From Chrysophaeum taylorii (lineage: Eukaryota; Sar; Pelagophyceae; Pelagomonadales; Pelagomonadaceae), in contig JAQMWT010000400.1 in assembly GCA_029834535.1 (NCBI GenBank), positions 24,537 through 88,536 of the forward strand: DNA of 64,000 bases, given 5' to 3'. Shown piece by piece: positions 1 through 64,000 of this stretch (position 1 is the stretch's first letter; every line of letters begins with the position of its first letter). A model generated the notes under the pieces. It was not told where the DNA came from. It worked only from the letters and a program-made list of their open reading frames with translations, and did no database searches. Position numbers and translations under genes: made by a program.

Positions 1-134
1 GAGCGTGAGCAACTGGCGTGGCGACCATAACCGACCCCGAGCCCGTGCTGGCCTCGTTCAGTGAGGTCTAGGGCGAGTCGGTGAGTACCCCCTTTGTCAC
101 CTGAGGGTCGGGCGTGTTTTGCTGTGCCGCCATA
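1..134 (+). repeat. 5' LTR of gypsy copy 1 (3' part only)
   Basis: Bases 1-134 match the 3' part of the LTR at 5613-5937 and the LTR at 46,952-47,289, ending in CCGCCATA. The rest of this LTR lies left of the window. The leader that follows, from about 135 to 600, matches the leader of copy 2 at 47.7-48.25 kb. Confidence 0.85.
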
Positions 135-484
135 CGTTGTGGCGGATATGAGATTGTGCGACTACATCGGTCGCCGACGAACGAGTGCCCCGTACGCACT
201 GTATTACGTGGTCCGAAATTGCGCTGAAGAGTATACACGGATTTTCTTTCGTTCGTACGTCCCGAGAGAGGACGAACACGCGCGCGAGTTGGAAATCGCA
301 GCGCATTCACTCGGGATTGATTTGGTATAGCTGAACGGCGGAAGCTGTTAGCGAGTGGGATCGCTACCCACACGGTATTTTGGATTGCCAGGCGGACAAG
401 AACTCCGCGAGTGCTGTTTTGACAGCGACGGATCACGTCGTTGTTAACGACGTGCCGTCGTGTTAACGACGTGCATCGCTTCTA

Positions 485-1450
485 GTGATCGAATCCGAAC
501 TTGGTTCGAGATTCCTCATCGACATTCGGTACATTTTGGAAGAAGACGCAGACGTGCGTGAGGAAGGATCTCCTCCAGTGCTTCCCGCCGCCACTGAGAC
601 CGGCCGCGCGGAAGGTGAATTACGACCGTGGACTCGCCACCGGTTTCACTACGATTTAAAGACGCAAACCCACGACAGATCAAAATGGCGCCTAATAGGT
701 TGACGCCAGCAAAGCTTGAGCGTTTCAGAAAGCAGATCACCGAGTGGTGTCGCATGGAGGCATCCGACCGGCGAACTCTCCGTGGGGGTTCCCTGTACTG
801 ATGCTGCCTAAGAAGGGAGCAGAGGCCGGGACGTCGAATGCTTTTCGTGCTGCAGTTGACTTGCGTTAGCTCAATGATCAGCTGGTCAATGACAGTTGGC
901 CGAATATTCGTCAAGATGATGCTTTAGCTTTTCTTGCCATGCGCCGTTGGGGGGCGTGTATTGATATTCGATGGGGTTACCACAACCTGCGTTTGGACGC
1001 CGCCGCTCAGGATGCCGTCACGATGGTTAGTCCACTTGGAGCCCATAGTTTCTTGCGCTTGCCTCTGGGAGTGAAAACAGCAGGAGCTCTCTTCTGTAAG
1101 CAGATGGATAGCAATTTGTCAACATGGATGTATAAGGACTTTGTCGCGTTTGTCGACGATATTATGATGTGATCGGATGAACTTCACCATCATTTACAAG
1201 TCTTGATTGAAGTGCTGTGCCATTTAGCGCAGCGAGGATATAGTTGACGAACTTCCAAGTTCCACCTCCTCTAAGATGAAATCGAGTTTCTGGGACACAT
1301 TTCGACTCCGTAAGGCTTGAAGCCAAATCCCAAGGCGTTAGAAGCGCTGCAGCAGATGCCGATACCCGGTACGCTACCGAACACGTCCCCGAAGACCCAG
1401 ATTCGATCCTTCATCGGCATGAGCAATTAATGCCGCCGATATGTGAAGAA
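485..1450 (+). pseudogene. gypsy copy 1: leader fused to reverse transcriptase fragment
   Basis: From about 620 the sequence encodes the start of the RT domain in broken frames, with recognisable 'RLTPAKLERFRKQITEW', 'IDIRWGYHNL', 'SPLGAHSFLRLPLGVKTAG' and the catalytic 'FVDDI' box (near 1150). Compared with copy 3 there are stop codons, for example a Gln codon turned TAG near 868 and stops near 1170 and 1245. The deletion joining leader to RT removed gag, protease and the methyltransferase region. The fragment ends where the LINE is inserted. Confidence 0.85.
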
Positions 1451-2902
1451 GAACAAGAAGGGGGACCTCTCCCTGCCGGGCAACTACCGCGGGATCATGA
1501 TGCTCGAGGTCGCGCAGAAGATCGTTTCGAACATCGTCCGTGCGCGACTCAACGTCATCTGCGAGGCCCTCGATCACGAGTCCCAATGTGGCTTCCGACC
1601 CGAGCGCGGTACGTCCGACGCCACCTTCTCGCTCAAGCTAGCGCTGAAGAAGGGGCGTGAGCACGGTCAGGACTCGTAGGTACTGTTCATCGATTTCGTT
1701 AGGGCGTTCGACCGCGTCCCGCGAGAGCTTCTCTGGGAGGTGCTCCTGAAGTTCGGCGTCCCGCCGAAGCTCGTCGAAGTCATCAAGGGCCTCCACCGAA
1801 TCCAGGTCCACTTCTCGGTCAGCGGTGTCGTCGCCTCGGTTGACTCGATCATCGGCGTCAAGCAGGGCGACGTCCTGGGCCCCGTCCTGTTCGTGCTGTT
1901 CATGGCGGCACTGACGACGTCGTTTCGACGACGTCATGGCCGCGCCCCGTGTGTCTACCGTACGCGGAAAGACTTTCAGATGACGAACCGGGGTTGGTCC
2001 GCTCGCGGCGACGAGTTTCCCTTCGATGATTCGGCGTACGCCGACGACGTTGCCTTTCTCTTCTGGGACCGCCACATCGCCGCCAGCGAGACACCGCGCC
2101 TCATCGAACACTGCGACGCCTGGGGCATGGAGGTGCATTGCGGCAACCGACACACGAAAGCGGCGTCCAAAACGGAGATGCTGTTCGTCGCTCGCCGGCA
2201 CACCTGTACGGCGACCCAAAGTCGTTCGACGACACGAACCTCTCGGGCATCGAGCTCGGGCGCGGCCGCTTCATACCGGTCGTCGACCAGTTTAAGTACC
2301 TCGGCTCGGTTCTCTCGCGCGACTGCCGCGACGACTCAGACGTCGACGCGCGGATCAAGAAGGCGTCTCAGGCTTTCGGTGCCTTGCGGGACTGCATCTT
2401 CGCCTCGAAGTCCGTCTCTGCTCGCGCCAAGCGCCTCGTCTATGTCTCGCTCGTCCTGGCCATCCTCCTTCACGGTGCGGAATCGTGGTGCCTCACCGAG
2501 GTCCTGTTCTGCCGGCTGCGGTGTTTCCACGCACAGTGCGCCCGCGTCATGTGTCGTGTGACCCGGAAACACACCTGGCTCCACCACATCTCAAAGGAGA
2601 TCCTGCTGCGGCGCCTCGGCCTCGAGTCCATCGACGTCTACGTCACGCGCCGCCAGCTCCGCTGGGCCGGTCACGTCGCCCGCATGCCCTTCTCCCGACT
2701 CCCTCGCAAGATGCTCTCGTCTTGGGTCCGCTCCAAGCGCCCACCGGGGGCTCCGCAGATAACGTACGGGAGGACGTTCGCCAAGGCACTCCGGAAATGC
2801 GACATCCCCTTCAACTCGTGGCACGACCTCGCACAAGACCGCGCGCAGTGGCGGTCCGCCATCAACGCCCTTTCATCCCTCGCCTCTACCCCAACTGCGT
2901 GA
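1443..2902 (+). pseudogene. LINE reverse transcriptase, broken
   Basis: Non-LTR RT motifs occur in order: 'NYRGIMMLEVAQKI', 'QCGFRPERGTSDATF', motif A 'FIDFVRAFDRVP', motif B 'GVKQGDVLGPVLF' and motif C 'SAYADDVAFLF'. Then come 'YLGSVLSRD' and a C-terminal 'RWAGHVARMPFSRLPRKML' segment typical of LINE ORF2 ends. There is a TAG at about 1678 and a frame change near 2140, so it is not translatable as one protein. No endonuclease domain remains. The clade (RTE- or CR1-like) cannot be decided here. Confidence 0.9.
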
Positions 2903-2990
2903 TTTTGCTCTGTGATCCTGGACCGGCTACAGCCGGCCCAGCCTGGCTCCCATGCCCGGGAGAGGTCCGATGTTAGTTAGTTAGTTAGTT
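1451..2990 (+). mobile_element. 5'-truncated non-LTR retrotransposon (LINE) with target-site duplication
   Basis: The element sits inside gypsy copy 1, flanked by perfect 12-bp direct repeats atatgtgaagaa at 1439-1450 and 2991-3002. Removing it restores the gypsy RNase H region seen in copy 3. The 5' end starts inside the RT domain, so it is 5'-truncated as target-primed reverse transcription commonly produces. The 3' end has two small hairpins (2923-2936 and 2947-2962) and a (GTTA)n tail to 2990. The same 3' end occurs on four shorter repeats in this window. Confidence 0.93.
2923..2990 (+). other. LINE 3' terminal hairpins and (GTTA)n tail
   Basis: CCGGCT/AGCCGG (2923-2936) and CTCCC/GGGAG around ATGCCC (2947-2962) can form two adjacent stems, followed by a short linker and a GTTA repeat. 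Equivalent stems occur in the short elements at 18.5, 31.5, 33.4 and 47.6 kb. In the 18.5-kb copy the first stem has changed bases but still pairs using G-U. A likely role is 3' recognition by the LINE RT (inference). Confidence 0.7.
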
Positions 2991-5540
2991 ATATGTGAAG
3001 AATTATTCGAAGATTGTGGAGCCGCTGATGCGATTGTGTCTTGAAGGTTTTAAGTTTGAGTGGACGCCTGAGTGTCAAAAGGCATGGGACACGATCATCG
3101 AAGCTTTGGTGGACTCTCGCGGAGTTTATCATCCTGACTACGATCTTCTCTTTCAGATCCGCTCGGATGCTTCCAAGGATGGTCTGGGCGCGTATATTTT
3201 TCAGCTCGTGGAAGTCAAGGACGAAACCGGCTAGGTGACACGAGAGGAACGAATGATTGAGTATTGGAGCCGAGCTGTGAAGAAAGAGATGCGGAACTAT
3301 GAGCCCCGCCGGCTAGAGCTACTGGCAGTTATTCTTTCTCTTGAGCATTTTCGCTCTTATATCGAAGGTCACAAGACGATCCTTGAGACGGACCATCGCA
3401 ATTTGACGTTTTTACGAAAGGCGACGCAGTCGTCTGGGCAGTTGGTTCGTTGGGGGATGCGGCTCGCCAATTTTGATTCTGAATTGGGTTACAAACCAGG
3501 GAAGTCGTCGGGAATGAGTATCCCTGACTGTCTCTCTCGCAATCCTATCGATCATGTCATCGAGACGGATGAGTTTGGTGAACCCTTGAACCACGCGTAC
3601 CTAGTATGCCAAGAACTTCCCCGACCTGTCGATGATGAAGGAGTGGAGTACCTTTACCTGGGTGCCATGTCATTCTGTCGTTTGTTACGACGGAGTTGCC
3701 TGTGGAGGAAGAAGAAGATGGTAGCGGCGATCCGATGCAATTGGTCACGTCTCACGCTACGAGACAACGTCAGAAGAAACGTCTGCAGACCCAACCTAGT
3801 ATTTTCCGTGATGCCGATGATTACCAGGAGTACATCGACAAGATTCCGGATAATTTGAGTTGGAAGAGATAGCTAAAGAGCAGATCACTGATGCTACTTG
3901 CGAGGACATTCGTTGTCGCATGGCTCAAGGCCATTCTCTTCGTCGGTATGGACCCAATTATCGCTATCAAGTTGTGAAAGGAGTCCTCTACCGTGCTGCA
4001 CGCGACTTGCACCCGATGATAGTCGCACCCCGTATTCTACGGACGCGCATCATCCGATTGTACCATGACACACCTCTCAATGGTGGTCACATGGGTCGTC
4101 AAAGTACATTGCAGTCGATACTTGAACGTTTTTGGTGGCCCCACATGTCTAATGAGGTGGGTGCTTATATTGCTGGTTGCATAGTGTGCAAGAAAGCTCG
4201 CACGCCGGAACCTAAAAGCGCAGGTCTTCTTCAGCAACGTGTGTATGATGGTGATTGTGCCGTTCTTTGTATGGATTTGTTCGGGCCTTTGCCTAGTGCC
4301 GGTCCCGAGGCGTATCTGATCATCTTTTTCGATCCATTTTCTCATTTCTTGATTCTTGACGTACAGCACCATAAGACCGCTGAGTCAATCCTCGAGTCTT
4401 TCGTCGCGAATATATTACTCAAAGGTTATCTACTTCAGAGGATTCGCACCGACAACGGAAAAGAGTTCGTCAACTAATTGATGGAAGAGTTTTGTCATCT
4501 CTTCAATGTTCGGTATAGTACTACGATTCCGCATCATGCTCAGGCTAATCCTGCGGAAATGGTCAGCCGCTTTATCAAGGCTTTCCTCCGTTCATGTCTT
4601 CGAGACCGCAAGATCACGGTTTGGCCCGAGTTCGCGGAGTACACTGTTTTTTGCTACAATCGTAAGTTCATTCCGGGAACTCAGATCTCACCTTTCATGC
4701 TTCGTCTCAACCGGCAGCCTCTATTGCCGACAGATTATACGATCATGGATCTTGATGTCCGCCGCCTGCCGAAAACTCGCTCCGATGTGGTGGCAGAGAC
4801 TCGCGAGAGGTTGAAATCCTATACCGCTACTACGGTGAACGAAGCTCGCGAGAAGGCTCTTCGTAAACAACGTCTCGCTTACAATGCGGACCATGTCGAT
4901 GTGGAGTATGAAGAAGGTTCACATGTTCTGCTCTATATCCCTTTTCTTCAGAACAAGCTTCGACCGGAATGGCGCGGTCCGTTCATTATAGTGGATCGCT
5001 TGTCTCCTGTCACTTGCAGTATTGAGTCTCTTGATTCTCCTCCTGAACGCCGTTGTGTTCATGTCAGTCAGATCACCCCTGCGATGGTTTCTCCAGTGAT
5101 CGATCGAGCCGTGCCCAAACCCAAGGAGACCTTCCGGGATGATTTCAAGCACGGTAAGTTCGTTGTCTTTCGGATCCCCGATAGCAAACGGTCCGATTGG
5201 CGAAAGAAGATTTACGTGGCTGAAGTTTATGAGCCCTATGATTTTGTGAATGGTCGAGTCGCTCTGCATTTTTTATGCTGATCTTGGTCCCCATGACAAG
5301 GTTTCTTACTACAAGCCTGCCTCACATCTCTCTACTCGCAAGCTGAAGCCGGAATAATACAAGGACGTGGACTGTCGCAGTTTCACCGACAAGTCCGAGG
5401 TCAACAACAGTACCACTCCTTGTGTCACCGACTTCGCTCCGCATGAAATCGACGTGTTGATTCCAAAGTTCACTTTGCGTAGTGGACGCGTCCCCGAGCC
5501 CGTCGTCGAGCGCGTCTACAAATAGATTCGTTCCCGAGAT
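2991..5540 (+). pseudogene. gypsy copy 1: RNase H and integrase, broken
   Basis: After the LINE, the polyprotein resumes with 'NYSKIVEPL', RNase H motifs ('IRSDASKDGLGAYIF', 'ETDHRNLTFLRK'), then integrase. The integrase has an HHCC zinc region ('HDTPLNGGHMGRQ' to 'CIVCKKARTPE', about 4060-4210), core Asp in 'VLCMDLFGPLP', second Asp in 'RTDNGKEFVN' and the Glu region near 4550, and then a C-terminal chromatin- or DNA-binding tail. Stops at about 3232, 3859 and 4475 and a frameshift near 5280 disable it. The C-terminal tail ends near 5525. Confidence 0.9.
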
Positions 5541-5612
5541 GCTCATTCATCCAAGGCTCGTGATTCTCGTCGAGCTCGCTGAGGGCAGCTCGTATTCTCA
5601 GCAGGGGAGTCC

Positions 5613-5937
5613 TGTGGCGGCAACTCCTGACTGCCAAGGCTTACCCGCCCTTCTCAAGATTTGATACCCGTTCAACGGAACGGCTTTTCTTCCTTCCCTA
5701 GTGACGTCATACCTCTCCCTCGAGAGAAGCGTATCTTGCAGCATTCTTGCATTATTCTTGCTAGCATAAACCAACTCTCCATCCTCAAGTTGAGAGGCTT
5801 GGTGAGCGTGAGCAAGGTGTGTGGCGAGCATAAGCGACCCCGAGTCCGTGTTGGCCTCGTTCAGTGAGGTCTAGGGCAAGTCGGCGAGTACCCCCTTTGT
5901 CACCTGAGGGTCGGGAGTGTTTTTCTGTGCCGCCATA
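5613..5937 (+). repeat. 3' LTR of gypsy copy 1
   Basis: It starts TGTGGCGGCAAC and ends CCGCCATA, a near-inverted-repeat pair. It aligns along its length with 46,952-47,289. It contains TGACGTCA at 5702-5709 and the short palindromic segment CCTCAAGTTGAGAGG near 5785-5800, which also appears in the otherwise diverged LTR of copy 3. The exact 3' boundary is set by where the three copies stop matching. Confidence 0.85.
5702..5709. promoter_or_regulatory. TGACGTCA palindrome in LTR
   Basis: A perfect CRE/bZIP-type palindrome lies in the first third of the LTR (the U3 position). The same octamer is kept at the same place in the LTR at 46,952 (47,059-47,066). A function as an enhancer site is inference from position and conservation. 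Confidence 0.45.
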
Positions 5938-6521
5938 GTAGTGATAAAGCACACAACAAAGAACTATGATGATTATAGTGGGGTCGAGCTATTCAGTGCA
6001 TTCATAGCCTGCCAAGGGGAAACCCGGCTTCCTGTCGCTTTCATCGTCGCGGGGTCCCAGACCACCCTCGCAAATCGAGGGCGCGGCATCATGTGACAAC
6101 GAACGACGATGGAGTTTACCGCTTGTCGCTGAATGCCCGCTGGTTTAGGCGAGGTGTTTCGTGATATGAAGGGCTAAAATTGCGCACGTCCAGGGCGGGA
6201 TAATTATTACCATTAACGACGACGACGAACGTCTTGAAGCACAACGCCATCGATGGCACGCCGCTCTCTCGAGACGCGCTAAATGGCGGACCGCGGCCAA
6301 CATGGATCCTCGGCCACTACGAGAACTGTGAGACCGCGGGGAACGCGCCCCCCAAAAAGACGGCAATGCTGAATAGCCTACCGCTTTCCGCGCTTTGACG
6401 ACGACGACGGGTGCCCAGTCAACAAACAACCACGCTGGAACCCCCAGGACTGCGATGCTCGTCCTATTAGAGAAGTATGAATTTTGATGGCGCAGGACAC
6501 GGAACCCTCTTACACCTCGAC

Positions 6522-6554
<33 letters not shown>

Positions 6555-6584
6555 GCAGGCAGACAGACAAAGAAAGCTGATGTT
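5938..6584. other. Non-coding gap with (CAGA)n microsatellite
   Basis: No supported gene. The ORF on the minus strand at 6145-6570 is dominated by the Cys/Val/Ser-coding repeat and is not credible. A tetranucleotide (ACAG)n run occupies about 6525-6568, just beyond the stop codon of the next gene. Confidence 0.6.
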
Positions 6585-7049
6585 TTAAGCGAGAGTGTAC
6601 TTGGCGAAGAGGTTTTGCGGATTTGTCATGGCCTTGAATTCGAGGTTGTTCGCGCTGGGGTCCTTGAAGAACATGGTGTACTGCTCTCCGGGGGTGGCTT
6701 GGAAGCGCAGTTTGGGTTCGATAATAAAATCGACGCGTCCCCGGACTCTCTCTGCCAAGGCGTGCCAGTCAGGAACGGAAAGCGCAAGGCCAAAGTGCGG
6801 CACGGGGACCTCGTCGCCGTCGACAGGGTTATAGTAGTCGACGCAGCGGTAGTCATCGCCAACCCAATGGCAGACGATCTGATGTCCACTCAAGGAAAAG
6901 TCAATCCATTTGCCGACAGCGGACCGACCCTCTTCGCAGGCCAGGAGATTGCCGTAGAAAGACCGCGCGGCGTCGAGCGAGTGGACGGGAAAGGCGTGAT
7001 GGAATGGAGTGGTTGCGAGTCGTCGCACCACCACGACGTCAAAGCGCAT
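6585..7049 (-). CDS. VOC (glyoxalase/dioxygenase-fold) protein
   Basis: 154 aa, a complete single-domain vicinal oxygen chelate protein. It opens 'PFHHAFPVHSLDAARSFYGNLLACEEGRS' and ends 'GEQYTMFFKDPSANNLEFKAM', the usual beta-alpha-beta-beta-beta halves of the fold. Metal ligand candidates are the His in 'FHHAF', the His in 'VPHFGLAL' and the Glu in 'NNLEFKA'. Related proteins annotated as extradiol-dioxygenase-like have unknown substrates, so no reaction is assigned. No targeting peptide is obvious. The start is the first ATG; the next gene upstream on the same strand ends 198 bp away. Confidence 0.88.
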   Translation of the reverse strand: MRFDVVVVRRLATTPFHHAFPVHSLDAARSFYGNLLACEEGRSAVGKWIDFSLSGHQIVCHWVGDDYRCVDYYNPVDGDEVPVPHFGLALSVPDWHALAERVRGRVDFIIEPKLRFQATPGEQYTMFFKDPSANNLEFKAMTNPQNLFAKYTLA

Positions 7050-7246
7050 CTAGAATGAAGGGTTTTTTTTTTTGGTTGAAAAATTAACCCTCTCTCTCGA
7101 AGAAGAGAGAGGTCTTCTGGTGCACAAAATGTTGACGACGTCAAACGACGACCGTTAAAAAACACCCCCCAATCAGACCTGAAAACAAATCCCAACGGAT
7201 AGATAATAACATATATCTTCCTTTTAGAAAAAGAAAGAAAAGAAGG

Positions 7247-8764
7247 CTAGACCCAGTTTGAGGTGAATTCGAAGAGCTGGACGCGGTTGACGGGAAAGGT
7301 GTCGCGGCCGTTGAATAGGGATGCGGGCGTGCCGTAGGTAGCGCATGGTCTCGAAGCGCCGAGTTCGAGGGCATCGTCGAGGCGGAGCGCGAAGCCACCG
7401 CCGCCCGAGCCAAAGCCGAGGACGGAATGAGTTGCGTAGATGAACATGTCGTTCTCTATGGAGGGGAGAGGCGGGGGTTCGGGAAATTCGTTGTTGTCTT
7501 CGGGGGGAAGGTCGTCATCGAGAACAGAGTCTTTCGAATCTCGCCTCGGCGGATGCGTAAGATTAGCGTAGGGACCAACCCATCGAAAGACGCGGACGAG
7601 GTCGTCGTCGGCGTCGACAAAACTGAAGACGAAGCACTCGCCGGTTCCAAAATAAGTTCCGGCGTTGCGGACGCGCTCGTCGACAAAGGCGCCGGCGACG
7701 TTTTTGAGGTCGTCGCGGACGAGGAGAAGTTGCGGTCCCTTTCGAGCCGATCTCGCGCGCGCGTAGAGAGCCTCCAAACACATTCCGTCGACCGACGAAT
7801 CGTAGACGAGCGTCCAGGTGCGATACCGCAGCGAGGGCTTGAGGTGGGCGGCGAGGGCCGCGCGCTGTCCCGGCGCGCACACGCAAGGCTCGAAACTCGG
7901 ATCGTCGTAGCGCGAGGCGGTCGCCCGAACCGAGGGAGTCGGGAGCTCGGAGGGTTGCCGCTCGAGGACTGTTGCGGAGGAGGACGGGGTCTCTTCGTTG
8001 TGGTCGTCCTTGGGTGGAAAAAAGGTCGGGAGCCGCTCCCACACCGCCGTCAGCAGCCGCGACGACGACGGCGGCTGGACCGCCTCCGGCTGCTGCTGCT
8101 TCTCGAGGCGTCGGACGTGGAGCCGGTAGAAGTGCAGGACTACCGGTCTCGCACACGTGAGGAGGTGACGGTGAACCGCGATCGGGTCCGTCGCCCGGGG
8201 CACGGGCCGGTTCCCGACCCCGATGAGCACATCTCTTGCCCTAACCCCGAGCGACGCCGCTTCCCGAGACGCTCGAATCACGACGAGACGACGCGTTCCG
8301 CGGGCGTCGTACTCGAACTCGATGCCCATTCTTCCCGCCCCAAAGGTCACCGAGTACCGCTGCCACCCGGCGACATTCGACGTCTCTTCTTCGAAGAGGT
8401 GTTTAGATTCGGACGACAGTCTCCGGCAAAGCTCCGTTTCGGCGAGCTCGAGCGACGTCGCCGAGAACGACTTTGGAACTTCGGTCGGAACCACGCTCGG
8501 GGGGGGAACCTCGTCGTCCGCAACTGTCGTCGTCTCGGGCTCGGGCAGCTCGGTGGTACTCTGGTCTTCGACCCGCGCGGCCCTCACACCGCACTTCTCT
8601 TCGTGAGCTTCGATCGCGTCGACGTGCCGAGCAACCCGAGCCCCGCACCGCTTGCATACGGCGTACTCGAGCGCGGGCTTCACGTACGGCCGCGAGCTCT
8701 CGCATCCGGCCTTGACCGACGCGTACAGGCTCGAGAAGCTCCCGGCCCCAGCACGGCTCCTCAT
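7247..8764 (-). CDS. TLDc domain protein with zinc knuckle and PDZ-like domain
   Basis: 505 aa from the ATG at 8764. The ORF stays open further upstream but would run into the divergent GST gene, so the internal ATG is preferred. A C-x2-C...H...C segment (residues 37-58) suggests a small zinc-binding motif. Residues about 140-214 look PDZ-like ('RMGIEFEYDARGTRRLVVI', 'LGVRARDVLIGVGNRPV'). Residues about 300-505 form a TLDc domain ('YDSSVDGMCLEALYARAR', 'YFGTGECFVFSF', 'RVFRWVGPYANL', 'VNRVQLFEF'). TLDc proteins such as OXR1 act in oxidative-stress resistance and V-ATPase regulation. The PDZ-like assignment is the least certain. Confidence 0.85.
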   Translation of the reverse strand: MRSRAGAGSFSSLYASVKAGCESSRPYVKPALEYAVCKRCGARVARHVDAIEAHEEKCGVRAARVEDQSTTELPEPETTTVADDEVPPPSVVPTEVPKSFSATSLELAETELCRRLSSESKHLFEEETSNVAGWQRYSVTFGAGRMGIEFEYDARGTRRLVVIRASREAASLGVRARDVLIGVGNRPVPRATDPIAVHRHLLTCARPVVLHFYRLHVRRLEKQQQPEAVQPPSSSRLLTAVWERLPTFFPPKDDHNEETPSSSATVLERQPSELPTPSVRATASRYDDPSFEPCVCAPGQRAALAAHLKPSLRYRTWTLVYDSSVDGMCLEALYARARSARKGPQLLLVRDDLKNVAGAFVDERVRNAGTYFGTGECFVFSFVDADDDLVRVFRWVGPYANLTHPPRRDSKDSVLDDDLPPEDNNEFPEPPPLPSIENDMFIYATHSVLGFGSGGGGFALRLDDALELGASRPCATYGTPASLFNGRDTFPVNRVQLFEFTSNWV

Positions 8765-8827
8765 AAGCAAGCGCGAACAAACGAGCCCTTCTTGGATTTC
8801 CCTACGAGCTAGGGTAAGAAAGAAATA
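8765..8827. promoter_or_regulatory. Divergent intergenic promoter (63 bp)
   Basis: These 63 bases separate the start codons of the TLDc gene (-) and the GST gene (+), so both promoters and both 5' UTRs must fit here or extend into the neighbouring reading frames. I see no TATA box. Both partners belong to families linked to oxidative stress, which would fit co-regulation (inference). Confidence 0.5.
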
Positions 8828-9622
8828 ATGAGTCCCCGCCTCAAGTTCTACTCGGCGTGGTTCTGCCCGTTTGCTCAGAGAGCGACTCTCGCCCTCGAAT
8901 ACCACGGTCTCGAGTACGAGTGGGTGGAAGCTCTTGGATGGGAAAGCCGTCCGGCGAGCGGAAAGGAGGCTTTCGATGCGGCGTCGCGATCCGAATGGAT
9001 CTACCACTGGAAGCACCCCGACCTGCTCGCGGCGAACCCCGAGGGCATGGTCCCGACGCTCGTAAGCGGCACGAACGTCGCGACCGAATCGATCGCGGTC
9101 GTGGAGTTGATCGACCTTCTGGCCAAGCAAGGAGGGTCAGCGCTGAGCTTGATGCCGAGCGACGATCCTTGGGCCGCGGCGAAACAGCGCGTCTGGGCGC
9201 AAAAAGCCAACGCGATTTGCTCCGAGTACTACGCCATTCTGGTGCGGAAGGAGGACGCTGCCTTCGAGCGGCTGTGTGCGGGTTTGAGGCGCTTCTCGGC
9301 GCACCTCGGCCCATTTTTTGACGGCCGCGAAGAACCGGGACTCGTCGATCTCGTGCTTCTGCCGTACGCCGTTCGCTTTTACGTCCTCGAACATTATCGC
9401 AACCTCGAGGTGCCGCGCATTCGGGAGTATGATGAATGGCTCGAGCGAATGTTGGCTCTCCCCCGTCTTGCCGCCACCGTCCCCGACAAGGACAAGTATC
9501 TCCGCCACGTCGAAAAATATGCCTCCGGGAAAGCGCGCTCCAAGGTCGCCAACGCCGTGCGCCGCGGGGTACCGGCCCACGACTACGACGACCGCGATGA
9601 TGATGATAATGATGATGCGTAA
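8828..9622 (+). CDS. Omega-like glutathione S-transferase
   Basis: 264 aa, close to the family length. The thioredoxin-like N-terminal half has 'YSAWFCPFAQRATLAL', putting the catalytic Cys at residue 13, as in omega-class GSTs that reduce or deglutathionylate rather than conjugate. 'EGMVPTLV' is the cis-Pro loop and 'ATESIAVVELID' carries the glutathione gamma-glutamyl contact. The all-alpha C-terminal half runs from about residue 100 to 230. The last 15 residues are an Asp-rich low-complexity tail encoded by a GAT repeat. Probably cytosolic; no presequence. Confidence 0.9.
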   Translation: MSPRLKFYSAWFCPFAQRATLALEYHGLEYEWVEALGWESRPASGKEAFDAASRSEWIYHWKHPDLLAANPEGMVPTLVSGTNVATESIAVVELIDLLAKQGGSALSLMPSDDPWAAAKQRVWAQKANAICSEYYAILVRKEDAAFERLCAGLRRFSAHLGPFFDGREEPGLVDLVLLPYAVRFYVLEHYRNLEVPRIREYDEWLERMLALPRLAATVPDKDKYLRHVEKYASGKARSKVANAVRRGVPAHDYDDRDDDDNDDA

Positions 9623-9632
9623 GGATATATAG

Positions 9633-11639
9633 TTAAGCTTGATATTCGTCGAAGAGGTAGAGAGCGTCGTCGCACGGCTGATCGACGGGCTGGGTCGCCC
9701 GCCAGGGTTTGGTGTGGACGCCGTGCGAGTACCACCAAGTCCACTCTTTTGATTGGTCGTAGTCGACCAATTGGTACCAGGAGTGCTTGTCTCCGCTCGA
9801 GCAGGTGCCCCACCTGCATATGTCAGCGACGCGCGCGCGAAGGTCGTCGGCGATTTGTTGACGGCTCTTCTCCTCATCCTCCTCCTCCGAGAACAAGATG
9901 TTCTTAAAGGCACCGACGCGGAAAACGACGAAATCGTCGTCGGCGGGGACCACCACGCCGAGCTGCGCGGCGGCGACGACGACGGCCGCGTGGCCCACCG
10001 CGTGCAAGCACTCGCCGAGCATGTGGGTGTCGCGGCCGACAGGAGGAGCGTAGCAAATTTTGACGGCCGACCGCCAGAACAAGCCAACGTCGGAAGGCGC
10101 CTTTAGGGCCCTCGCGGCTATCCAGTCCCAGACGAAACCGTGGACGAACGAAACTATAGCCTCGCGCTGGCGAAAGGTGCAGATGCTCCGGCTCGAAGAG
10201 ACGTTCTTTTCCATGATCTCGATCCAGTCCCCAAATTCTGGAGCGTGAGTGCTGCGAAAGCCGATCATGTCTCGGCGGATCGACAACAAAGATGCCATAG
10301 CCTCAAAGTCGGCGGTAAGATGAACGCTGCAGGATCCAAAGTAATGCCAGAGCCACCACGTGTACTGGTAGTCGTCCTTGAAGGTGAGATCAGGAAGGCT
10401 GCGGCGGAGGTCGAAGCGCTGGAGGACGCGTATGATCTGGGCAGACGTGAGGTTTCTCCGCGCCTCGGCGAACGCCGCGCAGATCCCCGTCGCGTTGCAC
10501 GTCGGCGCGTAGTCGCGAAACACGAGCTCCCACTGCCGCACGAGCTCGTCTTGCAGGTTTCTCGCAGCCTGCGAGTAGATTTGGGGGTCCTCGAAAACAT
10601 AACTCGAGACGGTTCGGTTTCCCGACCACCGCATCGTAAGAACGATTCCTTCGCTCGCCCCGTCGTGGCAGAACAACAACAGACTATTGTCTTCTCTCAA
10701 CCCGCCGCCGCCGCCGCCGCCGCAGACAGCTCCTCCTAGTCCCACCAAATCCGAGATGCGGTGCCAGGTCCTGGTCTCTGGCTCGTAAAGCAAGCCGTAG
10801 TCGAATGCTTTGCTCGACCCTTCTTCGCACGCGCCGGGCGCGTCGCCCGTGCCGCCAACGACGGCGATCCCGAGGCCTGGGATCGCAATAACACTCCCGC
10901 CGACCTGGGTGCGGCCGATTGGCATCGGTACCTCAAAACCCCACGAGTTCGTCGCGATGTCGTAGGCCTCGACGGCGACGTGACTCGTGCACGCGTCCGC
11001 GCGCAGGAACTGACCCCCAAGGGCGTACAACTTTTCTCCAAACGCGACCAACGCGAGATGGTTCCTTCCAACACCCATCGGCGCCTTCTCGACCCAGCGG
11101 CGGTCCACCAAGTCCAGAACCCAGAGGCTCGCGAGGTCGAACGAGCCGCCCCTCGAGAAGATATCCCCCGAGCCGCGGGACGTCGCGCCCCCGGCCACGT
11201 ACAAGGATCCCCCCACAAATGCCGCAGCGGCGCCGGCCGTCGCGGTAGGCAACGACGGAAGCGCGGGTCCCCATTCTTCTTGAGACGCGCGGAAGACAAA
11301 AGCCGCGTCGCTCGGAAAGGCCTTGCGTCGCGTCGAATTTGTCGCCGTACCCCCCAGAACGTACACCTCGCCCGTCTGGTCGTTGACCGCCGTCGCGCAG
11401 CTCGCGACATTCAAAGGGACCGGAGACAGTCGCGTCCACGCGCCCCCGGGCACCCACTTCAATGCTTGGTTGCTCAACTGCCCAGTAGTCGAAACGCCGC
11501 CGAACAGGTACAAAAGTCCATCGACGCCAGCGCCGCACGAATGCTCCACTCGAGGCGCCGAGGTCTTGCGGTGGTACGCGACACTCGCGACCTCCTCCTC
11601 GCGCGCCACTGCGACCAGAACCAGCAACACCACCTTCAT
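9633..11639 (-). CDS. Secreted kelch-repeat protein with large C-terminal domain
   Basis: 668 aa from ATG 11639. A hydrophobic start (MKVVLLVLVAVA) suggests a signal peptide. Residues about 30-330 are kelch repeats of a beta-propeller, with repeated 'YLFGGVS', 'VYVLGGTA', 'LYVAGGAT', 'LYALGGQF' and 'IAVVGGTG' blades. After a Gly-rich linker comes a domain of about 300 residues that I do not recognise. It is rich in Trp and His ('YTWWLWHYFGSC', 'IVSFVHGFVWDW', 'HMLGECLHAVGHAAVV', 'HSWYQLVDYDQS') and contains several Cys and N-glycosylation sequons. It ends 10 bp from the convergent GST stop. Possibly a secreted or surface protein; the function is unknown. Confidence 0.85.
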   Translation of the reverse strand: MKVVLLVLVAVAREEEVASVAYHRKTSAPRVEHSCGAGVDGLLYLFGGVSTTGQLSNQALKWVPGGAWTRLSPVPLNVASCATAVNDQTGEVYVLGGTATNSTRRKAFPSDAAFVFRASQEEWGPALPSLPTATAGAAAAFVGGSLYVAGGATSRGSGDIFSRGGSFDLASLWVLDLVDRRWVEKAPMGVGRNHLALVAFGEKLYALGGQFLRADACTSHVAVEAYDIATNSWGFEVPMPIGRTQVGGSVIAIPGLGIAVVGGTGDAPGACEEGSSKAFDYGLLYEPETRTWHRISDLVGLGGAVCGGGGGGGLREDNSLLLFCHDGASEGIVLTMRWSGNRTVSSYVFEDPQIYSQAARNLQDELVRQWELVFRDYAPTCNATGICAAFAEARRNLTSAQIIRVLQRFDLRRSLPDLTFKDDYQYTWWLWHYFGSCSVHLTADFEAMASLLSIRRDMIGFRSTHAPEFGDWIEIMEKNVSSSRSICTFRQREAIVSFVHGFVWDWIAARALKAPSDVGLFWRSAVKICYAPPVGRDTHMLGECLHAVGHAAVVVAAAQLGVVVPADDDFVVFRVGAFKNILFSEEEDEEKSRQQIADDLRARVADICRWGTCSSGDKHSWYQLVDYDQSKEWTWWYSHGVHTKPWRATQPVDQPCDDALYLFDEYQA

Positions 11640-11899
11640 CAACCTCTTTGAGAACGCAATAACTATTTGTTCTTTATTCCTAGAATCTATTATTTCAAGG
11701 AGGAGGAGGATCTTAAAAATAACGCGAAACGAAACTGCCGCGCAACTTTTGCCCCCCGAACAAATGAATATCCACTACTTTGGCTGCTTTTGCACAATAA
11801 TCGACTTCTTATTAGTAGTTAAGATACTACTTTGGTGATCTAAGAGCAACAACACTTGAATGCTTCTTCTTCTTGCGCAGCTTTTTTTTGTACCTCAGG

Positions 11900-12700
11900 G
11901 TTGTAATAAACAAGTGCAGGCCCATAAGTTCGCCAGTAAGTTCACCTAGTCCCAATCTCTAACCCCAGTAAGTTCACCTGGTCCCAGTTTCACCTGGTCA
12001 CTCAGTTCACCTAGTCCCAATCTCAAACCCCAGTAAGTTCACGTGGTCCCAGTAAGTTCACCTATAGTGCGCGTGTAGACGCCGGGAGGGGGCTTATCGG
12101 TATTGCGCAGCACGTGTGGGGTAGGGTGGAGTCGTCGACCCAGATGAGTATCGACAGAGAGCCACGTAGAGCTGGACGTGGCAGAAGACGGGCTTGGGAA
12201 AGAGGACGCCGACCTCGCGGGGCGTCTGGCCCTGACTCTTGTTGATCGTTTGGCGTAGGCGGGCTTTAAGGGATACAGGTTGGAGGAGCCTCGGTGACAA
12301 CGGCACGATCGATCATGTATCTGGTACCGTTGCAGTGGCCGTGCGACGGGTCGAGGTTTCGAAGACCTTAAGCTCGCGCTCAAAGTCAGCATCCCGTTGG
12401 TTGTCAGGGAGTTGAAAACTCTTCTGTAAAGAGCGAGGCGTCGTCTTCCGACCCAGCCTAGTCAGCCGAAAAGAACTCCGACGCCTCGTCTCCGGGAAAA
12501 AAAGGCCGCGGCCATGCGCGCGTTGTCAGCATCGACAGCATCGTTTCGACGGGGCGTGAGAATGGCGCGCTGAAAGAGCCGCCGCGGCTCGTGGAAATAG
12601 TCTGCGAGGTCGCCGTAGACGGCTTGGAGGATCACTGTCTGGCTCTCGCGCCTACCTGATCCTTACTCTCGCGCCTACCTGATCCTTACCCTAAATCGAG
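11900..12700 (-). mobile_element. Helitron relic: C-terminal end of PIF1-like helicase
   Basis: Read on the minus strand, about 12,660-12,090 encodes in broken frames the last part of a Helitron Rep/Hel helicase: 'AVYGDLADYF', 'RAILTPRRND', 'FFPGDEASEFFSAD', then 'RQTINKSQGQTPREVGVLF', 'PVFCHVQLYVALCR' and 'HVLRNTDKPPPGVYTRTI'. The helicase motif V/VI signatures (TINKSQGQT, QLYVALCR) are diagnostic. Downstream on the minus strand lies an array of about 20-bp repeats and then unique sequence. A second copy is at 33.7-34.26 kb. No Rep domain is left and the true ends cannot be fixed. Confidence 0.82.
11925..12065. repeat. Tandem repeats of 'CCAGTAAGTTCACCTGGTC' type
   Basis: Several imperfect copies of an AGTAAGTTCACCT[A/G]GTCCCA unit alternate with a 'CCCAATCTCTAACCC' spacer. 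The same array, longer, is at 33,078-33,420 next to the second Helitron relic, so it belongs to the element and not to the flanks. Confidence 0.75.
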
Positions 12701-13112
12701 GGACAGACAAACAGACAAACAGACAGACAAACAACGCATTAGGCCGGGCTCGCTGTGCCCTCACCGCCCTCACCCATGTCGCCGCCTCGGGGAACCCCGC
12801 CCAGGCCGCCCGATCCCAGCAGGACGTCACCCTTCGTCGCACATACGTCCGGCGGCAGCATGCGTACGACCTACGGGCGGGGCCCGTCCTCTCTTCGCCT
12901 GCCCCACGCCTCGGCGATGACCCCGACTAGGTCCCGCGTACTTATCTCCGCCCGTCAAGCACATCCTTCATACCCCACAAACCCACCCACATCCTTCATG
13001 CTCCCCACACACACCCCCCCCTCTTAGCAGTCGACATTTAAAGACAGACAAACAAACATCTGTCGATTAGTAGTTAGGAAACCCTGATCAAGCAAGCAAG
13101 CAAGCAAGCAAG
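12701..13112. other. Non-coding stretch with microsatellites upstream of TrmN6-like gene
   Basis: It holds a duplicated 'ctctcgcgcctacctgatc' segment (about 12,641-12,690), a CAGA/CAAA run (about 12,700-12,735) and an (AAGC)n run (13,090-13,112) that ends right at the ATG of the next gene. The Pro-rich ORF at 12,755-13,027 shows no domain and is not supported. About 13,040-13,075 matches sequence next to the second Helitron relic (34,250-34,275). Confidence 0.55.
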
Positions 13113-14096
13113 ATGGCGTGGGTTGAGGTGGAGGGCGTGCTGGTGAGAGCGGGTCGTCCCAAGGAGGATCGGTTGCCGGGGTTTTCGGCGTCGCCCGTGT
13201 GCTGGAAGTGTCGCGGCGAAGGATGCAAGGTGTGCGGCGGCGAAGGGCGCATAATTCGGCGCCAGAGAGCGCAGCGCGCGGCGAGAACGACGAAAGGTGG
13301 CGGCGTGGACGTGGGACCGGCTGCCGTGGGCGGGGAGGCCCCGGGGCCGGGGGAGGCGCTGTGCTGTCTGTGCGGGCACTGGCGCATCTTCCAGAAAGAA
13401 CACAGGTACTCGACGGAAGACGTCGCGACGGCTTGGGTGGCGTCGAAGCACTTGCGTCCGACGCACGTCGATCTCGGGACGGGGGTCGGGTCGGTGCTGC
13501 TGTTCGTGGCGTGGCAAGCGAAGCGACGCGGGCTCGAGTACCGTGGCGTGGGGGTCGAGGCGCAGGAGGAGTCGTTCAGACTAGCCGCGCGTTCGATACG
13601 ACACAACGGCGCCCCCTGCGGCGTCGTCCTCGGAGACTTGCGAACGATAGAGGTTCGAGCCTCGTCGCCGGTCCTCGTCACCGGGACCCCGCCATATTAC
13701 GGCGAAAATTTTGGCGTGACGCCGCAATGCGAGCAGAGCGCGGGGGCGAGGTACGAGTTCCGCGGAGGGATAGAGGCGTACTGCGAGGCCGCGGCTCGTT
13801 TGCTCGGGACCCCGGAGGATAGGTTTGTCGTGTGCGAGGGCGGGCTCTCGGTCAACTTGGCGCGCGTCTCGCGGGCCGCCGAGGCCTTTGGCCTCCGCGT
13901 TTATACCCGTCTCGGCGTCCGGGGCAAGGCGGGCAAGCCGACGCTCTTTGGGGTTTGGGTCATGGGGAAAGCGACGACGACGACGACGACGACGACGACG
14001 GAGGTCCTGGGAGAAGACGAGCTCGTCGTCAGGGATGTGGAAGGCCGCCACACCCCTGAATACCTCGCCGTCCTCCGAGAGATGGGAATGCGATAG
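13113..14096 (+). CDS. TrmN6/YfiC-like SAM methyltransferase with N-terminal zinc knuckle
   Basis: 327 aa. Residues about 30-47 carry 'CWKCRGEGCKVCGGEGR', a DnaJ-type CxxCxGxG pair that should bind one zinc. 'CCLCGHWRIFQ' follows. The class I methyltransferase core has motif I 'HVDLGTGVGSVLLF' and a catalytic motif 'TGTPPYY' (residues 190-196) in place of the usual NPPY/NPPYF of N6-adenine methyltransferases. This fits the tRNA1(Val) A37 N6-methyltransferase group best. A Thr run encoded by (ACG)n lies near residue 290. Substrate is inferred from family resemblance only. The ATG directly follows an (AAGC)n run. Confidence 0.82.
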   Translation: MAWVEVEGVLVRAGRPKEDRLPGFSASPVCWKCRGEGCKVCGGEGRIIRRQRAQRAARTTKGGGVDVGPAAVGGEAPGPGEALCCLCGHWRIFQKEHRYSTEDVATAWVASKHLRPTHVDLGTGVGSVLLFVAWQAKRRGLEYRGVGVEAQEESFRLAARSIRHNGAPCGVVLGDLRTIEVRASSPVLVTGTPPYYGENFGVTPQCEQSAGARYEFRGGIEAYCEAAARLLGTPEDRFVVCEGGLSVNLARVSRAAEAFGLRVYTRLGVRGKAGKPTLFGVWVMGKATTTTTTTTTEVLGEDELVVRDVEGRHTPEYLAVLREMGMR

Positions 14097-14101
14097 TTAT
14101 A

Positions 14102-14460
14102 TTAAATCGAAGAAGGAGCGGCGCGCGGTCTTGGGTACCCCTGGTCCCTGACCTCCTCGAGCAGTTTTGGGACGCGTCTGGGGAAGGCGGGCGGGTGATA
14201 GACGATGGCCTTCCAACCGGTGGACTTTTTGCTGTGGCCGGCCCTTTTGAAAACCTCGGTGGCGAAGGCGGCGGGGGTGTCGACCTTGCGGGCGCGGCCG
14301 TTCCACTCGGGAATGAGGAACTGTCCATTACCGAGGATTTCGCCCCTAAAGCCGTCGACGTCTTTCACGGTCAAGAAACCCTCGCCCGGCACGATGTCGC
14401 CGGCGCGGATCATCTGGAGAATCGTTCGCTTTTTCGGCAATGCTGATCTCCCGCTTCTTC

Positions 14461-14492
<32 letters not shown>

Positions 14493-14713
14493 GGAGGCGG
14501 CGCGCGATTCGGCCGCTGTGGCTTACGCTGCTGCTCCTCCTTCAAGTCGTCGTCGTCGTCGTCGCCGTTTTTTGGGAGCAACCTGATCACGCGCGTCCGA
14601 CACATGGGACAGTCCGACAGCTGCTTCAAACACTCCCGGCAGTACAAGTCGTGGGCGCACGGATCGATGCGAACTAGAGCACGCGGTTCGAAGCAGATAG
14701 CACACTCCACCAT
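14102..14713 (-). CDS. RING finger protein with C-terminal RAMA-like domain
   Basis: 203 aa from the ATG at 14713; the longer open frame upstream overlaps the GSA gene. Residues 4-42 form a RING finger (CAIC, CAHDLYCREC, CPMC), suggesting E3 ubiquitin ligase activity. An acidic stretch, a 10-residue Asn run encoded by (AAC)n and a basic linker follow. Residues about 100-185 ('ILQMIRAGDIVPGEGFLTV', 'GFRGEILGNGQFLIPE', 'KSTGWKAIVYH') resemble RAMA/SAWADEE-like reader domains that accompany DNA-modification enzymes. That call is by pattern only. The stop lies 5 bp from the stop of the convergent methyltransferase. Confidence 0.78.
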
Positions 14714-14762
14714 CCTCCAACCCACACACCACAACGGTATTCGCACCCTAACCCTCATTATT

Positions 14763-16133
14763 TTATATTTCAGCGAAAACGGCCTTGGCAGCCTCGATTG
14801 TCTTGTCGATGTCGTCGTCGGTATGTGCGAGGGACATGAAGCCCGCTTCGAACTGGGAGGGGGCGAGGTAGACCCCTTTCTCGAGCATCGCTCGGTGCCA
14901 CTTGGCGAACTTTTCGGTGTCGGACTTCTTGGCGTCCTGGAAATTGTTGACTGGGCCGTCGCAGAAAAAGAAGCCGAACATGCCAGAAATCGAGCCGCCA
15001 CAGATCGCGTGGCCCGCCTCCTTGCCAGCATCGATGATGCCGGACACGAGCTTCTTGGTGAGACGGTCGAGCTCCTCGTACTGGCCTTGGCGCTTGAGAA
15101 TTTCTAGGGTCTTGATCCCCGCGGTCATCGCGAGAGGATTGCCCGAGAGCGTGCCCGCCTGGTACATCGGTCCCGCGGGGGCCACGACCTCCATGATGTC
15201 CTTGCGGCCGCCGTAGGCACCGACGGGAAGCCCGCCGCCAATCACCTTACCCATGGTCGTGACGTCGGGCGTCACGCCAAAGTACTCCTGAGCTCCGCCG
15301 TACGCGATCCTGAACCCCGTCATGACCTCGTCGAACACCAAGAGAGCTCCGTAGTCGGTCGTGAGCTTGCGGAGGCCCTCGAGGAACTCCTGGGTCGGCG
15401 GAATGAAGCCCGAGTTGCCGACGACGGGCTCGAGCACCACCGCGGCCACCTCATGCTCCTTCAACAGAGTTTCGACCGAGTCGAGATCGTTGTACGTAGC
15501 GACGAGGGTGCCCGCCGTCGCTCCCCCCGGCACGCCCGGGGAGTCGGGGAGCCCCAGGGTCGCAACCCCCGACCCCGCCTGCACCAGAAAGCCGTCGGCG
15601 TGGCCGTGGTAGCACCCCTCGAACTTGACGATCTTCTCTCTGTTGGTGTAAGCTCGCACCAATCGAAGCATGCCCATGCACGCTTCCGTGCCAGAGTTCG
15701 TGAACCGGACCATCTCGACCGAGGGGACCGCGTCGATCACCATCTTGGCGAGGACGTTCTCGTTGAGGGACGGCGCGCCAAAACTGGTCCCCTTCTCGAG
15801 AGCTTCCGCCAGCGCGGCGTTCACCTCCTCGACCGCGTGTCCGCAAATCGCCGGGCCCCAGGTCCCCACGTAGTCGATGTACTGGTTCCCGTCAACGTCG
15901 AAGCAGTACGCCCCCTTGACACGGTCGAACACGATCGGCTCGCCCCCGACAGACTTGAAGGCACGCACCGGCGAGCTCACGCCCCCGGGCATCAGCTCCT
16001 TCGCCTCGGCCATGATCTCCGCCGACTTGGCGGTCGAGTACGCGGGCGCGTCGGCGACGGTCGCCATCATCTTCGTAAGCCCGCCGGGCGCGAGGGCCGC
16101 AGCGCTGGTAACGACGACGGCCGAGAGTATCAT
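14763..16133 (-). CDS. GSA: Glutamate-1-semialdehyde 2,1-aminomutase, plastid-targeted
   Basis: 456 aa; the PLP enzyme that turns glutamate-1-semialdehyde into 5-aminolevulinate at the start of chlorophyll and heme synthesis. The mature enzyme is full length: '[18 protein letters not shown]' at the N-terminus, '[17 protein letters not shown]', '[17 protein letters not shown]', '[19 protein letters not shown]', and the PLP lysine in '[19 protein letters not shown]' (K296). The first 30 residues ([16 protein letters not shown]...) read as a signal peptide followed by a transit-peptide start with an ASAFAP-like motif where Leu replaces Phe. This is typical of import into a complex plastid. Single exon. 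Confidence 0.96.
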
Positions 16134-16549
16134 CTTCTCTCTTGATGCTGCTGCTTCTTCTTAGCGAAGAGAACAAAAAAGCGGATCCAGTTCAACAACA
16201 ACAACAAAGCGGTCAGTCGTCTTCTTCCCCCTTTTCATCACTAAACTATAAATAAATACCCCCTACCTACAATTATAGTATAAGAGAATTAGGGCCTCTG
16301 CGCTGCCTTGGTGCAGCGGAGAGTCGTCGTCCGGAGGGGGGATGAGGCGAGAGGTCCCAGAGGCCGTTCTTGTTGTTCTAGGTGCGCTTGTGGGAATATT
16401 ATAAATAATGCGGTGGTATTTGGTGGCGATCGCACATTCGGCGGGGAAATAAATAAGAAGTGCTTGGTTCCGGTGGTGGTGGTGGTGGTGGTGGTAATAA
16501 TAATCAGAATCGCGCAAAGAGAGGGAGGGAGACCAAATAAAGACTGTAC

Positions 16550-16591
<42 letters not shown>

Positions 16592-16728
16592 GCGTCGCAC
16601 CGTCCTTCCTGAGCGGGTGCGTCGTCGTTCCCGGGGAGGCTGGCTGCAACTTCAAGAGATGCACGGCGTCCATAATACAACGCGGCAACGATTGGTTTTT
16701 CGGACGACGGACATAAAAGGAAGGCAGA
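16134..16728. other. Non-coding gap with microsatellites
   Basis: It contains a (GTG)n run near 16,473-16,495 and an (AG)n run at about 16,554-16,586. The ORFs on both strands here are low-complexity products of those repeats. It must include the promoter of the GSA gene (start 16,133) and the 3' region of the SpoVS-domain gene; no clear motif seen. Confidence 0.6.
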
Positions 16729-17619
16729 TCACATCGCGAAAACATAGAGCTCGACGACGGTACTGGGCTCGGTGCGGTTGGAGAGCTGGACGCTATTAAA
16801 TCGTGGCGCAAACACGAGATTGGGTCCCGTCTCGACGACGTATTCGCGCGCGACAGCGACCGCGCGCGTCGCCGCCCACACCGCGCGCTTCCCGATCGCC
16901 CGCAACAAGGTTGGCTTGCGGTCGCGGACGCGGTTGGCGACAGCACCGCCGAGGACCTTGTAGTCTGTCTGCGAGGCGACGGTGAGCGCACCCCTCTCGT
17001 GCTCATCGGGAGACCGGTGCACGTCGACCACCATCAAGGTGACCTCGTTCCGGTTATCGCGAAACGAGGCCTCGACGCCCACGTAGCGGCCCTGCTCGCG
17101 CAGGCGCTCGGCGGCAATCGCCGCCCCCTTGATCGCCGTGTTCACGTTGTCTTCGTACTTTGCGAATATGGCAACGGGAAAGCCGCGGACCGCGTCGGGC
17201 AGGGCCGCGCCCAGGAGCTCGTGCGACACCTGAAGCGATCGGTGTTCGCTCCCGACCCATATGTTCCGGCCCGATCGGCGCGCCTCGTCCTTGACGCTCA
17301 AGCCCGGCGGCGGCCAGTATTTGTTCAGCAGCCCGCCGAGGCCAAAGTTCGCCGCGCATCCAAAGTTCTCGTCGTGCTGCTTGAGCGGTCCCTTCTTTGG
17401 CGAGTTGTCGAGGGTGTTGTTGTTGTTGAGGTTGTTCGGAAATCGCCGTCGCCCCTGCTGCTGCTGCTGCTGCGCGCGGTACCCCCGCACGCTTCGTTGC
17501 TGCGCGTGATGCCCCCGTTTCAACAGCGCGTTCTCCTCTTCGAGGTACGCGACGCGCTTCTTGATCATCGTCAACTCCTCCACCACGTTGCTGGCCAGCC
17601 CGGGCCCCTCGAGCGACAT
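16729..17619 (-). CDS. SpoVS-domain protein with two Alba-fold-like repeats
   Basis: 296 aa from the ATG at 17619. Residues 8-36 are a short coiled coil, then come Gln- and Asn-rich tracts. Residues about 210-294 match the bacterial stage V sporulation protein S family along its whole length: 'ALTVASQTDYKVLGGAVANR', 'PTLLRAIGKRAVWAATRAVA', 'ARE[Y]VVETGPNLVFAPRF'. Residues about 119-200 look like a second, more diverged copy ('IFAKYEDNVNTAIKGAAIAA'). In bacteria SpoVS controls septation and sporulation and has an Alba-like nucleic-acid-binding fold. Eukaryotic copies have no agreed role, so RNA or DNA binding is only a guess. Confidence 0.8.
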   Translation of the reverse strand: MSLEGPGLASNVVEELTMIKKRVAYLEEENALLKRGHHAQQRSVRGYRAQQQQQQGRRRFPNNLNNNNTLDNSPKKGPLKQHDENFGCAANFGLGGLLNKYWPPPGLSVKDEARRSGRNIWVGSEHRSLQVSHELLGAALPDAVRGFPVAIFAKYEDNVNTAIKGAAIAAERLREQGRYVGVEASFRDNRNEVTLMVVDVHRSPDEHERGALTVASQTDYKVLGGAVANRVRDRKPTLLRAIGKRAVWAATRAVAVAREYVVETGPNLVFAPRFNSVQLSNRTEPSTVVELYVFAM

Positions 17620-18169
17620 CGGCGTCGGCGCTACTCTTCTGTTGTCAGGCAACTCTACTACTCGTACATTCTCCTATATGACAAATGATTACTGGCCCGT
17701 CGCCAACATACGAAATTTCTATAGGGGTCCCTAACGCTTCGGTGTATTTTTTAATAATACAGGACGATACAACAACGTCATTTCTTCTTCGGGTCGAGAC
17801 GACGGTTCAATTTCAAATCTAGGGACCTAGGTCTTTTCAAACCGAAAACACCACCGCCGCCCGCCTTCCAGGTGTAGTATATACATAGTGTGATCTGGCG
17901 GCTGTTTCAGTCAGGGGGAGTGTGGACTACTATACTCTTTGCGCACGGAGAAAAATCCACGCCCGTGAATCACCAGGGGGGCATGATAGTAAGTAAGAAG
18001 CACTTCAAGCTCGGCGCAACACGTCGATGCCTCGGTCACGACCTCGGGTCGGTGGTCACTTGGGCGGCGCGAATGCCGCCGTGGAGCCCTGATCAGGTCA
18101 AACACATATATTCGGCGGGAAGGGGACAACAACAAAGGAAGCGGGATATGGAGGATCACACCGTGCCCT
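17620..18169. other. Non-coding gap
   Basis: Upstream region of the SpoVS-domain gene. No reading frame of interest, no recognised repeat and no RNA gene that I can support. Confidence 0.5.
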
Positions 18170-18532
18170 TACCCTGATCGCCGACTGCGGTTGCGATGGA
18201 GGACGGTGCCTCATGAATCCTGAGCCTTGCGAGGGCATCCCGCCCTCCCGGCGTAGGTTGGCACCTATTCGCCTCCCGGGCGGGCCGGTTGGCAGCCGGA
18301 ACGTTCGCAGTGGGACGGGGTATGGCCGGGGGGCGAAGACGGAAGGTTATCGGCGAGTTGCTTGTCAGTCACATCGCGGTCTCCTCGTCGCATTGCGACA
18401 AGCTTGATGGTCACTCTCCGCCGACCGACCTTTCGGCGCTCCTCGTCTACAGGCCCGTGATTCCGGACTGGCTCCTGTCGGTCCGGCCTGGCTCCCATGC
18501 TCGGGAGAGGTCTGAAGTTAGTTAGTTAGTTA
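18170..18532 (+). mobile_element. SINE-like element S1
   Basis: It starts around 'taccctgatcgccgactgcgg', matching the 5' part of the copy at 47,298 ('ttgcg[g]atggaggacgg'), and ends with the two LINE-type hairpins and a (GTTA)n tail. Its middle matches the minus-strand copy at 33,422-33,723. No clear target-site duplication was found. It ends 163 bp before the probable start codon of the PRMT7-like gene, so it probably lies in that promoter. Confidence 0.75.
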
Positions 18533-18694
18533 TCCATCTCTTTGGGTTGTCAGACGACAGACAAGCCGAGTTTGTTGTTGTTAGTTAGCACCACCTGCCA
18601 GGAAGGCAAGGAGGTCTCGGTTGAGAACTCGGGGCCCAGAGTTGTGGACACACGACTCGTCGTCGTCGAATCCAATCTAGATGATGACGTCATC

Positions 18695-20401
18695 ATGCTC
18701 CTAGAGGCCGCGTGGGATTCGCTCGTCCGCGTCGAGGACTCTACGACGGTGCTTGGGGGCGTCCTGGACGAGGAGGGCGAGCTCGCGTGGGCGGAGGTCG
18801 CGGACCCCGTTGCCGAGCACTTGCGGCGCAAGAAGTGGATCGCGGCAATGCTCAACGACCGCGAGCGTGCCGCCGCCTACGATTTGGCCATCGCGGAGGC
18901 TCTCCGGGGCCTCGAAAAGGAGGCCGTCGTCCTAGACCTCGGAAGCGGGACAGGCCTGCTCGCGCAGATGGCCGCGAGGCGGTGCGTTCACGTGGTCGCC
19001 TGCGAGATGGAGCCGGCGATGGCGTCGCTGATCGCGAAGGAGGCGAACGCGACCGTCGCGTGCGCCCATTCGAGCCAAATCGAACTTCCGCAACGGGCGT
19101 CGGTGGTCGTCTGCGAACTGCTGGACCACTTTTTGCTCGGCGAAGGCTGGCTGCCGACGGTGCGCGACGCTTTAGAGCGTCTGGCGACGCCCGACGCGAT
19201 ATGCGTCCCGAAATCGGCGACCGTCTACTGCGCTCTAGCGACGAGCGGCCGTTCGGGTGCAGTCCGCTTGGACCCCGCGGCGCTCCTGTCGGCGCCGGTG
19301 TCCGTACTCACCGTCGACCCGAAGATGGATGAGCCGCCGCGCGCGACGGCGAGGTTATTCGCGACGAGAGCCGGTCTCGTCGACGCGGTCGCGACGTGGT
19401 GGACGGCAGACCTCGGCGGCGGCGCCGGGCTTTCGACGGCGCCTCCCACGATCCAGGACCACTGGCTGCAGGTGGTGCGGCGGATTCCCCCCGTCGACCT
19501 CGAGGCTGGGGAGTCACTAGACCTCTCGGTCCGCGTCTCGGCCGACTGGACGACCGTAGAGATTGGCGAAGAGGCGATCGAAGACGAGGCTATTCGCCCC
19601 CCTTTGCACGCTGGTGGGGTGGCGGCGGCCCTCGACGTGTCGGGGACCCCCGGTTTCGGTGGGGTCTGCGTCTGCACCGACGTTCGCGACGCGTGCCTCG
19701 CGTCGCGCCGCGGTAGTAGTCTCGTCGTCAGGCGGATTCCTGAGCCAGACGATCTTCCGGAGCTCGGCGGCGGCCGCAAATTCGACGTCGTGTGTGCGAC
19801 CCCCTACTTTCGAGACCTCGAGGGCAACCCCTTGATGACGATGGTCCGGATCGCGCGGCGCTACGCCGCCGCGAGCCCGGTCGCTCTGGAAAACGCGTCG
19901 TATTCGCCGCGCTACGCGAAAGTCAAATGTCTCGCGCTCCGCTCGCCGCGCATACGTGCGTCCTACGCGCGCATTCCGTCCTCGATACGAGGATGCGCTC
20001 AGGCGGCGGCTGCCGAAGCGTGGGACCGGGCTAAATCGACGGGTCTTCTGTCCTTCGATCTGCGAAACTACGACGATCTCGAGACCCTCGCAGCCCTTAC
20101 GCTTGCTGAGGTCGACCTTTCTCCCAAGTCGTCGTCGTCGTCGTCGTCGTGGCTTCCCCTCGAGGGAACCGCGACAGTCCCTGGGGATGCGGATCTCCTC
20201 GCTTTTTTCGTCGAGTATGACGACGTCGGCACTCCCGAACAACAACCATCGCCAAAACACGTCCTAGCCCGCGTCCTTGATGATGATGATGATGATGATG
20301 ATCGTGTGGACCAGGGGGTCACCCTGCACTTTGACCTGCAGCCCGACGCCACGGCCCGGGTGCGCGTCGCAGTACCTTCTTCTTCTTCTTCTTCTTCTTG
20401 A
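18695..20401 (+). CDS. PRMT7: PRMT7-like protein arginine methyltransferase
   Basis: 568 aa from ATG 18695; the open frame further upstream has no ATG and abuts the SINE. The N-terminus follows the PRMT7 pattern (acidic 'EEGELAWAEV', then 'KKWIAAMLNDRERAAAYDLA'). The SAM motif is 'VVLDLGSGTGLLAQMAARR' with acidic 'ACEMEP'. The double-E loop is 'CELLDHFLLGEGWLPTVRDA'. A second, degenerate methyltransferase module typical of PRMT7 follows ('DVVCATPYFRDLEGNPLMTM', 'SPRYAKVKCLALRSPRIR'). The family makes monomethylarginine on histones and spliceosomal proteins. Ser and Asp runs near the C-terminus come from microsatellites. Confidence 0.88.
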   Translation: MLLEAAWDSLVRVEDSTTVLGGVLDEEGELAWAEVADPVAEHLRRKKWIAAMLNDRERAAAYDLAIAEALRGLEKEAVVLDLGSGTGLLAQMAARRCVHVVACEMEPAMASLIAKEANATVACAHSSQIELPQRASVVVCELLDHFLLGEGWLPTVRDALERLATPDAICVPKSATVYCALATSGRSGAVRLDPAALLSAPVSVLTVDPKMDEPPRATARLFATRAGLVDAVATWWTADLGGGAGLSTAPPTIQDHWLQVVRRIPPVDLEAGESLDLSVRVSADWTTVEIGEEAIEDEAIRPPLHAGGVAAALDVSGTPGFGGVCVCTDVRDACLASRRGSSLVVRRIPEPDDLPELGGGRKFDVVCATPYFRDLEGNPLMTMVRIARRYAAASPVALENASYSPRYAKVKCLALRSPRIRASYARIPSSIRGCAQAAAAEAWDRAKSTGLLSFDLRNYDDLETLAALTLAEVDLSPKSSSSSSSWLPLEGTATVPGDADLLAFFVEYDDVGTPEQQPSPKHVLARVLDDDDDDDDRVDQGVTLHFDLQPDATARVRVAVPSSSSSSS

Positions 20402-20539
20402 ATCATGACGTGGTGGTGTTATTCGGCGAGACAAAAATTCGTAGATCTAGATGGACAGTCCCCGCCGCCGCCGCCGCGGCGGCGGGCTTTTTGTTGTTTG
20501 CTGTAGTGTAGAGAGGTAGGATTATGAGACATCAAAAAA

Positions 20540-22104
20540 CTAGTAGAGGATCGCGGGTTCGACGTAGAGACCTTGGCAATCGGCGTCGGTGAAGGTGACG
20601 ACCGAGAAGTCGGGGTTGATGGAGGCGATTTTTTTGAGCCACTCGCAGCAGGCGCCGCAGGGCTTGAGAGGATTCGGGTCTCTGTGCTCGACGGCGTAGG
20701 TCCGGGTGGTCGAGGCGGGCGTCGTGTGACGGTGGCGGTTTATTTTCGGATAGGAACGCACGACCTGGCGACGTCGGGGAGACGGGGGATCGTCCTTGAG
20801 GAGGAGCAGCCCCCCCGACGTCGAAGGAGACCGCGGGATGGCGTCGGGAAGGTGGAGGCCGAGGACGGCAATTATCCTGAGATGGGAGCGGTGCAAGGTG
20901 ACGTCGTCGGCCAGGGCGGTGCCGATGACGTTCCGCTCGGCGCACAAGCTGCCCGTCGGCATCGAGACTTCCATGTTGGTACCGTGGTAAATTTTCCCTC
21001 GGCCCCCTCGGCGCTTTCTCACGAGCAACACGGCGAAAACCACTTTCCGGCTCTTCCGGTGCCAAAACCTAGCCATGTCGTTGGGTTCCCTCGACTTGAG
21101 ATGAAATTCTTGCGCGAGGCGGCGCATCTCCGCGACAACCCTTCTGACGTCGCCCTCGGCGTGCGCCGCCGGCTGCGCGGGCACGGTCTCGGTGGCGGCG
21201 AAGGGCAAAACCTCGACGTCGTCCTTGGTGATAATATTCTTCTCCCAAAACGTCTTGGGCTGCCAGACGTGGATGCAGGTCGGCTTGTAGGGCCGCAGGG
21301 ACCTGTGGATGGTCGAGACGCGGGCCGGGGCGCCGTCCCCGAAGCTCGCGCTGAGGCGAAACCGGCTCGACCAGTCGTCGTCGCCGAGAGAAGCAGCGCG
21401 CAGCGAAGCTATCGCCGGTTCGAGCTCGTGTCTGACGAAGGAGATGTTCTCGTCGTACCGGAACACGTTTGTTTCGGAGTGGATGTGCCGCACGCGGATG
21501 CGGTCGTCGAGGAGCTCGATGAACTTGGCGGCGAGCTTCCCCGCGGCCTCGGTCGAGTTGCCCCTTCTTTCGAGAGATTCGTCTCGAGGCGTTCCGGTTC
21601 CCGTCACGAGCACGACGATCCTCTCGTCGCCGGCGACCACGTCGTCGAGCCACGCGCGCAGCACGATCGCCAGGATCGGAAAGAAAACGCATCTCGGGGA
21701 AAGATGCCGGTCGGGGAAGTTCATGTCGCACCGTCGCACCTTGAGGTGTTCGCGGATCGTCTCGGCCGGCCAGGGCGCCGCGTCCAACGCGAGCCCCGCG
21801 GCCTCGGTGTCCTCGTCCCCTCTTACCACCACGGGGTATTCTGGTTTCGAACTGTCCCGCCTTTCGCGCCTCGCGAAAGCGAGCCTATCGGAACTAGCCG
21901 CGAAAAGTTCTTCGCACGTCTCCGAGTAAGTGCCGAACCGCGGTCGCGCCAGAACGGCGTCCTCGTTGTTGTTCGGGGGGGTTCCGAACGAGATCACCAC
22001 GTCAGAATGCGACACGTTGTGAACCAGCACATCGATTCCTTTGGATGCGGGTTCGCCGGAATAGGACGGAATGATGACCGCCTCGTTCTCTTGGTCGCTG
22101 TTAC

Positions 22105-22139
<35 letters not shown>

Positions 22140-22276
22140 GTCCTGACGACCGCCGCCGACACACAGAGCGCCGCGATCGATGCGGCGAACGCGGCGCCCA
22201 CCATGCCGCTGCGCCGCCCGAGGACCACCAGGGCACCCACGGCTGCCGCCGCAGGCACCAGATTCCTTCTCATCAT
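20540..22276 (-). CDS. CDA-type deaminase fused to a large unknown N-terminal domain
   Basis: 578 aa from ATG 22276. Residues about 8-50 are hydrophobic (one or two possible membrane segments or an anchor), followed by a Gln run from (CAG)n. Residues about 60-390 form a domain I do not recognise ('ERIVVLVTGTGTPRDESLE', 'RVRHIHSETNVFRYDENISF', 'CIHVWQPKTFWEKN'). The C-terminal deaminase has 'GSLCAERNVIGTAL' (C445, E447) and 'PCGACCEWLKKI' (C540, C543), the three-Cys zinc site and catalytic Glu of cytidine deaminase-type enzymes. The substrate, nucleoside or nucleic acid, is unknown. Its start lies 41 bp from the divergent methyltransferase gene. Confidence 0.8.
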
Positions 22277-22317
22277 CCTAACGGCTTTATTTTCAGCCAC
22301 CAGGGGAACTATCTATT
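22277..22317. promoter_or_regulatory. Divergent intergenic region (41 bp)
   Basis: Only 41 bp lie between the ATG of the deaminase fusion (-) and the ATG of the DOT1-like methyltransferase (+). The two genes must share regulatory DNA or use promoter elements inside coding sequence. The short spacing is a direct observation; shared control is inference. Confidence 0.45.
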
Positions 22318-23091
22318 ATGGTCCCCCGACCGCTCGTGAACAGCATCCAGGGGAGCAAGGAGGCCCGGCGCGCCATCGCGAAGGGGTCGGTGCCGGTCGA
22401 GTGGCTCGAGATTGAACCTGGAGACCGCGAGGCCGCAGCCCAGGTCGCCCCGGTCGTTTCGTTGGAGCAAGACCCTAGCCACGGCGACCCTGGCTTCGCT
22501 TCCCACAACGCCGCGCGCCGCGAAGAGTTCGAGGAACTCTACGCCGCCGGCAGGCTCGATCCCGCGGCCAAAGAGCTCTCCCCCCTCCTCGCGGCTGTGC
22601 TCCTGCGGGGCGTAGGACTTCGCCCAGACGATACCTTCGTAGACCTCGGCTCGAGCCGCGGAGGGCTCGTCTTCTCCGCCGCTTCGCGGTGTCGCCACGC
22701 CGCCGGCCTCGAGCTCAGCCGCCGCATGCACGCCGCCGCGCTCAGAGCGGTCCCGGGCTTCCTGGCTTCCTTCCCCGATGCTTCGGTTCTCTTCGACCGC
22801 GGCGACGTTCGCGACTTCGACGTTTCGCCCTTCGACATCGTCTTCTGCGCCATCCGCGGCGCCCTCTCGCGGCCGCGCGTCCTCAAGCCCGTGCTCGACA
22901 CCCTCAAAAACGCTTCCGGGCGCCGCCGCCGCCTTCTCTGCGCAGGCTTTGGCCTCGATGGTCTCCAGGTTAACAAAGTCTACTGCATCCGCAAGGACTC
23001 CTGCTTCGACAACGTCGACTGCGCCGAGCCCCTCTACGGCGACGACAACGGCCCCCGGGTCATCCTCGAGTACGTGTTTCGACGCGATTAA
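22318..23091 (+). CDS. DOT1-like class I SAM methyltransferase
   Basis: 257 aa. The pre-core ends 'HNAARREEFEELYAAGRLDP', then 'TFVDLGSSRGGLVFSAASRC' (motif I) and 'HAAGLELSRRMHAAAL', the arrangement seen in DOT1-type and related methyltransferases. 'DRGDVRDFDVSPFDIVFCAI' is motif II/post-I. It lacks the long N- and C-terminal parts of DOT1 histone H3K79 enzymes, so histone methylation is not established. It could act on another substrate. Complete single ORF. Confidence 0.7.
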   Translation: MVPRPLVNSIQGSKEARRAIAKGSVPVEWLEIEPGDREAAAQVAPVVSLEQDPSHGDPGFASHNAARREEFEELYAAGRLDPAAKELSPLLAAVLLRGVGLRPDDTFVDLGSSRGGLVFSAASRCRHAAGLELSRRMHAAALRAVPGFLASFPDASVLFDRGDVRDFDVSPFDIVFCAIRGALSRPRVLKPVLDTLKNASGRRRRLLCAGFGLDGLQVNKVYCIRKDSCFDNVDCAEPLYGDDNGPRVILEYVFRRD

Positions 23092-23209
23092 TCGCAGTGT
23101 CTTCGACATTATTTAATGGCGAGTCAAACGAAACAAAACAAAACAAAGCGCCGCGGGGAGTGGAAGTCCTAACCGTTGTAAGGGCCGTTGTGATGAAGTT
23201 CTAAATAGC

Positions 23210-23674
23210 ATGAGAAGCTTCGCAGAGGAGGCACAGGCGTTTTGCGAGCTGGGTCGCTTGTGGCACGCAGACCTCTCGGGGTGGGCTTGGGACTGGCGAT
23301 GGGTCGACGGGTACATCAAGTGTCGCCACTTTCGCCGCCACGGCGACTGGGTAGAATGGGAGTTCCACATATTACCGGATGAAACCTGGGGGTTCGCGCT
23401 CTATGCGCGCGCCTGCCGCGTCGACGGGTCGCAGCTCCGGTTCGGCGAGGCCGTCCGCGCGCTCGGGTTGGAATTGGGCAAACCCGGCACCGAGCTCGTT
23501 TCGCAGGAGCAACATCCGATTTTAGGCGAACCGTTTCTGGTGGTTCACACTTGCACCGCGCAGGAGAAGCTAGACCTCCTCGGCTCGAGCCTCCTGACGT
23601 GGTTCCACGTCACGGGTCCCGTCCTGGGCCTCAAAATCCACCCGCGACAATGGCTGTTGCTAAGAGAGCGGTGA
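23210..23674 (+). CDS. ATG10: ATG10-like autophagy E2 enzyme
   Basis: 154 aa, a compact E2-like enzyme that would pass ATG12 to ATG5. The diagnostic block 'QEQHPILGEPFLVVHTCTAQ' matches the ATG10 'QQEHPILGxPFFxxHPC' signature, with catalytic Cys at 115 (HTC instead of HPC). 'LLTWFHVTGPVLGLKI' follows, as in ATG10 proteins ('SWLSxVGPVVGL'). N-terminal 'WEFHILPDETWGFALYARAC' is the E2-like beta-sheet core. The start is the first ATG; no presequence. Confidence 0.85.
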   Translation: MRSFAEEAQAFCELGRLWHADLSGWAWDWRWVDGYIKCRHFRRHGDWVEWEFHILPDETWGFALYARACRVDGSQLRFGEAVRALGLELGKPGTELVSQEQHPILGEPFLVVHTCTAQEKLDLLGSSLLTWFHVTGPVLGLKIHPRQWLLLRER

Positions 23675-23687
23675 TAGAAGATATTTG

Positions 23688-23718
23688 CGGAGGAGGAGGA
23701 GGAGGAGGAGGAGGAGGA
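23688..23718. repeat. (GGA)n microsatellite
   Basis: About ten GGA units lie between the convergent ATG10-like and IQ-motif genes. Confidence 0.8.
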
Positions 23719-23766
23719 TAGAAGAGCGCGAGCGAAAAAATGTTCAAAAAGCAAGGAGGTCGCGGC

Positions 23767-24579
23767 TTAGAGGACGACCCGACGACGTCGCTGGGTGGGT
23801 TCGTCGAGATAAGGAGATGGCGAATGGTCGAGGCAGTGTCGGAGGTGCGCAGTCAGCAAGGCGGCTCTGGCGATACCCCGGAGCGCCGTCGCATGAAAAT
23901 CGGTCATCTCAACCTTCTTCTTTTGCGTCTTCTTCTTAGTTTTGGGTCGCCGATGGCGCCAGGCCTTTTGGATTTTCTCGGCCGCGGAGCATTCGCCCGC
24001 AACTTCGCGCAGCAGCTCCTCGTCGGCGAAAAAAACAAGCTCCTCGTCGGGAACAGCGATCGGTTTGGATTCGCCGCCGTCGGCAACGAGGAGGTTGTTG
24101 GTGAATTTGCGATACAACGCGATGTCATCGCAGGAGCTGCTGCGCTTGGTTGGCGAAGACCGCCAGGCTGTCTGGATCTTGGAGGCGGCCGCGAACTCGC
24201 GCGCCACCTCGCGCAGCAAGAGCTCGTCGTCGTCGTCGTCGGCGGCAAGGCGCTCGACTCGGTACGCGGGCTCGGGGTCCTCGACGTCGGCGAGATCGAG
24301 GACGTCGCAGGTGGAGAGATGCTTCTTTTGATTTTCGAGGTCGTGTCGCGGTTGCGCGAGGAACAAGACGACGAGCTGCAGCCACGGTCGCAGGAGCGCC
24401 GCAACCACCTGCGCGAGCGCCACGAGGTGGCGCCGCGTGAGGCGCTCCGAACGGCGCGGCGTCAGGACGAGCCGCTGCGGCGGCGATTCTGCGGCCAGCG
24501 GCTTGTCGTCGAGCTCGATGTCGACCAAGGGCGCATCCTGGAAGAAGGGCGCGTGCGCGAGCATGTAAGCGCGACTCAT
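23767..24579 (-). CDS. IQ-motif protein, function unknown
   Basis: 270 aa. Two short IQ-like calmodulin-binding motifs occur, 'AASKIQTAWRSSPTKR' and 'AAEKIQKAWRHRRPKTKKK'. Each is preceded by an almost identical 'EELLLREVAREF/EELLREVAGEC' helix, so the region from about residue 115 to 215 is an internal duplication. The rest is charged and low-complexity, with one hydrophobic stretch ('LVALAQVVAALLRPWLQLVVLFL', residues about 52-74) that could be a membrane helix. Calmodulin or centrin binding is inferred from the IQ motifs only. Confidence 0.65.
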   Translation of the reverse strand: MSRAYMLAHAPFFQDAPLVDIELDDKPLAAESPPQRLVLTPRRSERLTRRHLVALAQVVAALLRPWLQLVVLFLAQPRHDLENQKKHLSTCDVLDLADVEDPEPAYRVERLAADDDDDELLLREVAREFAAASKIQTAWRSSPTKRSSSCDDIALYRKFTNNLLVADGGESKPIAVPDEELVFFADEELLREVAGECSAAEKIQKAWRHRRPKTKKKTQKKKVEMTDFHATALRGIARAALLTAHLRHCLDHSPSPYLDEPTQRRRRVVL

Positions 24580-24756
24580 GTCCCTAAAAATAACGACGGA
24601 ATAGGGTCCAAACCAGAGACGCGAACAGGGACGACATTCGAAAATCTAACTGCCGTAGAGCAAGCAAGCAAGCAATCCTTTAGGGTTGTAGTGGTGTTTA
24701 CGCTTCTCGAATACTATAACTTTGACCTCCTAGGGGTTTATCATATTATTATTTAT
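24580..24756. other. Upstream region of the IQ-motif gene
   Basis: An (AAGC)n run lies near 24,659-24,676, about 80 bp upstream of the IQ gene start. Nothing else stands out before the MITE begins. Confidence 0.4.
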
Positions 24757-25013
24757 AGGGTCGGATAAGAAAACGAGACTAGCCCGCGCCGCAACGACGG
24801 GTCCTACAACGCGTGGGCTTTTTCCTTTTTTTGCGTGAGGGGACGAAAGGATGCCGACTTCACTATGGGGACTAGTTCCATCGCGACGATCTCGCGGCGT
24901 GGCGGCACATACTGCTTGAGTACAAATGAACATAGCTCAGCGATCCGTTGAGTATGTCTTAGTACAAACTGAAACATAGTTAACGGCTCGTACGAACTTT
25001 CTTATCCGACCCT
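24757..25013. mobile_element. MITE-like element with perfect 16-bp terminal inverted repeats
   Basis: agggtcggataagaaa at 24,757-24,772 is exactly inverted at 24,998-25,013. The 257-bp element has no coding capacity. Flanks are AT-rich (…ttatttat / gttattaag) and do not give an unambiguous target-site duplication, so the superfamily is undecided. Confidence 0.75.
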
Positions 25014-25396
25014 GTTATTAAGCAGACGAGAGATGATGGTTGTGTGGTGGCTTATTTACCCTGGCTTGGGCATCCCGCCGACCGACCGAAAAACGACCGA
25101 AAAACGACCGAAAAACGACCGACCGACCGACCGGGAAGCACGAGGAGTCCCAGGGCACGCCGCCGCCGCCGCAAAGTCGCTGCCTTCACACGGTCGCCAA
25201 GCCCAAAAAAGTTGAGAAGACCTGGACATTCAGGTTATATATTTATGAACGAGAGGCAGAGCAGTCGACAAAAAAAAAAAAAAAAAATCCCTCGCCGCCG
25301 CCGGATACTATGCCTGCAATGCAATGCTGCCGGGATCGTAAGATAAGAGTACCTAATAAAGTAATAAAATCCTCAAAGTTGGGCGGCGGGTCCTCG
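25014..25396. other. Non-coding gap with short tandem repeats
   Basis: It includes an imperfect array of ACCGAAAAACG/ACCG units at about 25,078-25,136 and an A18 run near 25,270. The ORFs here reflect the repeats and are not supported. Confidence 0.6.
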
Positions 25397-26386
25397 TTAG
25401 GCGCTCGGGAGGGAGGCGAGAAAAGCGCCGGCGTCGAAAGCATGTGCCCCGTTGATGCGGAGGGGACGGTGATCGAGGTCGAGGGTGAGGCGGCCGTCGT
25501 CTAGGAGGGATATGCCGAGCTGGCAGGCGAACGGGGGAGCCCAGGCGTCATGGGGCCAGTCGACGTTGAGACCGTGCATGAGGGAAATGATGGTGACGTC
25601 GTGGGCGACGTTGACGTAGGTTGCGTGGTCGCCGCCGCGGAGGGCGGCTCGGAGAGAGGTTTCGAGGTCTCGGAGGAGGGGGAGCACGGCGAGGCGTCTC
25701 AGGTCGGGGTCAGCCATGTAGGCGTCGTAGCGTCGCTTGAGGTAGCGCTTGGCGGGAATAAGGAGGTCGTCGCCATAGGAGGGAAAGTCGTGGGCCCTGC
25801 GCGCTTCGGCGTAGTCTACGGCGAGGAGCCAGCCGAAATTTTCTGCGGTCGCGCCGGGGATCGCGCGGACGAGCGCGGCCTTGAGGTCGCGCACTTCGTG
25901 TTCCTCGGAAGCGAAGCCTTGGCGCACGCGCGAAAGCGCCGCCATGGTGGCTTGGGGGTGGGTGTCGAAGGCACTCATCGAGCAGTTCGCGCGGACTTCG
26001 ACCGGTCCGCCGCAACCGGCTGCCGCGAGGCAGGCTCTCGCCGTCAGGATGGTGCGGCGGTAGTTGGTGGCACGGGCCTTGATAATGGCAGCGCCGCCAG
26101 GACGCACGCGGGTCGCGGTCTCGAGGCCGCGCTGGGTGAGCGCGCCGAAGATTCGATGTTTGTCTAGGGGTCGCCGGTAGGCGAGGCCGTTGTCGTGGCG
26201 CACGGGAACAGCCGTGAGGGGAGCGAGGTCGACGGGGAGGAGGTCCCGCCAGAGGTCGGGGTCGTCGAGGGCGGGGGCGATCGGGGTGCGCTCGGCGTGG
26301 CGCAGAAGGACCCAGCGCCATAGAGTCGTCGTCGTCGGCGGCGGCATCATCACAGGAGGGTTAACTAACTTATTATTACTTCCCAT
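25397..26386 (-). CDS. Histidine acid phosphatase (branch 2) family protein
   Basis: 329 aa. The catalytic 'LLRHAERTP' (residues 27-35) is a RHGxRxP-type motif with Ala for Gly, and 'YVNVAHDVTIISLM' near residue 265 gives the HD proton-donor pair. 'FGALTQRGLETATRV' is the usual alpha-helix after the active-site loop, and 'CSMSAFDTHPQATM' lies in the cap region. The N-terminus lacks a convincing signal peptide, unlike secreted acid phosphatases and phytases, so it may be intracellular. The substrate is unknown. It starts 53 bp from the divergent TPPII gene. Confidence 0.8.
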   Translation of the reverse strand: MGSNNKLVNPPVMMPPPTTTTLWRWVLLRHAERTPIAPALDDPDLWRDLLPVDLAPLTAVPVRHDNGLAYRRPLDKHRIFGALTQRGLETATRVRPGGAAIIKARATNYRRTILTARACLAAAGCGGPVEVRANCSMSAFDTHPQATMAALSRVRQGFASEEHEVRDLKAALVRAIPGATAENFGWLLAVDYAEARRAHDFPSYGDDLLIPAKRYLKRRYDAYMADPDLRRLAVLPLLRDLETSLRAALRGGDHATYVNVAHDVTIISLMHGLNVDWPHDAWAPPFACQLGISLLDDGRLTLDLDHRPLRINGAHAFDAGAFLASLPSA

Positions 26387-26439
26387 GAATTCAACAAGGA
26401 GGGAGGGGGTTTGAAGTTTGTTTAGTTAGTTGTTTTCGC
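26387..26439. promoter_or_regulatory. Divergent intergenic region (53 bp)
   Basis: It separates the ATGs of the phosphatase (-) and tripeptidyl peptidase II (+). It contains a purine-rich run (ggagggagggggt) and a 'tttagttagttg' segment. No TATA box seen. Confidence 0.4.
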
Positions 26440-29400
26440 ATGCGCGGCGCCGCCTCCCTGATTCTTAGTTTATCGACGACAACTATGAGCTGGCGGTCGC
26501 GGGCGTTTCAGTATGGTGTCCGGCAGGCGAGCCTCCCGGCGAGCGTCGTTTGGCTTTCTGCGGAGGAACGACGGTGGAGCGGGGTGATCGATAAGGAGAC
26601 AACGGGGGTGTCGCGGGTTGCGGGCGATGGAAGCGGAGTTATTATCGGAATCCTCGACACGGGCGTCGATCCGGCGGCGGAGGGCATGGGCGTGACCCCG
26701 CGGTCGGAGCCAAAGATCCTGGACGTGATCGACGCGACGGGGGCGGGGGACGTGGACACGTCGACGATCGTCGAGTCGGGAGACGGATGGATAGAGAACC
26801 CGATCACCGGCCGGAGATTGTATGCCGGCAAAGCCGGGACGTACCGGGTGGGCGGGAAGAAGATGGACGCGCTGTGGCCGAGGGCTTTGAGGGAGCGGCT
26901 CGCTCGCGAGGCGCGACTGGTTTCGGACTCGAAGTATCACGAGTGGTACTCTAAAGCGTTCGAGGACTCGGAAGGCGAGGAGTTCGACGCGAGGGTCGAG
27001 GCTTTGGGCAGGGCTAAGAAAGACCTCGAGCCCACGCGCGACTCGGTCGCGCCGATCTTGGACGTGGTGGTGACGTGGGACGAAGAAGCACAAACGAGGA
27101 AAGGGTTCGTCGTGGACGGGTCTAAGACGCCGAACCTCGACGACGCGGCGGCGCTCGCGGACTTTGGCGAGGCGACGAGGCGGGGTATGAGCCCCAGATA
27201 CGGCAAGTTCGGCGAGTCTGACCTCCTCACTTACTCGCTGAGCTTTTACGGGGACGACGTGACGACGATCGTGACGCCGTCCGGCGACCACGGGACGCAC
27301 GTCGCGTCGATCGCGGCCGCTTACGACCCGAACGACGCCGACAAGTGCGGGCTGGCCCCCGGCGCCAAGCTCGTGTCGATCAAGATCGGCGACGCGCGGC
27401 TGGGAACCATGGAGACGGGGGTTGCTTTGAACCGCGCGGCGATCGCGGCCCAGAAGTGGGGCTGCGACCTCATTAATTTGTCTTACGGCGAAGCGTGCGG
27501 CGTGTGCGACGCGGGCGCTTTCGCGACGAAAGCCAAGGCCCTCGTCGACGAGAATCCGGGCCTGTTGTTCGTGTCGAGCGCCGGGAACAACGGCCCCGCC
27601 CTCAGCACCGTCGGCGCCCCCGGATCCACGACCGGGGCGTTGCTGGGGATCGGGGCCTACGTGACCCCCGAGATGCGCGCCGACATGTACGCGCAGCGGC
27701 AATTCGGCGGAGGTCGCGAAAACGGCGGCGGCGGCATGATGTACTCGTTTAGTTCGAGAGGTCCGGCGACCGACGGCGACTGGGGCGTGTCCGTCGCCGC
27801 GCCCGGCGGCGCCATCGCGAGCGTCCCTAAGTATACGCTTCAACCCCAGCGGTTGATGCACGGGACGTCGATGTCGTCGCCCAACGCGGCGGGGGCTCTC
27901 GCGTGTCTCCTCTCGGCGCTCAAGAGTGAGAAAAACGTCTCGTATTCGCCCGCGTCCGTGCGGCGCGCGATCGAGGACACGGCGCGGCCCTTCGAGGTGT
28001 GGGGGGATGGGGATTCCCCGACAGATCAAGGGAAGGGAATTTTGGCGGTGGATCTCGCGACGGACGCGATTCTCCGCGACCAGAAAGACGCGTCGACGCG
28101 ATACGAGATCCGGGTCATGGACCGCGGCGTTCCGGGCGTTCCGGCCCGCGGCATCTACCTCCGCGAGCCGCACGAAACATCGACGATCTCCGAAGCCAAC
28201 GTCCAGGTCGTTCCAAAATTTTCCCGGGATTCGGCCGTCTCGGCCGAACGCAAGGCGTCGTTCCGGAGGAACGTCGCGCTGAGATCGTCGGCAGATTGGG
28301 TCGAGGCGGGCGAGCGCGTGGTCCTCACCTACGACTCGCCCAAAACGTTGATCGTCAAGATCGACCCGACGGCCCTCGCACCCGACGCGATTCACTGCGC
28401 GGAGATTAAAGGCTACGACGCCGACGATTCCGACGACGAGAAGCCGCCGCTCTTCCGCGTGCCTATCACGGTCCTCAAACCAATAGAAACTACTTCGTCG
28501 CGGCGCTTCCGCTTTTCCGAGACCTTGGCGGCCGGCACCATCGCCCGGCATCTGGTCGTGCCGCCGGAATGGGCAGCTTCGGCTACCGTGAGCCTGCGGT
28601 GCTCGGCCTCGGACGCGTCCAAGCGCCTCGTCCACCTCTCCACCGTCCAGCTCGAGCCTCACGAACCCTACTCCGCGCTCCATCTCCACAAGAGGGTGCT
28701 GATGGGCCGCGACGACCGCGTCGTGGCAGAAATCTCGGACGTCGCGCCAAAACGAACTCTAGAAGTGTGCCTTTCCCAGGATTGGCACTCGATCGAGCCG
28801 TGCTCGGTCGAGGCGACCGTCGATTTCAAAGCCGACCTCGTTGATTCTAATTCGGATCTCGTACTCCGCGGAACCCGCAGCGTCGCGACAGTTCTCCTCT
28901 CGAACAAATCCGAAGACCCAATGATCGCGGCTCCCGTTGGAAAACTGAAAAAATGGCGCCGACCGCTCCGACCGCGCGCGTCGGCCGTGGCGCCGTGCGC
29001 GTCCGAGTCGAGGGACAGCTTCGCGCATTACGCGGCCGCGACCATCGCCCCCAAGCGCGCCTACGAACTCACCCTCGAATACGACTGGGAGCACCTGCCG
29101 TCCTCCTCGACGGGCGCTACCTTTCGTTTTTCGGGCGACGACCAGATCTACGAGTCGCCGTTCGAAGGTCAACACGCGCGCGTTTTCGACAAAAAAACCG
29201 GCAAGGTCTTGGGATACCGCGACGCGCGGAGCTACTCTGAATTGAAGGGCTTCGAGCAAGGCGCCGAGTACGGCGCGACGCTCACCGTCCGGTCGGAATC
29301 GATCAAGGCTCTCGAAAAGCTTCGCGACGCCGAGTTGTGGGTCGAGTGGCCGCTCGCGAAGGACGCGAGCGTGCGGTGCTTCGGGACAAAGGCTGCCGCC

Positions 29401-30513
29401 TACGACGCTACGGACGACACCTTCAAGGACGTCAAGCTGCGTCCCGGCGACTCGCGCCCGCTCTTCGTGTCGCCCCCCCTAGAGTCAGACATCCCCAAGA
29501 ACTGCGAGCCGGGCGACGTCTTGCTCGGCACCATTTCGTACGCGCGCTCCCCGTCCTTGTCCAAGGGGGCCTCCAAGCGCCGCTCCCACACTCTCTGGTA
29601 CCACGTGCCCCCCAAATCCAAGAACACGGCGGCCTCCTCCTCCTCGTCGGCGTCGTCGGCGTCGGCGGCGTCGTCGGAAAAGAAGAAAAAGTCGTCCGAC
29701 GACTCGAACAACAACAACGCCTCATCCTCCGAGGAAGAGGTGGAGAACGGGTTGTCGTCGGCGGCGAGGAAGGCGTTGGACAAGGCGCTCTTCTCGCGGC
29801 AGCTCAAGTTTCTCGCCGACGAGCACGACAACCTCGACGACGACGGCGCGGCCGCTTTAACCTCCGAGCTCCTGAAGCTCGCCAACTCGGACAAGTCAAA
29901 AATTCTCCAAGTTAGGCGCGCGGCCCTCAAGAGACTCGTCCCCAACATAACCGCGTCGACGCCTCTTAGTGATGCGGCCAACGCGACGAAAATTCTCGCG
30001 GCGGCCGGAGCTTTGTCGGACGCGATCGACCAAACGGCCGTGGCCGTGGCTCTCGCGACGAGGGAAACCCCCGACGATCTTTTGAAAAGCAACGCCGAGG
30101 AAGAGGAGGATCGCGACCCCGCCTCGCACAAGGCCCTCCTCGAGGCCCTCCGGTGGACCGCCGAGGCGAGGCTCGCCCTCGTTCTCGAGGGCGTGGTGGC
30201 CGAAAAAAAAAACCAGTCGCTCGACGCCTTCTCCAACGCCATCGCCGACCTCGACAAGTGGGTCGAAACGAAAAAATCCTCGCACGCGGCCGACGCGCGC
30301 CTCCGCGCCGAGCACGATCGCCTCCGGAACCGACCCGGCCTCGCCCTCCAGACCATCGACGCCTGGCTCGACACTAAAAAGAAATCCCGCGAAGACCTCA
30401 AGCGAGCCCGCGACCTCCGCGCCAAACTCTACGACGACCTCGGATGGGATCTCTGGGCCCAAGCCGAGCGAAACCACCTCCGCCGCGACTTCCCACATCC
30501 CAAGCTCAGTTAA
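26440..30513 (+). CDS. TPP2: Tripeptidyl peptidase II
   Basis: 1357 aa in one exon, matching the large cytosolic subtilisin-family exopeptidase that removes tripeptides downstream of the proteasome. The triad is visible: Asp73 in 'IGILDTGVDPAAEGM', His284 in 'SGDHGTHVASIAAAYD', Ser477 in 'HGTSMSSPNAAGALA'. The oxyanion Asn is in 'FVSSAGNNGPALSTVG'. The roughly 200-residue insert between Asp and His is characteristic of TPPII. The C-terminal half has the TPPII beta-sandwich and helical domains, with Ser-rich and acidic low-complexity near residues 1065-1110. A downstream ATG (M16) is a possible alternative start. The stop codon is 12 bp from a DNA transposon. Confidence 0.95.
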   Translation: MRGAASLILSLSTTTMSWRSRAFQYGVRQASLPASVVWLSAEERRWSGVIDKETTGVSRVAGDGSGVIIGILDTGVDPAAEGMGVTPRSEPKILDVIDATGAGDVDTSTIVESGDGWIENPITGRRLYAGKAGTYRVGGKKMDALWPRALRERLAREARLVSDSKYHEWYSKAFEDSEGEEFDARVEALGRAKKDLEPTRDSVAPILDVVVTWDEEAQTRKGFVVDGSKTPNLDDAAALADFGEATRRGMSPRYGKFGESDLLTYSLSFYGDDVTTIVTPSGDHGTHVASIAAAYDPNDADKCGLAPGAKLVSIKIGDARLGTMETGVALNRAAIAAQKWGCDLINLSYGEACGVCDAGAFATKAKALVDENPGLLFVSSAGNNGPALSTVGAPGSTTGALLGIGAYVTPEMRADMYAQRQFGGGRENGGGGMMYSFSSRGPATDGDWGVSVAAPGGAIASVPKYTLQPQRLMHGTSMSSPNAAGALACLLSALKSEKNVSYSPASVRRAIEDTARPFEVWGDGDSPTDQGKGILAVDLATDAILRDQKDASTRYEIRVMDRGVPGVPARGIYLREPHETSTISEANVQVVPKFSRDSAVSAERKASFRRNVALRSSADWVEAGERVVLTYDSPKTLIVKIDPTALAPDAIHCAEIKGYDADDSDDEKPPLFRVPITVLKPIETTSSRRFRFSETLAAGTIARHLVVPPEWAASATVSLRCSASDASKRLVHLSTVQLEPHEPYSALHLHKRVLMGRDDRVVAEISDVAPKRTLEVCLSQDWHSIEPCSVEATVDFKADLVDSNSDLVLRGTRSVATVLLSNKSEDPMIAAPVGKLKKWRRPLRPRASAVAPCASESRDSFAHYAAATIAPKRAYELTLEYDWEHLPSSSTGATFRFSGDDQIYESPFEGQHARVFDKKTGKVLGYRDARSYSELKGFEQGAEYGATLTVRSESIKALEKLRDAELWVEWPLAKDASVRCFGTKAAAYDATDDTFKDVKLRPGDSRPLFVSPPLESDIPKNCEPGDVLLGTISYARSPSLSKGASKRRSHTLWYHVPPKSKNTAASSSSSASSASAASSEKKKKSSDDSNNNNASSSEEEVENGLSSAARKALDKALFSRQLKFLADEHDNLDDDGAAALTSELLKLANSDKSKILQVRRAALKRLVPNITASTPLSDAANATKILAAAGALSDAIDQTAVAVALATRETPDDLLKSNAEEEEDRDPASHKALLEALRWTAEARLALVLEGVVAEKKNQSLDAFSNAIADLDKWVETKKSSHAADARLRAEHDRLRNRPGLALQTIDAWLDTKKKSREDLKRARDLRAKLYDDLGWDLWAQAERNHLRRDFPHPKLS

Positions 30514-30525
30514 TAATAATAATAA

Positions 30526-33040
30526 GGGAAAAGTCAAGTTTCCAACCACCATATATGTTTGGTCACCGAAAACCCTCAACAAGTTTTTGGTCACTTAAGT
30601 TTAGTCAATCCGTATCTTTTGGTTGACTAAACTTGTACTCCTCTTAGAGAGCAAACATACGGTTCGTCGTGACAAAACAAGGCCTTGTTCGTGATCAAGC
30701 TTTCAGCGGTTCTGCATGTCGTCGCGCTGTGGTGACTCCGGAGCGTCCTTCGACTTCGAAACGAACACGGTATCGATGCGGGCTTCGTCGCTCAGGTCGA
30801 GCGGGAGCGTGGTGGTAACACGCCGACGTCGGTTGACCACGACGCCGAGAAAGAAAACAACAAGTCTAAGCGTGCCCAGACGAAGGTGGTAAACGACTAT
30901 GAGAGATCGCCGAGTACGCTGTCGCAGCTCGGAGCGCGCAAAAAATACGAGGGTAGTCCACTTTACTCGATCTAACCAAGATGCCAAGTTCAGCATGCGT
31001 GTTCTCGAGGCCGACTTGCAGCAGCATCTGATGTTCGACACGGGCGGCAAGTTGACGGCGCGTACAACATCATGGTCTACAGCGCGACAGCGCTGTCGTT
31101 CAAGTGCTATATGTAAGATGCAGCTTTTATGTGCGTGCTGGTCGTTGTGATGTGCAAGTAGACAATACCGTCACATGTGCTAAGAGGCACACCTGCTCCG
31201 AACCTTCTTGCCGACAAAGATCCAGCTATCGCGCGAAGCACACTTCTGCGAGGCCGTGTCGGTCCTCATCAATGGCTTTATGGAGGGCAAGTCAGGCGGC
31301 TCGCTGGCCGGTTAGCACCCGGAAAGTCCGCGCTGGGATGGGGTTCGCTCGGTTGGGCAGAGCGCAACGGACAGGTCGATTGTTCGTGGACCAACACGTC
31401 CGCGGCCTGCGACGCTTTTGCACGACCTCGCACAAGACCGCGCAGTGGCGGTCCACCATCAACAAGTCCGTCCTCGTCCCTCGCCTCTGCCCCAGCTGCG
31501 TGATTTTTCTCCGTGATTCCGTACCGGCTCCTGCCGGTCCGGCCTGGCTCCCATGCTCGGGAGAGGTCTGAAGTTAGTTAGTTAGTTAGTCAGTCAGGCG
31601 GCTCTTCTCGGCATATGCGTTTGATAGACATCTGCAACAATGTCATCCGCTAAAGGCACGAGATGACGAACCGGGATCGTTCGCTGTAGTCTGTCATAAA
31701 CTTCGAACTAATAAGGCGCATCCGAATAATCTTGGGCGACGACGAAACAGCGTGGTATCAGCGTTGTCTTACGCTGGCCTTGTTTGTGGATGTTGTTCTG
31801 CGAGTATTCGCATGTTGATGCGTGTGTATGGTCAAACTTGGAGGCATTCAATTTGGTGTGATCAAATTTCGAACAATCACATCAAACTTGTCACATTTTA
31901 GACTCGTACTGATGACTGGGTAAGAATTACAGGGGTGGTGTCGGCGATCTTCATGGAACGAGGCTGTCGACGTCTTGACATCCCTTCGCGCCGCAGCTTG
32001 TATTTGCCGACTTTCTCGTACAGTGCTCGACGGTGCAGCAGCAGCTCCCGGGGAGATCTTGCAGCAGGGCGGGGTTGTCGAGATGCGCGAGGAGGAGGAG
32101 GATAAGGAGGTGTTCTCTTACGGTCGTGCGAGTTGTTTATGCTGGCGTAACGGCACGTGCTCGCGTTGCCGTCCCATGATCAAGCTGGACAGCTAACTCC
32201 GGATCGGGTGCGCGACGGTGAGGAACTCCTGAACGTGGTCCTGTACGGTCCCGCACAAGTGTGGGACTACGATCTTTGGGTGCTCGAGGGGCGTTGCTCG
32301 CGCAGTTTCTCGAGGTCGTCGAGTTTCGCGTTCTCGACCCCGAGTCGATTATCAAAGACGCTCCCTCTCGGATTTTTGGGGTGCAGAATGGGGTGATCCG
32401 TCTCACGCAGACCATGTAAGTCTGGTGTCCGATGTCCGCTTGTTGCTGAAGAATGACGCACGACCACGGCAACACCACCGTGGAGAGTCGCGGTTTGGGT
32501 GGCTTCTACGAACGATGGAAGGTACGAGAATGGGCCCAGCTTAAATACGCCAAGCCTTGGGAATCTGCTCACGAGGCCGCGCGTCGCTACCCGCTCTCCT
32601 TGCATATCGCCGCGCTGTCTTAGGATGGACCTCCTTCTAAGGTGGTCATGGGGGGGTGCCCATGCCGCGCGTGTAACGCCACGGTAGATTCTGCGTAGCT
32701 GCAGCACCTAGCTCTCGTTTTAAAGGCATTTTCGCACCAAAAGCGCTCACGCGCCCCCTTAAAAAGCCTCCTTAAGTTTGATTTTAAAAGCCGAAGTTTG
32801 GTCAATACTGTGGAAGTTTGAGGAGTAGTGACCAAACTTGTTGACCAAACTTACAAGGAAATTATTCAAACTTGAAGGGTTGATTGATCAAACTTAATGC
32901 AACTTCGGAGTGACCAAACTTAACTGACCTAACTTCTATGGAAAGTGACCACACATGTGAGTTTTTCCTTAATCACACATCAAAATCGAGCAAACATGAA
33001 AGAAATTCACCAAACTTTTTGACCAAACTTGACTGATCCC
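30526..33040. mobile_element. 2.5-kb non-autonomous TIR DNA transposon
   Basis: Left end GGGAAAAGTCAAGTTT and right end AAACTTGACTGATCCC are inverted repeats (14 of 16 match). Both are flanked by taataataa (30,517-30,525 and 33,041-33,049), which reads as a 9-bp duplication or as TAA duplicated within a TAA run. Multiple 'TTTGGTCA'/'TGACCAAACTT' motifs cluster inside both ends (30,555-30,640; 31,830-31,900; 32,795-33,030), mostly in opposite orientation, like transposase-binding subterminal repeats. No transposase is encoded. A Mutator-like or Harbinger-like origin is possible. A SINE is nested at 31,303-31,591. Confidence 0.78.
31303..31591 (+). mobile_element. SINE-like element S2, 5'-truncated
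   Basis: It is flanked by a perfect 13-bp duplication agtcaggcggctc (31,290-31,302 and 31,592-31,604). It begins at 'gctggccggttagcacccgg', internal to the longer copy at 47,298, so it is 5'-truncated. Its 3' half contains a fragment of the LINE ORF end (the 'cacgacctcgcacaagacc' region), then both hairpins and the (GTTA)n tail. Confidence 0.85.
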
Positions 33041-33077
33041 TAATAATAATTAGTTGTACACAAGTGTGCAGGGCCAG

Positions 33078-33420
33078 TAAGTTCGCCTACTCCCAATCTC
33101 TAACCCCAGCACCAAGTTCACCTCGTCCCAGTAAAAGTTCACCTATAGTCCCAATCTCTATTCCCAGTAATAAATTCGGCGCAAACCCACGCCCACTCAC
33201 TCTCCTTTGAGCTCGTCGTCGCTCTCGCCCCCGCCAATCGCTTAGCTGTTTAGATCCGCACACGCTGCTATCCTTTGAGTTTACTCTAAAAGCCCCAGTA
33301 GGTAGGTAGGTTCACCCTTGGTCTCAGTAAGTTCACCTTGTCACTTAAGTTCGCCTAGTCCTCCCAATCTCTAACCCCAGTAAAAGTTCACCTAGTTCCA
33401 GTAAGTTCACCTGGCCCCAA
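33078..33420. repeat. Tandem AGTAAGTTCACC-type repeats
   Basis: Imperfect copies of 'CCAGTAAGTTCACCTNGTCCCA' and 'CCCAATCTCTAACCCC' alternate. This is the counterpart of the array at 11,925-12,065, here about twice as long and interrupted by unrelated sequence near 33,180-33,290. Confidence 0.7.
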
Positions 33421-33421
33421 C

Positions 33422-33723
33422 ACTAACTAACTAACTTCAGACCTCTCCCGAGCATGGGAGCCAGGCCGGACCGACAGGAGCCAGTCCGGAATCACGGGCC
33501 TGTATACGAGGGGCGCCGAAAGGTGGGTCGGCGGAGAGTGATCATCAAGCTTGTCGCCATGCGACGAGGAGACCGCGATGTGACTGACAACCAACTCGTC
33601 GATAACCTTCCGTCTGCGCCCCCCGGCCATACCCCGTCCCACTGCGAACGTTCCGGTTGCCAACCGGCCCGCCCGGGAGGCGAATAGGTGCCAACCTACG
33701 CCGGGAGGGCGGATGCCCTCGCA
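33422..33723 (-). mobile_element. SINE-like element S3 (reverse orientation)
   Basis: It is the reverse complement of the 3' 300 bp of S1 (18,232-18,530), including the TTAG tail (read here as CTAACTAACTAAC), both hairpins and the 'GCATTGCGACAAGCTTGAT' middle region with few differences. It is 5'-truncated and sits inside the Helitron relic. No clean target duplication could be seen. Confidence 0.82.
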
Positions 33724-34265
33724 ACAAGTTCATCTATAGTGCGCGTGTAGACGCCGGGAGGGGGCTTATCGGTCGGTATTGCGCAGCACGTGTGGGGTAG
33801 GGTGGAGTCGTCGACCCAGAAGAGGATATCCTCGGGGTTGCCGATCGACAGAGAGCCACGTAGAGCTGGACGTGGCAGAAGACGGGCTTCTGGGCAAGAG
33901 GACGCCGAGACTTTGCGGGGCGTCTGCCCCTGGCTCTTGGTGATCGTCTGGCGTCGGCGGGGCTTAAGGGATACAGGTTGGAGGAGGAGCCTCGGTGACA
34001 ACGACACGATCGATCATGTATCTGGTGGTACCGTTGCAGTGGCCGTGCGACGGTTTGTCGAGGTTGCGAAGATCTTAAGCTCGCGCTCAAAGTCAACATG
34101 CCGTTGGTTATCAGGGAGTTGAAAACTCTACTGTAAAGAGCGAGGCGTCGTCTTCCGACCCAGCCTAGTCAGCCGAAAAGAACTCCGACGCCTCGTCTCC
34201 GGGAAAAAAAAAGGCCGCGGTCATTCATGCGCGCGTTGTCAGCATCGACAAACATCTGCCGATTA

Positions 34266-34963
34266 GTAGTAAAGACACATTGGTTGAAAACCTCGAAATA
34301 CAGCGTCTCGAGGAGAAAAAAAAAAAGGTGTTGTCTGTCTGTCGGCCGGCGGGGGGGGGGAGAGCGTCGTCTCGAGCTGGAAGGAGAGTGGGGTGTAAGG
34401 GGGACGGACGACAAGGCGCTAGCCTAACCGTCCGGGCGCCGGTGCAGGGAACTGGCGGCGGCGGCGGCCGAGAGGACGACGTAGGGGCCGTTGGCAGGCT
34501 CAGAGAGCCAGCTCAAAGGAAGAGAAACACAAGAGAAGACCAACAACGACAGCAGAGGAAGGCGATGGAGAAAGCAAAAAGGAAAATGGTAAAGCAGAAG
34601 AAGCGGTAACGCAAAGAGAGGCGTGGCGCGAGCAACAGAAAGAGCGCATGGTGGGATGAGGCGGAGGTGACAGCAATTTTTTAATGAGCGCAGAGCACGT
34701 ACCAGATCGGGAAGGGGATTCAGAACGAGCGTTTGTTTGGGGTAGAGAGATGGGACTCTGGTTCAGAGGCAGCAACGTCTTCGCCCAGGTTTGTCCCAAG
34801 CGACCCGAGGCCGTCGGACGCCCTGCTTGGTATTGTTGACGCCTATTTATTCCCATAAATATCGCAGCTTCCGTTTGTTTGTTTGTTTGTTTTGAATCGA
34901 GGAAGGATATTTGTGTTTTTCTGAGCGGGTAAGGATGACGAGGCAGAAGAAGCACACAACGCC
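34266..34963. other. Non-coding gap upstream of FN3-PA gene
   Basis: It contains homopolymer runs and a (GTTT)n run at about 34,868-34,893. The Lys/Arg-rich ORF at 34,280-34,609 has no domain and is not supported. The promoter of the next gene must lie here. Confidence 0.5.
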
Positions 34964-35000
<37 letters not shown>

Positions 35001-37069
35001 ATGTTGTCGACGCGGTCTACAGGCTCGAGGCGAGTACGCCGTCGTTCGAAGAGTTTTACGAGGATGCCGTCGCCGGGCGAGCCCGCGTGCTGAACGGGTC
35101 GTGGGGGGTGAGGTGCGTGGGGTCGGGTGCGGCCACTACTCTCTTGGAGCGGTGCCCAGAAGCCCTAGATAAGGTCGTGGTACCGCGGTACGCGACGAAC
35201 GACTACCTCGTGCGCATCGCTGCGATGGTGGGGGTCGATCGACGGGTGCTGTCGCCGCGGTTCGACGAGCAGTGCGGACCGGCGCACTCGTTTTTGGTGG
35301 CGTCGAAGGCGTCGCGCGCCGAGACGTCGGAATGGGAAGCCGATATTCTGCCTGGGCAGGGCCTCTTCGCGCCCGGCGAAACGACGTTAAGAGGGGAGTT
35401 CATGCGGTACTGCTTCGTGGACGCCTCGAACCTCGCGGCGCTCCGCGAAGCGCTGCTGAAGGGCGCGAGCTTTGTTATTCCTGCGAAAAAAGTCCTCAAA
35501 GCTCTCGACGAACCTCATTTCGACGTGGCGATGGACCGCGAGCCCATCGACCTCTCGTGGGAAAAGTTCGTCGAGTTTCCAAGGGACCCACCTTTAGGGC
35601 GGAAAAAGTCGTTTGCAGACTGGCAACTCGACGTCGCGTGGCAATGGCGAATTATCGCGGCGACCGTACCCCGCCTCGAACCCCCCGACCTCGTGCGAGC
35701 GACCTGCGACAAGCTCTGGGTGCGGGTGGATTATGCCTACCAGCCCAAGTCCAACGACGATGCGCTGTTCGGCCTCGACCTCGAGTACGATTCTGTTTTC
35801 GGCGGCGACGACGGCGACGGGAACGACGCGGAGTTTTGGGGAAACGGGAACTCTTCGGGCTCGGTTTTTATAGGGTCCGGCGATAAGTTCTTCGAGGTCG
35901 GCCCCGTGTTGCCGGGCCGCCTCTACCGCGCGAGAGCGCGGCTCATCTACGGCGACGCCGCAGGGACGTGGTCCGACTGGTCGGCGTCAAGATTGCCGAC
36001 TCCCAAGAGGTCGCGGCCGGCGGCAGCGGCGCGACCTAAAGTCGACACAACAACCTCAAGTCCCGGCCGCGTGCGGCTCGTGTTATCCGGGCCCCACGAC
36101 GACGGCGGCGACCCCATCGTCGGCTGGCTCGTGCAAATGCGCCGCGGCGGTACGAGTGCTTGGAAGCACCTCGGTTCGTTCAAAAACGCGATCGACGTCG
36201 ACGGCCTGATGCCGTCGGAATGCCCCGACCGACTCTACACGTACGAGTTCGTCGTCGCCGCCTACAACCGCCTCGGCGTCGCCGACTGGAGCCTCCCGTC
36301 GTTGCCGTCGACGGCCGGGTGTGTGTCGAAAGAGAAGAAAAAGCATACGGTGCGCGGGAGGGCGAGGCGCGCGACCGAGCATCACTTCTTATTCCTCTTC
36401 GAGGAGGAAGAAAAAAAAAAAAACAATCAGGAGGAGGATAGTCGTGTGTGGGAGCCGGCCGTCGCCCAGGTCCGCGAAAAGTTGGCTGCCAGCTTCGACC
36501 GCGCCGCGAACGACACCCTCGGCCCCGTCGCGGTCGTCGCCGAAACTCGACTCGAGATATGGGACCACGCGTACTACGGTCGCCCCGGCACGGTCCCGCG
36601 CGTCGCGTGCGACCTCTGGACTTCCCACTGGTCCCCGACCCACGTCGACATCGCCGCCGACTTGGTTCCCGCAGACCCCCCCGACGCGAGCGAGACTCTC
36701 CGGAACGCCGACGCCGTCTCCCAGCGCGTCGTCTTGGTGCGCCGCGGGAACGCGCCACTCGCCTTCAAGGCCAGGCGCGCCCAGGCCGCCGGGGCCCTCG
36801 CGATGGTGGTGGCCGACGACGGCCAGTGCGAGGACAAGTTGGACCAGTACTGCGTCCCGGGCGCGGACCGGTCTAGGGGCGAAAAGTTCGCCGCGACCGA
36901 CAACCCGAAAGCCTGGGATGGCCTCAGAATCCCCGTCGCCCTCATTCTACACCGGGACGCCCTCCGCGTCCTCGAGGTCCTTTCCTCCTCCTCTTCTTTT
37001 TGGCAGCAGGAGGATGGGGAGGAGGAAACCGTGCTAGCGCGCGCCAGCGCCCAGTTCTTTTTTCAGTAA
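34964..37069 (+). CDS. FN3 and PA domain protein with poly-Met start
   Basis: 701 aa as read from the first of 11 consecutive ATG codons (34,964-34,996), so the exact start is unclear. The N-terminal 200 residues ('TPSFEEFYEDAVAGRARVLN', 'EFMRYCFVDASNLAALREAL') are unrecognised. Residues about 365-450 form a fibronectin type III module ('GRVRLVLSGPHDDGGDPIVG', 'YTYEFVVAAYNRLGVADWSL'). Residues about 565-690 resemble a protease-associated (PA) domain ('VVLVRRGNAPLAFKARRAQA', 'GALAMVVADDGQCED', 'IPVALILHRDALRVLEVL'). FN3 plus PA suggests a secretory-pathway or surface protein, but a signal peptide is obscured by the Met run. No protease domain is present. Confidence 0.75.
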
Positions 37070-38245
37070 CCTAGGCCCGTCTGCGGAAAAGATGCGGGCC
37101 TCGAGGTCGAATCCCGCGGCCTTGAGGCGCTCGTCGAAGATCTCCGCCTCGGCGTCCGAGGGTTTCAAGAGCCTGACGGGTTTAGCATCATCCTCGGCGC
37201 GCGCGACGACGAGCGCGTGCGCGAGCGCGCGCCGCTCGTCGGCCGGCGTCGCGCCCTTGAACATGGCGAGCGCCACGCGGCCCCGCTTTTTTCGCGTCAA
37301 AGCGTACGACCCGAAGACCTCGTCTTCCCCGAGGGTCTCGAGGACGCGCCTCGGGCACACGACGACGCCGCCGACGCTCGACGAAAGCTGCGGAACTCCG
37401 ACCACGGAATCCGCGCGCGCGAGCTCCCCCGGCGTCAGCGCGATGCCCGCCGTGCGCCACCGCTCGAACAAAATCGCGAACCGCCGCGGACACCCGATCG
37501 CCGTCAGCGCGAGGCACTCGAGCCCCCGCGCGCAGGCGACGACGTGCGCGGCCGTCAACGCGACGTACGCGGCGATCGCCGCCCCAAACTTGGGCCGCGC
37601 CCCCGACGCGACCACGCTCGACGTCAGACCCATCGACAAGGCGAGCCCCAGGATCCCCGACAAGGTCCCGACGGCCCCCGACTTGGCGGTCACCTCGGCG
37701 ACGTCGCTCGTGCCGGCCGACGTCGCGAAGTAAGCTCCGATCGCCGCGTTCGCGCCTCCGGCGAGCACGCCGCAGCACGCCTTGAGCACGCTCGCCGCGC
37801 ACAGCAGCGGCACGAACAGCGCCCGCGGGGCGCGCGGCGACACGACCTCGCACAGCAGCGCGGCGTCGACGGCCACGTCGGCGGCGAACCGGTACCGTCG
37901 AGCGTCTCCCCCGAGCTTGGGCGCGAGCCCCGACGACGCCGCCAGCGACGCGGCCATGCCCGCGGCGTCGCGGCTCAGAAACACAAGCGTCGCCGCCGCC
38001 GCCCCCATCGTCGCCGACGCGCCCAGGCCGAGCCCGGAAAACACGGCGCTCGTCGCGAGCGTCGACCGCAGCTGCGTCGACACGTCCTGCGCCACGTGGA
38101 ACACCTGGTACCGCCCGTACTCCTTGGCGACCCGACCCGACGGAACAACGGCGCGCCGAGCGCTCTCGACCAGACCCACGCGCTCCACGCCGCGCACTTC
38201 GCGCAGCGCGCGCGCGCCAACCAACACCAACATCATCATCATCAT
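37034..38245 (-). CDS. RUS1/DUF647 family protein (root UVB sensitive)
   Basis: 403 aa from the first of five ATG codons (38,231-38,245). The DUF647 core is clear: 'YGRYQVFHVAQDVSTQLRST', 'GLGLGASATMGAAAATLVFL', 'RDAAGMAASLAASS', 'RYRFAADVAVDAALLCEVVS', 'LLCAASVLKACCGVLAGGAN', 'SDVAEVTAKSGAVGTLSGIL'. The C-terminal part carries 'VALAMFKGATPADERRALAH' and ends with 'FDERLKAAGFDLEARIFS'. Plant members act in UV-B sensing and vitamin B6-dependent early development, and several are plastid-linked. The coding ends of this gene and the FN3-PA gene overlap by 36 bp on opposite strands. Confidence 0.88.
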   Translation of the reverse strand: MMMMMLVLVGARALREVRGVERVGLVESARRAVVPSGRVAKEYGRYQVFHVAQDVSTQLRSTLATSAVFSGLGLGASATMGAAAATLVFLSRDAAGMAASLAASSGLAPKLGGDARRYRFAADVAVDAALLCEVVSPRAPRALFVPLLCAASVLKACCGVLAGGANAAIGAYFATSAGTSDVAEVTAKSGAVGTLSGILGLALSMGLTSSVVASGARPKFGAAIAAYVALTAAHVVACARGLECLALTAIGCPRRFAILFERWRTAGIALTPGELARADSVVGVPQLSSSVGGVVVCPRRVLETLGEDEVFGSYALTRKKRGRVALAMFKGATPADERRALAHALVVARAEDDAKPVRLLKPSDAEAEIFDERLKAAGFDLEARIFSADGPRLLKKELGAGAR

Positions 38246-38687
38246 CTCCAAACTACAACTTCGACCTGCCAAGAATGAATGAATGAATGAATGAATGGGG
38301 GTAATGATTTTAACGACCGAGGAGGACAAAAAAACGCGAGGGATTCCGATTAGTGTTGTTCTTGTACAAAGTTTGGGGTATTTTGCTCGTGTGCCTTTTT
38401 CTTCAGAAAAAAAAAAGGCCTGAGGAGGCGGGCAACACCAAGCTAGGGACAATAGCGGCGGGAATTTACAACCCCGAGGCCATACCAATCTAGGTCATCG
38501 CCGAGCCGCGGGGTAGGCGAAAAGAGAAGAGGCCCCGCCCGCGAGTCGTATGCGTTTTGCCGCCGGACCTACATGCGGCTTTGCGGAGTGTGACGTCCCG
38601 CTGTAGTATTGTTAATTAAAGTCGACTGCAAAAAAAAAAAAATTTGGTTTTCTGTTTCTGTTTCTTCTTCTTCTTCTTCTTCTTCTT

Positions 38688-38718
<31 letters not shown>

Positions 38719-38950
38719 AAGGCAACTGCTATAGAAAGAAGGGAGGTGTGTGCGAAGGGGTTTTGGAAGGTGTGGCGACAGAGGTGGCTGGAGCTCCTTT
38801 TAGACCGATCCCAAACACACATCGCCTCGGTTTTGGACCGGTTTTATTCCGGATAAATCCCGAAACAGCATGCGCAATATATGAATAGCTGTCAGCTAGT
38901 TTGCTAAAGAGGACCAGCGCTGCTGGGGCGTTGGCCGGCGGGAGGTGACG
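38246..38950. other. Non-coding gap with (GAAT)n, poly-A and (TTC)n repeats
   Basis: (GAAT)n lies at about 38,270-38,296, 27 bp upstream of the RUS1 start. An A13 run lies near 38,629-38,641, and a (TTC)n microsatellite of about 19 units fills 38,661-38,717. No gene seen. Confidence 0.6.
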
Positions 38951-39531
38951 ATGTCGGGCGAGCGTCTGAAGAGTGATACTCGCGCTCGCTTGATCGAGCG
39001 GTACCAGAACGAGGATGGAACTACCAACTGAATGTGCGCGACCTCTGGTTTTTTCGTGGACGAAGAAGGTCAAGGCGGCTGAATGGACTAAGCACGCAGT
39101 TTTCGAGTGCGAGTACTCGTCCGAGGAGGTCAGGCTTTGCCTCGCCAAGAAGATCACGTCGAAGGCGGCGGTCCTGGAGTCAGATTACGCGCGAAGGACT
39201 ACACGGTTTAGGCCAACGACTTTGGCAGCGTTACCGATTTCGGCAGGATCCGTCTCCGCCCCCGCTACGCTGTCGCGAAGTCGAAGCAGCGGAGGATCGA
39301 TGGACATGCCAATGTCTCCGACTCGAAACGTACAGCCGTCATCACCGAAGACATCACCGAGTTCTTCGTCGTCACCGCCCGGCAGTTCGTCGTGGACAAC
39401 GCGCCGTTCTTCATCAAGACGATCAAGTCGCCGAACTGGGCCTACCTCAAGTTATCCCCAAGGCCGATGCCTTCCATACCTACTACGCGCCAAGGCTCTT
39501 CGAAAATATGGTGGACAACGCCAACCAGTAA
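38951..39531 (+). pseudogene. Decayed coding sequence of unknown family
   Basis: Coding-like sequence appears in shifting frames: 'MSGERLKSDTRARLIERYQN' then a stop, later 'ANDFGSVTDFGRIRLRPRYA', 'DSKRTAVITEDITEFFVVTA', 'FVVDNAPFFIKTIKSPNWAY' and finally 'PKADAFHTYYAPRLFENMVD' and a stop at 39,531. At least two frameshifts and a stop separate them. The composition is more even than in the neighbouring non-coding DNA. I cannot name the family; it may be a transposon or virus-derived remnant. Confidence 0.35.
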
Positions 39532-41441
39532 CAACACCCAGTGGTGCGCGTTGACGGATGATGGGGACGCCAGCCAGCGCGCCAGCCACGGCGGCGATGC
39601 GGCACGTGCGTTCTCGGGCGCTCGCGGTAGCAGAGCCTCCTCCTACCCGCGCGCGGGGCGGTCGGTGGTGCGCGCAAGACAAAGAGGTGGATATGCTTAC
39701 GTGGCAACACGTGGCGGAATAAAACCGAAACCCCTCCTTTCGTAGCATATATTTATTTCAAACTCTTACGCCGGTTTTACAACTTTTTTTGCCGGTTTTA
39801 AACAGCTAGGTGCCATAAAACAAACGGTGGTACCGGGAAGAAGTTCTATAAAAGTTAGCAAAGCGAGTATGATCTTGTCCATTATTTTTTGTGTGGCGGA
39901 GTCGTCTCTGCTAGCAAGGCAAGGGGTTGCAATAATAGTCTGATGGGATCAAGTATAGGATTAAAGAACGCACCATCCAAAAGTCGGGCGAGAAATGAAG
40001 ATGAATCGAATGTAGAGACGGTGTTAGTACACGGAGAAGTGCAACCTCCACAATATCAGCAACAAATCATTAAGGAGACTGCTAATACAAAGAAGGGATA
40101 GCGCGTCAGTCAGCGAAGGGGCTTGGACCGAGAGTGTTTGCGGGCGACTGCTAAGAGGGGCAGTGGCGGGGTTTGTAGAGGACAATCGTTCTTGGAACCT
40201 CCTCATCAGGCGCCACTCGCGGCACGTGGTGATTGAGAAGAAGGCCGCAAGTGTCATGTGGCCCTGTCCTGGAACGACCGTCCCGCTTTGGCATCTTGGA
40301 CTTATCATCCACCTCCTATTCTAGCTCCGCCCAGCGGCGGAGTCCGTGCCTGTTTGTCACTCGTGGGCACCTTGGGCCAAACCGCCGGACTTTCGATCCC
40401 TCCGCGCACAACGAAGACAACGGCGATTGTCTGAAATGGCGGTCGCGCGCGCGCGCGAATCAGATACGTGGTTGCTCACTCTTTCCGACGCTGGGCTCCA
40501 CGCCGCCGAGAGTCTGGATGTCTGTCTTCGCCCAGCACCCGACACGATCATGAATCATTAAGGATGCCGTCCAATTTTTTTGCATCTACGAGCTCAAGAC
40601 CGAGATCATTCTTCCGGCAACGACCGTCGAAATTGCTCACGTCGTGACCAGGTAGCCGGAGCGCCACTAATGTCACAGTCTCTGAAGAGGCGGACGTGGT
40701 GCGACGTTCGCCGTCGTGAGATAGTCTACAGTGCGACTCCACGGGCTCAATTACTACGACACCCAGGCTACATTCAGGGCATTTCCTCTATTCTTTGGCA
40801 ATTATGGCAGGCGAGCAACAACGTCTGATCCCTCCTCCAGCCTTGGAGCGCCATCGAAACTGGGCTCGTATAGGAACCCCGCGCAAAAAAAATTAGCGCT
40901 GACATGGCGTCGACATTGCCGCACGTCATCAATATTTTGGTTTCCATCGCAAGCGCACCATTGTTGTGCCTTTTCGGGTTCAAGCATGTGGGTAAGTAAC
41001 TCCTTCCTGCGCAGGAAGCCTCCTGCGCAGGAAGTGCAACTGGCCTACCGAGTTCTAGTTCAGGGCCGGACAGGACTTCTGAGCCCGAGCCGACCCCTCA
41101 TAAAATCCATGTTCTGGGCGGTTCCGGGAATAGATCGTAATTGTACACACGACGTGCTTGAATTCACTTGTTCCTTTTCCATCATCTTGACGTTGAATAA
41201 TAATACAATATGTTTTCTTGTGATTTCTTAATCCAACAACCAATTGACCACCCCCTCAGGTTCCAGAAGAATCTTGAATACATCGTACTTGAACGGTGAG
41301 AAGAGAGCGGATATTTTGTTCGGCCCACGTAAGAAGTAACTGTAAGTTCTTCATCGTGATTTTTCGTTGCGAATGCGTGCATCGTCCTGAGGATTTGATT
41401 TGATTTGATCCAATCCACAATCCAAAGAGAAACGCATCAAG
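39532..41441. other. Poorly coding, lower-GC region with nested palindromes
   Basis: No ORF here shows a domain. The one clear feature is a pair of adjacent palindromes: CTTCCTGCGCAGGAAG (41,003-41,018) directly followed by a one-mismatch copy (41,019-41,034). It lies about 400 bp upstream of the amine oxidase gene. Confidence 0.5.
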
Positions 41442-44012
41442 ATGCTCCTGGTGTTGCTGCTGCTGCTTCCCGTCCATGCGTTGGGAGTGCGCGTCAAGGA
41501 CAAGGTCGCCTCAGTCAAGTTGGAAAAGCGCTACGCCGAGGCCCGGAGGAAGCTCGACGCGACGGAGAACTGCTCCGACAGCAGCTCGTGGCACAAGAAC
41601 GTGAGTTCGCACACAGCGCCTTACTCACGTGCGGCAGGGCGACCCATCCAAGGACTGCGACTGGGTGAGTCGTTCGTGTTTTCACTACTGCCATACGCAG
41701 CAACGACACAGGTTGGGGAGATCCTCGACCTCGTCTCGGTGCGACAGTACGCGAAGGGCGTCGACGGGACGGAGGCTTGGGAGGCATGCCCTTTGAGCTG
41801 CGGGATGTGCGAGACCGCGACCTATTCGGCGTGCCCAACGACGAACGTCACGTTTGGAGGCGAGGGCAAGGCGGCAATCTACGACCCGTTGACCGCCGCG
41901 GAGATCAACGCGATATACGACGCCGCGTTCGCCGCGGGGCTCACCGACATCAAGCACTGGGCAGCGTGGATGTCGGGGGAGGAGCCCGACTCGGTCGCCT
42001 ACACGAACGAGACGTGGAACAAGGTGACGTGGCTGGGAAAGGTCGAGCTCGCCCCGCCCGTCAAGACCGAGGCGGTCGCGTACCTCGACGGCTACGGGCC
42101 AATGCCGGACCGCTACGCTCAATTCTGGCTGTATCGAGGATCCCGCACGCCGCGCGATGCAGTCATGTACAAAGTCGGACCGCTCCCGGTCTCGGAGGCG
42201 ACCACGTGGACCCAGACGAGCGACCTCACGCCCGACGACAGCATCCCTTGGCCGGCGCGCCCGTACGATGGCGGCGAGGAGTTCTACATCATCGGCGACA
42301 TGATGACCGCGGTCACGACGACGCTCGAGCCGCTGATCGACGCCTTTCTGTCGCAGATTCCCACGGACTCGTCGCCGTACGTTGCCGAGTGGACGCACCC
42401 CGACGTCACGATCTCCGAGCCGACGCACTCTCGAATCCATAACGCCATGTTCTGGACAGTCGTCGACGACATCAGCGCCTCCGCGGGTGGCGTGATCAAG
42501 CCGTTTCCGCTCTCCTTCACCTACAACGAGACCTACGAGGTTCCCACGCCGCGCGACTTTCCGACGTGGAATTTCGTCTACTGCAACCAAGGACCATACG
42601 AGTCGGCGGAGGCGTTGCTGGCGGCGTACGTCGCGGGGACGGTCACGGCATGTTCCGTCGAGGCCGACTACTACGCGTCCACCGACAACACGATGAAGCC
42701 GATCATGCCGCTGCGCGACACGGGCGGCGACGAGCCCCGGATCTACTATCCGTCTGGCATGCGCGTCGCCCTCAGCGGCCACAACGTCGAGTGGCAGGGC
42801 TGGGAGTTCCACGCCTCGGCGACCCCGCAGCGCGGGTTTCAGTTCTACGATATCAAGTTCAAGGGCGAGCGGATCGTCTACGAGATGATGCCTACCGAAT
42901 ACGCGGTAACCTATAGCTCGGCGCGATCGTTGCACAACCTATACTACTCGGACGGCGGCTTCGAAATGGGCAGTTCGGTCGTCTCCCTTTACGAAGACAT
43001 CGACTGTCCCGACGGATCCCTCTTCTTGGACGCCATCTCGGGTCCAGAGTCGGGCTGGGAAGCTTACACCATCGAAAACGCGGTCTGCATCTTCGAGGCT
43101 CCTCAGTCCTATCCGCTCTTCCGCCACGCGCCCGGCTACGACGACTTCAACGGGCTCCCCTCGACGATCCTCGTTGTCCGCTCGGTAATCACCATCGGCA
43201 ACTACGATTACGTCCAAGACGCGACCTTTTTCCTCGACGGCCGCATGACTATGGCCAAGTCAGCGAGCGGCTATTCCCTCGGCACCTACAACGACCCGGC
43301 GATCGACAACCCATCGAACCCCGCCTTCGGCCAGCATTTTACGGCCTCCGTCACCGGTACCCTCCACGTCCACCAGTCCGCCTACAAGGTTGACCTCGAC
43401 GTCGCCGGCACCGCAAATTCCCTCCAGACCTCAAAGTTCGTCTACGGCTCGTACGTCGACGCGATCGGAGAACATCCGGCGCACGTGCCCCACGACGGCA
43501 TCACCTACTTTGAAAAAACCATCGTCGAAACCGAGACATCCTTCTACAAGGACGAGTACGACAGCGTTGATTTCGTCTCCAGCGAAACGAACTCCTGGGG
43601 GGAGAAGCGCGGCTACCAGATCTACGTCACCAACGGCATCAAAAATCTCTACCCTGACGGCCACCCCATCCTCCACATGCTCAACTACACCAAGTACAAC
43701 ATCGCCGTCACCAAGCGCTCCGAAATGGAGTTCGCCGATACAACGCCCAACTTTTGCTTCTTCCAACCTCTCCCGGCGCCCTGGGACATCGGTCACTACC
43801 TCGATGACGAGTCCATCGTCGAGGAGGACCTCGTCGCCTGGATCTCCATGTCCAAGATCCACTACCCGCGCTCCGAAGACGTCCCGATGCCGGTCACCTT
43901 CTCCAGCTCCTTCGAACTCCTCCCGCACAATTATTTTGATCGCGGCGGTTACTCGGATCTCCCCAACGTCAACGACGAGGTCAACGTCTGCGGCCAGGCC
44001 GACAAGGACTAA
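41442..44012 (+). CDS. Copper amine oxidase with N-terminal ShKT domain (three exons)
   Basis: 828 aa after splicing of two tiny introns (41,601-41,637 and 41,665-41,711). A signal peptide (MLLVLLLLLPVHALG) is followed by a ShKT-like Cys module (C44, C60, C88, C92, C95). The topaquinone precursor Tyr lies in 'TIGNYDYVQD' (codon at 43,203), the catalytic Asp in 'YYSDGGFEMG' (42,951) and the copper ligands in 'LHVHQ' (43,365 and 43,371) and 'KIHYPRSEDVPM' (43,860). All active-site residues are present. The enzyme would oxidise a primary amine to aldehyde, H2O2 and ammonia, outside the cell or in the secretory pathway. The substrate is unknown. Confidence 0.93.
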   Translation: MLLVLLLLLPVHALGVRVKDKVASVKLEKRYAEARRKLDATENCSDSSSWHKNVSSHTAPYSRAAGRPIQGLRLGESFVFSLLPYAATTQVGEILDLVSVRQYAKGVDGTEAWEACPLSCGMCETATYSACPTTNVTFGGEGKAAIYDPLTAAEINAIYDAAFAAGLTDIKHWAAWMSGEEPDSVAYTNETWNKVTWLGKVELAPPVKTEAVAYLDGYGPMPDRYAQFWLYRGSRTPRDAVMYKVGPLPVSEATTWTQTSDLTPDDSIPWPARPYDGGEEFYIIGDMMTAVTTTLEPLIDAFLSQIPTDSSPYVAEWTHPDVTISEPTHSRIHNAMFWTVVDDISASAGGVIKPFPLSFTYNETYEVPTPRDFPTWNFVYCNQGPYESAEALLAAYVAGTVTACSVEADYYASTDNTMKPIMPLRDTGGDEPRIYYPSGMRVALSGHNVEWQGWEFHASATPQRGFQFYDIKFKGERIVYEMMPTEYAVTYSSARSLHNLYYSDGGFEMGSSVVSLYEDIDCPDGSLFLDAISGPESGWEAYTIENAVCIFEAPQSYPLFRHAPGYDDFNGLPSTILVVRSVITIGNYDYVQDATFFLDGRMTMAKSASGYSLGTYNDPAIDNPSNPAFGQHFTASVTGTLHVHQSAYKVDLDVAGTANSLQTSKFVYGSYVDAIGEHPAHVPHDGITYFEKTIVETETSFYKDEYDSVDFVSSETNSWGEKRGYQIYVTNGIKNLYPDGHPILHMLNYTKYNIAVTKRSEMEFADTTPNFCFFQPLPAPWDIGHYLDDESIVEEDLVAWISMSKIHYPRSEDVPMPVTFSSSFELLPHNYFDRGGYSDLPNVNDEVNVCGQADKD
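41601..41637 (+). other. 37-nt intron 1 of amine oxidase gene
   Basis: GTGAGT...GGCAG. Phase 0. Removal joins 'CSDSSSWHKN' to 'GDPSKDCDW'. Without splicing the ORF stays open, because the two introns together are 84 nt. Confidence 0.8.
41665..41711 (+). other. 47-nt intron 2 of amine oxidase gene
   Basis: GTGAGT...ACACAG. Phase 0. With intron 1 it bounds a 27-nt exon (41,638-41,664), and its removal continues the ShKT module as 'DCDW|VGEILDLVSV'. Confidence 0.8.
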
Positions 44013-44522
44013 TCTCAACTCCACTCTCGATCGACACTTGCTTTCTTGCTTGCTTAGGATTTTCATCAAATATCTGCTGACTCCTGCCTTTTATTCCCTC
44101 CGTTGAGAACGCTTACCCTTCTTCTTCCCTTCTATTTCCATACATTCAAATTATTGTCCTCTCTGATTCGTGCTCGCGCTCATCATCATCATGGTCTAGC
44201 GCGTCCCGTAGCTATGAAGGATCCCATGTTAAACTAGGCGTGTTTCTTCTATGTATAGTCTGCCGTGCGCTGAGGCTAGGGGGACTTACCTCCCGTTCCC
44301 TGCCAGACTCACACGGTGAGACGGGATGCTCCTTCAGTGACTTTATACCACTGCCTGGCGGAATACTCTGCACTTCTTGCACAAATGCTCCTCCTCCCCA
44401 ATTCTCCTCGAGTGTGCAAAACCCCAAAGCTGCTTCTTTTAACGGAAAGAGAAGCCTCCAAAACGAACGCCTCGGCCCACAAGCCGTCGCCCGGATCTCG
44501 CTAGTTCGCCTTGCACGAGGAT

Positions 44523-44548
44523 AAACACCCGCCTGCAGGCGGGTGTTT
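44523..44548. other. Perfect 26-bp palindrome
   Basis: AAACACCCGCCTG followed directly by its exact reverse complement. Confidence 0.85.
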
Positions 44549-44704
44549 CTCTTAATATACTCATTTGTACACTGTACAACTCGGCGTAACGCTGCTTGGA
44601 GGGCCCCAGGAACATAGTTATGTGCAGCTCCTGTTCGACGCACTGGATTTGATTTTCCCGTGGAGGTTCTTGTCTGGCAGTCAAGTTGAGGAACCTCGAG
44701 GTCG

Positions 44705-44739
44705 CGCCGTGTGCTTGTTTCATAAACAAGCACACGGCG
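44705..44739. other. Perfect 16-bp stem, 3-nt loop hairpin
   Basis: CGCCGTGTGCTTGTTT, loop CAT, then the exact reverse complement. It lies 157 bp from the 26-bp palindrome. Confidence 0.85.
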
Positions 44740-46002
44740 TTCTTTGTCCGAAATGGGGAGCCCCAAAGTCGATCCTGAAGTCAAACAAGACGACATCCCG
44801 GTTCGTCCAAATCCGACGTGCTATTTTCTCCAACGGCTTGCCGTGGTCTATTTCTATAGCGGGCGGACGAGAAACTTGATTTTCCTGCGTGGAGCAACTA
44901 CCCAGGGCTGAGTGACGGCGAGGGGTTCAGCACGCGCGACCCCCCCAAAGAGTGCGAAGGTCTCGTTCCAGGGGGTAAGTTGTCTCGACATAAGACTCCG
45001 GACGGACGATGTTTAGGACGTTGTTAGAGCTTAATCTCTCACCTGCCGTATCCGCGGCCACAGCCCCCTGTCTGGCGGCTGCCAGAAAGTCTTGGACTCT
45101 ATTTCAAGCCCGGCGCCGGCACGGGTACTCCTAGGGACGTCGGGGAAAGCCCGTGTGATTTTATTTAGGGACCCAGCGACGGCAGGAAAGAAAACGGGGG
45201 CGCCCACTTACCCTGACACGGCAGAGATCCTCGTAGACCACGAGGATACTAAACGGGGAGTGGCCTTCTGCCTTGCCTCGCACGGATGCCACTAGATTGC
45301 CAACTCAAGACGTGAGCTGACAGATCGTTCGTTAATGGTAAGATTGAAGAAAACCATATATTAAGAACCACCCAAGCGCGTCGAAATTCAGGGGTCAGGG
45401 TGTGTGGGCACCAGGCGGCTATTATGTGCGCAAACGACGCGCCTTGAGCCCCTCTACGCGGAGCTTAATCGCGAAGACCCAATTCGACACTGTGTGCAAA
45501 AGTTTCTAGTGCACGACTAATATCGCCTTTTTATCAGACGTTATGTAACTATGGACTCAAACTAAACACACTGCTTAATCAAGACTTCTAGAGGTGAGAA
45601 GACCATCAAGGACTCGTCCGTGAGAAGGTCCCCATGCTATCGCCACACTGGCGGCAGCGCCGAGGCCGATCTGGGACCTTATCCCCCCCCCCACCCCCTA
45701 CCCCGCTTACTTATCTCCACCCGTCAGGCACATCCCCCCTACCCCTGACAGACGGTTGACGCAATAATAATATTCTTGAAGCATGTGACATTGTATGGCT
45801 TGTGCTCTCTGGACGTCGTTGCTGCGCGCGCAAAGCTGATGCCAGAAGTGCGGGACAATGACGGCGACGTTTGTGGATGCGCGCAGCACTTTACGGCGTC
45901 GCCAACGATCCAGACCATATCGCCCAGCTCATTCGCGCCGCGAGACTCGCCTCTTCTGTCTCCGAAATTACGCGCATTAACTAAGCGGAGAGAAAGTCGA
46001 AA

Positions 46003-46296
46003 ATGGACGCGCAGCAGCCCAGTTTACTCGACATCGCGCCCTAGGCCGTCGCTAAACTCAAATCCAAAGGCAACGACGTCACAAAGATCACGGTTTTACC
46101 GCGAGATTACCTCCATCCTCGGCCGCTACTTCGGCTCGTAGCCGAACCCAAGGGCGACAAAGCGGTCCACGTCAAGGCCTTGCAGGACGCCATTGAGGCC
46201 AAACCTGACGCCGTCAGCGCGGTCCAGTCCGTCGCCTCCGGCACGCCCGGCCCGGACGCCGAGCCCGACGACGACGACGTTAACGACGAAAAATAG
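46003..46296 (+). pseudogene. Short relic ORF with acidic C-terminus
   Basis: 97 in-frame codons from ATG 46,003 to TAG 46,294, interrupted by one TAG at 46,042. The C-terminal part has 'AVAKLKSKGNDVTKITVLPR', 'VHVKALQDAIEAKPDAVSAV' and an Asp-rich tail 'PDAEPDDDDVNDEK'. The frame upstream ('LYGVANDPDHIAQLIRAARL') also looks coding up to a stop at about 45,982. The family is not recognised. Confidence 0.35.
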
Positions 46297-46951
46297 GCCG
46301 GTTCTTAATGGGGTCTGATTCTTAATTGAAGGTTTACTCTAGTCGTGAGGGACATTGGCAAAGCAGCCGGCGCAGAGACCGACGCCGTCCAAACCGCCTC
46401 CCTCCACATCGGGCTTGTTTGTGATGCTGATTTTATGGCACGACCTCTAGAAATTTTCCTAAAAAAGAGGATGCAAGTAAAAGGAAGCTTTATGTCCTTC
46501 AACGCCACCAGGCGGTTCGCTATCGGTTCCGCTCGAACTAAGACTGACCTTTCAAGGACGAGCCAGAGATAATGGGCGGGCAAGCGGCGTTATTTCGCCT
46601 CCAGCACTACCACACGACTCGCTGTCTTTCCAAACCAAAGCCCAACGTCGGAATCGCAAGGACGCAGTTTAATCATAAAACGTCACAGTTGGCTTTACAG
46701 ACGACGCCTTTGTAACAAGGAAGCTGACAGCCTAATATAGGTATCCCTCGAGGTTGTCACTGCGGTCTGACTTCAAGGTAGAATGCGGCCGTGCATTTCG
46801 CGAGTCGGTTGCCATATTTTTTTCCGGCGGCGATATTGTCGCTCGTTTTCAAGCGGTGGCAACGTCGGCATCTTAGTCCAGAGAGTTCACCCTTGTCGTG
46901 CATGACTCTCTGGTGCCCCAACACGCCACTTCTGGTTTACTACTTGACCAC

Positions 46952-47289
46952 TGTGGCGGCAACTCCTGATCGCTAAGGCTTACCCCCCCTTCTCACGGCT
47001 TGATACCCGTTCAACGGGTTGATACCGTTCAACGGGACGCTTTTTTTTACTTTCCTAGTGACGTCACACCTCTCCCTCGCGAGAGAGGCGTATCTTGCTA
47101 TCATAAATCAACTCTCCATCCTCAAGTTGAGAGGCTTGGTGAGCGTGAGCAAGGTGTGTGGCGAGCATAACCTACCCCGAGTCCGTGTTGGCCTCGTTCA
47201 GTGAGGTCTAGGGCAAGTCGGTGAGTACCCCCTTTGTCTGACAACCTGGGGGTCGGGGGTGCTTTTCTGTGCCACCAATGGCCGCCATA
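46952..47289 (+). repeat. 5' LTR of gypsy copy 2
   Basis: It runs from TGTGGCGGCAAC to CCGCCATA and aligns with 5613-5937. TGACGTCA lies at 47,059-47,066. It has a small internal duplication ('gttcaacggg') and a few extra bases near the end ('ccaccaatgg'). The 'cgtggtggagg' after it could be a primer-binding site, but no tRNA match can be shown. Confidence 0.85.
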
Positions 47290-47297
47290 CGTGGTGG

Positions 47298-47700
47298 GGG
47301 GTTACCCTAACCCTGCGGTCGCGAACCGTTGGTTGCGGATGGAGGACGGCGCCTAACACGCTTGCTCCCTGCGGCGGCCCCGGCCGTCCCGGAGTGAGAC
47401 AGTGCCTGCTCGCCTCCCGGGCTGGCCGGTTAGCACCCGGAAAAAAAGTCCGCGCTTTGAATCATGGGGTTCGCTCGGTTGGGCAGAACGCGACAGACAG
47501 GTCGATTGTACGTGGACCAACACGTCCGCGGTTTCGCACAAGACCGCGGTCCGCAGTGTCGGTCCACCATCAACAAGTCCGTCCTCGTCCCTCGCCTCTG
47601 CCCCGACTGCGTGATTTTCCTCTGTGATTCCGTACCGGCCCCTGCCGGTCCGGCCTGGCTCCCATGCTCGAAAGAGAGGTCTAAAGTTAGTTAGTTACGT
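47298..47700 (+). mobile_element. SINE-like element S4, longest copy
   Basis: It is inserted just past the LTR of copy 2 and flanked by catacgtggtgg at 47,286-47,297 and 47,701-47,712 (12 bp, perfect). Starting near 'taccctaaccctgcggtcgc', it contains the 5' module shared with S1, the LINE-derived 3' module shared with S2 ('caccatcaacaagtccgtcc'), the first 3' hairpin, a damaged second hairpin and a short TTAG tail. At 403 bp it is the best guide to the full-length SINE. Confidence 0.85.
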
Positions 47701-47712
47701 CATACGTGGTGG

Positions 47713-48258
47713 AGGCTACGAGATTGTGCGACTATATTGGTCGCCAACGAACGAGTGCCCCGTACGCACGCACTGTATTACGCGGTCCGAATTTATGCGC
47801 GTGCCCTGATCAAGCACGCGGAGTTCCAGCGGACCGAATCGCGTTGAATCGTATACGCGAATTTTATTTCGTTCGTACGTCCCGAGAGACGACGAACACG
47901 CGCGCGAGTTGGAAATCGCAGCGCATTCACCCAGGATTGATTTTTTTATAGCTGAACGGCGGAAGCTGTTAGCGAGCGGGATCGCTACCCACGCCGCGGC
48001 ATTTGGATTGCCAGGCGGACAAGAACTCCGTGAGTGCTGTTTTGACAGCGACAGATCGCGTCATTGTTAACGACGTGCATTGCTTCGAGTGATCGAATCC
48101 GGACTTGGTTCGAGATTCCTCATCGACATTTTGATACAGTATGAAAAGATGACTCGGACGTGCGCGAGGGAGGATCTCCTCGAGTGCTTCCCGCCGCCAC
48201 TGAGACCGTCCGCGAGGAAGGTTAAGTACGAGAGGCCGAGGCAGTCGACGCTACCGAA
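47713..48258 (+). other. Leader region of gypsy copy 2
   Basis: Matches copy 1 from about 141 to 600 ('gagattgtgcgactaNaT' onward). No credible ORF; probably untranslated leader with packaging or primer functions. Confidence 0.6.
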
Positions 48259-49442
48259 TTGCCCCCTGAAGCGCCTCCAGAAGCAGCAATTTCTTCGCCG
48301 ACGAGTCCAACGACCCCGGACCGTGGCGAGCGCACTATTATTGAGCGCGGATCCGTGACTCGACGTCGACTTCGTGGAGACCTCGAGCGGAGACGACGCG
48401 AAAACGAGCGACTAGCTGAGCAATTCGCCCGTGAAAGGGCTGAAGCTAAGGAAGAAGCAGCTCGACTGGAACTTCATTTGCTAAATGAAGCGTTGCGGCA
48501 AGAGCTCGAGACAACGAGGACCTTACGTGAAGAGGTTGATCGATTTCGTCGTGAGCGAGACGAATTAGCAGCAGAACAAGTCATGCGACGTGAGAGCAGC
48601 CGTGAACGACCCGTGAGTCGGCCCGAACCGGAAAGGAGCACTGAAACGGGGGATGAACCTCCGCCCCGAGTCGATACGGAGACTGAGGGTAGGGCGGAAA
48701 CCGAAAATGAAGGTACGAAATTATTACGGGCATTATCGCAGACGTTTGCGGACGCCTTCGAGAAGGCCAGCTTGGGCCGTTCTCGTCGCCCCACTTCCGG
48801 TTTGAAGGCTGATAACTTCAAACTCGTCATCGAAGGCCGAGATCAACGACAATTTGATTTGGATTCGGCAGCGGTGATGCATACCTTGGCGGACGACCAT
48901 ACTCGGTCGAGACGCTACGTTACTTATTGCCCGCGCACTTACGCGATACAGTTGCACCAATTTTCGAGGAGCATTTGCGAACGTACGAAGAGCTCTGCGA
49001 TGAGCTGCCTCGCGGCCCGTCATTTTATTCGAAATTGGATACGGACGACGAAGAGCACGGAGCGGCGATTCGGCGCCTCCGTCGTCTGAACAAAACCTAT
49101 TGTGATAGTGTTTTGGATTATTTTAGATCGACTTGCCGACCTCCGAGCACGCAGCAGGAGCTGCTCGATAAGCTGCGGAAGGTCACTCAGGCTTCAGTTC
49201 CGAAAAAGAGTGGTGAAAGACATGAGCAAACCTACTGCACCAAGTTCCAAATTGAGGCTTTATTGGCCTTTTGTACCGAGTCCAGCCGCACGATGGACGA
49301 CGTCGATATTATCGACCAGCTTGTTAGCGGTTTCGCGCCCAAGGACTTACGGACCTGTGTGCGGACAATGCGGAGCGGTCACCTGGATAGCTTCGTGACT
49401 TTTACGTCGACGGTGGCGCTCGTTGCGAGACATGCCGCATGA
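48259..49442 (+). pseudogene. gypsy copy 2 gag, frameshifted
   Basis: The first frame (48,259 on) encodes a Pro-rich start and a long Arg/Glu coiled coil ('RRRENERLAEQFARERAEAK') and then 'LKADNFKLVIEGRDQRQFDL'. A frameshift near 48,910 moves to the frame ending 49,442 ('LRDTVAPIFEEHLRTYEELC', 'VDIIDQLVSGFAPKDLRTCV'), which looks like a gag capsid helical region. No CCHC zinc knuckle was found. The 'FKLVIEGRDQ' block has a weaker counterpart in copy 3 near 62.5 kb. Confidence 0.75.
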
Positions 49443-49477
49443 AGGATGTGTCAATATGCAGCTAAGAGCCAGCCACT

Positions 49478-51610
49478 GTGGACGTTTATCATGCGACTCT
49501 CACGGTTGACGAGAATGAAGTCGAGGAGGATGTCTTGAGTGACAGACCTCCTCCTGAGCCACCTCCAGACGAAGAAGTGAAAAAAACACCAGAAATGGAG
49601 ATGGGGGCGATAGCTAAGGAGCTGCTATCTAAGCACGCCTCCTTGGTTTGGATACCCATCACCTACACCTTTGTCGTCGTCTATTTTGCTGGCGCTGGAG
49701 GATCACCGTTGGGTATCCGGCGATGCAATGAACTATATGGCAGTTCATTTCGCATTGTTCTGGCTTTGGATGCTTGTCCTCAAGCCCGAGCCACCTTTGA
49801 ACTCAATTTTCCGAAGATTCCCTATGTTTTGCATGAGTTAGGGAAATCTCATCGACGTACATACGACTTGGTGTTGTCGTATTTACATTCAGATTTTTGG
49901 AAGCATTCTTATTTTCAAGCAAGTCCGCCGCGTATCTATGGGTCGACTGCCAATTTGCACTACAGCTACGCACGCAAGGGTGCTACTGTTACTTCTTGGG
50001 TCCTGCGTCATTTCCGCAACGCACCTTATGTAATTGGACTATGGACGCTCGAGCAGGAACCATCAGTGATCCCTCTTGTGCATCACCAATTTTATGTGCC
50101 GCGCATTGTCGATTTTTGTAGTATTACACCCGAATTGCTGTGCTCGCGCACGCGCCTACTTGCCTGCAATGTTCGCTTGGAACTGCCGTTATTATCGCGT
50201 GTACCACCGAATTTACGGGACCGTTTTGGGCCGGCGTTGGGATTTACAGGTGGTCACTCGCTCATTATAGTAAACAGCTTCTCATCTACGCGCCCGGCTA
50301 CCGGCCCTGCCTTCACAGTGACGCGCAACAAATTGCAAATAGGACCTCATTTCTCGAACAACCGTCCACTCATGTTGCAAATGCACCAGGAAATTATGAC
50401 CCTTCCTGCTACGTGGCAATGGGGTGAGAAAGTTTCAGAGACAGCAGCTATGAAGATGCTTGGCAGTATGGTGCCACCAGCGACTATGACGCGGATCGCG
50501 CTAGCAGTGCACAATTCATTTGACCCTTCACTTCGAAATTTGGGTAAGTTGCGGAATATTGCGACGACTACGATAGCCCAACCCGACCACCATAGTCTAC
50601 GGTTTTCACCTTTTGCTGTCGAGTCGCGCATTCCAACGCTCGACCCTGCCACTCGAAGTGTGTCATGGATCTCGCCCGATGACCTCTACACTCCTGCAAG
50701 TCCTGCACCATCAGCTGCTGCCCCCACCACCCCGCCACCACCTTCGGTTACATCGCCTGGGACGGCTCAATCTTTTGCAGGGGGCACCGTCGCCACTGCA
50801 GTTATGCAGAGCAACCAAGCCAACAACCAGCCCTCCGCAACTGCTGAAGAAGAAGGCACCGCGAAGGAGCGACCTGCGTATTTTAATAAGTACGACGTTC
50901 CGTGGGCGGACGCGCCTCACGACGAACATGGTCAACCTTTACCGGTGATGCCTCCTCATTTAGCGGATCAGGAGAGCATGCAGGTCATCCCTCCGACCGT
51001 CGCGCAGGTCGAAGAGGTGATGACTGAATTGGGTATTACAGAGCATCCTGCATTAGATGATGACGAGAAGCTGATGATGAAGCATCTAATCTCGTATTCG
51101 TGGGCATTTTTTTTCGATGATGTGATGAGACCTGTTGATTCACCTGAAGTGACGCTCCGGTTCAAAGAAGAGAACCCGACTCCCGTCAGACTCTCGCCAT
51201 ATCGGTTGTCGAAAGAAAAGATTGAATGTTTGCGGATGCAGATTGAAGAATGGACCCGAGACGGAGTTATTCGTCCCGCGAATTCTCCATGGGGTTTCCC
51301 TATTTTGATGTTGCCTAAGAAAGGTGCTGAGCCTGGCACTTCCAATGCTTACAGAGCAGCTGTCGACCTACGGCGCCTCAATGCATTGCTCAAGGATGAT
51401 AGCTGGCCGAGTGTGAGCATGGCTGACGCGTTGATGTTTCTCATTGACAAGTTTTGTCGTTCCAGTTTGGATATTCGTTGGGGCTATCACAATTTACGAT
51501 TGTCGCTGGATGCACAAGATGTGGTCACCTTCACTAGTCCTCTGGGAGCGTACAGCTACATGCGTCTACCTTTGGGAGTCAAACCAGCCGGAAGTTTGTT
51601 TTGCAAGTAG
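49478..51610 (+). pseudogene. gypsy copy 2 pol: C5-cytosine methyltransferase domain plus RT
   Basis: Residues about 60-345 form a C5-DNA methyltransferase-like domain. Motif I is 'FAGAGGSPLG' (49,685-49,714), then 'FRIVLALDACPQARATFELN'. Motif IV is 'ASPPR' with Arg152 where the catalytic Cys should be (49,931). Motif VI-like 'LEQE' is at 50,048-50,059 and motif VIII-like 'SRTRL' near 50,144. 'FTVTR' and the motif X-like 'GSMVPP' (50,462-50,479) follow. From about 50,870 come an RT linker and RT ('RLSKEKIECLRMQIEEWTRD', 'PWGFPILMLPKK', 'LDIRWGYHNLRL', 'RLPLGVKPAG'). A TAG at 51,608 ends the ORF before the RT catalytic box. Confidence 0.85.
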
Positions 51611-53365
51611 TTGAATACTGACTTGTCGCAATGGCTATATCGTGATCTCGTGGCATATATCGACGATATTCTCGCCGGTCACGCAGATACAAAGAATCAC
51701 TTGCAGTGCCTTGTGCAAGTTATTCCCCATCTCGCCTTGAAGGGGTACAGCGCCAAGATCAAGAAGATTCATTTTATGCAAGAAGTCATTGAGTTTTTGG
51801 GTCATTTATCTACCCCGAACTGACTTCTTCCATCACCAAGATCTTTAGAAGCCATCAGACACATGCCAATCCCTGGCACTTTGTCGGATGCTGACCCTAA
51901 GAAGCAAGTGCGATCTTTCCTTGGAATGGGGAGCTTTTGCCGGCGTTATGTAAGGAATTTTGCGAAAGTTGCAGAGCCATTAAGACAACTGACGTTGCCG
52001 GACGTGAAATTCACGTGGACGAAAGAGTGTCAGGAAGCTTGGGATGCCATCATCGAGGCTATTGTCACGTCGAAGGGCGTCTACCATCCTGATTACTCGT
52101 TGCCTTTTTACATTCGAACTGATGCTTCCGCGCATGGGTTGGGTGCTTACCTATTTCAAAAAGTACCAGTCGTTGACGACGATGGAAGAGAAAGAATCGA
52201 AGAGAGAGTTATCGAGTACTGGAGTCGAACCGTGCCTAAGTCGATGAGGAAGTATGATCCTCGGCGCTTGGAACTCCTCGCAGTACTCTCTGCTCTCGAA
52301 AATTTCCGATTTTACATCGAAGGTCATCAGACGAAGTTAGAGACGGATCATCGTAATTTAACGTTTCTACGGGATTCGAATCATACGTCTGGACAGTTAG
52401 CACGATGGGCTATGCGGCTTGCTGCGTTCGACCGGGAGCTCGGATACAAACCTGGAAGCTCCCCTGGCATGCGTATTTCGGATTGTCTGTCGCGCAACCC
52501 TATCGACAAATTGATCGAGAAAGATGAAGACGGGGAACCGATCAATGAAGCTTTTTTGATTTTCCAAGAAATCCCCACCGATGTCCCTGGCACCGCTTGC
52601 TTCACCTTCTCTTCGGTGACGATGCCTATGCTGACGGACAGCGGACCCACCGCAGCTATGGTAGCAGTTAGTACGCGACAGAACGTACAACCGCCTCAAT
52701 TCTCGTATGAGTCTTGAGCCAGTTGACTCCGTCGAACGTCTCCCTTTTGCGGATCTAGCGGAGGATGAGATCACTCTCGATGAGATAGCGAAAGAACAAG
52801 CTGACGGATTACTACTCGGACGTCGAGCGGATTTTTGTGCGTCTCAAGACAAAAAGCGAGCCTAGGAGACCACCCACAGTCTCCGAAAAGAGGCAGAAAG
52901 GTCGGAGAGACCAACCATAGTCTCTTAGACCAACCATAGTCTCTGGCGAGGCAAAATGCTTGTGCCGTGTCAGTCCGTCGCGCCGGTCAACCGCACAAGT
53001 CGAACAGTAGCCGGCAAATTTTGCTGCTCGACGAGAAGTTTTGGTGTTCGAGATAGCCGTTGATATCCGAGAGAAACCGCACCATGGAAACTAGAGGAGA
53101 CTGACGTTTGTTCTGCGAACGCTTCTGCTGAAGAACGACGCTTAAGACCAGAAGACAAAGATCCTGACGGAGGTAGCTTCACATGCCTACACGTATGCCT
53201 ACGACCAAACATATGGAGGGCTGTGAACCCTGTGTGACAAATTTTCGCCCGGATGAAATCGATGTCCTCCTCACTAACTTCGGTCTTCACAGCAACAAAG
53301 TTCCTGCTGATGTAGCTGAACGAGCTTATCGTACCATTCGTGAGCATGACCTTCGTCACCCTTGA
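51611..53365 (+). pseudogene. gypsy copy 2: RT end, RNase H, remnants of integrase
   Basis: It opens with the RT catalytic box 'VAYIDDILAG' (about 51,650), breaks near 51,821, then continues 51,863-52,717 with 'IPGTLSDADPKKQVRSFLGM', RNase H ('IRTDASAHGLGAYLF', 'ETDHRNLTFLRD') and a linker. After 52,717 only scraps remain: 'LPFADLAEDEITLDEIAKEQ' and, near 53,210-53,365, the C-terminal 'PCVTNFRPDEIDVLLTNFGL' tail. The HHCC and DDE parts of integrase are deleted. Confidence 0.85.
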
Positions 53366-53400
53366 AGTCGAGGACGACTTCATCTCAAGTAGGGGGCTCC

Positions 53401-53690
53401 TGTGGCAGTAACGCCCATTTCCCCCACTTGCCTGCCTGCCACCTGACTTACCCTGATTGTTGCCTTGGTATTGACCTTGCATTTATGGGGGGGGTGTCAT
53501 CTCGACACCTTCACCTGCGCTTCCACTGGACCCAATGTACCGGGCATTTGTATTGCTTTCTTGCTGTCTTCTTGATATTACCCTCTTTTGATTGTTCGAT
53601 TTCGTGATGGCGTGAGGTATTACGCTGAGATCGGGCGTGTGGTGGTTTCACGCGTGGTTCGGGTAGGGAGAAAGGGTTGTTGAGGCCCCC
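53401..53690 (+). repeat. Possible diverged or truncated 3' LTR of copy 2
   Basis: It starts TGTGGCAGTAACGCCC at the position expected for a 3' LTR after the polypurine 'agtagggggctcc', but does not align beyond the first bases with the 5' LTR. It ends where the LTR of copy 3 begins. Either it is a foreign LTR acquired by recombination or copy 3 interrupted it. Confidence 0.4.
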
Positions 53691-54029
53691 TGTGGCGTAA
53701 GCAGAATTTTAGGGGCTACCTGGCGTGCCTTCGAATCCTGGCTCGCCGATCGCGTCCGTGCCCTTGGTGAGATCACTGGACGAGGATGGCCGTTCTCCCG
53801 CCACACGACCACAAACAACTTCCGCGCCTGGTCCTCTCAACTTGAGGACCGGCTGTTGCTTTATGATTAAGGATATATCGACAATCAGAAACCAGGGTGA
53901 CATGCGTCACGGAAAAGGAAGATGATGTCATAGAAAACACTGACATCATCGGAACGGAGTAGGGTGCCCCTGATAAGGGGGGGGGGCTAGAAGAGGGGTA
54001 AGCCTTAGTAGGCGGGAGTTGCCGCCACA
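53691..54029 (-). repeat. 3' LTR of gypsy copy 3
   Basis: 339 bp, ending in exact inverted TGTGGCG/CGCCACA. The first about 35 bases resemble the LTR of copies 1 and 2, then diverge. The segment 'CCTCAAGTTGAGAGG' and 'GTGTGGCG' recur. It matches the partial LTR at 63,733-64,000. Confidence 0.85.
53897..53950. promoter_or_regulatory. Inverted-repeat motifs in the copy 3 LTR
   Basis: GTGAC/GTCAC around ATGC (53,897-53,910) is followed by GATGATGTCA (53,921-53,930) and its exact inverse TGACATCATC (53,941-53,950), 10 bp apart. The first is also in the other LTR of this copy (about 63,930). These CRE-half-site-like motifs lie where U3 enhancers are expected. Function is inferred. Confidence 0.45.
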
Positions 54030-54069
54030 GGACTCCCCTGGTAAGAATTCGAACTGCCTCAGCGAGGTG

Positions 54070-57000
54070 CTAGCGCGAGGAGCGCGGCTTCGCCTTACGA
54101 GCATCTCGTGAACGAATCTTCTGGTAAACGCGGGTGATGACCGGTTCAGGAACTCGGCCACTGCGCAAAGTAAACTTGGGGATCAACACATCAATCTCGT
54201 GCGGAGCGAAATCCGTGACACAAGGAGTTGTGTTGGAGGAAATTCTGGACTTGTCGGTGAAACTTCGACCTTCAGCGTCCTTGAACTCGGGCTTGAGCTT
54301 GCGGTGCGAAAGGTGAGAGGTCGGCTTGAAATAAGCGACTTCATCGTTCGGACCCAAATCGGAATAGAAATGTAGAGCAACACGATCAGTTTGGTAATCG
54401 TAAGGCTCGTAAACTTCGGCAACATAAATCTTCTTGCGCCAATCAGAGCGCTTCCGGTCAGGAATCCGGAAAACAACAAACTTACCGTGCTGATAATCAT
54501 CACGGAAGGCTTCTTCGGGTTTGCGGATGGTTTGATCAACGATCGGAGGTACCATCACCGGCGTGATCTGACTAACATGAACACGTCGCTTTTCAGGCGG
54601 AGAGTCGAGAGACTCAATCCTATAGGTGACCGGGGAGAGGCGTTCCTTGATAATAAACGGCCCTCGCCATTCCGGTCGAAGTTTGTTCTGAAGGAAAGGA
54701 ATGTAGAGCAAAACGTGCGATCCTTCCTTGTATTCAACATCAACATGATCAGCATTGTAAGCCAATCGCTGTTTCTTCAAAGCTTTATCACGAGCCTAGC
54801 GGACGATCTTTGTATAATACTTCAATCGTTCGCGAGTCTCGGCGACTGCATCAGATCGAGTCTTCGGCAATAATCGTGTATCAAAATCCATGAGCGTGTA
54901 GTCAGTCGGTAGCATCGGCTGACGGTTCAGGCGCAGCATAAAGGGAGAAATCTGCGTGCCTGGAATAAACTTGCGGTTGTAGCAAAACCCAATATAATGA
55001 GCAAAGTCAGGCCAATCCGTAATGTTCCGGCCCTGAAGGCAAGCACGGAGGAAGGCCTTGATAAATCGGTTGACACGCTCAGCCGGGTTCGACTGGGCAT
55101 GATAAGGAATCGTAGTTTGGTATCGGGTGTTGAAGAGATGGCAAAACTCGCGCATCAACTTGTTCACGAACTCTTTACCGTTGTCGGTACGAATCATCTG
55201 GGGCAAGTAGCCCTTGAGAAGGATGTTAATGACAAAAGACTCGAGGACAGACTCAGCAGTCTTATCGTTCAAAACATCCAGAATCAAGAAATGCGAGAAC
55301 GGATCAAAAAGTACTAGAAGATACGTCTCGGGACCAGCACTGGGCAAGGGTCCAAATAAATCCATGCAAAGAACAGCACCATCACCGTCGTAGACGGGCT
55401 GCTGCAAGAGTCCAGCTCGTTTCGGCTCAGGCGTACGAGCTTTCTGGCAAACTAAGCATTCAGCAATGAAGACTCCAACTTCATTCGACATGTGAGGCCA
55501 CCAAAATCGTTCTTGGATAGCCTGGACGGTACTGTGACGTCCCATATAACCACCGTTAACCGGAGTGTCATGGTAGAGTCGAATAATGCGCTTGCGCAAC
55601 GTAGCAGGTGCAACAATCATCGGGTGCGAATCAGCAGAAATGCGGTAAAGAACATCTTTAACGACTTCGAATCGTTCGTTCGCTCGGGAACGTCGCGGCG
55701 TCTGACCTTGGGCCATTCGGTAGCGAATATCCTCGCAAGTAGCATCAGATTCTTGCTCGCGTGCGATCTCAGCGAGCGTCATATTATCGGGTATCTTATC
55801 GATATAATCTTTGTAAGCAGCAGCATCCTTGAAGATCTGTGGCTCATCGCGCGCACGGTTCTTCCGACGTTGTCTCGTAGCGTGAGACGTAGCCAATTTC
55901 ATCGGATCCTTTTCAGGGTCTTCGTCTTCGTCTTCCGGCAGTTCGGTCGTAATAAACGACATTATGAAGTGGCAGCCGGAGACGGGAACTCCTCGGTCAT
56001 CAACAGGTCGGGGAAGCTCTTGGAACACTAAATACGCGTGGTTCAAAGGTTCTCCAAACTCGTCAGTCTCGATGACATGATCTATCGGGTTGCGTGAGAG
56101 ACAGTTAGGGATACTCATTCCCGGTGACTTTCCCGGCTTGTAACCAAGTTCAGGGTCAAAATTGGCGAGGCGCATCGCCCAACGAGCAAGCTGCCTAGAC
56201 GAGTGCGTCGCCTTACGTAAAAACGTCAAATTTTGGTGATCGGTCTCCAAAACAGTACGGTGCCCTTCGATGCAGGCTCGAAAGTGCTCTAGAGAAAGTA
56301 TAACTGCCAGCAGCTCTAGCCGACGGGGCTCATAATTCCGCATCTCCTTCGGCACAGCTCGGCTCCAGTATTCAATTACTCGTTCTTCTCGAGTCACTCT
56401 TCCGGCATCGTCCTTGACTTCGACAATCTGGAAGAGATATGCTCCAAGTCCATCCTTGGAAGCATCGGATCGGATCTGAAAAGGCAGATCATAATCGGCG
56501 TGGTAGACTCCACGGGAATCAACCAAAGCTTCAATAATCGTATCCCAAGCTTTCTGACACTCGGGCGTCCACTCGAACTTTACACCTTCGAGGCATACTC
56601 GTCTCAACGGTTCCACAATCTTCGAGTAGTTCTTTACATATCGCCGGCAATAATTACTCATGCCGATGAAAGAGCGTATCTGGGTTTTCGGGGAAGAATT
56701 CGGTAAAGTACCTGGAATCGGCATCTTCTGCAGTGCTTCCAGCGTCTTCGGATTCGGCTTCAAGCCTTCTGGGGTAGAAATGTGTCCCAGAAATTCTATA
56801 TCATCCTTGAGAAGGTGGAACTTCGCGGTTCGACCGCTGTACCCTCTCTGTGCCAAATGACACATCACTTCGATCAAAACTTGTAAATGTCGATGAAGAT
56901 CGTCGGATCCCATCATAATATCGTCAACAAACGCCACCAAGTCTTGATACATCCATTTCGAAAGGTCGTTCGCCATTTGCTTGCAGAAAAGAGCTCCGGC

Positions 57001-58959
57001 CGTCTTCACACCTAGAGGTAATCGCAAGAAACTGTGAGCGCCAAGTGGGCTAACCATCGTGACAGCGTCCTGCGCTGCCGGATCCAAACGAAGGTTGTGG
57101 TATCCCCATCTAATATCAATGCATGTCCGCCATCGTCTCATCGCGAGAAAGGCTAAAGCATCATCTTGTCGAATGTTTGGCCAACTGTCATTGACCAATT
57201 GATCGTTGAGCTGACGTAAGTCAACTGCAGCACGGAACGCGTTGGACGTTCCAATCTCAGCTCCTTTCTTCGGAAGCATCAACACAGGAAAGCCCCAAGG
57301 TGAGTTGGCCGGACGAATGACTCCATCCCGGCACCACTCGCTGATCTGCTTGCGGAGACAATCGAGCTTCGCAGGCGTCAATCGGTAGGGCGTCATCTTT
57401 ATCGGTCGCGGATTCGCGTCTTTGAATCGTAGAGACACAGGAGGCGAGTCCACAGGTCTCATAATCGGGTCGAAAAAGGCCCAAGAATATTGCACACAGT
57501 GACGGAGCATCAATTTTGCCTCGTCGTCTAAGTGCGGATTGTCAGGAATTCCCAGCTCCTGCGCAACCTTGTCAACTTCTTCCTTCGTAGGAATTTTAAC
57601 TTTCATTGCTTCGTTGTCCTTGACATGCTCAGGAGTCTGCGGCAGTGGTGCACCCTCGGCATCGCGCGGCGCATCTTTCCATGGCACATCGAACTTTTTC
57701 TCATATTTTAGTTTCACTTCCGGGTGGCTTTTGTTGATCCTTTCGCCTTTGACACGAACACTCGGCTCGCTCTTAATCTTCGGTTCCCGATCTCGCTTAG
57801 GATCTGGCGGAACGTCTAAATTTGGTTGTCGGGGGGGGGCAGCAGAAGAAGCATGAGACGTCCCCGGCTCATCTGTTGCAGGCGGAATCAACGGTACCTC
57901 TGGAGGTTTCCATTTGGTGAGATCTTGAAGATCATCACTCGACACCCATCTTACGACACGTGTGCGCGTGTTTAACAGCGGAACTTGTACGTGACGAAGG
58001 GTGGTTTCATCAATTTGTAAATAATAATCAAACGGTCGGTCTGCAGGACTCAACGCTGACGGCAAAGCTTCGCCGCTCAGGTGAAATTCCTTGGTCACAG
58101 AGTTGTGCAGATCGAGCATTAATAAGGCCATCGTGTCAGGTGGCACGACGGACGCCAAGTGTTTCAACGAGGTCGTCCTGGAGAAGCCGGCCCAATCAAA
58201 ACCAGGGGGCATCGTCAGCAACTCCGAACTCATTTCCAGATTCAGAGATCTGCAATCGGAACGGTGCGGTCCTACGCGAAGCGGGACACGCGTAACAGTA
58301 TAAGCTGCGTCTGTCGCGGCTCGTGATGATCCTAAATTGTTCATCTGAAGTAAATGTCGTTCGTCGGCGTAGCCAAGTGCTGCGGCGAACTTTTGCTGCA
58401 TATTCTTGCAAGTCTTTGGAACTGCGCGCAAATGGAGCGGATGGCTCGAAACCAACAATCGCACGCGACAGCTCATCAAACTGGGAGTTATGTCGTAAAA
58501 ATTGACGACGTACACGTAAGGGTGCAAACGTGCAACGTAAGAAATAAACGAAGCCTCCTGCTCTATCAACCACATGAAGAAACCAGCCATCTTGCATAAT
58601 TTCATCGTCCAGTGGGTAGCGGTAACTCCTTTCCCAACATCTCTGGAGGTCAAGTTGCACAGAGCGGAGTGTACGCAGGGTGGCGACGCGACACACACCG
58701 ACGACGACCATTCCGCGTAGGGTAAATAAGATTCAATCAACCGTAACGTTGTAACATAGCGACCACACAGTGTGTGCTGCACCACAGGAATATTCGGAAA
58801 GTTCTTGTGGTGGATCTGGTTGGCGGTGTCCGACGCATCGAGTGCTAGCACGACTCGAAACAACGTCCCACACGTTTCGTTGGCTCGTTGAGACCTAAAG
58901 TACTGCCTCCGGCTCCACTGAACAGCATCACCACCTTGCGATAAGTGATTGGAAGCCAT
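54070..58959 (-). pseudogene. gypsy copy 3 pol: methyltransferase (most), RT, RNase H, integrase; one stop
   Basis: One frame of about 1,630 codons with a single TAG at 54,796. From the start: methyltransferase from 'FRVVLALDASDTANQIHHKN' on, with catalytic-type 'ASPPC' (Cys codon 58,675-58,677), 'IEQE', 'CRVRLL', 'AYTVTR' and 'ASVVPP'. Then a linker with a Lys/Pro-rich stretch; RT ('CIDIRWGYHNLRLDPAAQDA', catalytic 'FVDDI' near 56,915); RNase H ('IRSDASKDGLGAYLF'); integrase with HHCC zinc site ('HDTPVNGGYMGRH', 'CLVCQKART') and core 'VLCMDLFGPLP', 'RTDNGKEFVN', 'YHAQSNPAERVNRF'; and a C-terminal tail. The first methyltransferase motif is in the overlapping upstream frame. Confidence 0.9.
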
Positions 58960-60074
58960 TGAACCTTTTCATATCGGCGGCGGATCTCCGCTTCGGTGAT
59001 CTCGCGGCATTTCTTTTCATCTTCTTCCGACCTTCGAGCGAAATCGTCGCTGCCTTCAGGTCGTTTGAGGGTGGACTTGTCCGTCATAGCGGTCGTAGCG
59101 TCCTTTTGCACCGTGCTCAGCAGCATCGGAGGGGGGGATTCGTCGCATCGCGTCAAGTGACTAGCGACAGAAACGGTGAAGGAAAGGTTCCCCTTGTCGT
59201 ATCCTTCTTCACATTCTTTCGTAAGTTCGTTGATCGTAGAGACGTTCAACTCATCTTCGTACCTAACGATATCACCAATCGCGAGAACCTCGCCTTGAGT
59301 GACGACCGTCGGCACTTCCGTGGCAGTAACCGCCACCCGAGCAGCGGACCGGTCGCGCTCTTCGCAAGAAGAACACATTCCTTCGACAACTCCCAACTGC
59401 TCGTTCTCAGCAAACGTAGCGACGAAAACCTGTCCCTTTTCCATAGGTTTCGACAAAATAACCGGCAGATTGTAAGTTCGACCGGGCTCGATTTGAAGCG
59501 TGCGCGCAGCATAAGCTACTACTTCTCGTGCGTCTTCTCCCGGAGCTGGGGATAATTTGGTCGTAGCACGTCCCCGCGTAGCCAAGGCTACCTTTCGTTC
59601 CGGCGGCGGGCTTCGGAGGTCTTTAATCGTGCTCAAACGAGCATAAACTCGAGTCTTGACCAGGTCGAGACTCTGCCGAAAGGCATCGTGTTGATGATTG
59701 TAAATCGGTACGGTTATCGGATTTCGATCGTAAATAGACCGAAAGGTCACGATTGGTGTATCGACCCGTTCATCCTTAACTTTAATCTTGTTGCGCCCGT
59801 AGACGACTTTGGTTCGACAAAAACAGATCCGATCATGGGGATAGTCCACGATGGCTCCAAAAACTCGTGTATCGCGCCCTCCCAACAGGAACAGATAGTT
59901 CGTATCGGCTACAATAGCGACAATGGGGGCAGCGAAGTCGTCGGCGAGGGCGACCCGAATGGCGATCCAACGATAGATCGTCGTCGTATTCAACCCTGAT
60001 CCGTACAGCTTGCGCTTTATCGGAAGTTCGCCTTCATCGAAAATCAACTGATCTTTGGTCAACTTTTTTACCAT
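58845..60074 (-). pseudogene. gypsy copy 3: protease-like region and methyltransferase motif I
   Basis: 409 codons. The N-terminal part with the end of the preceding ORF looks like a retropepsin: 'VDGMADVSYIAEKW' could be the D-[ST]-G equivalent (here D-G-M-A) and 'YLFLLGGRDTRVFGAIVDYP' resembles the 'ILGxD' flap-distal motif. A linker with a CxxC pair follows ('CSSCEERD'). The C-terminus is 'ITYRKVVMLFSGAGGSTLGL', methyltransferase motif I, after which the frame is lost and continues in the frame starting at 58,959. Copy 2 has both motifs in one frame, so the break is either a mutation or a programmed frameshift. Confidence 0.75.
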
Positions 60075-60949
60075 TTCTCGGCAATATAAGAAACATCTGC
60101 CATTCCATCGACACCGATGGTCGTCGAGAATTTCGGTCCGTCACGATTCCTGTAGATGTGACAGGCTATAAACGTTAGAGTACCCGTATCTAAACAACTG
60201 AGGGTAATCAAATCATCTTCGATCGTCTTGCCGTCTCTCGGCGTCAACGAAGTGTAAGCACATCGGGCTCTGAATCGCTCATCTCCGGGGTTGGGCATCG
60301 ATACCGCGGCTTGAGATTTCGTATTATCTGTTGTTGGCGTCTTCGCCATAACGTTCGCGGCAGCCTCTTTATCTGGCGGCTTCCGCTCTTCCTCCAAGAA
60401 AATCTCCGAGGGAATAAACGCTGGTAGGGGATCCTGGTCTTCGTAATCCTTGGAAGCAAACAACCCCTCCCATAAATCATTCATTTCGTCGTTCCAGAGT
60501 GCATCTGTGAATTCATTCGTCGCCTGCTGATCCTCATCAGCATCGGCGATCGGTTCTGTGTCAGCTGCGGCTTTGAGTCTGCAGCTGTGCGGTTGTTCTG
60601 GTGGCTTCTTTAGCAAGAAATTCCGAGCTTTCGTCCACCAATCCTGCAGGTTCCACGTCGGCTCGTCTTGGTCCCACTTGAGAACGCTGCTAATCTTCTT
60701 CATAAATCTACCCTTTTCTTCCGGCGGCGTATCCGTGTCTCGATCCGTAGTAACCGAAACCGTTTCGGGGGGGTCCGCAGGAAAAGATGGCGTCGTCCCT
60801 GACGTCAACTCTATCGTAAAATCGTCGTCTGCAATACTCGCGCTTGTCATCGTCTCGTCAGTCGAATGCGCGCACGAGCTATCACTGCAGAAATTCATGT
60901 CTGGCTCACAGCCAGTTCGGTCGCCGGCGGTCATCTCTGGAGGGTCCAA
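60068..60949 (-). pseudogene. gypsy copy 3: acidic gag-pol linker
   Basis: 293 codons, acidic and Thr/Ser-rich ('DPPETVSVTTDRDTDTPPEE'), with 'WDQDEPTWNLQDWWTKARNF'. The end 'SCLDTGTLTFIACHIYRNRD' leads into the protease-like sequence, and the stop overlaps the next ORF by 7 bp. No zinc knuckle seen. Possibly the C-terminal part of gag or a gag-protease junction. Confidence 0.55.
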
Positions 60950-63690
60950 AGATAAGCCGATGGCATCGAGGGCTTCCTCATCAAAAATAAACGGTGGGTC
61001 GTCCGTGGACGACTAGTCAAATAACGTTAACGCAGACACTGGTTCACAAAGTGTAGCTTCTTCATCTTCCGAATCTGAATCGCCTTCCCAGTATCGTGGA
61101 GCTTCAAGTTCCTCGCTCGAATCTTCGAGCTCCTCGCTCGACATCTGCTCATAAATCTGTGCCAAAGACCGACGATTGGTCAGCACGTCGTTGGGTGGCT
61201 CGTCCATCGGTGGGCGAGCAGGATCTTCGAATGCGGCCGCGGCAAGGGCGTCGGCTGCGTCGTCGTGCGGGTGTCCGTGTTTGGGTACACCGTCACTACT
61301 GGTAACTTTGACCGCAAGGTCGTAAATGCGAACGTTGTAGACGACTGTCCCGAGTCTTCCGGTAACGACATCGTCCGAATCGCGATCGCGAGATCTTCGT
61401 CGCCGGCGGCGGCGTGAATGTCTGCTAAGCTCCTGCGCTCTCTTCCGTCGGCGCTGGCACGAGCTACGGCTCTTGTCGTGGCGTCGGGGGCTCCGGCTAT
61501 CTCGACGGCCCGGTCGTGTCGAAGACGATCGGCCGTGTCCACCTAAATGTGCTTCACGGTATCCATAACCGTGGTTAGCTGCGTGCCCATATCATTGAGT
61601 CTGCTCTGAATATCGTGAGCAGCGCTCGAACCGAGGGTGGCATTAGAACTGCCGTCGTCACGCAAGTGACTATTTTTTTTTTTGTCGGCTCTCCCATCGT
61701 CCTCGCGAAGTGGGCTTTCTGCCGTCTCTGATGTATTTGCACATCGCTACATAATAGTCGTCGGGCTCGCGGTTGCAAATGACGCGGCTCCCGTGTTCAT
61801 CCTTGGCGTGGGTCGCTAAGAAAAACCCACAGCCAACGTCCTCTCGAACCGCTTTCTTCTTCGAGGCGTAAAGCGTTCATATTTCGTTGTTTTATCTTTC
61901 GTTCCCGAGACGAGGGCTCGTCCTCCGCGTCCAGGCGGCGGCTTCTGCGGCTTCCCGCTCGAGGGTTCATCGAGTTTTGTTTCTTCCCGCCATGGCTGTT
62001 GCGAAGTCGTTTTCGAGCCGCGTAATCAGCGACAACGTAGACGTAAACGTGGCCGTCGGTGTCCGCTGCGCATCGTTCGCACGGGATTTCAATTCGCTGG
62101 ACTCAGTCCACGTATCAGTGATGGATGATCTCCACGTCGTTGAGATCTCGGTTGGCCAATGTCCATGCCATGGCTTTTGCTGAAATTTAATGCAAACGTA
62201 TGCATGTTCTCCGCTGTTTCGGAACGGTCGCTTGGTCGTGCATTGTAACTTTCGTAATGATTCCTGCCGTCACCGGCAGCGGACAACGCCTCGGAAACGC
62301 CAAATCTTGAGGCAATACTTCGTTCAATCGTCGTATCCGTCGTACAACGGAACCGTACTCCTCATCGTCGATATCCCGACGTAATAGAAAGACGCTGGGT
62401 GATCGAGGTCTTTACCGCCTGCATACTTCAGTGTTCTCGAAAAATCGGTGCGACTGTGTCGCGCAGGGTCGCGGGCCGCATATCGGAGTTTCTCCGAAAT
62501 GGTCTCGGCTAACGTACCCATCACCGCGCCGCATCTAAATCGAACTGGTCCTGATCGCGTCCATCGAGAACCGTTTAAAGTTTCGGTTTTTAATCTCAGA
62601 GGTTGATCGCCGCTCCTTGTTGCATCGTGTTTAGCTTCGCACTCGCGAGTCGATCCGTAAAACCCATCAAGGGTTCCTGGGTGCTCCATCTTCGGCGCAC
62701 GCGTTCCTCCTTTCTTCATCATCGATCTTCTGTCAGCGCGGCTTCCTAGCTTTCGCGTGATCGTAGTCGGCGGTTCTTCCTCAGCTCGGACTCCGGGTTG
62801 CTCGCTCGCCTTGCTCGACTCGGCGTACGCTCTCGTTCAATTAACGACGGTACAACGAGCTTACTTGATCTTGGAAGGCGTCTGCTCGAGCGTTGGCCCG
62901 ACGCAGTTACTCCTATGGTTTGACTTTCTCCTTCCGTCGTAGCCGTTCTTTTCGTTCGTCATCTTCCCTAATCGTTTCAAAAGTCATTACTTGCGCGCGT
63001 TCGTTCTCTCTGCGCGTATTCGCATAAAGAGCCTCATAGACTTCATTATCGTTGGGTCTGGGGTACTGCACGCGTTGACGGGCTGCGTCGTCCTCCCGTC
63101 GGTCTCTCCGTGGGCTTGCCGTCGTTGTAGTCTAGCTCTTCCTCGTCAACTTGCGTATCGTGCTCTTCTTCATCGTCATCATTTATCATCATCGTCATTC
63201 CGCTCGTTCGTCTCATCCTGACGGCTGGCGGTTCTTATAGTAGCTGTCAAACGGCAGCATCATCGTCTTCCATATCGGCTCTGGCTCGTTCTAGTGGGCC
63301 GAGATCAGAGCAGATCCAAAATGGTTGAGTCGTCGTCGTTCTCGTGCTCCTTCGGCTCTGGAACTTCTGTCGTCCACGACGCGTATCGTGGTGCGTGCGT
63401 CTTCCACCGACAAATCTATCCGTACGGTGGGCAGCAGAACGCTCGTCTCTGCCCGGCAAACAATAGCCTTTATCCGGCGGTTGCGGTCTACTCCGCTCGC
63501 CTGCGGCAGCGACGGGTTGCGCGTCGGTTAGCACCGAGATAGCGCGTCGTCACTTCCGACGACTAACGGTATCCGGCCGGAACTTACCCACACAATGGTC
63601 CCTTCTGGAATTCGCGTCGGCGCGCTTGATCAGGGCGCGCACGGCCGTCGGACCGATGTAAGAAGGTGTAAGATGCACCGATTTGGTACG
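60950..63690 (-). pseudogene. gypsy copy 3: degenerate gag and leader
   Basis: Several short minus-strand frames follow each other: 'SSEELEDSSEELEAPRYWEG' (61,013-61,207), 'TTRAVARASADGRERRSLAD' (61,180-61,542), and 62,324-62,722 with 'FRCGAVMGTLAETISEKLRY', which resembles the copy 2 gag block 'DSAAVMHTLADDHTRSRRYV'. Many frameshifts. The part beyond about 63,000 is probably leader sequence, although it shows little likeness to the leaders of copies 1 and 2. Confidence 0.55.
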
Positions 63691-63732
63691 ACCGACCGAT
63701 CCATAGTCAAGATCTAAATGACATCCACCACC

Positions 63733-64000
63733 TTGCGGCGCGAAAGGAGAATTTTCGGGGCGCCTGGCGTGCCTTGCGGTCTGGCGCCGATCGCATCCGT
63801 GCCAGGCGGGATCGCGCAGACAGGACGACCGTTGCATCCCGCCACGACCCTAAACTCTTTGCCGAAATTACTCTCATTGAGACCGGCGTTCTTTTGCGGA
63901 TCAGGATAGCATAGAATCAGAATCAGGGTGACATGCGTCACGGAAAAGGAGATGATGTGTAAGCACCTGTCATAGGAACAGACGGTGGCCACGGTGAGGG
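63733..64000 (-). repeat. 5' LTR of gypsy copy 3 (partial)
   Basis: On the minus strand it ends '...AAAATTCTCCTTTCGCGCCGC', matching the end of the 3' LTR ('AAAATTCTGCTTACGCCACA'), and shares 'GGCACGGANGCGATCGGCG' and 'CCGTGACGCATGTCACCCTG' with it. It differs enough from the 3' LTR, including several indels, that the element is not a recent insertion. The rest lies beyond the window. Confidence 0.75.

Follow-up and report, generated by a model that had tools for sequence, protein, structure and literature searches.

A predicted C5-cytosine methyltransferase in the pol reading frame of Ty3/Gypsy-type retrotransposons from an algal genome

Can a retrotransposon carry the kind of enzyme that usually marks it? 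Retrotransposons are usually targets of cytosine methylation, so an element that carries the enzyme reverses this relation. The window analyzed here (the whole stretch of 64,000 nucleotides) raises the question because an earlier note had read a C5-cytosine methyltransferase (C5-MTase) domain in the polyprotein of copy 2, one of its gypsy elements. Retrotransposon capture of such enzymes is known from dinoflagellates and a charophyte alga, and DNMTs have been described in LINE, DIRS, and Gypsy elements (PMC5890265). Profile matches and motifs identify the pol ORF of copy 2 as the carrier of a predicted C5-MTase upstream of the reverse transcriptase (RT) in a Ty3/Gypsy-type element, and we hold both this identity and the capture by the element to be highly probable. 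The best overall explanation, to which we give a probability of about 0.6, is a captured C5-MTase that would act on newly made element DNA.

A C5-MTase domain upstream of reverse transcriptase

The copy 2 pol ORF matched PF00145 above the cut-off of 22 bits (E = 2e-6, 27.9 bits), and the domain cut out alone scored 31.1 bits, with the best stretch at profile positions 261-321. This bears out the proposed C5-MTase domain in a gypsy polyprotein, although the bounds given previously (49655-50510) were too short (Table 1). Sister copies scored similarly (L042, 30.8 bits; L043, 28.2; L044, 30.7), and seven of the eight Gypsy family members scanned matched PF00145 at E ≤0.1, whereas the copy 3 ORF at 54796-58968 gave no match on its own at E ≤10. 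PADLOC and PHROGs models of DNA cytosine or Type II methyltransferases, which are free of query bias, matched with E-values down to 2.5e-11. A profile-profile comparison with two phage C5-MTases and the host Dnmt2-like protein reached 97.9% (E = 5.8e-13, 263 columns), a test that was favored because the phage proteins had been retrieved with the same query. The NCBIfam dcm model matched weakly (E = 8.8e-5 to 0.0015), far under its cut-off. All quoted motif strings of copy 2 are present in the order claimed, motif I being the SAM-binding loop.

Table 1. Positions in the window of element parts and methyltransferase motifs
Feature	Position	Strand	Basis or remark
Copy 1: copy-3-type RT to integrase, two stretches	about 624..5654	+	homology to copy 3
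Copy 2 gag region (by position)	48226..49442	+	two overlapping frames
Copy 2 pol ORF: MTase domain, linker, first RT part	49466..51610	+	714 aa stop to stop; PF00145
Copy 2 predicted C5-MTase domain	49628..50560	+	extent from homology to other places
Motif I, FAGAGGS	49685..49705	+	copy 2; SAM-binding loop
Motif IV, SPPR, Arg for catalytic Cys	49922..49933	+	copy 2; Cys in 29/31 examined subfamily places
EQE for ENV at the motif VI position	50051..50059	+	copy 2; Glu kept 31/31
Motif VIII, RTRLL	50147..50161	+	copy 2
Motif X, SMVPP	50465..50479	+	copy 2
Copy 2 RNase H (and RT end by homology)	51824..52717	+	PF17917 E 1.7e-26; PF17919 E 2.5e-24
Copy 2 probable 3' LTR part	53405..53689	+	segment precedes coding part in L044/L045, follows pol in L043
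Copy 3 pol ORF with MTase (motif II onward), RT, RNase H, and integrase; 1390 aa	54796..58968	-	ORF and Pfam
Copy 3 MTase part, Cys at motif IV (ASPPC)	58099..58890	-	homology to copy 2
Copy 3 upstream ORF, 409 aa, ends with motif I FSGAGGSTLGL	58845..60074	-	frame change to next ORF splits domain
Copy 3 presumed gag/protease side, 293-aa ORF upstream of the 409-aa ORF	60068..60949	-	ORF

The copies belong to two subfamilies, here called A (that of copy 2) and B (that of copy 3). The pol order in copy 3 (RVT_1, RT_RNaseH, Integrase_H2C2, rve) is that of Ty3/Gypsy elements, and L043 has the same order with its rve under cut-off; the integrase region has been lost from copy 2. A gag match was absent from the scanned portion of copy 2 (48858-49439) and weak in sister copy L044 (Retrotrans_gag, E = 0.039), while the 293-aa ORF of copy 3 had no Pfam match. 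Direct repeats (90%) flank the ORF of L042, reach the ends of the locus, and were taken as LTRs; none were seen in L043, L044, or L045 as cut. Between gag and the MTase, no Pfam protease matched in the copies scanned. By eye, a DGMAD..YI string common to copy 3 and L043 may be a candidate protease site; an LDTG string considered for copy 3 was dropped. The comparison of copy 1 with copy 3 matched nothing of the copy 3 MTase or its upstream side.

Conservation and selection within the family

Neither copy of the domain in the window is intact: in copy 2, Arg replaces the catalytic Cys, and copy 3 is split by a frame change at a point where its sister copy L071 (subfamily B) is continuous. The same block had been claimed for copy 3, and the domain is indeed there, but in another subfamily (38% identity over 267 aa) and in split form. 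We therefore turn to the other places (assembly positions) for the state of the family. In all 31 A-type places examined, and in two copies of type B, the domain occupies the same position, which is more than chance would give. It is part of the element rather than a neighbor, as had been proposed. These 31 places are among the best preserved of at least 77 matches (62 of 1,535 candidates scored), and the motif counts omit L001, which is the window itself, and L044, which is the same place as L004.

Motif I is of the FAGAGG type in most A places, two of which have an internal stop or change, and reads FSGAGGS in B. The catalytic Cys of motif IV is present in 29 of 31 A places, a count favored by the choice of well-preserved matches, with Arg in window copy 2 and Ser in L058; both B copies examined have it too (ASPPC in copy 3, SPPC in L071). 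The string ASPPR does lie at motif IV, but its Arg is a lesion of copy 2, whose enzyme is, to judge from this residue, very probably catalytically dead. At motif VI, where LEQE had been noted, we counted the Glu and not the tripeptide as defining: the Glu is kept in 31/31 A places, and the tripeptide is EQE rather than the usual ENV in all of these and in B, a substitution that may alter or abolish activity. CSRTRL of motif VIII is likewise universal (31/31), and VPP of motif X is found in 30 of 31 (L043 reads VPH).

The ratio of nonsynonymous to synonymous change (dN/dS; places with <90% coverage dropped) had a median of 0.229 for the MTase among 28 A places and was 0.27 for the RT part (24 places). 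Against the 80%-identical L042 and L043, values were 0.066 and 0.065 for the MTase and 0.043 and 0.041 for the RT part. The MTase domain thus appears to be under purifying selection, with dN/dS near that of RT. Identity between A and B is 38%-39% in the MTase, 32% in the linker, and 67% in RT, and L043 is 26% identical to B upstream of the MTase. Open frames reach 3,063 and 3,067 aa in B and 1,812-2,129 aa in A-type copies. In the best explanation, capture preceded the split of the two subfamilies, and the domain is carried in pol with the presumed protease region on one side and RT on the other. Some contigs look duplicated, so a few places may be alleles: C25/C521 and C10/C297 gave equal rows in one comparison, and C25/C521 did so again among the light-harvesting matches.

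Origin of the Gypsy domain

Among the sequences compared, the Gypsy domain is by sequence similarity most like phage/Dcm-type enzymes, being nearer to phage C5-MTases than to the DNMT5-like and Dnmt2-like proteins of the host. The host genome has one gene of each kind, the DNMT5-like gene with an SNF2 match. The Gypsy domain did not match the host DNMT5-like domain, and it matched the Dnmt2-like protein weakly and in part, compared with its match to a phage DNA-MTase-like protein. When used as a query, it retrieved two C5-MTases from a viral contig set (L069 and L070); a search of a genome contig set gave nothing. By eye, the neighbors of L069 and L070 resemble phage genes. Phage Dcm-type and prokaryotic Type II (DruM-like) C5-MTases share profile similarity from motif I to X with the Gypsy domain, including PADLOC and PHROGs models, but identity in the matched segments is 26%-39%, and the Gypsy domain differs in having EQE for ENV and in its fusion into a retroelement polyprotein.

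That the motifs arose by chance in an unrelated domain is extremely improbable. In favor of chance, the Gypsy domain and its alignment found no relatives at E ≤1e-3 in a set of 5.8 billion proteins (the alignment search scored the 8,000 candidates that had most words in common with it), but Pfam, PADLOC, and PHROGs concur, NCBIfam does so weakly, and motif order and spacing fit; on this sequence-level evidence we rejected it. A functionless, decaying passenger spread by hitch-hiking would suit the broken state of both window copies, yet a dN/dS close to the RT value and well short of 1, the Cys retained in most examined places, and conservation across subfamilies 39% identical in the domain led us to reject this as well, as very improbable. 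We also think it unlikely that a Dnmt3-type or other eukaryotic DNMT was captured and that its phage-like appearance stems from divergence and the comparison set, although the known Gypsy case, KnitGypsy-Dnmt3, is a Dnmt3 (PMC5890265). The Gypsy domain is divergent, and PADLOC and PHROGs contain prokaryotic or phage models only and so cannot separate a prokaryotic from a eukaryotic origin. Two results speak against this origin: the host DNMT5-like domain gave no match, and when PDB chains were searched by profile, the single one returned was named a cytosine-specific methyltransferase (8yf3, E = 0.54), with no chain of DNMT1 or DNMT3 at E ≤10. Motif X is moreover of the VPP type, from which Dnmt3 differs.

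Capture of a phage-like C5-MTase would plausibly be a case separate from the known retrotransposon captures. KnitGypsy-Dnmt3 of Klebsormidium nitens is, as described in PMC5890265, likewise a Gypsy LTR element present in several copies, whose intronless C5-MTase lies in the Pol ORF, keeps its key residues, and is under purifying selection; it differs in host lineage and in its Dnmt3 domain, as opposed to a domain that is phage-like among those compared and has EQE at motif VI. SymbioDIRS-Dnmt3 and SymbioLINE-Dnmt of Symbiodinium share high copy number, a C5-MTase, and selection comparable to RT but are DIRS and LINE elements rather than Gypsy or Copia (PMC5890265). According to the same source, SymbioDIRS-Dnmt3 domains methylated CG in yeast, and the KnitGypsy domain gave no methylation there, a result its authors call inconclusive. 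Other transposon-borne modification enzymes use different chemistry, such as the ParB-methyltransferase of the DNA transposon Sola1-1 in Ectocarpus (PMC12477816) and the m6A demethylase of an orchid Ty3/Gypsy element (PMC9289625), as far as these reports describe them.

A second C5-MTase in a Copia family

The genome also has a Copia family with a C5-MTase of another kind, with PF00145 matches in 9/9 members at E ≤0.1 and no detectable similarity to the Gypsy MTase. This family was absent from the earlier note. In the Copia-type ORF L039, the C5-MTase match is accompanied by RVT_2 (E = 1.6e-38) and, upstream of it, rve (E = 0.006; 17.2 bits versus a cut-off of 32.6). The motif IV Cys is present in 32/32 rows and ENV of motif VI in 31/32, counts that were favored because similarity to PF00145 had served to choose the places; the 32 rows represent 30 places, since L025/L039 and L020/L046 coincide. 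Motif X was not recognized, and the domain found nothing at E ≤1e-3 in the large protein set and nothing in the viral contig set.

A PF00145 search of the genome, in which 123 of 474 candidates were scored, gave at least 57 matches, of which two are host genes and 55 are not; the number is a lower bound, since Gypsy places are missing among the matches listed. All 30 of these 55 that were inspected (L011-L038, L040, and L041) belong to the Copia family. By eye, none of the best 150 of 1,670 RVT_2 candidates lay within 10 kb of a listed PF00145 MTase place, but the RT of at least one, C58, assigns it to the family that bears the MTase, so the two lists do not tell which copies lack the domain. 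Elsewhere, Symbiodinium Copia elements are described as being without a DNMT domain (PMC5890265). In one sentence, PMC12344493 attributes DNMT3 to LTR Copia and DIRS elements, where "Copia" may be a slip because its 2018 source calls the LTR case Gypsy; here, in comparison, a Copia-type ORF with a C5-MTase match was seen directly.

It is a tentative idea, and on balance a doubtful one, that Gypsy and Copia lineages independently captured two unrelated C5-MTases, each behind a presumed protease and each catalytically intact through many copies, and that both act in the particle on their own cDNA and pre-mark new insertions, the host having a DNMT5-like gene. If true, the convergence would mean that LTR elements of this host generally use cDNA methylation to counter defense or to set chromatin. 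Such capture would be no mere oddity but a strategy that can recur, given a further host lineage, an enzyme unlike that of the host, and unrelated enzymes in Gypsy and Copia elements.

Possible role and CpG footprint

We infer activity, packaging, substrate, and benefit of the Gypsy enzyme as follows. The domain would be made within the polyprotein, packaged together with the other Pol enzymes, and would methylate cytosines of fresh element DNA no later than integration; a new copy would then arrive in the genome pre-marked. The DNMT5-like enzyme of the host could maintain the mark, whose benefit may lie in shielding the cDNA against host attack or in setting the chromatin state where the copy has inserted. 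That the element methylates its own cDNA has, taken by itself, in our view slightly less than an even chance of being correct.

The earlier note suggested that the element might methylate itself to escape or shape silencing. CpG is not strongly depleted, and any footprint is at most mild: observed/expected ratios run from 1.15 (copy 2) and 1.27 (copy 3) to 1.31-1.43 at three host loci, with 1.29 for the window as a whole. SymbioLINE elements, by comparison, are reported as CG-depleted (PMC5890265). Pairwise C/T differences were 0.069 at CpG versus 0.049-0.061 at CHG/CHH (places with <90% coverage and L031 dropped). TpG and CpA stood at 1.08-1.19 in L045, L043, and L039 versus 0.70-1.01 at host loci, with mixed values in copy 3 (0.84 and 1.09); relative to these loci, which formed the comparison set, the higher values would fit mild decay. 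For the Copia domain, C/T values differ between strands (CG, 0.183 and 0.075; CHG, 0.098 and 0.119; CHH, 0.125 and 0.090), and nothing was drawn from them.

The scant CpG decay and EQE for ENV in 31/31 places would also suit a genuine C5-MTase descendant whose substrate is RNA, either the genomic RNA or the primer tRNA, or which binds SAM or nucleic acid without methyl transfer, and RNA methylation was raised for SymbioLINE-Dnmt by its authors (PMC5890265). We regard this as quite unlikely, as Cys, Glu, and RxR are largely kept under purifying selection and the match to the host Dnmt2-like protein is weak and partial next to the phage DNA-MTase-like match. Unlikely, too, is a mark that directs or quiets the new insertion, as a tuned self-silencing tolerated by the host, instead of protecting cDNA, although the observations made here fit either role; insertion-site chromatin effects and slower transposition are discussed as options in PMC5890265, and diatom loss of DNMT5a is reported to lower TE methylation and to leave young TEs overexpressed (PMC9998398). 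For methylation of new element DNA as for these alternatives, the tens of Cys-bearing copies offer material for direct tests with cDNA, RNA, or insertion sites as the target.

The earlier note took the host for what looks like a stramenopile, a narrower assignment than its light-harvesting proteins bear out. The host genome gave 84 light-harvesting protein matches, counted per exon, whereas a universal 18S primer pattern had 0 matches. One of these, compared with PDB, matched four long LHCI chains of 9vfj first, followed by antenna proteins named FCPI and VCPI. These proteins show that the host is an alga that photosynthesizes and that its plastid is probably of the red lineage.

Gypsy copies with a cytosine methyltransferase domain

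Copy 2, a Ty3/Gypsy-type element of the A subfamily, carries a C5-cytosine methyltransferase (C5-MTase) domain upstream of its reverse transcriptase (RT). The Pfam profile PF00145 (C-5 cytosine-specific DNA methylase) matched its ORF at 27.9 bits (E 2e-6; curated cut-off 22 bits), bearing out the earlier note, whose proposed motif strings were all found in the right order. Motifs I and IV are 79 residues apart in the Gypsy domain, 70 in a phage C5-MTase and 62 in a Dnmt2-like host protein; the corresponding motif IV to VI spacings are 43, 40 and 44 residues. The copy 2 pol matched L043, an A-side locus elsewhere in the assembly, at 83% over L043 residues 469-1534, and in L043 the methylase match precedes those to RT, RNase H and integrase, which are arranged as in Gypsy elements.

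None of the three copies in the window is intact. In copy 2, Arg stands at the catalytic Cys position, where one of the examined subfamily members has Ser, and the integrase region is absent. The earlier note placed the same block in copy 3; a related MTase domain is indeed present there, with ASPPC kept, but it belongs to a second subfamily (B; 38% identity to copy 2 over 267 aa) and is split by a frame change, with motif I at the end of one ORF and motif II in another. Copy 1, an internally deleted member of the copy 3 subfamily, spans RT to integrase, and a search for MTase sequence within it found none. Copies that are open through the MTase domain do occur elsewhere in the genome.

Features of the window and of the Copia family (positions are in the window unless a locus is named)
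Feature	Position	Strand	Remark
C5-MTase domain, copy 2	about 49628-50560	+	PF00145 match, inside ORF 49466-51610 (+)
RNase H, copy 2	51824-52717		Same element, after MTase ORF
Copy 3 ORF with motif I	58845-60074	-	Motif I at end
Copy 3 ORF with motif II	54796-58968	-	
Copy 1	624-5654		Interrupted between about 1450 and 2991
Copia family with C5-MTase upstream of integrase and RT	L039:2997-8852 (contig C96, same assembly)		Also L011-L038, L040, L041, L046
CDD/CDA-like deaminase, LmjF365940-type	20540-22300	-	PF14421, E 1.9e-53
SpoVS domain	16729-17652	-	PF04232, E 2.4e-18
Inverted repeat pair, 97%	18227-18530 / 33422-33724		Outside Gypsy copies
Direct repeat pair, 88%	12054-12537 / 33726-34250		Outside Gypsy copies

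Conservation and selection across the Gypsy family

Searches of the assembly (70.8 Mb, 697 contigs) returned at least 77 matches to the copy 2 ORF (62 of 1535 first-look candidates scored) and at least 43 to the copy 3 ORF (34 of 2054 scored), pieces of one copy being counted separately. Stop-free B-type frames reach 3063 and 3067 aa and A-type frames up to 1812-2129 aa; the B copy L071 is unbroken from motif I to motif X, with SPPC, IEQE, CRVRLL and SVVPP. The 31 A-type places examined came largely from the best-ranked of the 77 listed matches and thus lean to well-preserved copies; the motif IV Cys was present in 29 of them, and the motif VI Glu and motif VIII CSRTRL in all 31. Motif VI reads EQE in place of the usual ENV; this difference is genuine and, of the sequence features, the one that casts most doubt on whether the Gypsy domain would be active.

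The median pairwise dN/dS, from a purpose-written Nei-Gojobori count, was 0.229 in the MTase (28 A places) and 0.27 in the RT part of that ORF (24 A places). Against the 80%-identical A-side loci L042 and L043, values were 0.066 and 0.065 for the MTase (dS about 1.64, near saturation) and 0.043 and 0.041 for RT. Identity between A and B was 39% in the MTase, 67% in RT and 32% in the linker, and L043 was 26% identical to B upstream of the MTase. These ratios and regional identities make it most likely that the MTase was captured before subfamilies A and B diverged, and was then kept.

Affinity of the Gypsy domain and host methyltransferases

Two host genes encode C5-MTases: L048 (contig C621) combines the domain (TSCVDYS at motif IV; PF00145, E 6.9e-17) with a following SNF2 match (PF00176, E 2.5e-13), and L047 is a PF00145-type gene (E 4.1e-19). 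From domain make-up and motifs, we take these to be DNMT5-like and Dnmt2-like, respectively. No further free-standing C5-MTase was found among the 32 inspected of at least 57 PF00145 places in the genome. The genome also has 84 light-harvesting protein matches, counted exon by exon; for the one compared with PDB, the top hits included FCPI- and VCPI-named proteins. These matches mark the host as a photosynthetic alga, probably of the red plastid lineage, with haptophytes and stramenopiles both as candidates.

In profile-profile comparisons, eight Gypsy sequences scored 97.9% (E 5.8e-13, 263 columns) against two phage C5-MTases plus the Dnmt2-like protein, and 96.8% (E 2.3e-10, reaching motif X) against one phage enzyme alone, both comparisons being favoured, since the same Gypsy query had been used to find the phage enzymes. 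The Dnmt2-like protein alone gave 15% (E 0.0018, N-terminal part) and the DNMT5-like domain 0.2%. This query bias does not touch the matches in PADLOC (DruM/Type II MTase at E 2.5e-11) and in PHROGs (DNA methyltransferase at E 1.5e-10), although these are blind to prokaryotic versus eukaryotic origin because the models in both sets are only prokaryotic or phage. The NCBIfam dcm model matched weakly, below cut-off, and in PDB the profile hit just one chain, which is named cytosine-specific methyltransferase (E 0.54). We lean toward a phage- or prokaryote-type enzyme, as judged against a comparison set without Dnmt3 and KnitGypsy sequences; given that composition of the set, the domain may instead be of Dnmt3 origin.

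A second methyltransferase in a Copia family

Beyond the two host genes there are at least 55 PF00145 places, and all 30 inspected belong to one Copia family. In a 1952-aa ORF of L039, a protease-like DGGAS (by eye) is followed first by PF00145 (E 1.1e-7), then by an integrase core match that is weak and below cut-off (E 0.006), and last by RVT_2 (E 1.6e-38); an RNase H-like tail lies in the adjacent ORF (by eye), and 89% direct repeats lie near the ends of the locus. PF00145 matched nine of nine members scanned. The LPCQ Cys was present in 30/30 places and ENV in 31/32 rows, these places having been preselected by PF00145 similarity, and median MTase dN/dS was 0.189 (18 places). All four PDB chains returned for the Copia domain were cytosine methyltransferases (E 0.03-0.33). 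The L039 RT gave at least 145 matches (142 of 1389 candidates scored, pieces counted separately); among those listed, five were 42-44% identical and the rest at least 63%. The RT active site reads SVDG in L039 and SVDD in two sister copies (L074, L075).

Profile comparison of the Gypsy and Copia domains detected no similarity (probability 0.1%), both profiles being shallow, and the Copia profile was equally unable to recover the C5-MTase reference set (1.6%). Two separate captures would be the simplest reading of these sequences.

Retrotransposon DNMTs, one of them in a Gypsy element, were described in 2018 (PMC5890265). PMC12344493, citing that study, names LTR Copia elements with DNMT3; the LTR case is called Gypsy in PMC5890265 itself. 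In the main texts of the largely open-access literature covered, we found no description of MTase-bearing retroelements in a red-lineage alga and no Copia MTase case in its own right. To the cases in that literature, this genome adds a further host, a divergent Gypsy enzyme that sits upstream of RT, and an additional, distinct enzyme carried by Copia elements.

Putative role in cDNA methylation

The position of the MTase in pol suggests that it could be packaged alongside RT and would then meet newly made cDNA. We take cDNA methylation as the likeliest, inferred role of the Gypsy enzyme. According to PMC5890265, SymbioDIRS Dnmt3 domains from Symbiodinium produced CG methylation in yeast, and SymbioLINE and KnitGypsy domains produced none, a result its authors term inconclusive; the options raised there are cDNA methylation, shielding from deaminase-like editing or degradation, and chromatin effects at insertion sites.

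The CpG footprint is weak. Observed/expected ratios were 1.15 (copy 2), 1.27 (copy 3), 1.05 (L043), 1.08 (L045, A side) and 1.00 (Copia L039), compared with 1.29 for the whole window and 1.31-1.43 for three host loci, and C/T differences among Gypsy places were slightly more frequent at CpG than in other contexts.

The window also encodes a CDD/CDA-like deaminase, some 27 kb away from the element with the MTase; that such a cytosine-deaminase-like host protein might be a counterpart of cDNA methylation is speculation. Other features of the window are two repeat pairs and a SpoVS domain, a bacterial sporulation-protein family found here in an algal genome.
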